Positions 1 to 50,900 of a stretch of DNA of 50,900 nt are shown in pieces. A model generated the notes under the pieces. That model was not told the DNA's origin and ran no database searches. It was given only the letters and a program-made list of their open reading frames with translations. Made by a program: the position numbers and the translations under genes. The stretch covers positions 1-50,900 of the forward strand of contig NZ_JAFUSK010000063.1 of the NCBI RefSeq assembly GCF_017471675.1, written 5' to 3'. Every line of letters starts with the position of its first letter. The first letter of the stretch is position 1. Source of the DNA: Pseudobutyrivibrio sp. (lineage in GTDB: Bacteria > Bacillota > Clostridia > Lachnospirales > Lachnospiraceae).

Positions 1-64
1 TAAGATCTGACTCTTGAAACTCTTTTCTGATTTTATTCCAGTTGTAATTTTTTCTTTTGACCAT
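1..64 (-). CDS. 5' end of an unidentified gene running off the left edge
   Basis: Only the first 21 codons are inside the window, beginning MVKRKNYNWNKIRKEF. The ATG at 64-62 is preceded by an excellent AGGAGG ribosome binding site with about 7 nt spacing, so the start is well supported. The N-terminus is basic and aromatic, of the kind that begins small HTH or small-terminase-like proteins, but 21 residues are too few to assign a family. Its leader sequence has been read through by the frame of the broken JetA-like fragment upstream, so it sits directly beyond a deletion junction. Confidence 0.6.
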   Translation of the reverse strand, partial: MVKRKNYNWNKIRKEFQESDL

Positions 65-263
65 AATGTTTTCCTCCTGAAAGGATTATGGCATTTTGGG
101 ATGGGCTTTCCAAGACGGCCGTTCTAGCTACACTTACGTATGAAATTTCATTTTCATACTCACTATAAATCAGCATTAAACACTCAGCATATATTCTATT
201 GTTGCTTCCACTTCCCAAATAATTAAAAAAACTATTAGGAATCATATCAAACAGCTTTGTCAT
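33..263 (-). pseudogene. N-terminal remnant of a Wadjet JetA-like (DUF5716) protein
   Basis: The first roughly 42 residues (MTKLFDMIPNSFFNYL, then RIYAECLMLIYSEYENEISY) have the look of the N-terminus of JetA/DUF5716 proteins of the Wadjet plasmid-defence system: a short LF.xIPxxFF motif followed by a YxxxLxxxY helix. After residue 42 the similarity stops, and the frame runs through the RBS and start region of the next gene until a chance stop at 33. JetA is normally several hundred residues long, so this is a truncated remnant with no function expected. No jetB, jetC or jetD is visible in the window. The family call rests on recall of the N-terminal pattern and is moderate. Confidence 0.45.
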
Positions 264-269
264 TAATTT

Positions 270-482
270 TCAATCCTTCGATTTATTTTCCATCTCTTCA
301 AAAAACAAGCCTGCTATATACAACGCTGATTGTCCATACAGCCCTAAGTCATCATCTGAAAACAATTCTCCTATGGCAGATGTATAAAATCTATCCATAG
401 CTTCTTCATCTGACCAATTATATTTAGATTGAATAATCTTTATTATCTCTGGTAATAAAGTTGCTCGAATAGTTGCATGCAT
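270..482 (-). CDS. Small hypothetical protein, third gene of the DUF3791/DUF3990 cassette
   Basis: This 70-aa protein has no motif I can name. It is predicted helical and acidic, and contains the segment KYNWSDEEAMDRFYTSAIGE. It begins only 2 nt after the stop of the DUF3990 gene, so it is surely cotranscribed and probably translationally coupled. In a cassette with a putative toxin-like ADP-ribosyltransferase fold protein and a DUF3791 protein, it could be an accessory or immunity-type factor; that is inference from position only. It is complete at both ends. Confidence 0.6.
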   Translation of the reverse strand: MHATIRATLLPEIIKIIQSKYNWSDEEAMDRFYTSAIGELFSDDDLGLYGQSALYIAGLFFEEMENKSKD

Positions 483-484
483 AA

Positions 485-979
485 TTAATTCTCCACAATA
501 TATGATTTAATAAATTTTAATGATTTTATTGCCTTTTCAGAGCAAAAAGCAATTTGATTGTTAATCTTTTCAAATTTTAATCTTTCAACAGCATCTTCTT
601 TTCTCATTATTCCTTGAAGGACATAAGAAACTGTTTCACCAACATTATCATCCGCAATTTTACCGCTAACTATATCATATCCATGCTTGAAATTTATATC
701 ACTTCTGCAATTTACAACCATGTCTAACCATTCAAGGGATGCACCTACAAACTCTTTAATTGAACACTCATCACTAGGTTGCCATTCATATATATTCACA
801 ACAGGTAAAACCTTTTTTTGTGCTGTCCTATTTTGAATTTTTGCGCGTCTAATCGCCCATCGTTCTGCCTGTTCTTGTATATCAGTAGTGTAAAATGCAA
901 AACCAAAATCTCTACCAATTTCACTCTTTATGATTTTAGGCTCTTTTATTTCAATAGTTGTTCCATGATATAGTATCAT
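485..979 (-). CDS. DUF3990-family protein with ADP-ribosyltransferase-like fold
   Basis: The protein has 164 aa. It opens with LYHGTTIEIKEPKI followed by GRDFGFAFYTTDIQEQAERW. The pattern YHGT....I..P.......DFG.GFY.T.....A..WA is typical of DUF3990, a family related to the RES/PARP-like ADP-ribosyltransferase folds. The YHGT and FYTT segments would line an NAD pocket, but no catalytic Glu can be assigned with certainty. Its ATG overlaps the stop of the DUF3791 gene in an ATGA arrangement, so the two are translationally coupled. DUF3791-DUF3990 pairs recur in Firmicutes and behave by context like toxin-antitoxin or signalling cassettes; activity here is not shown. Confidence 0.7.
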   Translation of the reverse strand: MILYHGTTIEIKEPKIIKSEIGRDFGFAFYTTDIQEQAERWAIRRAKIQNRTAQKKVLPVVNIYEWQPSDECSIKEFVGASLEWLDMVVNCRSDINFKHGYDIVSGKIADDNVGETVSYVLQGIMRKEDAVERLKFEKINNQIAFCSEKAIKSLKFIKSYIVEN

Positions 980-1176
980 GCCTTCCCTCCATCAAGATAC
1001 TTTCTGCAAAAATCTATCATATATTCTACTCCCATACCGTGTAAATCAGCATAGTCATTCCTAAGTAAATCTAACAGGCCCTGCTCCTTAAATAGCTTAT
1101 ATACATAACTACTGGGTTTCTTAATGTAATCAGCATAATTCTCTATACAAAAAGATATAAACGACACTTTGCTCAT
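976..1176 (-). CDS. DUF3791-family small protein
   Basis: This 66-aa protein (MSKVSFISFCIENYADYIKK at the start, then SSYVYKLFKEQGLLDLL) fits the DUF3791 pattern of an N-terminal FCIE.YA helix and a VYKLF motif. It is the first gene of the three-gene cassette and overlaps the DUF3990 gene by 4 nt. The AGGAGG ribosome binding site lies 8 nt before the ATG and falls within the 3' arm of a strong hairpin, so translation from a read-through transcript should be blocked. As the first and smallest gene it may be the neutralising partner of the DUF3990 protein; this is inference. Confidence 0.7.
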   Translation of the reverse strand: MSKVSFISFCIENYADYIKKPSSYVYKLFKEQGLLDLLRNDYADLHGMGVEYMIDFCRKYLDGGKA

Positions 1177-1222
1177 AAGAAAAAACCTCCTAGAATCATT
1201 TTAAATGACACTAGGAGGTTTT
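1177..1222 (-). terminator. Rho-independent terminator that also buries the DUF3791 RBS
   Basis: On the minus strand, 12 nt at 1222-1211 (AAAACCTCCTAG) pair perfectly with 1193-1182 (CTAGGAGGTTTT). A further 5 bp pair inside a 2-nt bulge, and TTTTTTCTT follows. This is a classical terminator for the lipoprotein gene upstream. The AGGAGG in its 3' arm is the ribosome binding site of the DUF3791 gene, which implies either a promoter inside the hairpin region or translational control of read-through RNA. Confidence 0.75.
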
Positions 1223-1332
1223 ACAATATTTAACTACACCGCAAACTCTATAGTTACCAACAAGAATTCTTAGTCAATATCATCCTTCAACAATAACTTA
1301 TTTAACAAACTTGGACACTTCATCAGCCTTCA

Positions 1333-2994
1333 CTACTTCTTATACAAAACATCATAGAATTCCACAGAATCATATCTGCCATGGATGGTCTCGTACTGAT
1401 ACTCCTGAAGCTGTTCGATTTTCTTTTCGATAGCATCCTGGCTTAAGGATTTGTCATTAGCATAATAGCTGGTAGCGCCCGTAGCATTTGCAAGGGCTTC
1501 TTCTGTCATTTCATCTTCTGAAGGGTAGCCATTGCCATCTAAGTCATCATAGTTGTCCATTTGGCAGGTGTAATCCTCTACCATTTTGTTATCATGAATT
1601 GATAAGAAATCAAGATAACAAACAATTCCAGCGTAATCATTATTCCAATATCTAATGCAGTTCTTCTTTGGTGAATATTCATAGTCAGCAACACCACCTG
1701 CTCCATAGCCAAATTCATCACCAAAAGGAACTACATGACCATCCTTGTAGGTGTAAAGATATAGATAATAACCATAATTATCTACTACAAGCTCAGGCAC
1801 ATCATCCTCATCTATGTATATAAGATTATAGCTATAATCTCCATCAAGATTAGTGATGCGGACAACCTGATTGTAGGCATCATTCCATGTATTATAGACA
1901 GCTGCCTCATTATCGCCTAAGAGATAGCTCTTCACATTAGGAATGTTTAATTCTTCTGTATAATAATTGCTTAGCCACTCAGATGCATCCTTTAGATAAT
2001 TGTAGCCAGCTTCATCATAGGAAACACCATATTCGTACAATCCAACATGATCCTTACCATCACTGCCTTCTGCTATAACCACAATATCATCAGCACCATC
2101 TGCAGTAAAATCAAAGATTCCAACTGCTTTTACTGTTGTAAAATGCTCCTGATTAGCAAAATTATCTCCAAAGTAGTTTCCAAACCAAGACAGGCGCTTA
2201 CCATCAACTGTGACAATCATATTGGCTTCATCTAAAGACTCAGGATTTCCTTGATATGTAATGAAGCGACCTGGTGCATCAATCCCTGGAACATTGATAT
2301 CAAATGTTTGGGCTTCATCATTGCCAACCTCCCAGGCCCACACATTGGAAATCATCTTATAAACATCACCATTTTTTTCAAATGTTAATTCGATGTCAGG
2401 AGTTTCCCATACGTGCCAATCTACATCTTCGTTAGTATCGTTATGTAATTGGATTATATACAAATCCCCTAGCTTCTTTCCGCTGATGCAAGAATAAGAC
2501 ATCCAATTAGAATCTCCATGTAAAGAATAATAAGAATCATAATCCTTTACATATTCAAAGCCAATCTGCTCTTTCATATCCTCATACTGAACTCCAGCAT
2601 GAGACTGAACAAACTGCTTAATATCATCTGCCCTAAGAACAATTAAATCGCCACATTCTTCATCTAAGGATGCTTGCTTATAAAAAGCATCCTTTTCTTC
2701 CTCGGAAACATCAGTAGCACTAATTCCCGCTCCGTTATATAGTACTTCGCTCCAGTCAATATCATTTACACTGTTAAATGGTCGTACTAAAAATCCATTG
2801 TACTCTGTAGTACCAAATAACTCCGTAAATGAATTAAGTTCGTCCTGTGTAAGCTCCACTGCCTCCTCAGATTCTTTAATATCACTAGCCTGAATATTCT
2901 GATTATCTGATTCTACCGATTCTTCTTTGTTCCCACAGGCGATTAGAACTGTAAGCATAGAAAAAACCATAATTACTAAAAATCTATTTTTCAT
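1333..2994 (-). CDS. Large secreted lipoprotein, function unknown
   Basis: The protein has 553 aa. It begins with a lysine/arginine n-region, a hydrophobic stretch and a lipobox ending LIAC with Cys20, so it should be exported and lipid-anchored on the cell surface. After an acidic linker (20-50) come two weak FG-GAP/VCBS-like segments: GIFDFTADGADDIVVIAEG and, nearer the C-terminus, YIDEDDVPELVV, both of the D.D.D..xELV type that often marks beta-propeller or calcium-binding repeats. A late DLDGNGYPSEDE may also bind calcium. No catalytic motif is recognised. It is a single-gene unit ended by the hairpin at 1177-1222. Confidence 0.75.
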   Translation of the reverse strand: MKNRFLVIMVFSMLTVLIACGNKEESVESDNQNIQASDIKESEEAVELTQDELNSFTELFGTTEYNGFLVRPFNSVNDIDWSEVLYNGAGISATDVSEEEKDAFYKQASLDEECGDLIVLRADDIKQFVQSHAGVQYEDMKEQIGFEYVKDYDSYYSLHGDSNWMSYSCISGKKLGDLYIIQLHNDTNEDVDWHVWETPDIELTFEKNGDVYKMISNVWAWEVGNDEAQTFDINVPGIDAPGRFITYQGNPESLDEANMIVTVDGKRLSWFGNYFGDNFANQEHFTTVKAVGIFDFTADGADDIVVIAEGSDGKDHVGLYEYGVSYDEAGYNYLKDASEWLSNYYTEELNIPNVKSYLLGDNEAAVYNTWNDAYNQVVRITNLDGDYSYNLIYIDEDDVPELVVDNYGYYLYLYTYKDGHVVPFGDEFGYGAGGVADYEYSPKKNCIRYWNNDYAGIVCYLDFLSIHDNKMVEDYTCQMDNYDDLDGNGYPSEDEMTEEALANATGATSYYANDKSLSQDAIEKKIEQLQEYQYETIHGRYDSVEFYDVLYKK

Positions 2995-3018
2995 ATACTA
3001 TTATCCCTTTACTAATTT

Positions 3019-3426
<408 letters not shown>

Positions 3427-3472
3427 TTACTCCACTGCTTCATGCTGACTTAGTTATATATCTTTTATTCTT

Positions 3473-4342
3473 TTATAATCCTCGATAGTTTTCTACTCTC
3501 TTTGCAGATTCACCTAGCATGGCATTATCCAAAACATTTATTATCTTTTCCTTATCTGAATAAATATCACCCTCTATAGGAACATAGTTAGAGGCATGTG
3601 AGCTAGTAAAAAACATATGTCTCTTATCAAGCTTTTCCACTAACCATTTTGTCTCTTGTAAGCACTCGACATCTGACAATACCTTAAATTTACCATCAGA
3701 AATATCCTTGTACATAGGAGTACCTTTTACTGGCATATATGTCATAGCAGCAAGATTTTGTGGTTTTATTTCATTTATAATTTTAGCAGTAGAAATAGCA
3801 TTATCTTTCGAGCGTTCTTGTCCTGCCAGTCCAATCAAGATTATTGCATATAAATCAATCCCTGTTTCCACTATTGCCTTGCCAGCATCTGTCATCTGCA
3901 TGACATTCACGCCCTTATGCGTGTCTGTCAAAACCTTTTCATCCCCTGTTTCAACGCCAAGATATGCTTTTGTAAGGCCTGCATCCTTCAAAAGTAATAA
4001 CTCTTCTTTGCTTTTTGCTAGTATTCCTTTTGCACTTGCATAAGTAGCAATCTCCTTAACCTCTGGAAATACTCGTTTTATCTTGTGAAGAATTTTTAAT
4101 AAGTCAGATGTATCTACTGAGATTGCATCCCCATCACATAAAAATATTTGATCAAGGCTACCGTAGTATTTCTTTGCCATATCAATATCTTCAAGTACTT
4201 CAGAAAGAGGGCGAACCCTATACTTTTTATCCTTAAACATTCCGCAGAATGTACAGGCGTTATGTGAACATCCTATTGTTACCTGAAGCAAATAGCTTTG
4301 CCATTCACTAGGTGGCCTATACATATTTCCTTCGTAGCGCAT
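3473..4342 (-). CDS. Radical SAM protein with a CX4CX2C cluster motif
   Basis: The protein has 289 aa. The cluster motif is Cys25-x4-Cys30-x2-Cys33 (GCSHNACTFCGMF), one residue longer than the usual CX3CX2C; this spacing is known in a group of Elp3/HemN-like radical SAM proteins of anaerobes. The barrel continues with FLCDGDAI, LGVETGDEKVL and MTYMPVKGTPMY. No SPASM or B12 domain is present. It lies 12 nt after the OYE gene in the same direction and is probably the last gene of that operon. The substrate is unknown. Confidence 0.75.
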   Translation of the reverse strand: MRYEGNMYRPPSEWQSYLLQVTIGCSHNACTFCGMFKDKKYRVRPLSEVLEDIDMAKKYYGSLDQIFLCDGDAISVDTSDLLKILHKIKRVFPEVKEIATYASAKGILAKSKEELLLLKDAGLTKAYLGVETGDEKVLTDTHKGVNVMQMTDAGKAIVETGIDLYAIILIGLAGQERSKDNAISTAKIINEIKPQNLAAMTYMPVKGTPMYKDISDGKFKVLSDVECLQETKWLVEKLDKRHMFFTSSHASNYVPIEGDIYSDKEKIINVLDNAMLGESAKRVENYRGL

Positions 4343-4354
4343 ACTACACCTCCT

Positions 4355-7149
<2,795 letters not shown>

Positions 7150-7212
7150 TACTTACCAATCCTTTCCTTAAATCAAAACTCTTACAACACTTTAGATTCG
7201 CCAGCATAAATA

Positions 7213-7307
7213 TGTTGCAAGTTGTAACAGGTTGTATTAATATCATATCAAGTATTTATCAGATAACAAGATGCCACCCTGTAGCAAATTTGCAAAAAAT
7301 GTAACAC
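7213..7307. promoter_or_regulatory. Operator candidates between the decarboxylase operon and tetR
   Basis: 7213-7229 is a near-perfect palindrome, TGTTGCAA-G-TTGTAACA (7 of 8 positions symmetric). A second related site lies at 7280-7307, with a TGTAGCAA half, a GCAAATTTGC core and a TGTAACA half. The spacing and symmetry suit a TetR dimer, so the divergent TetR protein probably controls both promoters. Confidence 0.5.
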
Positions 7308-7334
7308 ATTAAAATAATCATAATGGGGATTTCA

Positions 7335-7853
7335 ATGGATAAAAGAAAAGAAGAAAATCTAAGAGTAAAACATTCTATTGTTAACAGCTATTTTGAATTA
7401 TTGAAAAAATATCAAAATGATAAAATATCAGTTTCCATGATTGCCAATAATGCTTCTGTATCCAGAATGTCCTACTATCGCAATTTCGATAGTAAAAACG
7501 ATATTATCATTTATTTCCTTGAATCAGTTTTTCAGGAAATTAAATCCCAGCTTCCAGAAGATTGTACTTTTTGGTCTAAGGAATATGGATATGTATTTCT
7601 AAAGGTTCTTTACAAATATAAATCAGAATTTTTGTTATTAGATTCCATTGGATTTATGGGATTGGTTCAGACCATGTTTAATGAAGCAAATATAGATTTA
7701 GGCGGCGACATTCCGCACAAATCAGTAAAACGATACTACTTATATTTTGCGTCTGGCGCCAGCCTAAATGGAATTATTGAATGGTTCAGAAACGACTGTA
7801 AAGAACCATTAGAAGAATTTTATCAAACACTTATTGAATTTTTGGGATTTTAA
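7335..7853 (+). CDS. TetR/AcrR-family transcriptional regulator
   Basis: About 172 aa from the ATG at 7335. The alternative ATG at 7323 has no ribosome binding site, while ATGGGGA precedes 7335. The N-terminal HTH is clear: ISVSMIANNASVSRMSYYRNF followed by SKNDIIIYFLE. The C-terminal ligand and dimer domain is short and not assignable. It is divergent from the decarboxylase-OYE-radical SAM operon with palindromes between, so it likely represses that operon and itself. Its 3' end overlaps the stop of the convergent GH120 gene by 23 nt. Confidence 0.8.
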   Translation: MDKRKEENLRVKHSIVNSYFELLKKYQNDKISVSMIANNASVSRMSYYRNFDSKNDIIIYFLESVFQEIKSQLPEDCTFWSKEYGYVFLKVLYKYKSEFLLLDSIGFMGLVQTMFNEANIDLGGDIPHKSVKRYYLYFASGASLNGIIEWFRNDCKEPLEEFYQTLIEFLGF

Positions 7854-9843
7854 TCTCATTGCTTCCTATGCTAAATGGTCCTGGGATAGTAGACAATGCT
7901 CTATGATTTCCAAGAAAATCATAATCGAATACGATACTACTTCCATCAGGATTTTCAAATCGCTGCTCTGGCTCGAAGGCCTCACCCAATATGTCGCTAT
8001 TAATGATATTCACATTAAAGCCCTTTATAATGTCATAAATATTTGTTTTAAGCGAGTATTGTCCATTATTTTCACTTAACTCAATGGATACCTCTCCATC
8101 ATCACTAAAGAATAGCTTCTCATTTTTCCACTGCTTTGCGCCAGAAAGGTACGCGTTTCCATCAATCCATACTGGAAGGTGATTCATGTGTGCTTCCTGC
8201 ATTTTGAACATATCGGCTTCGCCTTCCAAATCAAAAGGCTTAACCCACTCATCATATGTAGGGTATTCATCAAAAACTGATGTTCCAGCAATCTGATTGT
8301 CACTCATCAAAAATCCCATGTCTTCTTTAACCTCAGGCTCTTTTACAGGACTATATTGTACAAAGATATTATTATATATTCTGTCGTCTCCGTGAAGGAT
8401 TGTCATAAAACCAGCTACCTCTGTTCTATGCTTGATATGGTATGGAGTATATCTTACATTAAGAACACCGTTTGGCATCATAATATCTGTACCACTTCCA
8501 ATAGATGTAAGTGCTCCTAGGAACAAATTATGCACAAGAGCTACTCCTTCAGTTGCAAGTCTGCAGGAAACCTTTGATAGACAAATATTATTGTCAATTA
8601 AAGTTGGACCATGACCAACCTCGATAAAAATATCCTGTGACTGCATTGCTCCAAGAGGAGTCTTTGTATCCTCGGATGGGGCATGATTATCATGGAATAG
8701 ATTTTGAGTAATTCTGGTTCCTTGTGCCTCCCAATCACACCAAATACCCATAGTTGAATGATGTATATGATTTCTCCTGATGACCACATCAATGGCAGCA
8801 TGTAATTTTATACCTGCTATTTCTGCCCCACCTAATTGTTGCATATTATTTATGTTGTGTATATGATTATCCTCAATTAATGAGAAAACACAGCCTTGAC
8901 GGCCAACAATACCAGTCTGCTCACAGTGATGGATATGACATCTTCTTACTATATGGCCGCCTATTCTTTCTTTCACCCAGCCATGATACTGTCCTCTGCA
9001 AACTGCATCTCTTTCCATTTGGGTAGGGCTTTTTACATGCTTATTAGTAAAATAATGGTCATTCTCCGGGTCATAATACTTTCCAAGTGAAATTCCACAG
9101 CACTTACTATTACTTATTTCACAGTCTTCAATAATCCAGCCCTTGGCCCAATGAGGGCCAATTAATCCATCCTGATAAGCTGCTGGAGGAGCCCAGGTTG
9201 TGGCTGCCTTATCCATAAAAAATCCGCTGACAGTAATATAATTAACTTCATTCTCAGTAGGCATGAAGCAATTCCTTCTCACATTAATATCTACCTTCTC
9301 TTCATTAGGATTTTTCCCTTGGAAATTTGCATAAATTACGGTCTTGCCATCCTGTTGCTCAGTATACCACTTATAAACAGACCATTCTCTTTCCCACGAA
9401 CAATCATAAAACTCCCCCTTGATACATTCCTCTAAAGTCTCTGTCTCATATAATTGTCTGTCATCAAGATATACCGCCCCAGTATGTCTTTTTACTGGAT
9501 TAAAATACCAGTCTCCTCCAACGATTGTGGTGTATGGATTGTAATCGTTAAATACACTATTATTAATTTTACACATCCAGACGTTATCCTTATAATGCTC
9601 CCATACTGTCACTATCTCAGCACCTGTGATGTGTGCTCCAAGAGGTTCTTCACTTCTATAAACTATTCTATTATTTTCTTCTCCAGCATATTTTGGCTTC
9701 ACATGCTCCCTATAAATTCCTGGTGCAACAATTATTTCGTCTCCAGGACGCGCTATCTGCGCTGCATCATTGATTCTTTTAAATGGTGATTCCTTTGAAC
9801 CATTGCCATCCTTTGGTGTATTACAATTAACATAAATAAGCAT
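7831..9843 (-). CDS. GH120-family beta-xylosidase
   Basis: The 670-aa right-handed beta-helix protein closely resembles the Thermoanaerobacterium saccharolyticum GH120 beta-xylosidase: shared runs include YANFQGKNPNEE, TTWAPPAAYQDGLIGPHW, EIAGIKLHAAIDV and WCDWEAQGTR. The nucleophile of that enzyme (Asp382) maps to Asp370 here, and its acid/base (Glu405) to Glu408 in DIFIEVGHGP, with a 15-residue insertion between them. There is no signal peptide, so it acts in the cytoplasm on imported xylo-oligosaccharides. It lies 20 nt after the GPH symporter gene in the same operon. Confidence 0.9.
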   Translation of the reverse strand: MLIYVNCNTPKDGNGSKESPFKRINDAAQIARPGDEIIVAPGIYREHVKPKYAGEENNRIVYRSEEPLGAHITGAEIVTVWEHYKDNVWMCKINNSVFNDYNPYTTIVGGDWYFNPVKRHTGAVYLDDRQLYETETLEECIKGEFYDCSWEREWSVYKWYTEQQDGKTVIYANFQGKNPNEEKVDINVRRNCFMPTENEVNYITVSGFFMDKAATTWAPPAAYQDGLIGPHWAKGWIIEDCEISNSKCCGISLGKYYDPENDHYFTNKHVKSPTQMERDAVCRGQYHGWVKERIGGHIVRRCHIHHCEQTGIVGRQGCVFSLIEDNHIHNINNMQQLGGAEIAGIKLHAAIDVVIRRNHIHHSTMGIWCDWEAQGTRITQNLFHDNHAPSEDTKTPLGAMQSQDIFIEVGHGPTLIDNNICLSKVSCRLATEGVALVHNLFLGALTSIGSGTDIMMPNGVLNVRYTPYHIKHRTEVAGFMTILHGDDRIYNNIFVQYSPVKEPEVKEDMGFLMSDNQIAGTSVFDEYPTYDEWVKPFDLEGEADMFKMQEAHMNHLPVWIDGNAYLSGAKQWKNEKLFFSDDGEVSIELSENNGQYSLKTNIYDIIKGFNVNIINSDILGEAFEPEQRFENPDGSSIVFDYDFLGNHRALSTIPGPFSIGSNEIKIPKIQ

Positions 9844-9863
9844 TATTCTATTCCTCCATCAAT

Positions 9864-11216
9864 TCATTTTCCAAATTCTGCATTAGCCTTCTCAACATTT
9901 AAGAAAGCAACTACGATAAATTCAGCAATCAAGAATACAAATGGGACCAATACATACATTAGTGTTATCACTGAAAGAGCGCTATCTGGCTGAATTTCAG
10001 CAGCACCATCATACTGTCCCCATGCAAGCAACCAGCCCGCAACAGCAGTTCCTATACCTGCACCAACCTTCATACCCATTGATGAGCATGAAAACATTGT
10101 TCCGTCAATATGTACACCATCCTTTTTGAAGGTGTAGGTTGCTGCATCAGAAATAATCGCATTCAAATCACCAAGAAGTGGTGAACTAAATAACCCCTTA
10201 AGTACTATGAATATAAGCATCAGCGGGATAATCTTATTATATCCTGCAAACACTACTACTCCTGCCGTAATAACAGAAAGTCCAACTCCCACCAAGTTTG
10301 TTTTATAGATACCAAACTTCTTAACTATTGCTGGAACAAAGAATAATCCCACAACTGATGGCAGCATAGATGCCATTGAAAAATTACCATAAGTACCTGC
10401 ATCACCCAGCACATAAGTACAGAAATAAACACCTGCAGTATTCATAATTGACATTGAGCAATATGTGATTATATACACACCTAAAATCATCAAATAGTAT
10501 TTATTTGTAAGAAGATATTTGAAGGAATCTACTATACTATTCTTTTCCTCTTTTACCACTTTTTTGTCAGCTTCTTCTTCGGGAAGCTCTTTAACCATTA
10601 AGCAGCTGATAGTATTTACAACTACTGCAATAAGTGCATATATAATAGCTACTGTTCTCCAGCCTGTTGCTCCACCTCCGAAGGATTCAACAAAACCTAG
10701 AGTCTTATAAGCTATAAAGAGATTTGTTCCCAAGGAAAACATAAATCTGATAGAACCAATTTGCACTCGCTCATTTGGATTTCTAGTAATTAATGATGTA
10801 AGTGAGGCGTATGCAATATTATTAGCTGTATAGAACACACCATTTAAAGCGACGTAGACAACAAAGAAATATGCATATTGCGCTCCATCAGACAATGCTG
10901 GGATAGAAAATAGCATTATCAGCAAAATTGACACACCAAATTGAGCACCAAACATCCATGGTCTTGCTTTTCCCATTTTAGTATGTGTTCTATCTACCAA
11001 TGTGCCAAAGAAAACGTCACTAACACCATCAAAAAGTCTTGCGACTAACATTAATGTTCCAACGATACCAGAATTCATCCCCACTATATTGGTGAGGTAG
11101 AGCATCAAAAAGCTTCCGATTAATCCATAAGCACAATTGGCAGCTAAATCGCCAGAGCCATATGCAATCTTTTGATACCATTTCAAATACTGTTTCTTTT
11201 CTAAATTACCCTCCAT
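9864..11216 (-). CDS. GPH-family sugar:cation symporter
   Basis: About 450 aa with twelve hydrophobic segments. The glycoside-pentoside-hexuronide family signature is visible in the cytoplasmic loop 2-3 region (RLFDGVSDVFFGTLVDRTHT then KMGKARPWMF). The ATG at 11216 is preferred over a further upstream start because AAGGAGA stands 8 nt before it. Clustered with GH120 and AraC, it likely imports xylosides or xylo-oligosaccharides across the inner membrane with protons or sodium. Confidence 0.85.
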   Translation of the reverse strand: MEGNLEKKQYLKWYQKIAYGSGDLAANCAYGLIGSFLMLYLTNIVGMNSGIVGTLMLVARLFDGVSDVFFGTLVDRTHTKMGKARPWMFGAQFGVSILLIMLFSIPALSDGAQYAYFFVVYVALNGVFYTANNIAYASLTSLITRNPNERVQIGSIRFMFSLGTNLFIAYKTLGFVESFGGGATGWRTVAIIYALIAVVVNTISCLMVKELPEEEADKKVVKEEKNSIVDSFKYLLTNKYYLMILGVYIITYCSMSIMNTAGVYFCTYVLGDAGTYGNFSMASMLPSVVGLFFVPAIVKKFGIYKTNLVGVGLSVITAGVVVFAGYNKIIPLMLIFIVLKGLFSSPLLGDLNAIISDAATYTFKKDGVHIDGTMFSCSSMGMKVGAGIGTAVAGWLLAWGQYDGAAEIQPDSALSVITLMYVLVPFVFLIAEFIVVAFLNVEKANAEFGK

Positions 11217-11318
11217 AACGTATCTCCTTCTCAAAAAAATATTGATATGTTTCATAATCACAGTATATAATCAGTTAAAGCTCTATTAAATGTCGTGAAA
11301 CGAAAGGTTATTGCAATT

Positions 11319-12401
11319 ATGTATCCAAATCCGACTTCAAGTATAACGGAATCAAATATTTTCACAGAAACTTTCTCTATTTCTAATACATTTTTGACTT
11401 ATAAAAATTGGGGAAGCAAATATTCTGAATCTGTGGAAATAGGAATGCCTTACATGATTATGTATGAATCAATAAATAGCTTTAACAATCATGCTATATA
11501 TACCGAGTTTACGGAAACCAATCAAAATATCATAAACAATTCCTACGAGTACATGCTATCCTATGGTCCACGTCCCCTTCACTATCACAATTTCTACGAA
11601 TTAACCATTGTATTATCTGGGGAGTTAACATTACAGATTGAAAATGAAAAACGCACCTATCGTCCTGGTGATTGCTGTATATGCAATAAGAACATCAGAC
11701 ATAAAGAAATTGCAGAAATAGAAAATGCAAATTATGAAATTGTGTTATTCATGCTAACAGAGGAATATCTTAAATCATTGTTGGAGGGTGATTTAGTCTA
11801 TGATACATCAGGAAATCATACCGCTAGAAATACCTTCTTTTACAAGCTGTTTAAGGATAATGCCAAGAACCATTTCTTCGACGCAAAGGAATATATTGAA
11901 TTTAGGATTAACCATGATTTTGATTCCAATGATTACTTTAAGCTTTTAAACGATATGATACTTACAATCAGAAGTTCAAGGGCTGGGAAGAGCTATCAGA
12001 TGAAAGCATTCTTCTGCCAGTTTATCGAAATGCTTGAAGATAAGAACAGATTTGATATTAATATAAACTGGGCCAAGCTTTCCAACGAGGACGTCATTCT
12101 TTATAAAGTTGGAAATATACTACAAGAAAATCCTGTCAACTTTAATAATGCCTTTTTAGAGCAGGAGCTTGGCTACAATGCGGACTATATAAACAGAATA
12201 ATAAAAAGACGAACTGGGGTAACCTTGTCCGAATTTTGCAGAAATTATTTACTAGAACTGGCTGCAGTACGCCTAGAAAATACATCAGATAAAATCACCG
12301 ACATATGCAACGATTTAGGCTACAGTAACAGAAGCTTTTTCAACAAGCTGTTCCTAGACAAATATGGTCTCACTCCATCTGAATACAGAAAAAGACATTA
12401 A
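11319..12401 (+). CDS. AraC-family transcriptional regulator
   Basis: About 360 aa. The N-terminal half has a cupin-like sensor (PLHYHNFYELTIVLSGELTL, RPGDCCICNKNIRH), and the C-terminal 100 residues form two HTH motifs ending SNRSFFNKLFLDKYGLTPSE. It is divergent from the xyloside operon and is probably its sugar-responsive activator. A GTG at 11295 is in frame, but AAAGG before the ATG at 11319 makes the latter more likely. The gap to the divergent start is only about 100 nt, so the promoters face each other closely. Confidence 0.85.
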   Translation: MYPNPTSSITESNIFTETFSISNTFLTYKNWGSKYSESVEIGMPYMIMYESINSFNNHAIYTEFTETNQNIINNSYEYMLSYGPRPLHYHNFYELTIVLSGELTLQIENEKRTYRPGDCCICNKNIRHKEIAEIENANYEIVLFMLTEEYLKSLLEGDLVYDTSGNHTARNTFFYKLFKDNAKNHFFDAKEYIEFRINHDFDSNDYFKLLNDMILTIRSSRAGKSYQMKAFFCQFIEMLEDKNRFDININWAKLSNEDVILYKVGNILQENPVNFNNAFLEQELGYNADYINRIIKRRTGVTLSEFCRNYLLELAAVRLENTSDKITDICNDLGYSNRSFFNKLFLDKYGLTPSEYRKRH

Positions 12402-12614
12402 TAAAAAATGAGCTCGCCATTCTCTGCTCCACATGGTTTACAGTCTTCCTCCAAGCTATAGTGACAGCGTCAACTGTCTATCTATCCATGATTTCTGCGG
12501 TACATCGTGAATCTTATCACCCTCCATGTAATTGCCAATTAAAAAAGGTGATGATGGATCATGTAATTTACTTAATTCTAATTCATCATAAAAAACTCCT
12601 TCCAGCTTAACCAT
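12398..12614 (-). pseudogene. Frameshifted small gene at the end of the SirTM operon
   Basis: An ATG at 12614 overlaps the stop of the macrodomain gene and opens a 52-codon frame (MVKLEGVFYDELELSKLHD onward) ending at 12456. One frame over, the sequence continues as CHYSLEEDCKPCGAENGE up to a stop at 12398, with a stop just before that segment. A CxxC-containing C-terminus in a shifted frame directly after the first frame suggests one original gene of about 70 codons broken by an indel. The family is not recognised. Confidence 0.4.
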
Positions 12615-13389
12615 TTAAGAGTTTTTCATATATCTTCAAATCAATATCCTTATATACATTGAAAACAACCTTCATCTGACTACCAGTCTCATCAAGCCAA
12701 TTTCTAACCGTCTCCACAGCAATTTCAGCAGCTCTCTGATTTGGGAACATGAAAACACCGGTAGAAATGCAACATAAAGCAATACTCTTTACGCCATTCT
12801 CTTCTGCAAGATCTAAGCATGACTTATAGCAGGATGCCAATAATTCTTCATGTTCCTCTGTTAGTGGCCCATCGACTATAGGACCCACTGTATGCAATAT
12901 ATACTCGCATGGTAAATTATATGCCAGAGTTATCTTCGCTTGGCCTGTTGGCTCAGGATGTCCTTGCTTCTGCATTATCTGAAAACACTTCTGGCGTAAC
13001 TGCATACCCGATTTCGAATGTATAATATTATCGATGCAATTATGAAGTGGCTGAAAACATCCGCACAGCTGTGAATTTGCCGCGTTTACGATGGCATCTA
13101 CCTTTAATCTGGTAATGTCTCCCTGCCAGATATAAAGATTTGGATTTGATTCAACAGGCTTCAATTCATCTATTGAAACATACCCATGGGTTGCATTATC
13201 TTCACCTAAATATTCATCCTGAATCTCAAGAAACTCTTCACTAATATCTTTGGGCTCCCTTACATTCATAAGTGCTCGAAGGAAATCTTTTTGCCCCTTC
13301 TCATCTGATGGAATATCGTAATTACGATAATAATCATCCTCCTTCATCAGCTCATTTATAAGCCACAATCTTCGTTCATTTTGATTCAT
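12607..13389 (-). CDS. Zinc-containing macrodomain ADP-ribosyl hydrolase
   Basis: The protein has 260 aa. An N-terminal helical extension (1-80) precedes the macrodomain: GDITRLKVDAIVNAANS (90-106), GCFQPLHNCIDNIIHS with Cys111, His116 and Cys118 as zinc ligands, [10 protein letters not shown] and HTVGP, and the ribose/phosphate loop CISTGVFMFP (207-216). This matches the Zn-macro class that is linked to SirTM and removes its ADP-ribose marks. It starts 12 nt after the SirTM stop. A decayed paralogue lies at 3019-3417. Confidence 0.9.
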   Translation of the reverse strand: MNQNERRLWLINELMKEDDYYRNYDIPSDEKGQKDFLRALMNVREPKDISEEFLEIQDEYLGEDNATHGYVSIDELKPVESNPNLYIWQGDITRLKVDAIVNAANSQLCGCFQPLHNCIDNIIHSKSGMQLRQKCFQIMQKQGHPEPTGQAKITLAYNLPCEYILHTVGPIVDGPLTEEHEELLASCYKSCLDLAEENGVKSIALCCISTGVFMFPNQRAAEIAVETVRNWLDETGSQMKVVFNVYKDIDLKIYEKLLNG

Positions 13390-13401
13390 AATCCCCTCCA
13401 G

Positions 13402-14316
13402 TTATTTCAGCATATCAATGACTTCATCAATGTCACCATCAATGCAAATACTCTGATTTTCTATTTCTTTAGGACAATAGGCCTCTCCAAAATTTATACA
13501 ACCATAAACAGCTTTTTTATTTTCGGCTGTCATATCCCAAAATGGATATTTAATTATGCCAGGCGTGTTGCTTCCTACTCCTAATTCTAAAAAAAGCACA
13601 TGTTGCTCATTATGATTCCTTAAGAACTCTGTATAAGCATTGGCTGCCCTGTGCCATCCCTCATCCTCTACAAATTTATTATCCGCCCTAAGATTTGTCG
13701 TCATAGGACTGCCATCTATAGGACATTTAGGTATTAATTCTGATGGAATTGACATCGTAATACTTTGGTCGGATGGAACAGTAAAAATGCCACTTGAATT
13801 CTTTACAAACCCCTGTGCTTCCATTGCCTCCATTACCCACTGTTTGTTATCAAAAGTCCGTCTAATAGCAGGATTGACACTCTGGAATAATCCATAATCT
13901 CCCTGTGTGTAAAATAACCTTTTTTTATCAAAACCTGCTTTCTGAAAACAATGGTCTACATTAGTAGTGATTACAAAATAGTCCTTAGCTCTAATTATAT
14001 CAAAAAGCTTGTGATAAGTATCTTTAGGCGGATCCATATATCTATTAATATAAATGTATCTAGCCCAATATGCCCAGAATATTTCTGTCTTTTCAAATGG
14101 ATAAAAGCCCCCTGTATACATATCTACAAAACCATATTTTTTTGAATAGTCAAAGAAATACTTATCAAAGCGTTCTCCAGTATAGATAAATCCAGCTGCA
14201 GTAGACATTCCCGCACCAGCGCCAATTACCACGGCATCAGCACATGCAATCTCATCCTTAAGCTGCTTGATTTTGTCATCAAAATTCTTTTCTCTAAATT
14301 GTAAAATCTTACTCAT
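13402..14316 (-). CDS. SirTM-class sirtuin (protein mono-ADP-ribosyltransferase)
   Basis: The protein has 304 aa. The Rossmann loop is GAGAGMS (32-38), the NAD motif is TTNVDH (117-122), and the usual sirtuin catalytic HG is replaced by TQGDYG (137-142). The Asn119/Gln138 pair is the hallmark of class M sirtuins, which ADP-ribosylate rather than deacylate. It is paired with the Zn-macrodomain reversal enzyme. In Staphylococcus and Streptococcus such operons also encode a lipoylated GcvH-like target and an LplA ligase; neither is present here, so the target is open. Confidence 0.9.
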   Translation of the reverse strand: MSKILQFREKNFDDKIKQLKDEIACADAVVIGAGAGMSTAAGFIYTGERFDKYFFDYSKKYGFVDMYTGGFYPFEKTEIFWAYWARYIYINRYMDPPKDTYHKLFDIIRAKDYFVITTNVDHCFQKAGFDKKRLFYTQGDYGLFQSVNPAIRRTFDNKQWVMEAMEAQGFVKNSSGIFTVPSDQSITMSIPSELIPKCPIDGSPMTTNLRADNKFVEDEGWHRAANAYTEFLRNHNEQHVLFLELGVGSNTPGIIKYPFWDMTAENKKAVYGCINFGEAYCPKEIENQSICIDGDIDEVIDMLK

Positions 14317-14333
14317 GGTTACACACCCCTTAT

Positions 14334-15281
14334 TTACATTGTAACAACAATCTTTCCATCTACACCACCTGAATCCTGTGCTTTTATTGCACTTTTAATA
14401 TCATCAAATTTAAAAACCGGACCATATTTAGGAGCAATTTGATGCACATTGATAAACCTAAACATATCATCAACTATTTCTTGTGTAGGATAATTAGAAT
14501 AAAAGCCAGTAAGATACACTCTATTTGGAATATCCTTTATAGGATCAAATCCATTTAAAGAGTATACTCCACCCAATATTCCTGTCTGACAAACTAATGC
14601 ACCTTTTTCCACTGCTGTAAGTGTGTCAGTTAAATTTCTTGGTCCAACTAAATCCAGAGCCTTCGTCACTCCACATATTTTTTTAGTCAACTTGCCATCA
14701 TCTATTATTACCTGATCTGCTTCAGATAGGTCGGATATATATTTTTCTTTATGAGTTGTGGCTATCACCTTGCATCCCACAGCCTTGGCCAACTGTATAG
14801 CAGCTCGTCCTAATGCACAGCTTGCACCTCTAATTAGAAGTGTATCTTCATATTTCAGATTCAAAGATTCAAAAAGAGAACCCCAGGCTGTATAGTATGT
14901 CTCTGGAATAACCGCAAGCTGCTCCCATTTTAAATTGCTTTCAATAGCAAAAACATGATGAGCAGGAAGCAACGCATATTCAGCATAACTTCCATTAAAA
15001 CTTCTTCCCATTCCACCCATCATCGCTATTACTTTTTGACCACTCTTAAAGTCTGTGTCAGATGCATCAACAATTTCTCCCACACATTCTATTCCTGGTA
15101 TGATAGGCTTCTTTATATAATCATATTTTATCTCATTTAAACGAAGAATTTGCTCGGAATGATTCAAGCCAAAAGCTTTGATTTTCACAAGAACCCATCC
15201 AGGTATTACTTTAGGTACTTCCACATCGACCAATTCCATATTATCTGATGAGGTAACATCATTTATTACTACTGCTTTCAT
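14334..15281 (-). CDS. Medium-chain dehydrogenase/reductase, quinone-oxidoreductase-like
   Basis: The protein has 315 aa. An N-terminal GroES-like domain (KAFGLNHSEQ, GIECVGEIVD) is followed by an NADP-binding fold with GASCALGRAAIQLAKAVG. The structural-zinc cysteines are absent, so it belongs to the zinc-free quinone oxidoreductase branch. It is the first gene of the SirTM-macrodomain operon, 17 nt upstream of sirTM, which suggests a redox or electrophile-stress role for the operon. Its substrate is unknown. Confidence 0.8.
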   Translation of the reverse strand: MKAVVINDVTSSDNMELVDVEVPKVIPGWVLVKIKAFGLNHSEQILRLNEIKYDYIKKPIIPGIECVGEIVDASDTDFKSGQKVIAMMGGMGRSFNGSYAEYALLPAHHVFAIESNLKWEQLAVIPETYYTAWGSLFESLNLKYEDTLLIRGASCALGRAAIQLAKAVGCKVIATTHKEKYISDLSEADQVIIDDGKLTKKICGVTKALDLVGPRNLTDTLTAVEKGALVCQTGILGGVYSLNGFDPIKDIPNRVYLTGFYSNYPTQEIVDDMFRFINVHQIAPKYGPVFKFDDIKSAIKAQDSGGVDGKIVVTM

Positions 15282-15312
15282 TTGTCTCTCCTATCAATAA
15301 CTACGAAAATAC

Positions 15313-16377
15313 TCAGTCAAGGATTAGTAGTTCTGATTTACATGAGCTCTTATCTAACCAACACTGTGGATCATCTGCATAAAAGCTTCCATGTGTTCCA
15401 TTTGCTACCGCCGGACATCCTCTACACCATGGCTTAAGCTTGCACTTATTACATTTCTCAAACTTTTCGTATATACGATAATCTTCAAACTTTGTTTCCC
15501 ATAAATCCGATATTTTATCAACAAATACATTTCCAACTTTGCTATTGGCAACTCTTCTGCATGCATATATATCTCCAGTTGGCAGAATGGTAATATGACA
15601 ATTTCCACAATTACAGCCGCCATAAATCATATCCGGATCTATATTATCCGGAATATGAAATTCTCCTATTTCATATTCATACAAAGTCCAAAGATGATCC
15701 TTTTTATTAAAAAATGTATCACAGCCTTTAGCTTTATAAGCCTTATATTTTTTATCACAGGTTGCTAACAGTTCTCGATACTCTTCCGATGTCAAGGAAG
15801 CATCTAAATCTCCACCGCTTGGAACATATCTAGCAAAAGCAAAAACATTTACTCCAGCCTTTACTACTTCATCAATAATCCCAGGAACCTCATTAATATT
15901 TGTCTTTGATACTGTTGTCATGATGATACTTCTAATTCCCGATTTATTTAGGCAATCTACTTTTTCTAATGTACAATCAAATGAGCCTGGCTTTCTAAAC
16001 CAATCATGAGTTTCACGAAGGCCATCTAGAGACATCTGATACTTTTCACATCCTGCTAATTTAAGTTTTTTACATACATCATCAGTTAAGTGAAAAGGAT
16101 TTCCTAAAATAGTAAACTTTATATCATGCTTATGAATTAATTCTAAAAGTTTCCAAAAATCCGGGTGCAAAATTGGATCTCCACCCGTTATATAAAAATA
16201 TGGAGTTCTTCCATACACGTTACAAAAATCTATGCAATTATAAAAAGTGTGCTCCATCTGCTCCCAATTCATGGAATCAATGCAGGTATGTTCACCACTT
16301 GAATATATATAACAATGCTTACATCTTTGATCACATTCATCTGTTATGTGCCATTGAAATGAAAAATAAGGTTTCAC
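15313..16377 (-). CDS. SPASM radical SAM peptide maturase (ACGX-type RiPP)
   Basis: The protein has 354 aa. The radical SAM cluster is Cys15/Cys19/Cys22 (CDQRCKHC), followed by ITGGDPILHPDFW. The C-terminal SPASM domain carries GGCNCGNCHI, TGDIYACRR and the late CNKCKLKPWCRGCPA for auxiliary clusters. Translation starts at GTG (16377) behind AGGAGG. It lies directly downstream of a small peptide with two ACGTACG repeats, which identifies the ACGX-repeat peptide system; the enzyme probably installs thioether or other cross-links on the cysteines. Confidence 0.88.
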   Translation of the reverse strand: MKPYFSFQWHITDECDQRCKHCYIYSSGEHTCIDSMNWEQMEHTFYNCIDFCNVYGRTPYFYITGGDPILHPDFWKLLELIHKHDIKFTILGNPFHLTDDVCKKLKLAGCEKYQMSLDGLRETHDWFRKPGSFDCTLEKVDCLNKSGIRSIIMTTVSKTNINEVPGIIDEVVKAGVNVFAFARYVPSGGDLDASLTSEEYRELLATCDKKYKAYKAKGCDTFFNKKDHLWTLYEYEIGEFHIPDNIDPDMIYGGCNCGNCHITILPTGDIYACRRVANSKVGNVFVDKISDLWETKFEDYRIYEKFEKCNKCKLKPWCRGCPAVANGTHGSFYADDPQCWLDKSSCKSELLILD

Positions 16378-16401
16378 GTTCCTTTACCTCCTAAGAGATG
16401 A

Positions 16402-16423
16402 CCTCCAGCTATGCAACTGGAGG
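16402..16423 (-). promoter_or_regulatory. Stem-loop between the RiPP precursor and its maturase gene
   Basis: CCTCCAG (16402-16408) and CTGGAGG (16417-16423) form a perfect 7-bp stem with an 8-nt loop. No T-run follows on the minus strand, so it is more likely a partial terminator or RNA-stability element that keeps precursor expression above maturase expression. Confidence 0.55.
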
Positions 16424-16450
16424 CCACTTGTCAAAACTCTAATTGGATAA

Positions 16451-16594
16451 TTACTTATCACCTGCGCCACAAGCTGTTCCACAAGCTGCTGGCTTCTCAT
16501 CAGGCTTTTCATCACCAGCTCCACAAGCTGTACCGCAAGCTGCGGCCTGTGTAGCCATTCCATTAACCCAACCGTTAAGATTTGATAATGCCAT
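16451..16594 (-). CDS. ACGX-repeat RiPP precursor peptide
   Basis: The peptide has 47 aa. A 16-residue leader (MALSNLNGWVNGMATQ) is followed by two copies of AACGTACGAGD separated by EKPDEKP; the second copy ends the peptide. Each copy carries two cysteines in ACGxACG context. GGAGG stands 9 nt before the ATG. It is encoded immediately upstream of the SPASM maturase on the same strand. The family is known from Clostridia, where some members carry selenocysteine; here all four positions are TGC or TGT cysteine codons. The mature activity is unknown. Confidence 0.88.
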   Translation of the reverse strand: MALSNLNGWVNGMATQAAACGTACGAGDEKPDEKPAACGTACGAGDK

Positions 16595-16668
16595 TTGAAT
16601 TTACCTCCTACTCTTTTTTTAAGGCTTATCGCCTTCAGTGATTAAACTTTATCATCATCCTTTTATTT

Positions 16669-16688
16669 AAAAAAGTACGCACTTTTTT
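16669..16688. promoter_or_regulatory. Palindromic operator candidate between the RiPP operon and hxlR
   Basis: AAAAAAGT-ACGC-ACTTTTTT is a perfect 8-bp-arm palindrome in the middle of the 180-nt divergent region. A smaller GTTAC/GTAAC repeat follows at about 16697-16712. It is a plausible HxlR dimer site that would control both directions. Confidence 0.45.
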
Positions 16689-16775
16689 ATTACCTAGTTA
16701 CCTTTTTGTAACCCATCGACGAAATATTATTTTAATGTTATATTAAATCTATATTTAGAAAGGAGCTTAACCATT

Positions 16776-17102
16776 ATGAAAACAAAGGCCGAACTACCAG
16801 AATGTCCAGTTGCCACTACAGTTGGTTTAATTGGTAGTAAATGGAAATTACTTATTATTAGAAATCTCCTTGTTCGTCCTTGGAGATTTAATGAATTAAA
16901 GAATAATTTAGAGGGAATCAGTCAAAAGGTACTCACCGATTCTCTTCGTTCTATGGAAGAAGATGGAATAATAACAAGAACTGTTTATCCAGAGGTGCCA
17001 CCTAGAGTAGAGTATTCTCTTTCAGAACTAGGTGAATCTATGCGCCCCATCATTAAAGCTATGGAACAATGGGGCACAGAATATAAAGAAACACTAGATT
17101 AA
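16776..17102 (+). CDS. HxlR-family winged-helix regulator
   Basis: The protein has 108 aa with the full HxlR pattern: CPVATTVGLIGSKWKLLIIR, RFNELKNNLEGISQKVLTDS and LRSMEEDGIITRTVYPEVPP. The single Cys10 in the N-terminal CPV motif is the usual thiol sensor for electrophiles or quinones in this family. AAGGAG precedes the ATG. It is divergent from the ACGX RiPP operon and convergent with the esterase gene, whose stop it overlaps by 9 nt. Confidence 0.88.
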   Translation: MKTKAELPECPVATTVGLIGSKWKLLIIRNLLVRPWRFNELKNNLEGISQKVLTDSLRSMEEDGIITRTVYPEVPPRVEYSLSELGESMRPIIKAMEQWGTEYKETLD

Positions 17103-17834
17103 TTTTCTCACAAATTCCTGAACAGCCTTTACCATAAGATCCATGTGCTTGCCATAACAGTGATCATCATCCTTTATAAGCTCTAACTTGCAATTAGCAA
17201 ATTTTTTTGATGCATCAATAGCAAATTCAACAGGTACAGTATCATCCGCATCACCGTGAACGATAAGTACAGGGCCTGTGAATTTCTTCATGGCTGCATC
17301 TAAGTCGATTGACTGTGCTACTCTAATATAGTTACCGTTAAGTGTACGACCATCCCATGATACTAATTCATCTGGAATATGCTCTGGGTCGAATGGCTGA
17401 CCTAAAAGCATGCCGGCCTTTGCACCGTCAATAATAACGTATGCAGGTGAAAGTGGCATAAGAGCCTTGATTGTATCTCTTTCCATTGCGGCAGCCAGTG
17501 TAACTGCAAGACCGCCCTGTGAATGTCCGCAGATGTAGAGGTCTGTAACGAAGTCAAGCTTCTTTGCATAATCAACTACTGCAAGGATGTTATTGAGCCA
17601 CTTGTAAAGATTGTGCTCTCTGAACTCTCCCTCGCTCTTGCCGTGACCAAATAAATCTACACGAAGTGTAGCAACTCCGATTTCGTTAAGTCCCTTTGCT
17701 ACGGCTACGATATGGTCTTCCTCAATATGTCCTGTAAAGCCGTGAAATACAAGACAGAGTGGACACTTTTTTGCTCCCCCTTCTGGCATATCCAAAATTG
17801 CGTTTAGTTTAATTCCATCATCAACAATATACAT
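17094..17834 (-). CDS. Feruloyl/cinnamoyl esterase, Est1E-like
   Basis: The protein has 246 aa and is strikingly similar to the Butyrivibrio proteoclasticus feruloyl esterase Est1E: LCLVFHGFTGHIEEDHIVAV, IGVATLRVDLFGHGKSEG, NILAVVDYAKKLDFVTD and GHSQGG. The triad falls at the same numbers as in Est1E: Ser105 (GHSQG), Asp197 (HGDADDTVP) and His225 (DDDHCYG). There is no signal peptide, so it cleaves ferulate or coumarate esters of imported xylo-oligosaccharides in the cytoplasm, which fits with the nearby GH120. Confidence 0.88.
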   Translation of the reverse strand: MYIVDDGIKLNAILDMPEGGAKKCPLCLVFHGFTGHIEEDHIVAVAKGLNEIGVATLRVDLFGHGKSEGEFREHNLYKWLNNILAVVDYAKKLDFVTDLYICGHSQGGLAVTLAAAMERDTIKALMPLSPAYVIIDGAKAGMLLGQPFDPEHIPDELVSWDGRTLNGNYIRVAQSIDLDAAMKKFTGPVLIVHGDADDTVPVEFAIDASKKFANCKLELIKDDDHCYGKHMDLMVKAVQEFVRKLI

Positions 17835-17947
17835 TTTTGTTCTCCCTATTTATCTTTTTTTACAACATTTATATTTTATTACATTTCAAATTGTAATTCA
17901 CCTTTAAAATACATATAATTGCCTTATAAACTATGAAGGAGAAGGCT

Positions 17948-18802
17948 ATGGAATCACTTACAACAAGAATTAACCTAAACAATGGCACCGCTATTCCTAT
18001 GTTTGGATACGGAACTTACAAAATCAAAGATAAAGATGAAGCCTACAATTCTGTCAGACTTGCTCTTAAAAACGGCTATCGCCATATTGATACTGCTGCT
18101 TTTTATGAAAATGAAAAATATGTTGCTAATGCCATAAAGGATTTTATGGAAGAGACTCACACAAAACGCGAGGATATCTTTGTTACCAGCAAGGCTTGGA
18201 AAACAGAGCTTGGCTACGACAAAACTCTTGCTGCCTTTGAAAAGACTATGAATGAAATGCAACTGGATTATCTGGATTTGTATTTAGTTCATTGGCCAGC
18301 ATCCTACGCTTTTGATGATGATTGGAAAAACACTAACCGAGACACCTGGAAAGCCATGACAGAAATTTATAAATCTGGCCGTGTTAAGGCAATCGGCGTA
18401 TCAAACTTCCTTACATATCACTTGGATACTATTATAGATATGGACGTAACACCTGCGGTAGATCAAATTGAAGTTAACCCTGGATTCTTGCAAAAAGAAA
18501 CTGTAGACTACTGCAACGACCATGGAATAGTTGTAGAAGCATGGAGCCCTCTCGGACGCGGTCTTTCATTAAACCATCCTTTACTTGAAAACTTAGCTGA
18601 AAAATACGGAAGATCTGTAGCTCAAATAATCCTTCGTTGGGACATTCAGCATGGTATAATACCTCTTCCAAAGTCTGTTAATGAGACTCGTATCATAGAA
18701 AATGCTAATGTATTTGATTTTGAATTATCTGATGATGATATGAGTTCAATTGATGATATTGAACCTTATGGAAATAGTGGACATGGGCCAGACCAGGCAT
18801 AA
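17948..18802 (+). CDS. Aldo/keto reductase
   Basis: About 284 aa from the ATG at 17948, chosen because AAGGAG lies just before it and the ATG at 17933 overlaps that site. The AKR signature is complete: GYRHIDTAAFYENE with Asp and Tyr, the Lys in FVTSKAW and the His in LYLVHWPA, then IGVSNF and IPLPKSVNETRI. It reduces aldehydes or ketones with NADPH in the cytoplasm; the substrate is unknown. It is divergent from the esterase and ends in the strong terminator at 18842-18876. Confidence 0.88.
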   Translation: MESLTTRINLNNGTAIPMFGYGTYKIKDKDEAYNSVRLALKNGYRHIDTAAFYENEKYVANAIKDFMEETHTKREDIFVTSKAWKTELGYDKTLAAFEKTMNEMQLDYLDLYLVHWPASYAFDDDWKNTNRDTWKAMTEIYKSGRVKAIGVSNFLTYHLDTIIDMDVTPAVDQIEVNPGFLQKETVDYCNDHGIVVEAWSPLGRGLSLNHPLLENLAEKYGRSVAQIILRWDIQHGIIPLPKSVNETRIIENANVFDFELSDDDMSSIDDIEPYGNSGHGPDQA

Positions 18803-18819
18803 GTAAAATTTTATTACCC

Positions 18820-18876
18820 TCATCCGTCGACTGCGTCGACACCTTCCCCCTACAATAGGGGGAAGGCTTATTTTTT
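18820..18876 (+). terminator. Terminator within a repeat-like double hairpin
   Basis: An 11-bp perfect stem, CCTTCCCCCTA (18842-18852) with TAGGGGGAAGG (18856-18866), is followed by CTTATTTTTT and ends the aldo/keto reductase transcript. Just before it lies a second small palindrome, CGTCGACTGCGTCGAC. The combination CTCATCCGTCGAC...CACCTTCCCCC resembles short dispersed repeats common in gut Firmicutes genomes. Confidence 0.75.
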
Positions 18877-19567
18877 ACATAAAGCTTGCGAAAAGTGAGG
18901 CAAACACAACAGTGATAACGCCTGCTACTGCAATAGAAAGTGAACTCATGGCACCTTCTACGTCTCCAAGCTCCATGGCCTTTGCTGTTCCAATAGCGTG
19001 AGCTGCTGTTCCAAGCGCCAACCCCTTAGAAATAGGCTCTTTGATTCTAAAGATTTTACAAATCAATTCTCCAAAAATATTTCCAAGAACACCTGTAATA
19101 ACAATTACAGCAACAGTGATGGTAACATATCCACCAAGCTCTTCTGATACACCCATGCCAATAGCTGTGGTAATTGACTTAGGAAGAAGTGTTACATAAT
19201 TAGCATGTGACAAGCCCATCATCTTAGCCAATACAAAAACTGTAACAAGGGATGTGATAACACCTGCAAATACACCAAGTAATACTGCCTTAGCATTGTT
19301 CTTAAGTAGCTCCCATTCCTCATAAAGTGGAATGGCAAGGCATACTGTTGCAGGAGTAAGGAGCCAGCTTAGATACTTAGCCCCCTCGTTATATGTCTCG
19401 TAGCTGATGTTACAGCTTATAAGCACAATGATTGTTACTATTATAGAAATCAGCAGTGGATTAAGGAAGCCATAACCAAATTTTCTCTTAAGCTTTGCTC
19501 CAATTGCATAGGATATCAAACTAATAGTAACCCCTGCATAGGCACTGTTTTGCATAAACTCTGTCAT
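18875..19567 (-). CDS. lrgB: LrgB/CidB-type membrane protein
   Basis: The protein has 230 aa with seven or so hydrophobic segments and the LrgB pattern (PATVCLAIPLYEEWELLKN, LPKSITTAIGMGVSEELGG, HAIGTAKAMELGD). LrgB acts with the holin-like LrgA in the cytoplasmic membrane. The pair affects murein hydrolase activity and, in several species, exports pyruvate or glycolate. Its start overlaps the lrgA stop by one base. Confidence 0.88.
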   Translation of the reverse strand: MTEFMQNSAYAGVTISLISYAIGAKLKRKFGYGFLNPLLISIIVTIIVLISCNISYETYNEGAKYLSWLLTPATVCLAIPLYEEWELLKNNAKAVLLGVFAGVITSLVTVFVLAKMMGLSHANYVTLLPKSITTAIGMGVSEELGGYVTITVAVIVITGVLGNIFGELICKIFRIKEPISKGLALGTAAHAIGTAKAMELGDVEGAMSSLSIAVAGVITVVFASLFASFM

Positions 19568-19926
19568 TATTTTCCCTCCTTTGCACTGCGTCTAATGATT
19601 GCCTGAGAAATAAGACCTGTTGCACCCATAACTGTAAAGATAGTAATTACTGTAATTACAGAAACCGGAAGCAGCACAGGCTCTAATACATTCCATGAAG
19701 ACATAAGTCCAACACCAGCGGGGATAAACATTACAGGCATAATCTCTATCAAAAATCTACCTGTCTCCCTAACCTGGCTAAGCTTAATCACACCTGTTAA
19801 CAGGAATATAAACATAAGCACCATTCCATAGATGCTGGCAGGAATAGGCAGTGGCAGAACTGCTTTTAAAATCTCACCCATTAATGAAACTGCCAGGATA
19901 ATTAAAAACTGTTTCAAATATTTCAT
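19567..19926 (-). CDS. lrgA: LrgA/CidA holin-like membrane protein
   Basis: About 119 aa from the ATG at 19926, which is preceded by AAGGA; an in-frame TTG upstream at 19944 lies before that site. Four transmembrane segments and the CidA/LrgA signature (LPLPIPASIYGMVLMFIFLL, then FIPAGVGLMSS) are clear. It is cotranscribed with lrgB. No LytS/LytR-type regulator is adjacent. Confidence 0.85.
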   Translation of the reverse strand: MKYLKQFLIILAVSLMGEILKAVLPLPIPASIYGMVLMFIFLLTGVIKLSQVRETGRFLIEIMPVMFIPAGVGLMSSWNVLEPVLLPVSVITVITIFTVMGATGLISQAIIRRSAKEGK

Positions 19927-19942
19927 ATTAAAATCTTCCTTC

Positions 19943-19976
19943 AAAAAATTAGGGCTCGGTATTTTCCCCCAAGCCC
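19943..19976 (-). terminator. Terminator of the NHLP exporter operon
   Basis: On the minus strand GGGCTTGG (19976-19969) pairs with CCGAGCCC (19959-19952), including one T-G wobble, and is followed by TAATTTTTT. It separates the exporter operon from lrgAB. Confidence 0.65.
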
Positions 19977-20039
19977 CAATACATTATACTACTTATTTAA
20001 TTATTTATTGTCTTTTTTTACATACTAGACAAAATCTCA

Positions 20040-22223
20040 TTACTCTAACCTTTGCCTAGCTACAAGCTCAGCAAAATTTCCATTTTTTTCTATAAGCTCA
20101 TCATAAGTGCCAGACTCCACAATTTGCCCCTGGTCAAGGACCAAAATCTTATCACAGTGTTTGATTGTGGATAGTCTATGGGCCACAACTATTCTGGTAC
20201 ATCCCATAGAATCAAGGGCTTCTGACACCTGTTTTTGAGTTATATTATCAAGGGCTGATGTTGCTTCATCAAATATTAAAAGCTTTGGCTTATTAGCTAT
20301 GGCTCTGGCTATCATTAAACGCTGCTTTTGTCCGCCTGATATTCCACCCTGCCCTTCAGAAATAACAGTAGACATTCCCATTGGCATACTTTTAATGTCA
20401 TCAGCTATCTTTGCAATCTCAGCTGCTGCCCAAGCCTCATCCATTGTTAAATTAGGATTAGTGATTACAATATTCGAATATATATCCCCCTGAAACAATC
20501 CACCATCTTGAGTAACAGTTCCAATATTTTTCCTTAAAGAACCTAAATCAAGTGTTGTGATATCCCTACCATCGTAATATATTGCTCCACTTTCCGGTGT
20601 TTCAAATCCCAATAGCAGCCTGATTAAAGTAGATTTTCCACAGCCTGTTCTTCCTACAATTGCAACATAATCTCCTGCATTAATTTTGAGTGACAGGTCC
20701 TTTAGAACAAATGGTGTTTTATCAGAATATCTAAAGGATACATGGGCTATCTCCACATTTCCAGATATATTAGTAACAATCTCTCTGTCTTCCGAAACTT
20801 CGGGAACTGTTTTTAAAAATGGTTCCGCCATTTTAAGTATAGGGTCTATCTGCGCCATTGAAATAGCCAGATTAGAAAATGAATTAAATGCTCCCATCAA
20901 ATATCCGTAGGCCACTGTAAAACCTAAATATTCAGCTTGATTTACACCGGTTATAACTGCAATGTAATAAATAATAATAGTTGAAAATAAACTTATGGCA
21001 GTATTAATAACATTACTTACCTTAAGTAATGTTGGAGGATTATATTGAAGTGCAGCCTTATCTGAATAAATATTTAACCATCTTGCAAAAGCCCTTTTTT
21101 CTGCCCCGGCTAATTTGATTTTTTGAATTCCAGTAATCAAAGAATAGCTCATTCCTTCTTCTTTTGCTGTATTTTCTCTAATTATTTTGCTCACTCTAAT
21201 TTGAAGTAAGGTTGTAATTAGTGAAACCCCAACTGTAATAAGAATTATAATGAAGGATGGCACCACTAAGCCTGGAGCATATCTAAAAATCTGAGTCACA
21301 TATAAAAGTGACGCTATAGCTGTAAAGCCAGTTGTTACAAAAATATCCTGAAGCAGTTTGCAAAGCTCATTAACAGCCATGCTTCTGCTTTTTAATTCTC
21401 CCGGGCTATAGTTTCTATGAAAGCTTACAGGCAAAGCTATTATTCGCATTATCATAGCTGATTCTACTGCAACAGAGGTTTTTGTATTTAATCGACCTGA
21501 CAGTAGTTCAGTTATAGTTGAAATCAAATGGGTAGAAAGTGTTATGCAAAAAATAAAAATAGCTGCGCAAACAAGGGCTCTTGTGCTTCTACTGTTTAAA
21601 ACCGGTCCCGATAAAGCAACTGTGATTTTGGTAAGGAATAAACCTACACTACTTACCATCATGCTGGCAAAAACCAGTGCCATTATATCAGCAGTATTAA
21701 TATTGCTTTTCATATATATGATTAAATCTGGAATACCAAGTTTTTTTAATGGCAATGGTTTATAAAAGCATATTGCTTCATTTTCAAATAAATCTACATT
21801 CTTTCTATTAATCCTTACATGTTTTCCTGTATTTGAATCAATATAATAATAGCCTTTAAATGAATTTGGCAATAGAGCTACCGGGTGACCAGAGCCTTTC
21901 ATAAAACCTAATATAGGACCAAAGGCATCATGATACCAGTCTTCTTTTAGCTCTATATCCCTGCGCATCATTCCGTAATGCCTTAGACAGTAGTCGATTT
22001 GCTCTAGCCCATCTGATATTTCTTCTGGAATATCCACAGGCTTATAATGGTAGTATTTTAAAACTGAATCCAAGGCCTGTTTTGTTACTATCCTTTCATC
22101 TGTCAGCTTATCTGCTAATCGTTGTCCCAAAACTACCGATGCAATTTTCTGAAAGGATTCCTCTAGAGCCTGCCTGTCTGATTCTCTTCTCTCTTCAATT
22201 TGGTCTTCAAACCAGCTTTTCAT
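20040..22223 (-). CDS. NHLP-type peptide exporter, ABC ATP-binding subunit
   Basis: About 727 aa from the ATG at 22223, which has GAGGA before it; an ATG at 22238 lacks a site. An N-terminal region of about 170 residues without a peptidase signature is followed by an ABC membrane domain with six helices and an ATPase: Walker A GRTGCGKST, signature SGGQKQRLMIARAIA, Walker B LLIFDEATSAL. This matches the second, peptidase-free ABC protein of the nitrile-hydratase-leader-peptide (NHLP/NHLM) bacteriocin export systems. It forms the exporter with the next two genes. Confidence 0.85.
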   Translation of the reverse strand: MKSWFEDQIEERRESDRQALEESFQKIASVVLGQRLADKLTDERIVTKQALDSVLKYYHYKPVDIPEEISDGLEQIDYCLRHYGMMRRDIELKEDWYHDAFGPILGFMKGSGHPVALLPNSFKGYYYIDSNTGKHVRINRKNVDLFENEAICFYKPLPLKKLGIPDLIIYMKSNINTADIMALVFASMMVSSVGLFLTKITVALSGPVLNSRSTRALVCAAIFIFCITLSTHLISTITELLSGRLNTKTSVAVESAMIMRIIALPVSFHRNYSPGELKSRSMAVNELCKLLQDIFVTTGFTAIASLLYVTQIFRYAPGLVVPSFIIILITVGVSLITTLLQIRVSKIIRENTAKEEGMSYSLITGIQKIKLAGAEKRAFARWLNIYSDKAALQYNPPTLLKVSNVINTAISLFSTIIIYYIAVITGVNQAEYLGFTVAYGYLMGAFNSFSNLAISMAQIDPILKMAEPFLKTVPEVSEDREIVTNISGNVEIAHVSFRYSDKTPFVLKDLSLKINAGDYVAIVGRTGCGKSTLIRLLLGFETPESGAIYYDGRDITTLDLGSLRKNIGTVTQDGGLFQGDIYSNIVITNPNLTMDEAWAAAEIAKIADDIKSMPMGMSTVISEGQGGISGGQKQRLMIARAIANKPKLLIFDEATSALDNITQKQVSEALDSMGCTRIVVAHRLSTIKHCDKILVLDQGQIVESGTYDELIEKNGNFAELVARQRLE

Positions 22224-22230
22224 ACATTCC

Positions 22231-24411
22231 TCACTCATTAGCTATCAAATTCGCATATACGTTACCAGCTTTGATTAATTCATCATGGGTTCCCTGCTCT
22301 ACAATATCTCCATGATCAAGTACAATAATCTTATCACAATCCCTAATTGTTGAAAGTCTATGGGCAATAACAATACAAGTAATACCTCTATCCTTAATGG
22401 ACTTTACAACATCATATTCAGTCTTTGCATCTAATGCACTGGTTGCCTCGTCCAAAATTATAATCATAGGGTCCTGTGCCAACACTCTGGCTATTTCCAT
22501 GCGCTGCCTTTGACCACCGGACAAATCACGTCCACCAGATGTAATCATATGTTTATATCCACCAGGCATTTTTAAAATATCATCATGTATCTGAGCATCT
22601 CTAGCCGCCAGAATAACTTCGAAATCTTTGATTGAGTCATCCCACATACGGATATTGTTTGCAATAGTGTCCTCAAACAATATTATATCCTGGTCTACAA
22701 CTGCAATAGAGCCTGTCATAACCTCCCTAGGGTACTCATCTCTTCTTTTTCCATCAAATAGAATCTCTCCACTCCAAGGCATATAAAGACCGGATATAAG
22801 CCTTGATATGGTAGATTTACCACAACCTGAAGCTCCCACTATGGCAATTCTTTCTCCCGAATTTATTGTCAGCGAAAAATCCCTAAGTATTGGTGCATCC
22901 AGCTTTGAATATCCAAACGTAAGATTCTTTATTTCTATGTTTCCCTTAAGCTTTGCAAGGGATTTATTATTCACACCTACATTTTCTGCCAGGGCAACAT
23001 CCTCGGGGTATTCCATTACATCTTCTATACGCTCCATGTTAGTTCGCATTTCCTGTATAGTTTGCCCTGCATTTATCAAAGTATTTGCAGGCTCTATAAA
23101 GGATGTAATAAGTCCCTGAACCATAAAAACAGCACCTAAGGTGAAGCTTCCCCTCATTACCAAATAAATGCCCAAAACTAAAACTACATAATTGGCAATT
23201 GTATTAAAAAATACAGGTATGCCACCCCAGAATAGCTCTGTCTCCTCTGCAAGTATCTTTTGAGAATTAACTGAGGCCTGATACCCTGCCCACTTTTTGA
23301 AAAATCCAGTTTCAGCCCCGCTGGCCTTAATAGTTTCAATCATATCGATACCACTGGCTGTGGTGGATTCCAGTTTTCCAATATCTCGCATTTCAACACG
23401 AGCTATATTTATTCGCTTATTAGAAATAATCCTACTGACTATTATGTTCAAAACTACAGTGCCAATTCCCACAATTGTCAGCATAATATTCTGCTTTAAT
23501 AACAATACCAGATAGAAAATCATCATACAGGTATTTATCAACAGTGGGGCAAATGTATTAACCAGTGTACCGGCAATAGAAGAATTAAGAACCACTCTAC
23601 CTTCTATATCTCCTGCCAATCTTTGGGAGAAAAAATCCATAGGAAGTCTAAGAACCTTCCACATGTAAGAGCAACTTCCTATAGCAGCCATTTTTCCGTT
23701 AATTTTCAGAGAGTATATTGTTTTCCCCCACAAAACCACTATGTGAAGTATTGCAAAGATTACTAATATGGTGATAAATGAATTAAGCCACTCTTTATTT
23801 GTTCCTGTGAGAATTCTGTCTAAATATATTTTTGAAAACACAGAATCAAATATTCCAAATAGATAAGCAATAGCAGTTGTTAGCATTGCAAATAATACCA
23901 TTGCCCCTGTCCCAACCATTCGCTTTTTAACAAATGCAATGATACTTTTCTTTTTTCCAGATGGCACAAATTCCTTAGAAGGTGTCAGCATAATTGCAAC
24001 ACCAGTAAATGAATCATCAAATTCCTTGTAACTGATACATATACTTCCCCTTGCAGGGTCATTTATATACACTTTATTACCCTTAAAGCCATTAAGCACA
24101 ACAAAGTGATTCATATTCCAGTGTATGATACATGGAAATTTGCCATCTTTTTTTAGTTCTTCCGGGGAACACTGAAAAGCTTTTACATCAAACCCATAGG
24201 ACACTGCCGCTTTATAGATATTTTTGGCATTAGAACCATTTCTTGAGACACCACAATCAAGACGTACTTGTTCTAATGGCACCCATTTTCCATAATAGGC
24301 CATAACCATAGCAAGAGCAGCTGCGCCACATTCTAATACCTCCAGCTGTAAAATGACCGGAACTTTTGCTACACCCTTTGTTATTGTAGGTGGAATCTTT
24401 TTTTTAGCCAT
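22231..24411 (-). CDS. NHLP-type peptide exporter, C39 peptidase/ABC subunit
   Basis: About 726 aa. The N-terminal C39 peptidase has Cys28 (LECGAAALAMVMAYYG), His102 (NMNHFVVLNGF) and Asp118 (NDPARG). It cleaves double-glycine-type leaders while exporting. The ABC membrane domain and the ATPase follow (GASGCGKST, SGGQRQRMEIARVLA, IIILDEATSAL). The start at 24411 follows AGG-rich sequence 5 nt after the adaptor stop. Its leader-peptide substrate must be encoded elsewhere or be one of the peptides in this window. Confidence 0.88.
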   Translation of the reverse strand: MAKKKIPPTITKGVAKVPVILQLEVLECGAAALAMVMAYYGKWVPLEQVRLDCGVSRNGSNAKNIYKAAVSYGFDVKAFQCSPEELKKDGKFPCIIHWNMNHFVVLNGFKGNKVYINDPARGSICISYKEFDDSFTGVAIMLTPSKEFVPSGKKKSIIAFVKKRMVGTGAMVLFAMLTTAIAYLFGIFDSVFSKIYLDRILTGTNKEWLNSFITILVIFAILHIVVLWGKTIYSLKINGKMAAIGSCSYMWKVLRLPMDFFSQRLAGDIEGRVVLNSSIAGTLVNTFAPLLINTCMMIFYLVLLLKQNIMLTIVGIGTVVLNIIVSRIISNKRINIARVEMRDIGKLESTTASGIDMIETIKASGAETGFFKKWAGYQASVNSQKILAEETELFWGGIPVFFNTIANYVVLVLGIYLVMRGSFTLGAVFMVQGLITSFIEPANTLINAGQTIQEMRTNMERIEDVMEYPEDVALAENVGVNNKSLAKLKGNIEIKNLTFGYSKLDAPILRDFSLTINSGERIAIVGASGCGKSTISRLISGLYMPWSGEILFDGKRRDEYPREVMTGSIAVVDQDIILFEDTIANNIRMWDDSIKDFEVILAARDAQIHDDILKMPGGYKHMITSGGRDLSGGQRQRMEIARVLAQDPMIIILDEATSALDAKTEYDVVKSIKDRGITCIVIAHRLSTIRDCDKIIVLDHGDIVEQGTHDELIKAGNVYANLIANE

Positions 24412-24415
24412 ATTT

Positions 24416-24841
24416 TTACCTACCCTCAAACAAAAACTGTATTGGCTTAATTTCTTCTACAACTATACTGGCATCATATTTGCCATCAGCAAGAGGAATC
24501 CTGGCGTGTGCTACAGTTCTTCCAAAAGCATCTGTATCTACTGAAGAAATCACATACTCCTGGCCTGCTATTTCAACCTTTGTTCCCGCTTCTATATTGG
24601 AAGCATTATTTTCATCTCTTGTAACCACAATGCTGGCTTCACCCTCAGCAATGATTGCTGAACCATCCACAGTGGTTGTTAGCTTGCCAACAGATGCCCA
24701 GGCAATAAATCCAACAAGAATAAGCAACACAATAAAAAGCACAAGCCATATACTAGGATTTGTTACCTTTAGATAATCCGTTAATTGCTCAGGCGAAGAT
24801 ATTCTATCCATTGTCTTTTTCCTGAAAATTGAATTTTCCAT
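24416..24841 (-). CDS. NHLP-system HlyD-like secretion adaptor, short form
   Basis: About 141 aa. A basic N-terminus with MDRISSPEQLTDYLKVTNPS is followed by one transmembrane helix (SIWLVLFIVLLILVGFIAWA) and a beta-rich extracellular part. The SPEQL..YL.V..P..W motif is characteristic of NHLP bacteriocin secretion proteins. Full HlyD adaptors are longer and have a coiled-coil hairpin, so this is a minimal version or a shortened one. The ATG at 24841 has a GGGGTGG site close before it; an upstream GTG is possible. Confidence 0.75.
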   Translation of the reverse strand: MENSIFRKKTMDRISSPEQLTDYLKVTNPSIWLVLFIVLLILVGFIAWASVGKLTTTVDGSAIIAEGEASIVVTRDENNASNIEAGTKVEIAGQEYVISSVDTDAFGRTVAHARIPLADGKYDASIVVEEIKPIQFLFEGR

Positions 24842-25007
24842 AATCCACCCCACTATATTTGAATATATAGATTATCTCATACTTCTTACCGTAAAATTCA
24901 ATATTCATAATAGTTTCACAAATGGACTTTTAGGAGCGAAACATCATTCTGTCAAAAATTAATGCTATCATCTTTTAATAGAAACCAATTTTAAAGAGGT
25001 GATTTGC

Positions 25008-25484
25008 GTGAACAAAAAAGAGCAGGACAAATTCGTCAAAGAATTTATCGAAAGAAAACCTAATAGATGTTCTAAGTGCAAAGGACGTATAAGATATATT
25101 GGCGCAGGCCGTTATGAATGCTTTGATTGTGGGAATGAAGAAATCGACGATTTTGGCAAAGTAAAGGACTATATTGATGAAAACGGTCCATCCCCTGCCA
25201 TCATCATATCTGAAAACACAGGTGTGCCCGAAGATATTATAAACGGGATGCTTCGTCAGGGTAGACTTGAAATTCCTGAGGGAAGCTCAGTATATATTAC
25301 TTGTGAAAGTTGTGGCTGCAGCATCCGTTATGGTAGATTTTGCCCTGACTGTATCAGAAACCGTACTAACAGCCTAAAAGGAGTATTTTTCAACCCAGAG
25401 GTTGGCGAAAAGCCTCAGCACGAAGCTCCAAACCAAGAGGGCAAAATGCACTTCTTTAACTTATCAAAGATTAGGAAAAAATAA
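25008..25484 (+). CDS. Zinc-ribbon protein of unknown role
   Basis: About 158 aa starting at GTG behind GAGGTGA. Two zinc-binding modules can be seen: CSKCKGRIRY with ECFDCGN, and CESCGCSIRYGRFCPDC. A helical linker carries SENTGVPEDIINGMLRQGRL, which looks like a small winged or MerR-like DNA-binding helix. The layout recalls flagellar-operon zinc-ribbon regulators (YvyF type), but no flagellar genes are near. It is divergent from the exporter operon and could regulate it; that is inference. Confidence 0.6.
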   Translation: MNKKEQDKFVKEFIERKPNRCSKCKGRIRYIGAGRYECFDCGNEEIDDFGKVKDYIDENGPSPAIIISENTGVPEDIINGMLRQGRLEIPEGSSVYITCESCGCSIRYGRFCPDCIRNRTNSLKGVFFNPEVGEKPQHEAPNQEGKMHFFNLSKIRKK

Positions 25485-25514
25485 ACAGCCCACAAATTAT
25501 TACATTTGCGGGCC
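25475..25514 (-). terminator. Terminator of the TetR/CMD transcript
   Basis: GCCCACAAAT (25488-25497) pairs with ATTTGCGGGC (25504-25513) with one mismatch. On the minus strand it is followed by TGTTTATTTTTT, so it ends transcription of the tetR gene that stops at 25521. It overlaps the end of the convergent zinc-ribbon gene. Confidence 0.6.
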
Positions 25515-25520
25515 ATGGTA

Positions 25521-26141
25521 TTAACTAAGAACTAGTTTTAAAAACCTGTAAGTAAGTTCATAAATTGACGTTTTAGAATAAGACAATTTCACTTCATTCA
25601 TTGCCTCTATCTGTTTATCAGTAGGATATACGTATGGGGAGATTCCATACATATAAGGGAAAAATGCATATCTTACCTGCTCACATTTATCCTGGTCTAT
25701 ACCTTTTATATTCTTTAATAAGCATTCTTCAAACAGTTCTACTGATTTCTTAAACGCATCCTTGTACTCTATAAGAAGCTCCACTCTGCTGTTATCTTCT
25801 ATTTCATATAAGTTCATGGCCGAAATCTTAAGAAGAGTCTTTCTTTCTTCCATAGACCTTGCTATAGCTTTAGAAAGTCCGTCTACATCCAGCTTTTTGC
25901 CACTATCAATAATATCCTTAAGGCTTTCATTCCATTTAAGATATTCCCTGGTAAGTATTCCTAAAAAAATCTCTTCCTTGGTTTGAAAATAATTATAAAT
26001 GGATGGACGAGAAAAGCTGGTTTCCGTGCTAATATCCTTAATTGTAATGCTCTGAAAGCCCTTTGAATCGTATAGCTTTTCACAAGCATCCATAATCTCT
26101 TCTCTTCGTTTATCAATTGTTTCTTTTAATTCAACTGCCAT
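25521..26141 (-). CDS. TetR-family transcriptional regulator
   Basis: The protein has 206 aa. The HTH is FQSITIKDISTETSFSRPSI followed by YNYFQTKEEIFLGIL. The C-terminal ligand domain resembles TetR_C regulators of membrane or redox genes but is not specific. AAGGAG stands before the ATG. It is the last gene of an operon with the CMD protein; two identical-pattern palindromes upstream of that operon are likely its operators, giving autoregulation. Confidence 0.85.
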   Translation of the reverse strand: MAVELKETIDKRREEIMDACEKLYDSKGFQSITIKDISTETSFSRPSIYNYFQTKEEIFLGILTREYLKWNESLKDIIDSGKKLDVDGLSKAIARSMEERKTLLKISAMNLYEIEDNSRVELLIEYKDAFKKSVELFEECLLKNIKGIDQDKCEQVRYAFFPYMYGISPYVYPTDKQIEAMNEVKLSYSKTSIYELTYRFLKLVLS

Positions 26142-26158
26142 AAGAAACTCCTTACAAA

Positions 26159-26224
26159 TTACTTTCTAATAAATGCCTGGTCATGGTCTGGTAGCTCATC
26201 CGACACATAACGCTCTACAGTCAT
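26159..26224 (-). CDS. 21-codon micro-ORF between cmd and tetR
   Basis: MTVERYVSDELPDHDQAFIR plus one Lys, with GGAG 8 nt before its ATG, which lies just after the CMD stop. It may be the leftover of a truncated gene or a real small peptide. Nothing in it is recognisable. Confidence 0.3.
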   Translation of the reverse strand: MTVERYVSDELPDHDQAFIRK

Positions 26225-26227
26225 GTG

Positions 26228-26554
26228 CTATTCTCCGTAAACCTCTTTTGCAAGATTAAACACAGCCCATGCCTTTGGCCAACCGGCATAAAATGCCACA
26301 TGAGTAATTATAGCTGCCATTTCCTTTTCAGTCACCCCATGACTTTTAGCATTTTCAATATGATATTTCAAAGAGCTATCTGTTATTCCCTGAGACATAA
26401 GCGCTACAACTGTAATGATACATCTAGTCTTCACATCAATATCCTGATTGTTCCAATTCTCTCCAAACAGCACATCATCATTAAAATGTGCAAACTCTGG
26501 AGCAAACTCTCCTAGCTGATTTCTGCCTGCTGTCTGAACTATCTTTTCACTCAT
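26228..26554 (-). CDS. Carboxymuconolactone decarboxylase/AhpD-like protein
   Basis: The protein has 108 aa and the family pattern FAHFNDDVLFGENWNNQDID, then TRCIITVVALMSQGITDSSL and EMAAIITHVAFYAGWPKAW. The AhpD-type CxxC is absent (the position reads ALMSQG), so it is of the gamma-CMD-like rather than thiol-peroxidase type. It heads an operon with tetR; members of this family in anaerobes often accompany electrophile- or redox-response regulators. Confidence 0.85.
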   Translation of the reverse strand: MSEKIVQTAGRNQLGEFAPEFAHFNDDVLFGENWNNQDIDVKTRCIITVVALMSQGITDSSLKYHIENAKSHGVTEKEMAAIITHVAFYAGWPKAWAVFNLAKEVYGE

Positions 26555-26570
26555 TTTAACGCCTCCTTAT

Positions 26571-26624
26571 ATTGACACTCTGTCAATTTCACTTAATATA
26601 CCACTTTATTGACACATTGTCAAT
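26571..26624 (-). promoter_or_regulatory. Twin TetR operators upstream of cmd-tetR
   Basis: ATTGACA-CTC-TGTCAAT (26571-26587) and ATTGACA-CAT-TGTCAAT (26608-26624) are perfect 17-bp palindromes that differ only in the centre triplet. Their centres are 37 bp apart, close to 3.5 helical turns. TTGACA within each may also serve as a -35 box. Confidence 0.7.
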
Positions 26625-26642
26625 TCTTCAATTTCCTTATAA

Positions 26643-27569
26643 TTATTCACAGTAATTTAACATACCACATGCTGCGTTTATATCGTTGCCATACAAGGTT
26701 ACAATGTCTGTTTCAACATCATTCAATATCATCAAATAATAATAAAACAATTTATATTGCTTTTCCTCTGGGGATTTAAAATTTTTTCCAGTCTCAGAAT
26801 ATTTACCCAGAGTGACATGCACATAGTTTTTATCAATCATTTCCACTAATCTCTGAGCATGACAAACAGAATAATTATTTCCACCATTTGGATATTCAAA
26901 CAGTACATAATTACATATCAGCTTTGTACCAAATTCCTTTGCAAGCTCTTGAAAATGTGAAATTATATTCGCTATTTCATACTTGTTTGCCACAACCGGC
27001 ATTATGTACTTTCTCTCCTCATTAAATGAAGTGTGAACAGAAAGCTTAACCTGAAACTCTACGTCACAATATACATCATGTCTTTTACCAAAATATGAAC
27101 GGTATGTCTCACATAATTTAATATTTCCAGAGCTGGAAACTCTAAGAATCAGCTTATCATATTTGTCAGATATACATTTGTACATTTCATCATATGCACC
27201 AAAGCAATTATCAATATTGTAGCTGGCCTCACCCATTCCTTCAAAAATAACAGCAATTCTTTTATCAGATGTATCTTCAACCATATCATCTAACATTTCT
27301 AAGCCTATTTCTATTTCATCTTTTATTTCCTCTACCGTCAGGTTTCTTACAAAGGCTTGATCTCCTGTGGCACAAAATCTGCATTTTTCCGGACATCCAA
27401 TCTGAGATGAAACGCAAATAACACACTCGTTTTCTTCTGGAACATAAAAAGCAACCGCATAATATTTCTCGATTCCATTCTCAAAGTAGATAGCCTTCTG
27501 AAGCTTATCTTCCTTTGATTTTAATATTTTCACAGCACAGCTTTTACGATTTTTTACCATTTCACACAT
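26643..27569 (-). CDS. Shortened RlmN/Cfr-like radical SAM methylase
   Basis: The protein has 308 aa. The core is RlmN-like: CVICVSSQIGCPEKCRFCAT gives the CX3CX2C cluster (Cys59, 63, 66), and Cys52 stands where Cys118 stands in E. coli RlmN. FEGMGEASYN replaces FMGMGEPLLN, and Cys301 (NAACGML) corresponds to the methyl-carrying Cys355. The N-terminal accessory domain of about 65 residues is missing. It is the last gene of the biosynthetic operon (its ATG overlaps the preceding stop as TGATG), so it may methylate a peptide or carrier-bound product rather than rRNA. That role is inference. Confidence 0.8.
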   Translation of the reverse strand: MCEMVKNRKSCAVKILKSKEDKLQKAIYFENGIEKYYAVAFYVPEENECVICVSSQIGCPEKCRFCATGDQAFVRNLTVEEIKDEIEIGLEMLDDMVEDTSDKRIAVIFEGMGEASYNIDNCFGAYDEMYKCISDKYDKLILRVSSSGNIKLCETYRSYFGKRHDVYCDVEFQVKLSVHTSFNEERKYIMPVVANKYEIANIISHFQELAKEFGTKLICNYVLFEYPNGGNNYSVCHAQRLVEMIDKNYVHVTLGKYSETGKNFKSPEEKQYKLFYYYLMILNDVETDIVTLYGNDINAACGMLNYCE

Positions 27570-29950
27570 CAGTTGTATAATCTCCCTTTATCTTTTAATG
27601 TTCTCTTTTTCAACACACCGTCAGTAGATGAAAACATATATGCTCCATTTGTTCCATCAGCAGCTAAAACAGAATACTTTTTTTCATCATCAACACATAC
27701 TACCGCTCCATCTTCAATAGCCAGTGCATTTTTTAAGTTTTTTCTTTTAAGCTCCTTCAAAAATTCTAATGATTTATAAGGCTCGGAAGAAAAATGTGGG
27801 GTCATAATAATATTCAAAACATTATACCCATCCATAAGAGAAAACATATTTTCATCAACATCCGCATAAAATTTTTCACATAGTATTCCTGCTCCGGCAC
27901 AAACACCCATCATTATTTTTTCTTTACTATATTTCTTAATATATGAACCAATGTCATACTGTTGAAACTGGTTATATAGCCTGATGTAATCTCCGCCCCC
28001 AATATAAATACATTTAGCCCATCTTATAGTATTAATAAAAAATTCTTCATTCAGCATTAGTTCACTATCAAAAACTATAGATTCATATCCATATTTATCA
28101 AAAATACTTTTTACGATATTTCCATACTCTACTGGTGTAGTGCTATGAAGGGTGTATATCAACACCTTTTTATTATCTTCAATATAAAACTCAGAAAGAA
28201 TTTTATTTAAATTCTCTGCCTCGTAATAATTGGTCTGTAATCTCTCGCTACCTCCACTCAATATGAAAATATCCCCATTTTTCAAAGGCTTCTTATCGTC
28301 ATTTTCCTTGTTCATTCGTGCATAGGTTAACAAATCTCCAAAAGTATTTATGGTAAATGAACTGTCAAAAAAACTATGACCTACTGAATCTGTCAAATCT
28401 ACCAGTAACCCAATCATTTCTATAGAAGACAGATAATTGTCTATTCGTTCATTTTTAATTGACTCAAAATCCAACCCAACAGTCTGTGATATTCTGTTAA
28501 TCAGCACATCACTGTTGCTACTGAATCTTTCCCTATACATATCAAGTAATTTTGTACTGTCAATCTTCCCATTTCCTGTTCTGGGAATTTCTTTACAACT
28601 AAAGAAAACTGATGGCAACTCGTAATTTGACAGTATATTTGACAACTTGGCCTTTACATTCATAGGGTCCATATAAGAAACATAGAAGCAAATTATGCCC
28701 TTATTGGTTTTGTCGTATATACATGTGGCATCTTCGATATAGAACTGTTTAAGAATGGTTTCTGTAATATTTTTAATATTGATTCTGTATCCATTAACCT
28801 TCAAAACAGAGTCTTTTCTACCTACAATAATCAGACCACCGTCATCCGTATAATAAGCCAAATCACCGGTAGGATATACAGTTCCAATCTGTTCATCAGC
28901 TTTACATGAAACATATTTTCCAAGACACAATCCCTTGATAAACAATTCCCCGATTTCACTTGATTTTTTCACAATACCATTTTCGTTTTCCAAGTGAATT
29001 TCAACATTGGAAATCGGATAAATAGCTGCCGCCTCATTCTCTTCTCGCCTAAAATCCACAAGTCCTATACAGCAGCCAATTGTCGCCTCTGTAGGTCCAT
29101 AATGATTAAAAATCTTACAGTTGTTTAGCAGTATATGTAAATCACGGCAGATAGCATAATCAAACCTCTCTCCACCACTAATAATTTTTTTTAGGGATTT
29201 CAGCTCTCCGATATTAGGAGATTTGACCATCATTCTAATTATTCCTGGAGTGGTCTTCATCAGTGTAATTTTATTTTCTGCTATATAATTTATTAAATTT
29301 TTCTCTATTGGTAAATGCTTTGGAAATATGTATATGCTACCTCCTGACAGTAACACAGGAAAAATTCCTGAATAAGCCAAATCGAATGCAAATGAAGTGG
29401 TTATAATAGATTTATCTCTACCAGTTATTCCTATTGTCTCTATGATGCTGTTACAATAATTCAACAGATTGCTATTTGATATAACACACCCTTTAATTTT
29501 TCCTTCTGTCCCAGATGTATATATGACATAAACCTCAGAATCAGCATCATGACAATCACGAAATTCAATAGTGTTATTTGAATAATCATAATCGTCATCT
29601 AGAGATAGCTTCTTACTAAAACACTCTCTTATTCCATTATCCGGGTTGAAGTCGCTGTATAAAAATAATGCACCTGTCTCTTCAGCAATTCTTTCAATTT
29701 TCTCTTTATCCAAACCTGTATGTATAGGACAAAAAGTTTTTCCTGCCATCATAGCTGAAAGCATCAACGTCAGTGTATAAATATTATTATTAGCTGCAAA
29801 AGCAACTCTATTGCAATCTTTACAGAAATAAATAATCTTAGAGTAATATATAATTCTTTCTTTTAGCTTGATTCCGCTTATTTCCACTACTCCATCACTA
29901 AACTTATTTTTTGCTGATAGTTTATCTCTTATCAAATCTATGACTCTCAT
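27569..29950 (-). CDS. Adenylation-carrier protein fused to an S51-like hydrolase
   Basis: About 793 aa. Residues 1-480 form an ANL adenylation domain: YTSGTEGKIKG (A3), NHYGPTEAT (A5), YPTGD (A7), GRKDSVLKVNGYRIN (A8) and PRTGNGKID with the A10 Lys. Residues about 490-560 look like a carrier domain whose LSSIEMIGLLVDL helix could hold phosphopantetheine on Ser. Residues about 575-793 are peptidase-S51/dipeptidase-E-like: FILSGGSERL, IGGGDYIRLYNQFQQ, GVCAGAGIL and TPHFSS. The usual nucleophile Ser of G.SAGA is Cys684 here. It likely activates an amino acid and releases or transfers it. The ATG at 29950 is 13 nt past the preceding stop. Confidence 0.8.
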   Translation of the reverse strand: MRVIDLIRDKLSAKNKFSDGVVEISGIKLKERIIYYSKIIYFCKDCNRVAFAANNNIYTLTLMLSAMMAGKTFCPIHTGLDKEKIERIAEETGALFLYSDFNPDNGIRECFSKKLSLDDDYDYSNNTIEFRDCHDADSEVYVIYTSGTEGKIKGCVISNSNLLNYCNSIIETIGITGRDKSIITTSFAFDLAYSGIFPVLLSGGSIYIFPKHLPIEKNLINYIAENKITLMKTTPGIIRMMVKSPNIGELKSLKKIISGGERFDYAICRDLHILLNNCKIFNHYGPTEATIGCCIGLVDFRREENEAAAIYPISNVEIHLENENGIVKKSSEIGELFIKGLCLGKYVSCKADEQIGTVYPTGDLAYYTDDGGLIIVGRKDSVLKVNGYRINIKNITETILKQFYIEDATCIYDKTNKGIICFYVSYMDPMNVKAKLSNILSNYELPSVFFSCKEIPRTGNGKIDSTKLLDMYRERFSSNSDVLINRISQTVGLDFESIKNERIDNYLSSIEMIGLLVDLTDSVGHSFFDSSFTINTFGDLLTYARMNKENDDKKPLKNGDIFILSGGSERLQTNYYEAENLNKILSEFYIEDNKKVLIYTLHSTTPVEYGNIVKSIFDKYGYESIVFDSELMLNEEFFINTIRWAKCIYIGGGDYIRLYNQFQQYDIGSYIKKYSKEKIMMGVCAGAGILCEKFYADVDENMFSLMDGYNVLNIIMTPHFSSEPYKSLEFLKELKRKNLKNALAIEDGAVVCVDDEKKYSVLAADGTNGAYMFSSTDGVLKKRTLKDKGRLYN

Positions 29951-29963
29951 AGTTTCTTCTCTC

Positions 29964-30824
29964 TTATAAATAATTTCCAAGGCATTTATATGAAAAACAA
30001 GCCCCATCATAATTCCTTTTGTTTTTCTCTACTGCCGTTAAAAAAAAATCTTTATCTCTGACATTGCCATACATAAGACTTTTATTTAGAAAACATGGAC
30101 CAACGTTCCCGTCAGCAAAAACAATATAGTTATTTTTGCATCCATAACATACTGAAGGGGTAAAATTCCTGTTTTGCAAAACTACCTTTAACAATCTATA
30201 TTTAACATGATTGTTAAAATCATTAGCCCACTCTTCTAAATCCTCCACAACACGCTGTATTTCCTTTGGAGTCAATTTTTCTATGGATAGCTCACTAGAA
30301 TTATCTATGTTTAAAAGCTCAAACTCCAGATTAAAACCATTTTCCTTACAATATACGTTAATATCTCTTATCTCACTAACATTGTATCTGGAAAGCACAC
30401 ATACCAGAGCTATTGGTACATGGACTTCATTTTTTATCTGCTGGATATTATTTAAAATTTTATCTCTATGACCTCTGACACGATCATGATAATCAGAATG
30501 AATGCTGTCCACACTAACATGAATTTCAACATTATATTTTTTTATCACCTGAAGAACTCTTTCGTCATTTAATAAAAGACCATTAGTAAGTATCAGTATA
30601 TGTTCAGTGTATTTTGATACTAAATCTACTGCCTCTCCAAAATCCTTATAGAGTAAGGATTCGCCACCTGTTAATGCAATATAATCAATTTTATCTTTTT
30701 CAGAAAACTCTTTGCATACCTGCTCGATTACTTCCAATGACTGGCAGCTTTCATCGCTCTTCTCAGCATTGCAATATACACAGTTCATATTGCATTTTTG
30801 AGTTAATTCAAAAGTTAATCTCAT
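29964..30824 (-). CDS. Radical SAM enzyme with partial C-terminal twitch/SPASM
   Basis: The protein has 286 aa. The cluster is Cys11/Cys15/Cys18 (CNMNCVYC), then IALTGGESLLYKDFGE and HVSVDSIHSDYHDRV of the MoaA/SPASM type. The C-terminal CYGCKNNYIVFADGNVGPC plus CFSYKC could bind one auxiliary cluster, fewer than a full SPASM domain. It is translationally coupled to the M1-like gene (start and stop overlap by 4 nt). Substrate inferred to be the operon's peptide or a modified amino acid. Confidence 0.8.
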   Translation of the reverse strand: MRLTFELTQKCNMNCVYCNAEKSDESCQSLEVIEQVCKEFSEKDKIDYIALTGGESLLYKDFGEAVDLVSKYTEHILILTNGLLLNDERVLQVIKKYNVEIHVSVDSIHSDYHDRVRGHRDKILNNIQQIKNEVHVPIALVCVLSRYNVSEIRDINVYCKENGFNLEFELLNIDNSSELSIEKLTPKEIQRVVEDLEEWANDFNNHVKYRLLKVVLQNRNFTPSVCYGCKNNYIVFADGNVGPCFLNKSLMYGNVRDKDFFLTAVEKNKRNYDGACFSYKCLGNYL

Positions 30825-31546
30825 AGTCTATTTCCCAATTCATGAACAAAATTTTTATAAAGTTCTACATTTTTGGACTGCTTCAAACATGCGTATAATT
30901 CATCCGTATCCACCCCAGCCATGGAACTTAATTCCATAAATTTGTTTATATTAATAACTTTTATCTCACGCATTTCCTTCAGTAGTTTTTTCAGCTTTAT
31001 GTCATCTACCATCCAAAAATAATATATAAATAACAGGACTCCTCTGGACTCTACGGTAGCCTTGTTTTCGTCATCACTCGTATTATTTCCAGCCTTGACC
31101 AATGAAACATCATGTTTCGCATGTGTAAAATACCTGTCAAAATAAAAACCGAGCAGCCTTTTAGCCATAGCTTTATTTGACTCTAAAAGATATCTCCACT
31201 GCATGTATTCTGTGAAGCTTTCCATCATCCATAATTTGCCTTCACCTTCAAATCTTATTTGGTTTCCTATTATTTGATGGAATATCTCATGTGGAAAATA
31301 TAGGTACATTGCCACATCTTTCAATTTGATTAATTCCGATTGAAAAATCACCTTTTTTTCCATGCTTATACTAAGGGCAGGAATATTATCATCCAGAAAT
31401 ATATTCACATTTAAGTCCTGGCCGGTAACGCTAGAATAATACCTTGAAATCTCTAAAAGATATGTCTCAGAACTGTTGATATTGCTATAAAAGACATCGT
31501 CGCAAATCTGGACTTTTCCATTCTCTATTTTATAGCAAAGCAACAT
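30821..31546 (-). CDS. M1-like gluzincin metallopeptidase
   Basis: About 241 aa from the ATG at 31546 (GTGAGGA before it). The zinc site is exact for gluzincins: His86-Glu87-xx-His90, then 18 residues, then Glu109 in LWMMESFTEYM, with GNQIRF after the helix as in M1 aminopeptidases. The long N-terminal beta domain and GxMEN exopeptidase loop of M1 enzymes are missing, so it is a minimal catalytic unit. It overlaps the M29-like gene by 17 nt. It may trim a peptide leader or a product. Confidence 0.7.
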   Translation of the reverse strand: MLLCYKIENGKVQICDDVFYSNINSSETYLLEISRYYSSVTGQDLNVNIFLDDNIPALSISMEKKVIFQSELIKLKDVAMYLYFPHEIFHQIIGNQIRFEGEGKLWMMESFTEYMQWRYLLESNKAMAKRLLGFYFDRYFTHAKHDVSLVKAGNNTSDDENKATVESRGVLLFIYYFWMVDDIKLKKLLKEMREIKVININKFMELSSMAGVDTDELYACLKQSKNVELYKNFVHELGNRL

Positions 31547-32420
31547 TTTTCTTTTCCTCACCAAAATCCACTAAACACTTGGTACCACTGTATAGGGAGA
31601 ATTTTTCAAATACTATATCAAAGTGATATCCCTCTTTAATATTTCCTCCAAAGGAGGTATTATCCCCAAACCCCAGGTGGCAGGTTTTATACGCCTTCTC
31701 TGATATGTCTAACTTGTCAGTAGGTGGCAGGAAGGAATTTATTCCCATCCCAAATTCACATATGACGATTTCACCGTAATCCTCTGTAACCACATGGTTA
31801 TTTATAACGTCATATTTTTTTCCGAAGATAACTATAACTCCATTTGCACTTCCTTCTTTTATTGCAAAAAAAACTTCACCTGATGGTATCTGAAATACTC
31901 CATTGTTTTCTCTGTCATTTTCTCCATCAATTATGTCTTCCAAAATATCAGTTGCTCTACTAAAAACCAAATCTGTTCCTGATTTTGTCTTTAATCTAAA
32001 ACTACTTGAATCACCAAGAGACTTTTTGTATATCTCTGCCTTTTTTTTCATATCTGCCACTGGACATCTATATGACTTCATGTATATTTTTTGAAGAATA
32101 CCATAAAATTTCTTATTCTTTATTCTCCTGTCAGGAACAGATACCCAGATTATTTCACCAGGCATATTTTCTATACTTTGAAGTTTTTGAAATATTATGG
32201 GGCTATCGTCATAAAATAAAGGATGAACAAAAATAACAGTTTTAAATGTTCCACTTTCATTTTCTCCATAAAAAAGTTCTGCACCTCTGGCATAAGGGAT
32301 ATATCCCTCCTCTAGCTTCCATAGGAGTATATCTTCACATTTTTTTGTGGCCAAAGCCTTTATTATCCTGGCCTCTTTAGAGTACTCACTTTTGAATAAT
32401 ATAATCACATGACTATTCAT
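31530..32420 (-). CDS. M29-like (thermophilic aminopeptidase) protein
   Basis: The protein has 296 aa. The C-terminal half follows the M29 pattern: FRLKTKSGTDLVFS, QIPSGEVFFA with the metal Glu, CEFGMGINSF, and HLGFGDNTSFGG followed by YHFDIVF with the late His and Asp ligands. Its N-terminal half is divergent and shorter than in the family (about 400 aa), so activity is probable but not certain. Its start overlaps the MFS stop by 8 nt, showing tight translational coupling. Confidence 0.7.
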   Translation of the reverse strand: MNSHVIILFKSEYSKEARIIKALATKKCEDILLWKLEEGYIPYARGAELFYGENESGTFKTVIFVHPLFYDDSPIIFQKLQSIENMPGEIIWVSVPDRRIKNKKFYGILQKIYMKSYRCPVADMKKKAEIYKKSLGDSSSFRLKTKSGTDLVFSRATDILEDIIDGENDRENNGVFQIPSGEVFFAIKEGSANGVIVIFGKKYDVINNHVVTEDYGEIVICEFGMGINSFLPPTDKLDISEKAYKTCHLGFGDNTSFGGNIKEGYHFDIVFEKFSLYSGTKCLVDFGEEKKNVALL

Positions 32421-33621
32421 AGCTGACTCCTTTAAGCTCTCTAAATTTATTTATAAATCTCATTGTAAACAGTAAAGATGTAAACTCACATATAAGTGCC
32501 ACTGCCCATACAAATCTGTATCCCGTTGTGTCTATAAGACTGCCTAAACAAAAAGTAATCAATATTGCTAACAGGGTTTTTACAGATGATATTCCAGAAT
32601 AAAAAGAAGCTCTGTTATCGCTGGAAATATAATCATTTCTCCATATTGAAATCGATGTGTTTGTAATTGAAAAGAACATTTCAAAAATCAAAAATCCCCC
32701 AATAGCAACCCAAAGGTTATTAGTTGCAAATAAGATTACAAAGCTAATAATCATTCCAATTCTTCCTAGAATGCATATCGTATATCCGTCAAGATACTTA
32801 TGCAAAAACGAGGTGACGAAATTACCGAGAGCCATCACCAGTGTGAAGCACACAAAAAGCACACTTATTGCCTTCTCCGTTAGTGAAAACTTGTTCAACA
32901 CGAATAATTGCCATGTAAAAATGAATACTGAAAATGCCGCATAATCAAATGACTCAAAATATAACATTCCACGCATTCTCTCATCAGCAAAAAAGGAAAC
33001 ACTAAATTCTTTCATTGTGCTAAAGAAATTATTGCCTACATGTTTTCCCTTGTTATCCTCAAATATAAATAAGAATAAAATTCCAAATACAATTACAGCG
33101 ATTCCACCTATAATCAGTGGTAAATTCTTATTTACAATTACAAATGCTATTGCAGCAATATTTGCTCCTGTAGTAATAAGCTTAACAGCGCCAGACATTT
33201 TAGGAATAATACGTTCACGTTCACTAAGCTTGTCTTTCCTTACTAATGTGTCATAGAACCAAGCCTGTGGAGAACCTGAAAACATTGCAGTAGCAAATGC
33301 TATCAATACAAAAACCAGCAATAAGGTAAGAAACGACTTACAGATTGTTAAAAGAATCAGACCTCCTCCATATAAAATCAAAGATAATGCAGCAGTCTTC
33401 TTTCTTCCCACATAATCAGAAATTACTCCCGATGGAAAATCAAAAATCAGTGTACAGACTTCTTTAATTCCAATAATGATGGCTATATTTCTTACTGACA
33501 GGCTGGAATTCAGCATGATCATGTAAGAGATTCCATAGAAATAATCTGCCACCTGATACACTCCCATCAAAAGGGTGTACATTACTATCAAAAATTTAAA
33601 ATTATCTTTTTTCTCTACCAT
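32413..33621 (-). CDS. MFS transporter
   Basis: The protein has 402 aa and about twelve transmembrane helices. The MFS loop motif FDFPSGVISDYVGRKKTAAL lies between helices 2 and 3. Sitting inside the biosynthetic operon, it is the likely exporter of the final product. It overlaps the following M29-like gene by 8 nt. A stem-loop separates it from the preceding peptidase gene. Confidence 0.85.
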   Translation of the reverse strand: MVEKKDNFKFLIVMYTLLMGVYQVADYFYGISYMIMLNSSLSVRNIAIIIGIKEVCTLIFDFPSGVISDYVGRKKTAALSLILYGGGLILLTICKSFLTLLLVFVLIAFATAMFSGSPQAWFYDTLVRKDKLSERERIIPKMSGAVKLITTGANIAAIAFVIVNKNLPLIIGGIAVIVFGILFLFIFEDNKGKHVGNNFFSTMKEFSVSFFADERMRGMLYFESFDYAAFSVFIFTWQLFVLNKFSLTEKAISVLFVCFTLVMALGNFVTSFLHKYLDGYTICILGRIGMIISFVILFATNNLWVAIGGFLIFEMFFSITNTSISIWRNDYISSDNRASFYSGISSVKTLLAILITFCLGSLIDTTGYRFVWAVALICEFTSLLFTMRFINKFRELKGVSYE

Positions 33622-33653
33622 TATTCTTGTCCTCTCTAGTGCTAAAATCTCAT

Positions 33654-33685
33654 GGATAGCGAATTTCTGATGAAATTCGCTATCC
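33654..33685 (-). promoter_or_regulatory. Perfect 14-bp stem-loop between peptidase and MFS genes
   Basis: GGATAGCGAATTTC (33654-33667), loop TGAT, GAAATTCGCTATCC (33672-33685). The TAG stop of the peptidase gene lies inside it. No T-run follows on the minus strand, so RNA processing, stability or attenuation is more likely than termination. Confidence 0.65.
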
Positions 33686-35083
33686 TATATGTTCCCGAAG
33701 GTGATAAAAAGATGCTCCACTATGCATCGTCATATCCGTTAATACATCAAAGCCAACTGCTTTGTATAAATGATAGTAAGCTGCAAAGCCTACAAAATAA
33801 TCCATCTTCTGCTCTGAATCTATAATTGCTGTTATCAATATACTGTTTGTTTCTTCAGCAGATAAACTAAAGGTTGACTGAAGCCAGTTAAAAATATCTT
33901 CCCGTTTCGATTTGTGATACCAGTATTTAATACTTGTAATCCCTACCAAAACATTATTTAAAAGCTTTTTTGATACCGTTTTTTTATATAGATTACAATC
34001 ACACCTGGTAATGGAATAATATTCACACATTAACGCCCAGCCTTCCCAAAATGAGCGTTCTTTAAAAATGTAATTTGTTCTGCCGCTGTAATATCTGGAC
34101 ATAAAAAAATGCCCAGGCATTACTTCATGTATCATAATTTCTAACTTCTTTTCATTAGAATTAATTTCTCGATTATTTATGCTTAAAAGTACATCTTGAT
34201 CATAAAATTTTAATGATGCTCTGCAGCTTTGAGTATTGTTCTCGTAAGATTTATTAAAAATCCTGTACTCATCTATATCTTCTGCCATACCATTTAAATC
34301 TTTGAACAAAGCTTTTATATAAATAACCCAATCTATAATTGAATCCGAATCAAACTCAATATCAATAAAGTCATCAGCTTCATTTTTCAAGGTTTGCCAC
34401 AGGAAGTTTAGATGCTCAGCCAACTCCATTAAATTCTTATATATATCATCTGTCGATAAAATGCCATCACAGGTGTTTTCAATGTTTTGGTAATATCTTA
34501 ATGTCTTTGTATTGCCAATCTTATTACCAGCTATCGCTAGTTTACTTTCAAGGAAAAACTGAAATTTATTTTTAGCGTCAAAATATCTTTCATCAAGGTA
34601 TTCTTTTGCCTTTGTTTCAATTAAATTACAGGTTCTGTCGAATGATTTTTTTGTATTTATGATTTCAATTTTTGATAAATATTCATCCTTAATATTCGAA
34701 TACGCCTGACTTACAATCATATCCAGATAATCCAGTCTCTTCAGAAACAACTCTAAGTTCTTCTCTGAAGAATCTGTTATGGATAATGATTCAAGCAAAG
34801 TCAGAAATGCTCTACTATAATAAAACCCCGTATATCTCGCATAATCCTCATCTTCAATTTCCTGAATCAACATATTAATTCTTTTTATTATCAGGAAATT
34901 TTGATAATACTCTGAATTAAAATAATCTCTATATTCTTTTAAATCAGCCAAAAAACCATTTATACTGTCAAGACTATAATCTCCAAGGGAGTCGATTATT
35001 ATTCCGTATTCACCAGCTAATCCCGGATAAAATGAAAAAACACGATTTATGAAGTTTTCCACCATTGTTTCTTGATAATTCAT
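33680..35083 (-). CDS. DUF885-family metallopeptidase-like protein
   Basis: About 467 aa, mostly helical. The zinc site is HEVMPGH (His319, Glu320, His325) followed by FWEGWALMCEYY with Glu347, as in DUF885/M32-like carboxypeptidases. The start at 35083 follows GAGGA; an upstream in-frame start overlaps the hairpin at 35107. It is the first gene after the precursor peptide and could remove C-terminal residues or a follower from it. No signal peptide is present, so it acts in the cytoplasm. Confidence 0.72.
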   Translation of the reverse strand: MNYQETMVENFINRVFSFYPGLAGEYGIIIDSLGDYSLDSINGFLADLKEYRDYFNSEYYQNFLIIKRINMLIQEIEDEDYARYTGFYYSRAFLTLLESLSITDSSEKNLELFLKRLDYLDMIVSQAYSNIKDEYLSKIEIINTKKSFDRTCNLIETKAKEYLDERYFDAKNKFQFFLESKLAIAGNKIGNTKTLRYYQNIENTCDGILSTDDIYKNLMELAEHLNFLWQTLKNEADDFIDIEFDSDSIIDWVIYIKALFKDLNGMAEDIDEYRIFNKSYENNTQSCRASLKFYDQDVLLSINNREINSNEKKLEIMIHEVMPGHFFMSRYYSGRTNYIFKERSFWEGWALMCEYYSITRCDCNLYKKTVSKKLLNNVLVGITSIKYWYHKSKREDIFNWLQSTFSLSAEETNSILITAIIDSEQKMDYFVGFAAYYHLYKAVGFDVLTDMTMHSGASFYHLREHIG

Positions 35084-35106
35084 AAAAACATTCCTCAACT
35101 CAAATA

Positions 35107-35129
35107 AGGGCAAGAATTTAACTTGCCCT
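35107..35129 (-). promoter_or_regulatory. Attenuator-like hairpin downstream of the precursor gene
   Basis: AGGGCAAG (35107-35114) and CTTGCCCT (35122-35129) form an 8-bp stem with a 7-nt AT loop, 12 nt after the precursor stop. There is only a weak ATTTGAG tail, so read-through is expected. This is a common arrangement to give more precursor than enzymes. Confidence 0.6.
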
Positions 35130-35140
35130 CAAAGTACCGA

Positions 35141-35290
35141 TTAGTTCTCGTTCTCAGCTGCTGCTAAAGCTTCAACTAACTCCTGCTCTAATACAGCATA
35201 CTCTTCCTCATCCATGAGGCACTGACTATGAGATCTCATGCAGATATCACCATAGTTTACGTTTGAAAGATTTACTCTCTTCTCTACCAT
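35141..35290 (-). CDS. Precursor-like peptide of the biosynthetic operon
   Basis: 49 aa from the ATG at 35290, which has GGAGG at good spacing; the in-frame ATG at 35296 is too close to that site. Residues 1-16 are mildly basic (MVEKRVNLSNVNYGDI). Cys17 and Cys24 frame MRSHSQ, and residues 27-49 form an acidic alanine-rich helix (DEEEYAVLEQELVEAL). No double-glycine site and no known leader type are seen. Position as first intact gene, small size and the hairpin behind it argue for a RiPP precursor or scaffold, possibly with a C-terminal follower. Confidence 0.6.
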   Translation of the reverse strand: MVEKRVNLSNVNYGDICMRSHSQCLMDEEEYAVLEQELVEALAAAENEN

Positions 35291-35323
35291 AGCCATTTTC
35301 CTCCCTTCTGATTTAACCAAGTT

Positions 35324-35354
35324 ATTATAACTACTAAAACTCTTATATTAAGAG
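35324..35354 (-). promoter_or_regulatory. Promoter and palindromic operator of the biosynthetic operon
   Basis: On the minus strand TATAAT (35329-35324) lies about 30 nt before the precursor start. The -35 area is weak and is covered by a perfect palindrome CTCTTA-TAT-TAAGAG (35340-35354), which suggests a regulated promoter. Confidence 0.45.
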
Positions 35355-35365
35355 GATTAAATCCG

Positions 35366-35671
35366 TTATCTGGATAACAACCATCTGAACATGGATAACA
35401 TAAATTTGCACTTTTCCATATTCTGGCCATTTACGCACATACGTTGTTCAATTGAACAAGGTCCTACGCATACATTTCTTAGTGGACAGGCAGCACATTT
35501 TGAACTTTCACTTGGCTGGAATGACCACTTTTCACTAACAATTCTGTCTCTACAATCATCAAAGGTCGTAAATTCTCTATCATTCTTTTTTACGATACAG
35601 TTGGAAATCGTACCATCGCTGCCTACATAAACACCAAATGAATTACTATTGCCATTCTTTTTAAAACTCAT
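35366..35671 (-). pseudogene. C-terminal SPASM fragment of a radical SAM maturase
   Basis: A 101-aa frame with GVYVGSDGTISNCIV, CAACPLRNVCVGPC and MEKCKFM: the spacing of seven cysteines is that of a SPASM domain C-terminus. The radical SAM barrel is absent. An in-frame TGA lies 5 codons before the first ATG and 7 nt from the IS3 element, so the frame is broken even outside the element. It precedes the precursor gene on the same strand, so the operon probably once had its own SPASM maturase. Confidence 0.7.
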
Positions 35672-35722
35672 ACTGGTCCTGCGTCAAGATTTAGTACAAA
35701 TTAAAATGAGAGGTTCTGTCAG

Positions 35723-36547
35723 TTAAGCAACTGACAGAGACTTCACCCTTTCATACAATTTTTCATATTCATCAGGAGACAAGTAGTCGCAGTGACTATG
35801 AATCCTGACGGTGTTATAGAATGCTTCTATATATTCAAATACAAGCATATAAGCATGCCTGTAATCGGTGATGTTAAATCTATTAAGCCATTCTCTTTTG
35901 ATTAAAGAATGGAAGGATTCGATGCAGGCGTTGTCATAAGGATAGCCGCTATGCGAGTAGCTGCGCTGCATCTTTTTCGTAGCTTCTTGCCAGGCCTTTG
36001 AAACATACTGACTACCACGGTCAGAGTGGATAATTAAAGGTAAATCGGTATTGCGTCTAGCCTTAGCTTTTTCAATAGTTTCAATGACTGTAGAAACCTC
36101 CATGGTTTCTGCAAGAGTCCAGGCAATGATTTTCCTGGCAAATAAGTCCATGACACAGTTCAGATATACGAATCCGTTCTGAGTCCAAATATATGTGATA
36201 TCAGTGCACCAAACAGCGTTTGGGCGGTCTGGATTGAATTGTTCATCAAGTATGTTGTGAAGCTCTTTGCTAAAATCAGAGTCTCTGGTTGTAGTAGTCC
36301 AAGGCTTCACCCACTGGGCTTTAATGCCCATTTCGCGCATGTATAAACCTACAGTGCGGGTAGATATGGTTTCGCCAGAATCACGAAGTTTCTTAGCTAT
36401 TTTAGGGGCTCCGTAGTTCTGTTTAGAATCATCATAAATCTTCTGGATTTTCTTTTTTATCGAATCTTTTCGTTGTTTTGTAGTTGAAACTTTACGATTA
36501 AGAAAAGAATGATATCCAGAGCGAGACACACCTAAAAATTTCAGCAT
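35723..36547 (-). CDS. IS3-family transposase, OrfB (DDE catalytic part)
   Basis: The protein has 274 aa. The DDE residues are seen in WCTDITYIW, IHSDRGSQY and YDNACIESFHSLIKREWLNR, the standard IS3 pattern. An N-terminal HTH region (GVSRSGYHSFLNRK) matches HTH_21. The real product is probably an OrfAB fusion made by -1 frameshifting, with the orfB frame reading back through SGERLTEAIYTEVSAK into the slippery site. No frameshift or stop is seen, so the element may be active. Confidence 0.92.
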   Translation of the reverse strand: MLKFLGVSRSGYHSFLNRKVSTTKQRKDSIKKKIQKIYDDSKQNYGAPKIAKKLRDSGETISTRTVGLYMREMGIKAQWVKPWTTTTRDSDFSKELHNILDEQFNPDRPNAVWCTDITYIWTQNGFVYLNCVMDLFARKIIAWTLAETMEVSTVIETIEKAKARRNTDLPLIIHSDRGSQYVSKAWQEATKKMQRSYSHSGYPYDNACIESFHSLIKREWLNRFNITDYRHAYMLVFEYIEAFYNTVRIHSHCDYLSPDEYEKLYERVKSLSVA

Positions 36548-36624
36548 TCCAGAAGTAGAAACACGGTGTCCTGTAACTTTAGATGCCTCTACCTTTGCAG
36601 AAACTTCTGTATAGATAGCTTCTG

Positions 36625-36924
36625 TTAGTCTTTCCCCAGAATGCTGATGGCTTTTTTTAACACATCAAGTGCATCCTGAGCATCACGTAACTCTCGTTTG
36701 AGACGAGCAATTTCTTTAGCTTCGTCTGATTCATAGTTGCCAGATCCTCTGACGGGAATATCACCGTCATGGTCTCTATACTGGGCTTCCCAGCGAGCTA
36801 AGGTGCTAACACCTATTCCTAGATTCTTGGCGCATTCAGCTTGGGTTAAATCAGGATGTTCTCTACGATAGTTGATAGCATCCAACTTGAATTGCTTGCT
36901 GTGTTGTTTTCTTTGACGTGACAT
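36625..36924 (-). CDS. IS3-family transposase, OrfA
   Basis: About 99 aa from the ATG at 36924 (GGAGG 8 nt before). The HTH is KQFKLDAINYRREHPDLTQA with GVSTLARWEAQY, followed by a leucine-rich coiled coil (EIARLKRELRDAQDALDVLK) that multimerises with OrfB. It ends shortly after the AAAAAAG slippery sequence. Confidence 0.9.
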   Translation of the reverse strand: MSRQRKQHSKQFKLDAINYRREHPDLTQAECAKNLGIGVSTLARWEAQYRDHDGDIPVRGSGNYESDEAKEIARLKRELRDAQDALDVLKKAISILGKD

Positions 36925-36989
36925 AATGAGTTCCTCCATTTGTTGATTATACAATACTTGAAGGGGATATCTCATTTTGTTTTGTACTA

Positions 36990-39513
36990 TTTAGATGCTA
37001 ACACTACAAAGGCATATAATGCTGATTACGAGATGAAGCTTGCAAGGGATATTTATAACAGGGGTGAAGTTAAGGTTGCTGGAAAGACTGCTCTAGCAAA
37101 GATTTCTCATGTACTAATTAGCTACAACAGAATGATGGATAGCAAAGCCAGAGTTGATGTCCAAATGAAAAAAGAAAGACTATTGGCTGAGACAGAGTTT
37201 TCAGAAGATCTCAAAAAACTTTTTGAAGAGTTTGGCATTAATGCAGAAGATTTTGAATCCAAAAAAGAAGAATTAGAAAAAGAATTAGCAGAGGACGCCA
37301 AGAGAGAGCAGGAAGAGGAAGAGGCAGAGGAAGAAGAAACAGAACAAGAAGAAACAGAAGAAAAAATAAATGAGCAAGAAGAGGAACAGCCTGAGGAAGA
37401 AGAGCAAGAAGATACTAATAAGGAGCCAAAAAAAGAACTAGAAGTTATAGAAGAGGTAGCAGCAGAGCTAGAAGAAGACCATGAAGAGCCAGTAAAAGGG
37501 CTAGAGGTCATAGAAGAGGTGCCGGAAGAATTAGAGGAAGACCATGAAGAGCCAAAGAAAGAACTAGAAGTTATAGAAGAGGTTGCAGAAGAGTTAGAAG
37601 AAGATCATGAAGAAGATGAAGAGGAAGAAGATGATGATGAAATAACAGTTTCTCCAGAAGATGAATTAAAAGAAGAGCTGAAAATGAGGTATAGGGAAGC
37701 TAAAAGTAAATATGATTATAAAATGGAGATGCTTCAAGATAAAGCTGATAAAAAAATTGAGAAGGATGCAAAAAACAATACAAACAGGGATGAAGTGGGC
37801 GGAATATTAGCTACATTAATGCTTGGTGGAGGTGCTGTTGGTTCAGAAGGTTTTAGTCTTACTACCGGGGATACCATGGATCTTATGACAGGCGGTAAGT
37901 ACATAGAGAAGGTAGCTTCTGGTAAGGGAACACTGTTTGATCAGATGGCACTTTTAGATAATGCAGTGAATACAAATGGTATTGAGTTAAATAATGAAAA
38001 AGAAGTAGATGTTAGAAAAGATGTAGATGATGCCTATATCGGTTCTTCAATAAAGGGAGCAAAATATTCTCTTAATGATATTCTTTTTAAAGGGACTGAC
38101 AAGGATATAGAATTTATCAATGCTTCAAGGTATAAAAATGAACCAGGCACAAAGTCTATCGCAACTGAAAAGATAGCTTTGGATTTTGATGCAATAAAAA
38201 CTGAAAAGAATTCTAGAAAATTAGCTGAAAAAAATAAAGATGGTTCAAATGAGAAAAATGATAAGAAACTGACAATAAAGGAAGCTTATGAAAAGAGAAA
38301 GGAGCTTGATGTATTTAATAGAAATAGAGATGATTTAAATATATATAGTGACGAAATCAATGAGATGCTTGAAAATTCTGTAGTGCCTCTTAAGCCTATC
38401 GCAGACCATTCTAAAAAGACAAGAAGGTCTTCAAGTAAGGAGCTTAGAGAAGCAAGAAAAGCTTGGGAAGCAAGGATGATTAAGGTTAGAGAGGGCAGAA
38501 GAGTACATAATATAAAGGTGGCAGATTATACCTACAATAAAAATGATGTTGACTACAAATCTATTCCTACACTAAACGAAGAACAGTTAAAGGCTAGTAG
38601 GGAAGCAATGGGAAAAGACGATAAGTCTGTGAAAAATATGATATTTGCCTATAGGGTTATGGGAGCCACACCAAAGGAACTATATTTATTCAGGCTTGCT
38701 ATTATTGCTTATATGATTCCAACTGGCAAAAAGACTTTGCGAGAAATTTTAACAGAGTCTGCCGAAGCAGGTTACATTGGCAATGAGGACTTGACCACAG
38801 ATGAATCTATGTATTCAACATTCTTAGATGCGCCAGTTATTGATTACAATTTTGTAAATAACTATGGCAAGGAAGATTTTAGAAAGATAGATAGGTATAA
38901 GAAGGTAAAGCTTGAGAATGAAAATCCAGAAAGCAAGGAAGAAAAAGAAAAACGCTTAGCTGACAAATGGAAAGTGGATGAAGAATTCTTAGAAACTGAT
39001 GAAGATGAAGAAGAAAAAGACGAAGTGGAAGAAGCAGATGAAAATGAGGAAGTAGAAGAGCAAGAAGAAGTAGAAGAAACAGATGAAGAAGCTATTTCCA
39101 AATCGCCAGAGGAAGCAAATGAAGAAATAGAATAGGAAATTACGGAGGAGTTAAACGGGGCTAGTGAAGAAATCGATTTAAGTGAAGAAGGGGAATTAGG
39201 TGAAGAAAGTGAGGTTGATGAAGATAGGAAAGAGCAGGGAAATGAAATACAGGCAGATATAAAACCTAAAGATAAGCTGGAAAACCCTGTGGAAACTATC
39301 ATAAAAAAATTTATAAGTAATGGTCAAAGGCAAAATGATGATGCAGTAAAAATATTTAAAGATTTAAGTGTGATTATTGATAAAAAAAGGCTAGAATTTG
39401 GACTAACCGAAAATGATATTTCACTATTAGCTGAACACTTAAATGATGATAGTAAAATATTTAAGAATGGTTTGCTAAGAATAATTAAAAAAGTGGTTGA
39501 AGAAAACAAATGA
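36990..39513 (+). pseudogene. Broken gene for a highly acidic protein (5' end missing, amber stop inside)
   Basis: The frame enters from the right end of the IS element (first native codons LDANTTKAYNADYEM) with no start or RBS of its own, so the 5' end is lost. It runs to a TAG at 39133-39135 and then continues open in the same frame for another 125 codons to 39513, ending IIKKVVEENK. The protein is a coiled coil followed by a Glu-rich region (about 100 to 240), including three 21-residue repeats, and then a globular part with FAYRVMGATPKELYLFRLAI and MIPTGKKTLREILTES. The function is unknown; it heads the AAA+ gene set. Confidence 0.65.
37423..37611 (+). repeat. Three tandem 63-bp repeats coding for Glu-rich motif
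   Basis: Units 37423-37485, 37486-37548 and 37549-37611, each translating as EP.K.LEVIEEV..ELEEDHE with few substitutions. They are in frame and keep the reading frame. Such repeats expand and shrink by slippage and give a flexible, strongly acidic linker. Confidence 0.85.
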
Positions 39514-39527
39514 AACGGAGAAAGAAC

Positions 39528-40061
39528 ATGAGTAAACAAAAATTAATGGATGAGAGACATGAGATTTTAAAGCAGGTTTATGAGGATCTTACAGATGAGT
39601 TATATGCAGCTACTTTGGATGAAAAGAAATCGGAAGATGATGTAGAAATTCTTAGAGTTATGTTTGATGATATTGGATTCGATGTAGAGGAGGGGGCAAT
39701 AGGTGAGTTCCTATTTATGCCACTTATTTCTGAAGAAGACGAGGTTCAGTATTTTACTTCCGTACTGACTATTGCAAATGTGGCAGTTGAAGAAAATCTT
39801 CCTAAGCTATATGAAGCTTTGTCTATTATTAATTATGTTGTGCCTTGTGGTGCTTTTGTTTACGACAGGGATAACGTACTTTTAGCCTATAAGCTTACCA
39901 CACCAATTTCAATGGACTTACATGGTGAGGATCTTTCAAAGCAGGTCAATATTTGCATGGGTAACGCAGTGGCAATCACTGATAAGTACTGCGATTTACT
40001 ACTTCGTATCAATTCTGGCGAAATAGATATTGATCATGTGATAGAGCAGGTTAATGTATAG
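39528..40061 (+). CDS. YbjN-like/secretion-chaperone-like small protein
   Basis: About 177 aa from the ATG at 39528; an upstream frame start at 39510 precedes the CGGAG site. The mixed alpha/beta pattern (FLFMPLISEEDEVQYFTSVL, YVVPCGAFVYDRDNVLLAYK) resembles YbjN and type III secretion chaperone-like folds, which bind partner proteins. The next gene encodes a large protein, a likely client. No catalytic residues are seen. Confidence in the fold is modest; that it is a real gene is firm. Confidence 0.6.
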   Translation: MSKQKLMDERHEILKQVYEDLTDELYAATLDEKKSEDDVEILRVMFDDIGFDVEEGAIGEFLFMPLISEEDEVQYFTSVLTIANVAVEENLPKLYEALSIINYVVPCGAFVYDRDNVLLAYKLTTPISMDLHGEDLSKQVNICMGNAVAITDKYCDLLLRINSGEIDIDHVIEQVNV

Positions 40062-40078
40062 ATTCGAGGGGTGGGTTT

Positions 40079-42826
40079 ATGATTAGTAAGCAAAAATTGC
40101 AAAAAAATCAAACTCAAGTAAATCAGCAAGAACAAAAACAAGAAGAACTACGTATGCAAAAGGCTCCTACACAAATGGTAGAGAGTAATAATATAAGTGA
40201 GGCTAATAAATCTGAAGAAGCAGAAAAGATTGAAAAATGTTTTATTACCGTTGGGGAAGAAGTAAATAAAATTTATGTTTTTGGAATGGAAAATCAAATC
40301 TTTTTCCATGATGGTGCTAGTAAGAAAGCTAATAGTACCCAAGTGAAAGAAGCGGTCTTAAATGTGATACATATTACCAATCGACTTAAAAACAAATCAG
40401 GAAAAAGACCTTCTGTTGGAGAGATGACGGAGGCGATAGTGCGTTTATCAGAAACGGCTAATGCTTATATTGATACCCATAGAGATACTTTTGTGTATCA
40501 ATTATTTGGTGATTTAGCTGAAAAAAGGAAAATAGCTCGAAATATCACAAAAATATCAGATGCTTTTTTTAAAATAATGGATGGCATGGGGGATGATTTT
40601 AGTTTTTTTGATTCATTACAAGAAGTGCAAAGCTTGAATCTTGATTACGATAAAAAGGTTGTAGAAAGAATAACTAACTTCCATGATATTTATAAAAAAT
40701 TAGGAGAACATATTTCTTATAGAGAAAATGGAGAAAGGGATAAAATAAAAGAAAAACTATCATATTTTCAACCTTATGAAAACGATTTTAAGATTCTTTT
40801 AGCTAGAAGAGCTATTAATAGAGAGAAATTTGAAAAAAAAGTTAATGACAAAGCCCAATATATGCTTAATTTATATGTAAGATATACAAGGCAAGAGAGA
40901 GTAATTACTAAGCTTGAGCAAAATGAAGAAATAAAAGATAGTCTCTCTGATATAGTAGATAAAGTTGTTACTGAACATGCGGAGGAATGGAACGAGCGAG
41001 GTGGTGAAAAGAAGCTAACGAAAGAGGATGCAGATTCTAATCTTACAAAAGAACAGCTTCATGCTATAAATGAAATTGATAAATGGTTTCTTGAAAATTG
41101 GAATAATGGTGGATTTGCAGCATTATTTAATGTCGCAAAAAATGAGCATGGAGAAATTGTTGCTGAACTCTTTAAGAAGACCAAAAGAGAAAGAATGTTT
41201 ATTTATTATCTAATTCAGTCAGGTCATAGAAAGGAACCTACTGCATTAGATGTATATCGTTCTCAAACAGAAAAATTGGATATTAATGAATTTAAGAGAA
41301 AAATGGAGGCACATTGGTTAAAGCTACATAGAAGATTAACTGGTGACTACATTAACATGAATAAGCTTACAGAATCTTTAGAAGCAAATCGTGTATATAA
41401 AGACCACATTTTGCAGTGCAATAAAATAGCTGGTGATTTAGATAAGGCAAATGAAAGAAGGGGAAAGAAAAAGCCAATTGATAAAAATCTACCTATAGAA
41501 AAGCAGTACAAGGTGGCGTTAGAAAATTTTATTGTAGTTGGCCTTGCTTACCAAAATATTTCAGAGCAACTTAATGCTGAGAAAGATAAAAAGAAAGATA
41601 AAAAGAAAATAAAAAATCTAACAGATACACAAACAGCTACAGCGCAAGAATTGGAGGAATGTAGAAAAGCTTTAGTTGACCTTAACCATGAGATAGCTGA
41701 GATTAAATCAGATGCTGCTGTTGAAGAAAGTGATCAAGAAGAGGAAGTAACTGAAGCAAGAGAAATGGCAGGCTTTGTTGTAGGCAGTATTGTTAATAAT
41801 GTGAGTGCAATAAAATACATAGCGTCATTAAGTGACAGTACAATTGCTAAGATAAATCTAGCCACAACAAATACAACAGGAGTTGCGCTTTCAAGTATAA
41901 ATAGTATAGTATCCACAGCATTAGGAATATACTCTCATGTAGAAAGCCTAGCTGAGCAGCACTGGGGTGATAAGATAGCTGGCTTTGTAGAATTTGGAAA
42001 TGGAATTCTTGACGTAGCTACATCAGTAGCAGAAAATGTTGAGACAATAAAGAAATTTACTGAAATTGGAGAGCAGGTACTGGATACCGACAGCTGGGAT
42101 TTTTCACAGGGCACTCAAACATTAGGTCTAGTTACATCCTCAGCGTCATTGGCTATAAATTCCTATAAGCTTATATCAAAGGGATTGGATGTTCGCAACG
42201 CAAAAAATGCCAAAGAAGTTATTGATAAAAAGTATAAAGGCAAAGGTGAAGTTACTGCCAAAGATAAACAAAGACGCTATGAGGAAAACATGGCTAGACT
42301 GGTTAATGCTGTGAGCAAGAGAAGAACAGTATATTCATCAATTGATTTTGCAGTTAGTGGAGCTAACATGGTAGGAGTATTTATCCCTGGAGTAGGACAG
42401 GTGATGGCTATTGCTGGACTTGGCATAACTTTAGCTACAACTATTCTTAAGGCTATAAGCACAGGTAAGGTTCAGACTGCCATATTTGATAATTACTTTA
42501 ATTTCCCAAAATGTTTAGAGAAAGCTAAGCTTGCAGTCCAAAAGACTAGAACGATAGTGAATGTGTCTAGATTTGAGGAAGAACTTAGACGTAGATTGGC
42601 GGCGAAAGAAGGATATTCAGATATGAGTAGCGCTGCAACCCAAATTGCAAAAAAATATGCTGATTTCTTCTATACTCGCTTATTTGAATCACCAGCTGGT
42701 ACCCTTACAGCTGATGAAAAGAAAGCTTACATAAACATGATAAAGGGTTTTGGATTACCTTATGATGAAGAAAAGAAAAAACCTGACAAAGAACTGTTAG
42801 CCAGATCTTTGACAGGTAAAATTTAG
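40079..42826 (+). CDS. Large protein with glycine-rich hydrophobic C-terminal segments, unknown function
   Basis: The protein has 915 aa, with GAGGGG before the ATG. The first 60 residues are Gln/Glu-rich and disordered. The middle is charged and helical, with SETANAYIDTHRDTF followed by EKRKIA, a pattern I recall from large uncharacterised Lachnospiraceae proteins. The C-terminal third has hydrophobic glycine-rich stretches (AGFVVGSIVNNVSAIKYIAS; GVFIPGVGQVMAIAGLGITL) like pore-forming or translocated proteins. It is preceded by the YbjN-like gene with a 17-nt gap and meets the HATPase gene tail to tail. It may be cargo or a structural part of the AAA+ system; not established. Confidence 0.6.
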   Translation: MISKQKLQKNQTQVNQQEQKQEELRMQKAPTQMVESNNISEANKSEEAEKIEKCFITVGEEVNKIYVFGMENQIFFHDGASKKANSTQVKEAVLNVIHITNRLKNKSGKRPSVGEMTEAIVRLSETANAYIDTHRDTFVYQLFGDLAEKRKIARNITKISDAFFKIMDGMGDDFSFFDSLQEVQSLNLDYDKKVVERITNFHDIYKKLGEHISYRENGERDKIKEKLSYFQPYENDFKILLARRAINREKFEKKVNDKAQYMLNLYVRYTRQERVITKLEQNEEIKDSLSDIVDKVVTEHAEEWNERGGEKKLTKEDADSNLTKEQLHAINEIDKWFLENWNNGGFAALFNVAKNEHGEIVAELFKKTKRERMFIYYLIQSGHRKEPTALDVYRSQTEKLDINEFKRKMEAHWLKLHRRLTGDYINMNKLTESLEANRVYKDHILQCNKIAGDLDKANERRGKKKPIDKNLPIEKQYKVALENFIVVGLAYQNISEQLNAEKDKKKDKKKIKNLTDTQTATAQELEECRKALVDLNHEIAEIKSDAAVEESDQEEEVTEAREMAGFVVGSIVNNVSAIKYIASLSDSTIAKINLATTNTTGVALSSINSIVSTALGIYSHVESLAEQHWGDKIAGFVEFGNGILDVATSVAENVETIKKFTEIGEQVLDTDSWDFSQGTQTLGLVTSSASLAINSYKLISKGLDVRNAKNAKEVIDKKYKGKGEVTAKDKQRRYEENMARLVNAVSKRRTVYSSIDFAVSGANMVGVFIPGVGQVMAIAGLGITLATTILKAISTGKVQTAIFDNYFNFPKCLEKAKLAVQKTRTIVNVSRFEEELRRRLAAKEGYSDMSSAATQIAKKYADFFYTRLFESPAGTLTADEKKAYINMIKGFGLPYDEEKKKPDKELLARSLTGKI

Positions 42827-42834
42827 ATTCTAAA

Positions 42835-43743
42835 TTATGTGGTTGGAAGCTGGATATATATTCCCATTCCAGCACCTGAATTGCTCTTAGCATAGATGGT
42901 TCCACCATAGTAGGTGACAATAGCTTTTGCCTGGAAGAGGCCAAGACCATTACCGCTGATTCGATTAGAACCCTGGTAATTAAGTTCGAAAATATGCTTG
43001 GTTTCTTCTGGGGCAAGGCCATCACCATTATCCTTGCATACAACAAATATATCATCAGCAACGGAGGATATGGTAATAATAAGGCTACCACGACGATTCA
43101 TATATTTGATAGAGTTATCAATTATGTTTCTAAACAGGATGCGGATTAGATTTGCATCGGCCTTCACTAAAAGGGATTCTTCAGTTGAGGAAACAGTTAA
43201 GGTTAATCCTGCTTTGATAGCATCATCGTGAAACTCCTTAGCTACGGCCTTTGCAACATCGATTATATTGATGGTTGTGGACATGGATTTTTCAGGTAAA
43301 TAAGAAGGAAGGACACTTAGTGCCAATTCATCTTCATTGGCATTAGATTTAGTTTCAATGGCAGCCTTCTTTGCATCATCAATAGCTTGATTTAGCTCAT
43401 CTATTTTTTCCTTGAGCTTAACGATTTCCATGTTGTCAGAAACAATTTGTTCCTCAAGTGAAGTAGTTGAATCGATTTTTTCATTGAGCTGTTTTTTTAA
43501 GGATTCAGTTTCTTCTCTCCACTGAGTCTTAATATTTTGTATTCTTTCAACATATTCTTCAGCATCTTCTTCTGAGGTATCTTTTTTTAGATTGGAAAAT
43601 AATGCAAAAAGCATGAGTGTAATGCTATGGAGAATGAAGAAAAATAAGAAAACAGTTGAATCGCCAGAAAAAAATGAAAATAAAGTAATAACATAAAAGA
43701 TTAAGGCTGAAACAAGTAAGAATTTTTTAAAAATATCAAACAT
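42835..43743 (-). CDS. Membrane protein with HATPase domain but no recognisable DHp domain
   Basis: The protein has 302 aa. Two N-terminal transmembrane helices (residues 8-50) lead into a long coiled coil (60-125) and a histidine-kinase-type ATPase: N-box FRNIIDNSIKYMNRRG, G1 KDNGDGL, G2 GNGLGLFQAKAIV. The H-box with phospho-acceptor His that should precede the ATPase is not recognisable; the region reads NIIDVAKAVAKEFHDD instead. No response regulator is near. It is on the opposite strand inside the AAA+ gene set and shares a divergent promoter region with the 82-aa gene. Confidence 0.75.
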   Translation of the reverse strand: MFDIFKKFLLVSALIFYVITLFSFFSGDSTVFLFFFILHSITLMLFALFSNLKKDTSEEDAEEYVERIQNIKTQWREETESLKKQLNEKIDSTTSLEEQIVSDNMEIVKLKEKIDELNQAIDDAKKAAIETKSNANEDELALSVLPSYLPEKSMSTTINIIDVAKAVAKEFHDDAIKAGLTLTVSSTEESLLVKADANLIRILFRNIIDNSIKYMNRRGSLIITISSVADDIFVVCKDNGDGLAPEETKHIFELNYQGSNRISGNGLGLFQAKAIVTYYGGTIYAKSNSGAGMGIYIQLPTT

Positions 43744-43833
43744 ATATACACTCCTTATTCAATATACAGACATTTGCTTTAATAAAATAATGATATCAGA
43801 CATTAAAATTGTTATCAAGAAAGAGTGATAGCT

Positions 43834-44082
43834 ATGAAATATACAGATAGAGTTATTGATGAATCCAATGAAAAAAAAAGAGAGGCTGAAAAGAAAAGGG
43901 CACTTATATTTAATGATGATTTAAATGGCACAGAGATGGGATATGCCTATGACACACCACCTAAATCTATAAATCTAAATACAGATAAAAGTATTTATGA
44001 CAGAGTAGATGATACATCCATTAATACAATGAAAAGTATTTTTGATAAAACAGCAGTTTTTCATGTTGACCCTAATAAATAA
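43834..44082 (+). CDS. Small acidic/basic peptide gene preceding the AAA+ ATPases
   Basis: About 82 aa from the ATG at 43834, preceded by AAAGAGTGAT. The first 25 residues are highly charged (DESNEKKREAEKKRALIFND); the rest is polar, with KSIYDRVDDTSINTMKSIFD. No family is recognised. It starts the plus-strand unit with the two AAA+ genes, whose first start lies 13 nt after its stop. It could be an adaptor or substrate tag for the ATPases. Confidence 0.6.
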   Translation: MKYTDRVIDESNEKKREAEKKRALIFNDDLNGTEMGYAYDTPPKSINLNTDKSIYDRVDDTSINTMKSIFDKTAVFHVDPNK

Positions 44083-44094
44083 GGAGGCGTTACC

Positions 44095-46443
44095 GTGGCA
44101 GATAATAATATTTTTTCAAGCTATGATGAATATATGAAGAATATTTTTGATTGTGTTAACAGATGCCTTAGTGTGTATCTGGAAAATATGAAAACTACTT
44201 TCTCTAATGGGCAGGGTGGTTATAAAAATGTTCTTTATCCAGATTTAGAGATTGCAGCTGATGCAGCGGCCCAGCATGTTATTAGATTTGACCGGGAATT
44301 TAATAGCGAATATGATTTTGATGACGAGGAAGATGAAGACCAGGAAGACGAAGATGGTGAAGAATACGACAAGTACGATTATGACGATTATAATGACGAA
44401 GAATTGTTAGCAGCATTTGGAGTTTTTGGCGCATATAATGGGGATTTTGATAATCAAAAGTCTATAGAAGAAGATATAAATGTTACAGAGCGTCTTATTG
44501 AAATCCAGGAGAAGGCAAGGCTTACAGTTGAGGCTGGTATAGATATGCCATTTTATAATCTATGCCAAAAAATGGAATTTGACCCATTTACTATTTTCTG
44601 TTTTGCCTGTGGAATTCTTTCATCAACACAGACAGACTATTCAGGAATATTTCAGATTGTAAATGAAAATGGAAACCTGATGAATCCTACTATTGAATCA
44701 GCAGGACGTCTTTACTATGGTCAAAAATATTCTATCACTGGAGCCTACGGGGATATGTCTATTTGCTTAGAACAGCTACTACCTGTTTTGGATCTTAGGG
44801 TAGTGCCATCTATGCCATTTTCAACAGTAGTTTCACCAGACAAGCGAATCATTGATTACCTGTTTGGTAGAGACCGTATGAAAATAGATGAAAACTATAT
44901 TAGATTTATGAGAATGCTTACAAAGGATGGAGAAAAGCTTGATGAAATTCTTTGTAATGAGAATGTGCTAGAAGCTATGAAAATAGCCTATAAGGATGGC
45001 AGTAAGCTATTCTCTTATCATGGAGATGAGGGTTCAGGACGAAAGTTTTTTATTAGAAAGTTCTGTGAAGAAAATGGTATGCGTGCCATCACTGTAAACT
45101 GTAAAAAGCTGTTTGTTTATGATTATTCTTATGTAGAAAAGGCAATCTGGGCTGTTACCAGAGAATGTATTCTTACTGATGCCTGCTGTGTACTTGAAGA
45201 GCTTCAGTATAGAGAAGAAGAGAAGGAAAAGTTTTTTGGTTATATGGATCTTTTCTTCACCAAGCTTACGGAAAAAGGAATTATCGTATTTGCCAATTCC
45301 AAGGAAACTATTAATTTTAAGGAGATTACAAAGGAGCAGATTACACTGCTTGAGCTGCCGGCTCCTGCTATTGATGGAAGAATCGCCTGCTGGAATTACT
45401 ATTCCAAGGGCTATGAATTTGGTGAGGATGTTGATTTCTTTGAGATGGCAACCAAGTTTTTGTTTACTCCTGGCAAGATTAAAGACGCAATTACCTATGG
45501 TAAGTCCTTGGCTGTAATGGATCAGGTGAAGGAAATCGATAGAGCTACGTTGTTTAAGAGCTGTAATGCCCAAATGTCATCTGAGCTTTCTGCCAAGGCT
45601 ACCCGTGTGGAGGCTAAATTTGGATTCGACGATATTGTAATGAACAAAGACCAAAGAGAGCAGATTAGCCATGCCATAGAACAAATGAATAACAAAAAAC
45701 AGGTCTATGAGGATTGGAATTACATGAAAAAATATCCTTATGGTAGAGGCCTGACAGTTTTACTATATGGAGCTCCTGGTACTGGTAAATCAATGATGGC
45801 TCAGGTTCTTGCCCATGAGCTTAATCTGGAGCTATATAGGGTAGATATTTCTAAGGTTGTAGATAAATATGTTGGTGAAACAGAAAAATCTCTATCTATG
45901 ATTTTTAGAGAAGCAAAAAAGTGTAATGTAGTTTTGTTCTTTGATGAGTGCGATACCATCTTTGCAAAAAGAGCAGATGATGGTGGTTCTAATCAGGCAT
46001 CTGCCAATAATAAGACAGCTCTTCTGTTACAGGAAATGGAGGCTTATGACGGTGTATGTGTACTGGCAACTAACTACAAACATAATATTGACCCTGCATT
46101 CTTTAGAAGAATGAAATATATTGTTGAGTTCCAGTTCCCTAACGAAGACACCAGAGAAATGCTTTGGACAACAACTGTGCCTAAAACAACACCACTTGGG
46201 GATGATGTTGATTTTAGATTTATAGCCGAGAAGTTTGAGTTTGCCGGTGGTAATATCAAAAACTGTGTTTTAAATGCAGCATTCCTTGCTGCCGAGGATA
46301 AAACAGCAGATGGCAAGGTATGGATGCGCCATTACCTAAAGGCTATTCAGTACGAATTTGTAAAAGTAGGACGTGTATTTACCAGAGCCGATTTTGAACC
46401 ATACGCTGATATGATTTTTGGAGAGGTGGAGGATGAATACTAA
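44095..46443 (+). CDS. AAA+ ATPase with degenerate N-terminal P-loop domain (first of pair)
   Basis: The protein has 782 aa and starts at GTG behind AAGGAGG. An acidic linker (about 80-105) follows an unknown N-terminal domain. A first P-loop-like motif GDEGSGRKF lies near residue 310 without a clear Walker B. The active AAA+ module has Walker A GAPGTGKS (559-566), Walker B FFDECD (Asp617), sensor 1 LATNYK and arginines in FFRRMKY. The GEKSL-type pore region GETEKSLSM is present. Length and layout resemble the AAA+ proteins of contractile injection systems (Afp15 type), but other remodelling roles are equally open. Confidence 0.8.
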   Translation: MADNNIFSSYDEYMKNIFDCVNRCLSVYLENMKTTFSNGQGGYKNVLYPDLEIAADAAAQHVIRFDREFNSEYDFDDEEDEDQEDEDGEEYDKYDYDDYNDEELLAAFGVFGAYNGDFDNQKSIEEDINVTERLIEIQEKARLTVEAGIDMPFYNLCQKMEFDPFTIFCFACGILSSTQTDYSGIFQIVNENGNLMNPTIESAGRLYYGQKYSITGAYGDMSICLEQLLPVLDLRVVPSMPFSTVVSPDKRIIDYLFGRDRMKIDENYIRFMRMLTKDGEKLDEILCNENVLEAMKIAYKDGSKLFSYHGDEGSGRKFFIRKFCEENGMRAITVNCKKLFVYDYSYVEKAIWAVTRECILTDACCVLEELQYREEEKEKFFGYMDLFFTKLTEKGIIVFANSKETINFKEITKEQITLLELPAPAIDGRIACWNYYSKGYEFGEDVDFFEMATKFLFTPGKIKDAITYGKSLAVMDQVKEIDRATLFKSCNAQMSSELSAKATRVEAKFGFDDIVMNKDQREQISHAIEQMNNKKQVYEDWNYMKKYPYGRGLTVLLYGAPGTGKSMMAQVLAHELNLELYRVDISKVVDKYVGETEKSLSMIFREAKKCNVVLFFDECDTIFAKRADDGGSNQASANNKTALLLQEMEAYDGVCVLATNYKHNIDPAFFRRMKYIVEFQFPNEDTREMLWTTTVPKTTPLGDDVDFRFIAEKFEFAGGNIKNCVLNAAFLAAEDKTADGKVWMRHYLKAIQYEFVKVGRVFTRADFEPYADMIFGEVEDEY

Positions 46444-48478
46444 AGAACAGACATTGGCTGGTTGCTTTAGGGATAAAGAGGAAGAAGCTGAGTACGCCCT
46501 TTCATTTATAAATGCCCTAACAGTGGCCTCTGATAGTGAACCAGAAATTTGTAGGGAGCTTTTTTCTAACTTTATTATAAGATGTGAGCTTACCATAAAA
46601 AGTAAAAAGGATTATCCTTTTTCGAAAATACTGTGGGTCGGTATGCTAGAGCCCATTGAATGGCTGGCATTTTTGCTGGCATGGTTTTCTGCGGTTAACG
46701 GGAGCATTGATTTAGCACTTTCTAAAAGTACCTTAAGCCCAGGCAAATCCTCTGTGCCAACTGCCAGACTATGCCTGGATTTAGCCTCTACTTTTCTTGA
46801 AGATGATGAAATAGATTCAAAAATATTGTTTGATAAGGATTCATTTTTGAATAGAGTACTGCTGGAACAAAATGTTGGACAAACCAGTAGTGAATTAAAC
46901 ACTCCTTTAGTTTTAAGACATGAAGCATTGCTCTATATCGAGGGCAATGGGGAGACTTTAGGGGATATTTCTTTATGCGCAAATTATTTATGCTCTAATG
47001 ATTCTAATTGTAATATCCATAAATCTGAAGAAAAAGAACTGTTAAATATCTTTTTAAGCTGTGGCTCTTCAGATGTTGATTCCGTTGTTTTTTTAGTTGG
47101 AGAAAAGGGAATAGGAAAGCGCTTTTTAGTTAAGTGCCTGCTTAATCATATTCAAAAAAAGGCACTTAGCGTAGATGTAAGCAGATTGCTATCTTTTTCA
47201 GAGAAAAATAGAAACGCTATTCTTTCTGATATAGCAGTAAAGCTGGTTTTAAATAATTGTATTTTATATTTATATAATCTGCCAGCTGATAGAAGCCGGT
47301 TTTCAGAAGTAAGGTACATGTTTGCTATTTTGCAAAGCTATTTTTCGGTAATAATTGTAGGAACAGAAAATAAACCTACAAAGGAAATAGAAGCCATGGT
47401 AACGGGGAAATGCTATCAGGTGCAGTTAACTGAACCAGGCTGTGAGGATATGAAATTAATCTGGCAGGAAGCTACTACTTATTATGGTAGTACCTTTGCA
47501 GATGATATAGATGTGGATGAGCTGGTATCCAAATACTTCCTTAATGCAGGCAGGATATTTAACAGTGTTTTAGGGGCATTCCCATTTGCTAAAGACAAGC
47601 AGATTGACAAGAAATCCATAGAAAAAAGCATTCGCTCAATATGTGCAGCTTCATTTGGAGATATTGCAAAGCGAATAACAAGTCCATTTACATGGGATGA
47701 TTTGAAAATAGAAGAAGATAGCAAAAAGCTACTTGAACTGGCAAGCAATAGGGTTAAATGTAAAAGCAGGGTAAATGATGATTTTGGCTTTGGACCAAAG
47801 CTTCCTTATGGCAAAGGCCTTGCAATTGTACTTTACGGCCCACCGGGAACTGGCAAGACAATGGCAGCATCAGTGCTTGCCAATGAACTGTCACTGGATT
47901 TGTACAGGATAGATTTATCCCAGATATCCAGCAAATATATTGGCGAAACAGAAAAGAACCTAGGGGCCTTGTTTGAGGCTGCAAGAAATTCCAATGGGGT
48001 ACTGTTTTTTGATGAGGCAGACTCATTGTTTGCAAAACGTACAGAGGTTTCTTCATCTAATGATAAGCATGCCAATGCAGAAACAGCTTATTTATTGCAG
48101 AAAATAGAAGAGTACCCAGGTGTTTCTATTCTTGCTACAAACAATCTGCAGAATTTTGATGTGGCCTTCAAACGAAGAATGACTTACATCATACCAATAG
48201 GTATGCCGGATGAAAAGACAAGAGAAGAGCTATGGAAAGCGGCATTCCCAGACAAGGCACCTCTTGCATCAGATGTAAACTTTAGTATTTTAGCTGAAGC
48301 AATAGAAATAAGCGGAAGCGGTATAAAAAATGCGGCTATAGAGGCAGCCTATAGAGCAGCTGCAGAAAATAGAAAAATAACCATGAATGATATTCTTGAT
48401 GCTGTTGATTTGGAATGTATGAAAAATGGCATGATGGGTGTAAAGAATGAAATAATATCAAAATTAGTAACAGGATAA
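46433..48478 (+). CDS. AAA+ ATPase with degenerate N-terminal P-loop domain (second of pair)
   Basis: About 681 aa from the ATG at 46433, overlapping the first AAA+ gene by 11 nt with GGTGGAGG before it. Organisation matches its neighbour: an N-terminal P-loop GEKGIGKR (about 223) and a C-terminal AAA+ with Walker A GPPGTGKT (469-476), Walker B FFDEAD (Asp527), sensor LATNNL and FKRRMTY. The two proteins share these motifs in order and are ancient paralogues, probably forming a hetero-oligomer or serving two partners. C-terminal SGIKNAAIEAAYRAA is the usual AAA lid. Confidence 0.8.
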   Translation: MNTKEQTLAGCFRDKEEEAEYALSFINALTVASDSEPEICRELFSNFIIRCELTIKSKKDYPFSKILWVGMLEPIEWLAFLLAWFSAVNGSIDLALSKSTLSPGKSSVPTARLCLDLASTFLEDDEIDSKILFDKDSFLNRVLLEQNVGQTSSELNTPLVLRHEALLYIEGNGETLGDISLCANYLCSNDSNCNIHKSEEKELLNIFLSCGSSDVDSVVFLVGEKGIGKRFLVKCLLNHIQKKALSVDVSRLLSFSEKNRNAILSDIAVKLVLNNCILYLYNLPADRSRFSEVRYMFAILQSYFSVIIVGTENKPTKEIEAMVTGKCYQVQLTEPGCEDMKLIWQEATTYYGSTFADDIDVDELVSKYFLNAGRIFNSVLGAFPFAKDKQIDKKSIEKSIRSICAASFGDIAKRITSPFTWDDLKIEEDSKKLLELASNRVKCKSRVNDDFGFGPKLPYGKGLAIVLYGPPGTGKTMAASVLANELSLDLYRIDLSQISSKYIGETEKNLGALFEAARNSNGVLFFDEADSLFAKRTEVSSSNDKHANAETAYLLQKIEEYPGVSILATNNLQNFDVAFKRRMTYIIPIGMPDEKTREELWKAAFPDKAPLASDVNFSILAEAIEISGSGIKNAAIEAAYRAAAENRKITMNDILDAVDLECMKNGMMGVKNEIISKLVTG

Positions 48479-48502
48479 GCAAATATTTCTAAAAACAGCG
48501 GA

Positions 48503-48521
48503 CTATGTTATCATAACATAG
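48503..48521 (+). promoter_or_regulatory. Perfect palindrome upstream of the dehydratase operon
   Basis: CTATGTTAT-C-ATAACATAG, 9-bp arms around a single base, about 50 nt before the TTG start. GGTAA-ATA-TTACC follows directly (48521-48533). No T-run follows, so an operator is more likely than a terminator. Confidence 0.5.
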
Positions 48522-48569
48522 GTAAATATTACCAACACTCATCTTAAAATATTGGGAGGATATAGTTTT

Positions 48570-49775
48570 TTGAAGGACCTTAAACATCTATATTATTTTG
48601 AAAAGCTTTTAGATGACACATACAACGATTTAGCAAGAAAGGGGAAGGAAGCTGGAATGTATGCAATTGGTCATGTGTGCTTTCAGATTCCTGAACCTTT
48701 GCTAAATCTTGATGGTTGCTTTTCAACAAGGCTTAGAGCTCCTCGTACAGGCTCCATAGAAATGGGAACCTACTACATGAGCTCTACTTTGTGTGAGGCA
48801 TGTCGCGCATATTTGGAGCGTGCTATAGAAGGCGGCTACAATTATCTGGATTGTATTATCGCCCCTGATGCTTGCGCACAGATGAATCGATGTGTGGAAA
48901 ATATAGAACGTCTTGATACAAATCAAAATGAGAATTTCTTTGTTACCTATTCTGATGTTCCAATGAAATCAGACGAAACAGCACTTAGGCATTATGTTAA
49001 GCAAATGCGTATTCATGTGTTAGAACCACTTCATGAAAAGCTGGGAGTAGATATATCAGATGAGGCAATGCGTGCTGCTGTGGAAGAGCAAAATGAAGTA
49101 AGCAGGCTTCTTACTGCCATCGGGGACTATCGTAAATACGATAATCCACCAATCACAGGCTATGAGTTTGCAGTACTTTGTCTGGCTAGCTATTGCTGCC
49201 CTAAATCTATGATAATTGATAAGCTTCAGGATACTTTAGACGAGCTAAAGGTGAGAGTGCCAGATGAGAAAAACAATTATCGAATCAGGGTGGTTATGGT
49301 TGGCTCCGAAATAGACGACCCTGAATTTATTAAGCTAGCAGAGGAATGTGGAGCGCTGGTTGTGGCAGATAGATACTGCTTTGGCTCACTTCCTGGAAGA
49401 CAGGTGATAGAGCTTAATGATGAAGAGGATGCACTTACTCAGATTTGCCGTACATACCTACAGTGGGGCAAATGCCCACGCTTTTTCAACCAGGATAAGA
49501 TAATGGAGCGCAGGGAATATGTGGATAAGCTTGCTAAGGAATATCATGCAGATGGGCTAATCTATGAGCAGATTAAGTTCTGCGATTACTGGGGCTATGA
49601 AAGAGCAAGCGCATTTCATGTAATGGCTGAGGAATATGGCTATCCAGTGCTATCAGTGGATAGGCCTTATGCAGTGCGTTCATCAGGTCAGCTGCGCACT
49701 CGTATTCAGGCATTCGTAGAAAGAGTAGAAATGAAGAAGATTTCTGCTGAGAAACAGGAAGGGAGAATCAGCTAA
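48570..49775 (+). CDS. 2-hydroxyacyl-CoA dehydratase-family subunit (HgdB/FldC-like)
   Basis: About 401 aa starting at TTG (48570) with GGGAGG 10 nt before; an upstream TTG at 48552 overlaps that site. The family pattern is visible: cysteines at STLCEACRAYLERAI and IIAPDACAQMNR, then VVMVGSEIDDPEFI and EGIKFCDYWG-like QIKFCDYWGYERAS. Such subunits carry a 4Fe-4S cluster and need an ATP-driven activator, which is not in the window. It overlaps the next subunit as TAATG. It may serve amino-acid fermentation or a related reductive dehydration. Confidence 0.82.
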   Translation: MKDLKHLYYFEKLLDDTYNDLARKGKEAGMYAIGHVCFQIPEPLLNLDGCFSTRLRAPRTGSIEMGTYYMSSTLCEACRAYLERAIEGGYNYLDCIIAPDACAQMNRCVENIERLDTNQNENFFVTYSDVPMKSDETALRHYVKQMRIHVLEPLHEKLGVDISDEAMRAAVEEQNEVSRLLTAIGDYRKYDNPPITGYEFAVLCLASYCCPKSMIIDKLQDTLDELKVRVPDEKNNYRIRVVMVGSEIDDPEFIKLAEECGALVVADRYCFGSLPGRQVIELNDEEDALTQICRTYLQWGKCPRFFNQDKIMERREYVDKLAKEYHADGLIYEQIKFCDYWGYERASAFHVMAEEYGYPVLSVDRPYAVRSSGQLRTRIQAFVERVEMKKISAEKQEGRIS

Positions 49776-50900
49776 TGGGAAAGGCTTTAGGAAGTGAGCC
49801 CCTTGGTAAGGTAATATATTCTGGAAAACGTCCCCGCCGTCGCAGGGAATGGCGAGGCTTTAGGGATACCTGGTACGACTACACCAGATGGCTTTACTAT
49901 CTTTTTACACTTGGAAAATTCATGATGAAGCCTAACAATTTCAAAGGCTTTTTTAGATATCGCTGGATGAGCAATTATCTGGCTGTGCCTGATTTTATGG
50001 ACAGGCACACAGAGGGCTTAAGAGGCACTCAGCTTAGGCTTGCCCATGAGGGAATCGGCCTGATAGTTCTTGATATGACATTGTCTTTAACTGACATGTT
50101 CAAGGCAGACCCTGAAATTGGAAATGATGTTGAGCTTTCTAAAAAGATGGTTATCTTTGATGAAAACATGATGAGCACACTGATGGGCGGTTTCCCTAAT
50201 CTTAAATGGGTTAGCTACGAGGTGCCTGCTATATACACCAGCTCCTTCATGTGCCAAAACGGCGTAATGCATTATGTTGATAAGACCCACGAATACGGTG
50301 TACCAACAGATGTATGCCCTATGCCTGCAGCAGAATTTGGCGCAGCCTTAGAGGATGATTTTCCTCTTATTGGAGCCTGTGCTATTCAGTGCAATACCAC
50401 CTGTGATGGCAGTCTTATGGGTGGCGGCCTTATGGCAAGGAGTATGGGGATTCCTACCTTCCAGCTGGCAGCACCTATCCGCCATAGGCAGGAGAGTGTA
50501 CAGGAATACGCTGGTGAAGAAGTTCTTAATGCAATCAGATTTATTGAAGAACACACTGGTGAAAAGTACGATTGGGATTATCTGTTTACCAATATGGCCA
50601 GATTTAACGAAGAGACAAAGGAATTCTTAGAGTGGCTTGAGATTAATAAAAGCCCATATCCTCAGCTACTTGGTGCCACACTTGGATTTTACCGCTATGG
50701 TGTTTATATGGCAGGTGGAGGCAGCAGCCAGATATTCTTAGATACAGACAAAAAGATAACAGCCCTTGCCACAAAGGCATATCAGAACAAGGAAATGGCC
50801 TGCAAGGAATATCGCCATCGTGCCATCCTATGGGGCGTGCAGGCTGCCTACTATACAGCCTTCCCTAACTGGCTTATGAATTGCTGGGGAATCCTACCTA
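49775..50900 (+). CDS. 2-hydroxyacyl-CoA dehydratase-family second subunit, cut by the right edge
   Basis: At least 375 codons are open from the ATG at 49775 to the end of the window. A basic N-terminus (SGKRPRRRREWRGFRDTWYD) precedes the family region with ACAIQCNTTCDGSLMGGG, whose cysteines fit an Fe-S site, and PTFQLAAPIRH. Start and previous stop overlap (TAATG), so the two subunits are made in equal amounts. The C-terminus is outside the window. Confidence 0.78.
   Translation, partial: MGKALGSEPLGKVIYSGKRPRRRREWRGFRDTWYDYTRWLYYLFTLGKFMMKPNNFKGFFRYRWMSNYLAVPDFMDRHTEGLRGTQLRLAHEGIGLIVLDMTLSLTDMFKADPEIGNDVELSKKMVIFDENMMSTLMGGFPNLKWVSYEVPAIYTSSFMCQNGVMHYVDKTHEYGVPTDVCPMPAAEFGAALEDDFPLIGACAIQCNTTCDGSLMGGGLMARSMGIPTFQLAAPIRHRQESVQEYAGEEVLNAIRFIEEHTGEKYDWDYLFTNMARFNEETKEFLEWLEINKSPYPQLLGATLGFYRYGVYMAGGGSSQIFLDTDKKITALATKAYQNKEMACKEYRHRAILWGVQAAYYTAFPNWLMNCWGILP

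Follow-up and report, generated by a model that had tools for sequence, protein, structure and literature searches.

The window, the whole 50,900-nucleotide stretch of Pseudobutyrivibrio sp. DNA analysed here, contains nine features between positions 26643 and 35671, all of which lie on the minus strand according to its open reading frame list. Taking gene starts as listed, overlaps occur between the genes for the major facilitator superfamily (MFS) and M29-like proteins (8 bases), the M29-like and M1-like proteins (35), the M1-like protein and rSAM2 (4), rSAM2 and an 813-aa protein (47), and the 813-aa and RlmN-like proteins (1). These overlaps uphold an earlier, sequence-only reading of the locus as an operon. 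That reading placed a 49-aa peptide first and counted two radical SAM enzymes; a third radical SAM gene, rSAM1, is present, its 3' part occupying 35366-35673, and since it precedes the peptide gene, the peptide is second. A pattern scan located a terminator-like hairpin, possibly an attenuator, 3' of the peptide gene (35105-35131, minus strand), with 10 terminator-like sites observed in the region against 4.7 (sd 2.3) expected. Additionally, a 14-pair palindrome, with no strand assigned, separates the DUF885-like and MFS genes (33654-33685). Together, the hairpin and the palindrome suggest that the operon may not be transcribed as one uniform transcript.

Enzymes and transporter of the locus

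The 3' part of rSAM1 (35366-35673, minus strand) encodes the SPASM domain of a radical SAM maturase of the 440-aa type and aligns to residues 348-439 of a Streptomyces rSAM1 (E 5e-12). The 5' part lies on the minus strand of another contig of the same genome (C49, L084 about 114-1226) and aligns to residues 15-338 of the same protein (E 1e-46). The gene is split by a multicopy IS3-family element (35674-37006, minus strand; NF033516 transpos_IS3 above its cut-off), whose extents were set from shared contig ends and flanks. The sequences flanking the element point either to a mis-join or to recombination at 37006, and their comparison led us to reject the right flank as the operon's neighbour. 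rSAM1, overlooked in the first reading, is the main maturase and is broken here; the pathway in the Pseudobutyrivibrio genome is probably inactive. Unbroken copies are present in the relatives described below, so laboratory work need not rely on the broken one. In rSAM1, about 95 residues in which Pfam named no domain precede the radical SAM domain. By E-value, the nearest NCBIfam model is the PapB ranthipeptide maturase (NF047865), which the Streptomyces rSAM1 matches at 119.3 bits, below the cut-off of 340 that delimits this family.

rSAM2 (29964-30824, minus strand) is a short 286-aa protein identified by Pfam Radical_SAM, with SPASM-type C-terminal cysteines. It matches its Streptomyces counterpart at E 7e-35, and Cys 11, 15, 18, 226, 244, 276 and 281 are invariant in the five available sequences.

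The 813-aa protein (27569-30010, minus strand) is a fusion of an adenylation domain (residues about 64-494; Pfam AMP-binding 4e-47), a putative ACP-like linker and a peptidase S51-like domain (about 583-777; Peptidase_S51 3e-14, 53.6 bits against a cut-off of 23.9). Its previous description as an adenylation-carrier-hydrolase therefore holds for the adenylation domain and for the S51 fold; the carrier is not established. Pfam listed no carrier domain in this protein at E 0.1, nor any condensation or thioesterase domain. For three small carrier profiles, the score of the window sequence was equalled or exceeded by 25, 209 and 850 of 2000 shuffles, and an earlier run with one of these profiles was likewise negative. 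Modelling residues 486-813 without an alignment gave no usable structure (mean pLDDT 43.6).

The adenylation domain carries D210 and K482, the equivalents of the Asp235 and Lys517 typical of nonribosomal peptide synthetase (NRPS) adenylation domains. Its pocket code, DLSKIGHIGK, is identical at 7 of 10 positions to a published Asp-type code and equally, at 7 of 10, to a published Asn-type code, and points to Asp, less likely Asn, as the predicted substrate. In the S51-like domain, the histidine of the PHF motif (His739) is kept and Cys704 replaces the usual serine, which is the nucleophile in cyanophycinase (7uqv) and is also found in those three of six fetched comparators that the motif pattern caught. 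Although it exceeds the cut-off for the S51 fold, the domain thus lacks the Ser nucleophile of the family; it is probably an aspartyl transferase.

The RlmN/Cfr-like protein (26643-27569, minus strand; 308 aa) displays the hallmarks of a class A radical SAM enzyme, namely a CxxxCxxC motif (Cys59/63/66) and two extra catalytic cysteines (Cys52 and Cys301). It lacks the N-terminal domain, as alignments to PDB entries begin at residue 106 of RlmN and residue 78 of Cfr. NCBIfam groups it with both families at scores below their cut-offs (RlmN 115.5 against 290 bits, Cfr 95.6 against 530), placing it outside RlmN and Cfr proper.

The three metallopeptidases proposed previously all score below their Pfam cut-offs, but their motifs are present (HEIFH, HEVMPGH and EGWA), and the catalytic residues of two of them are kept in relatives. 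The DUF885-like protein (33680-35113, minus strand) contains HEVMPGH and EGWA and reaches 20.6 bits against a cut-off of 32.4. The M29-like protein (31530-32420, minus strand; 15.6 bits, cut-off 27) bears a cluster-type HLGFGDN motif and has matches in all four relatives, with E182, E222, H248, H266 and D268 invariant in the alignment. The M1-like gluzincin (30821-31564, minus strand; 25.3 bits, cut-off 27.7) contains HEIFHQ and a distal Glu. It matches a Streptomyces protein at E 1e-7, through which the Glycomyces homologs were recognised, and H92, E93, H96, Q97 and E115 are kept in the five-row alignment. The MFS transporter gene (32413-33621, minus strand) was confirmed by Pfam (MFS_1 3e-18), and its product, likely an exporter, matches MFS proteins in all four relatives.

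A core shared with actinobacterial clusters

The core of the locus recurs in four actinobacterial clusters, one on a Streptomyces plasmid and three in Glycomyces genomes. Six components are shared: the precursor, rSAM1, the M29-like and M1-like peptidases, rSAM2 and the MFS transporter. The precursor of the window (35141-35290, minus strand; 49 aa) has the core GDICMRS, and alignment of the five precursors revealed the motif G[DN]ICxRS in all of them, with G, I, C, R and S invariant. In these peptides of 49-66 aa, a basic N-terminal stretch precedes the G[DN]ICxRS core, and the tail is acidic and rich in Leu and Ala; the conserved residues lie mid-peptide, and the C-termini vary in length and sequence. 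When the window precursor was compared with those of the four relatives, 24, 2, 0 and 4 of 5000 shuffles reached the respective pairwise scores. The expectation that a small two-Cys peptide would be a constant neighbour failed, since the Streptomyces precursor contains three cysteines and each of the three Glycomyces precursors one. In all five clusters found, the precursor gene adjoins genes for modifying enzymes and is conserved together with them, the arrangement that characterises a ribosomally synthesized and post-translationally modified peptide (RiPP) pathway.

An amino-acid-activating enzyme also adjoins the core in all five clusters. The four relatives encode a class II aminoacyl-tRNA-synthetase-like (aaRS-like) enzyme where the window has the adenylation-S51 fusion; amino-acid activation therefore seems to be a constant step performed by unrelated enzymes. 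At the position of the Asp-binding Lys of AspRS, the aaRS-like protein carries Leu, and the amino acid activated may therefore differ between the two enzyme types. No counterpart of the fusion, the DUF885-like gene or the RlmN-like gene was detected at the loci of the four relatives, and these three genes are known with the core only in the window locus.

The sequence-only reading had proposed, as its check, that homologs of the fusion should keep the same neighbours. Because no second fusion was found, this check cannot be passed as worded; instead, the core recurs with the aaRS-like gene. In the family sample (397 genomes, own included), considering the best two candidates per genome, none of the 396 other genomes matched the 813-aa protein at E 1e-40 into its S51 part; six matched in the adenylation part only, and the one locus read among these six is an ordinary NRPS. 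One scan of genome contigs yielded no relatives of this protein, and among 1885 plasmid records no match covered 80% of it. The M29-like protein matched in 28 other genomes of the family sample; the regions fetched for 20 of these 28 contained no other operon gene save one weak radical SAM match. Apart from two matches interrupted by stops, a precursor motif scan that covered these loci gave candidates only in the window and on the Streptomyces plasmid. The class sample of 361 genomes added two further M29-like proteins, whose regions contained no other operon genes. No viral contig carried the DUF885-like protein or matched the M29 pattern, and none of 25 radical SAM loci identified by rSAM2 alignment contained a non-radical-SAM cluster gene. 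In plasmids, the DUF885-like protein was unmatched, 240 RlmN/Cfr-type records matched, and, with rSAM1 and the M29 and aaRS-like proteins of Streptomyces as queries, no further cluster turned up among matches of at least 60% identity; another 206 records matched rSAM1 more weakly. An M29 match on a Niallia plasmid was rejected as a cluster member, its motif being of the generic type and no gene being annotated there.

Proposed pathway and competing explanations

The gene set is a real operon, most likely for a RiPP-type pathway rather than a chance assembly. We consider it reasonably probable that this is a rare pathway in which a precursor is radically modified and trimmed, an amino acid is added and the product is exported. 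Directly observed are the genes and the peptide motif held in common with the relatives, the catalytic motifs, the pocket code and the break in rSAM1. In this scheme, the SPASM enzyme rSAM1 and then rSAM2 would modify the precursor core, after which digestion by the M29-like and M1-like peptidases, and here also by the DUF885-like enzyme, would leave a small modified peptide or amino acid. An activated amino acid would then be joined to this fragment, by the class II aaRS-like ligase in the relatives and here by the putatively Asp-choosing adenylation domain with the S51-like Cys domain. Methylation by the short class A radical SAM enzyme may occur as well, and export of the product would fall to the MFS protein. 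The earlier proposal, which combined a radically modified precursor with peptidases, activation of an amino acid and MFS export, is strongly supported in outline by the recurrence of the same core and peptide motif in four relatives. A more specific version is less likely than not: a new RiPP family whose peptide-derived small molecule would be aspartylated by a repurposed NRPS-like adenylation enzyme, its S51 dipeptidase fold working in the bond-forming direction with Cys in place of Ser, and whose class A radical SAM methylase would act on a peptide or small molecule rather than on RNA.

In a pearlin-like logic, the peptide would instead be a reusable scaffold rather than the source of the product: the amino acid would first be joined to it, then altered there by the radical enzymes and finally cut off by the peptidases. 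The tmo pearlin cluster (PMC9303977) likewise combines a small acidic peptide, an activation enzyme, radical SAM enzymes, a metallopeptidase and a transporter. However, the genes scanned with Pfam in the window operon and the Streptomyces cluster include no PEARL (lantibiotic-dehydratase-like) gene, and conservation is centred mid-peptide on G[DN]ICxRS, the C-termini being variable in both length and sequence, which makes this explanation improbable. Slightly less credible still is a conventional peptide antibiotic or signal made by radical SAM enzymes, with self-protection encoded in the same operon: the RlmN-like enzyme would protect by ribosome methylation, and inactivation of the product would fall to the peptidases or the fusion. 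Kinship to RlmN/Cfr and the weak resemblance of the MFS protein to tetracycline-type efflux pumps would suit such a role, but the RlmN-like protein is missing the N-terminal part of both families, its gene is absent from the relatives' loci, and retention of the M29-like, M1-like and rSAM2 block in all five clusters fits biosynthesis better than immunity. The broken rSAM1, the rare gene set and the three genes so far confined to the window might suggest that unrelated genes have come together by chance or are a decaying remnant. This is largely refuted by the recurrence, in another phylum, of six components that retain their catalytic residues; the remaining listed frames are long and mostly overlapping, and we regard this explanation as very improbable.

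Significance and relation to known systems

If the favoured RiPP-type pathway is correct, the locus unites ribosomal-peptide and nonribosomal logic in one gene set, with a core kept between phyla. The presence of two unrelated enzyme types in the same activation slot makes the role of this step testable, and G[DN]ICxRS provides a peptide motif usable for genome mining. The RlmN-like protein is a candidate for a class A radical SAM methylase that acts on something other than RNA, and the S51-like domain is a candidate for an aminoacyl transferase of the Cys type.

Among known systems, SPASM radical SAM RiPPs such as the PapB-type ranthipeptides share a short precursor with a core Cys and, encoded next to it, a SPASM maturase that is extended at its N-terminus; here, the clusters are set apart by the G[DN]ICxRS motif, by an additional radical SAM enzyme and two or three metallopeptidases, and by the presence of an amino-acid-activating enzyme. 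Pearlin pathways (3-thiaglutamate, 3-thiahomoleucine and ammosamide) similarly involve a small peptide, an added amino acid, a radical SAM enzyme, a metalloprotease and a transporter, as in the tmo cluster (PMC9303977), whereas the present clusters, with no PEARL found in the Pfam-scanned genes, use an adenylation-S51 fusion or an aaRS-like enzyme and show mid-peptide conservation. The RlmN-like protein shares CxxxCxxC with the RlmN/Cfr methylases, and its cysteines in CVSSQ and GNDINAACG align to both catalytic cysteines, but it has 308 aa without the N-terminal domain and its gene lies within a biosynthetic operon. The adenylation domain resembles those of NRPSs in its AMP-binding fold and Asp-type pocket and differs in that no condensation or thioesterase domain is listed and the carrier is putative. 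Finally, the S51-like domain shares the fold and PHF His of peptidase family S51 (PepE and cyanophycinase), but has Cys in place of Ser and is fused to an adenylation domain in one chain.

Gene content and a divided maturase gene

The gene listing and profile searches placed genes for a peptide, a DUF885-like peptidase, an MFS transporter, and M29-like and M1-like peptidases on the minus strand at 26643-35671. Within the same interval, profile searches identified rSAM2 (the second, short radical SAM protein of the cluster), an 813-aa protein fusing an AMP-binding and an S51-like domain, and an RlmN/Cfr-like radical SAM protein. The gene set named by the sequence-only reading (peptide, peptidases, MFS, radical SAM, and adenylation/S51 proteins) is present. 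Its tight operon packing holds from the MFS gene through the RlmN-like gene, a stretch of overlapping genes, but the peptide does not stand as leader, a remnant of rSAM1 (the main SPASM radical SAM maturase) also being there. A 101-codon frame at 35366-35671 matched the SPASM model weakly in a profile search. Downstream, excluded from the operon, lie a carboxymuconolactone-decarboxylase-type gene (26228-26554) and a TetR-type gene (25521-26141); ahead of the former, a promoter-like site of the extended -10 type at 26595-26623 (11/12 matches, in a scan that found 63 sites against 54 expected) suggests a separate unit. The window also carries, at 20040-24429, two adjoining 732-aa ABC transporters of the kind exporting double-glycine peptides, one with a C39 peptidase domain.

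When the rSAM1 protein of a related Streptomyces cluster was searched against the window's own genome, it matched contig C49 at 114-1064 (query 15-338) and the window fragment (query 348-439), while a third match (E 2e-15) fell in an unrelated place. rSAM1 is split with little or nothing lost, because the end of the C49 row and the start of the window row lie only a few columns apart in the alignment, leaving aside the first seven window residues, which were put elsewhere by the program. The start of C49 lies in the right end of the multicopy IS3 element that occupies about 35674-37006 in the window. Comparison of four left with four right IS3 flanks yielded three exact three-base pairs, where about 0.25 would be expected by chance in 16 comparisons by our own arithmetic: TAC joins the window's left flank to the right flank of C49, CAA the left flank of C41 to the window's right flank, and ATA the left flank of C22 to the right flank of C69. 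The remaining pair, C34 and C66, has ACTA in common. Since the left side pairs with C49 and the right side with C41, the window is a cross-join of two IS3 insertions at 37006/37007, produced by assembly or recombination, and for this reason the genes to the right of 37006 are probably not the operon's neighbors but part of another region. Window proteins of 731 aa (36940-39135, a frame starting within the IS3) and 915 aa (40079-42826) matched nothing in Pfam or PHROG at E 0.001. Just upstream of rSAM1 on C49, a 601-aa HTH protein (HTH_3; 1438-3243, minus) is faced by a 39-aa frame whose start resembles a signal peptide (1292-1411, plus), perhaps forming a peptide-pheromone/receptor pair.

Relatives in actinobacteria and the shared precursor

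Used as a query against plasmids, the M29-like protein matched two records, one being NZ_CP109164.1 (Streptomyces sp. NBC_01727). The cluster there encodes, in order, a 66-aa peptide, a 442-aa rSAM1, M29-like, M1-like, radical SAM, MFS, and class II aaRS-like proteins, an FAD oxidoreductase, and a P450, with pairwise E-values against the window of 7e-35 (rSAM2), 5e-17 (MFS), 5e-12 (SPASM fragment), and 1e-7 (M1-like). Its position between annotated IS6 transposases (locus L065, 968-1687, 6780-7499, and 20190-20909), two of which share one protein accession, suggests mobility.

When 66 loci, including 19 generic M29 ones (L026-L044), were scanned with a DNA pattern built on the cluster-type M29 motif, the window and Streptomyces copies were the sole matches. 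The pattern matched two contigs in a collection of 84,980 genomes, each species being represented once, a lower bound because Val was excluded at one site and two further Glycomyces clusters were missed. The Glycomyces paridis contig found in this way carries the cluster. The other contig, from a Methanocella MAG, encodes an M29-like protein carrying the GDN motif of the cluster type (L067, ~4917-5417), and the 8-kb stretch covered there had no match to another cluster gene at E 1e-3. The aaRS-like gene occurs in 3 of 22 Glycomyces genomes, all three with the identical order peptide, rSAM1, M29-like, M1-like, rSAM2, MFS, aaRS-like, and P450; sampling of the class gave 1 positive in 394 and of the order 3 in 298, the same three and no others.

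At E 1e-3, each of the four relatives had matches to window rSAM2, M29-like, MFS, and SPASM fragment. For window M1-like, the Streptomyces protein was the only direct match, and through it the Glycomyces M1-like proteins were recognized. The common block comprises M29-like, M1-like, and rSAM2, and the MFS, peptide, and rSAM1 genes occupy positions different from those in the window. Of the neighborhood test proposed for homologs of the fusion, a wider form holds: the core genes and peptide recur in four clusters, but the fusion, like the DUF885-like and RlmN-like proteins, had no match in the relatives' loci (20-25 kb searched each).

The proposed precursor-like peptide gained support. All five precursors (49-66 aa) share the Gly, Ile, Cys, Arg, and Ser of G[DN]ICxRS in alignment, together with a Leu/Ala-rich acidic tail, and 24, 2, 0, and 4 of 5000 shuffles reached the window peptide's score against the four relatives. 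The G[DN]ICxRS core may be the modified part.

Amino-acid activation and the proposed pathway

Alignment to GrsA, with numbering confirmed on 1AMU, gave D L S K I G H I G K as the pocket code of the fusion. For position 331, where the aligner gave C, the residue was set by hand with no gap, and K517 was placed through the NGK motif. The pocket is identical at 8/10 positions to the classical Asp code and at 6/10 to the Asn code, and His at 322 favors Asp. In a survey (PMC12283262), DLTKVGHVGK denotes Asp/Asn domains, the majority of the group's sequences favoring Asp, and beta-cyano-alanine also fits DLTKIGEVGK; the fusion matches each code at 7/10 positions. The S51-like domain has Cys in place of the Ser of cyanophycinase and three family members, with His kept. 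Because S51 enzymes act on Asp-containing bonds, we favor reading it as a Cys-type aspartyl transferase. Any carrier domain in the fusion is putative. Among 12 PDB matches of the actinobacterial aaRS-like protein, nine were aspartate-tRNA ligases and three lysine-tRNA ligases, but an Asp-binding Lys is replaced by Leu in this protein.

The RlmN-like protein keeps the class A methylase residues, its alignment beginning only at RlmN residue 106/Cfr residue 78. Matches to it in 27 of 28 other genomes of the genus sample (28-32% identity, listed frames 355-379 aa) and in a second gene of the own genome look like housekeeping RlmN. The window protein may act on a non-RNA substrate or may serve in self-protection.

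From the observed gene sets, motifs, and split gene, we infer a chemistry in which the precursor would most likely be radically modified by rSAM1 and rSAM2, trimmed by the metallopeptidases, joined to the activated amino acid, and exported by the MFS protein. Among the papers listed from one open-access library, none described this gene set, judged by title or the opening of the abstract. The cluster represents a real and rare RiPP-type family, undescribed as far as searched, in which the amino-acid activation step is exchangeable and of which the window copy is broken. The precursor-plus-SPASM logic is already known; the activation and S51 step is the part that could raise the family's novelty beyond it.
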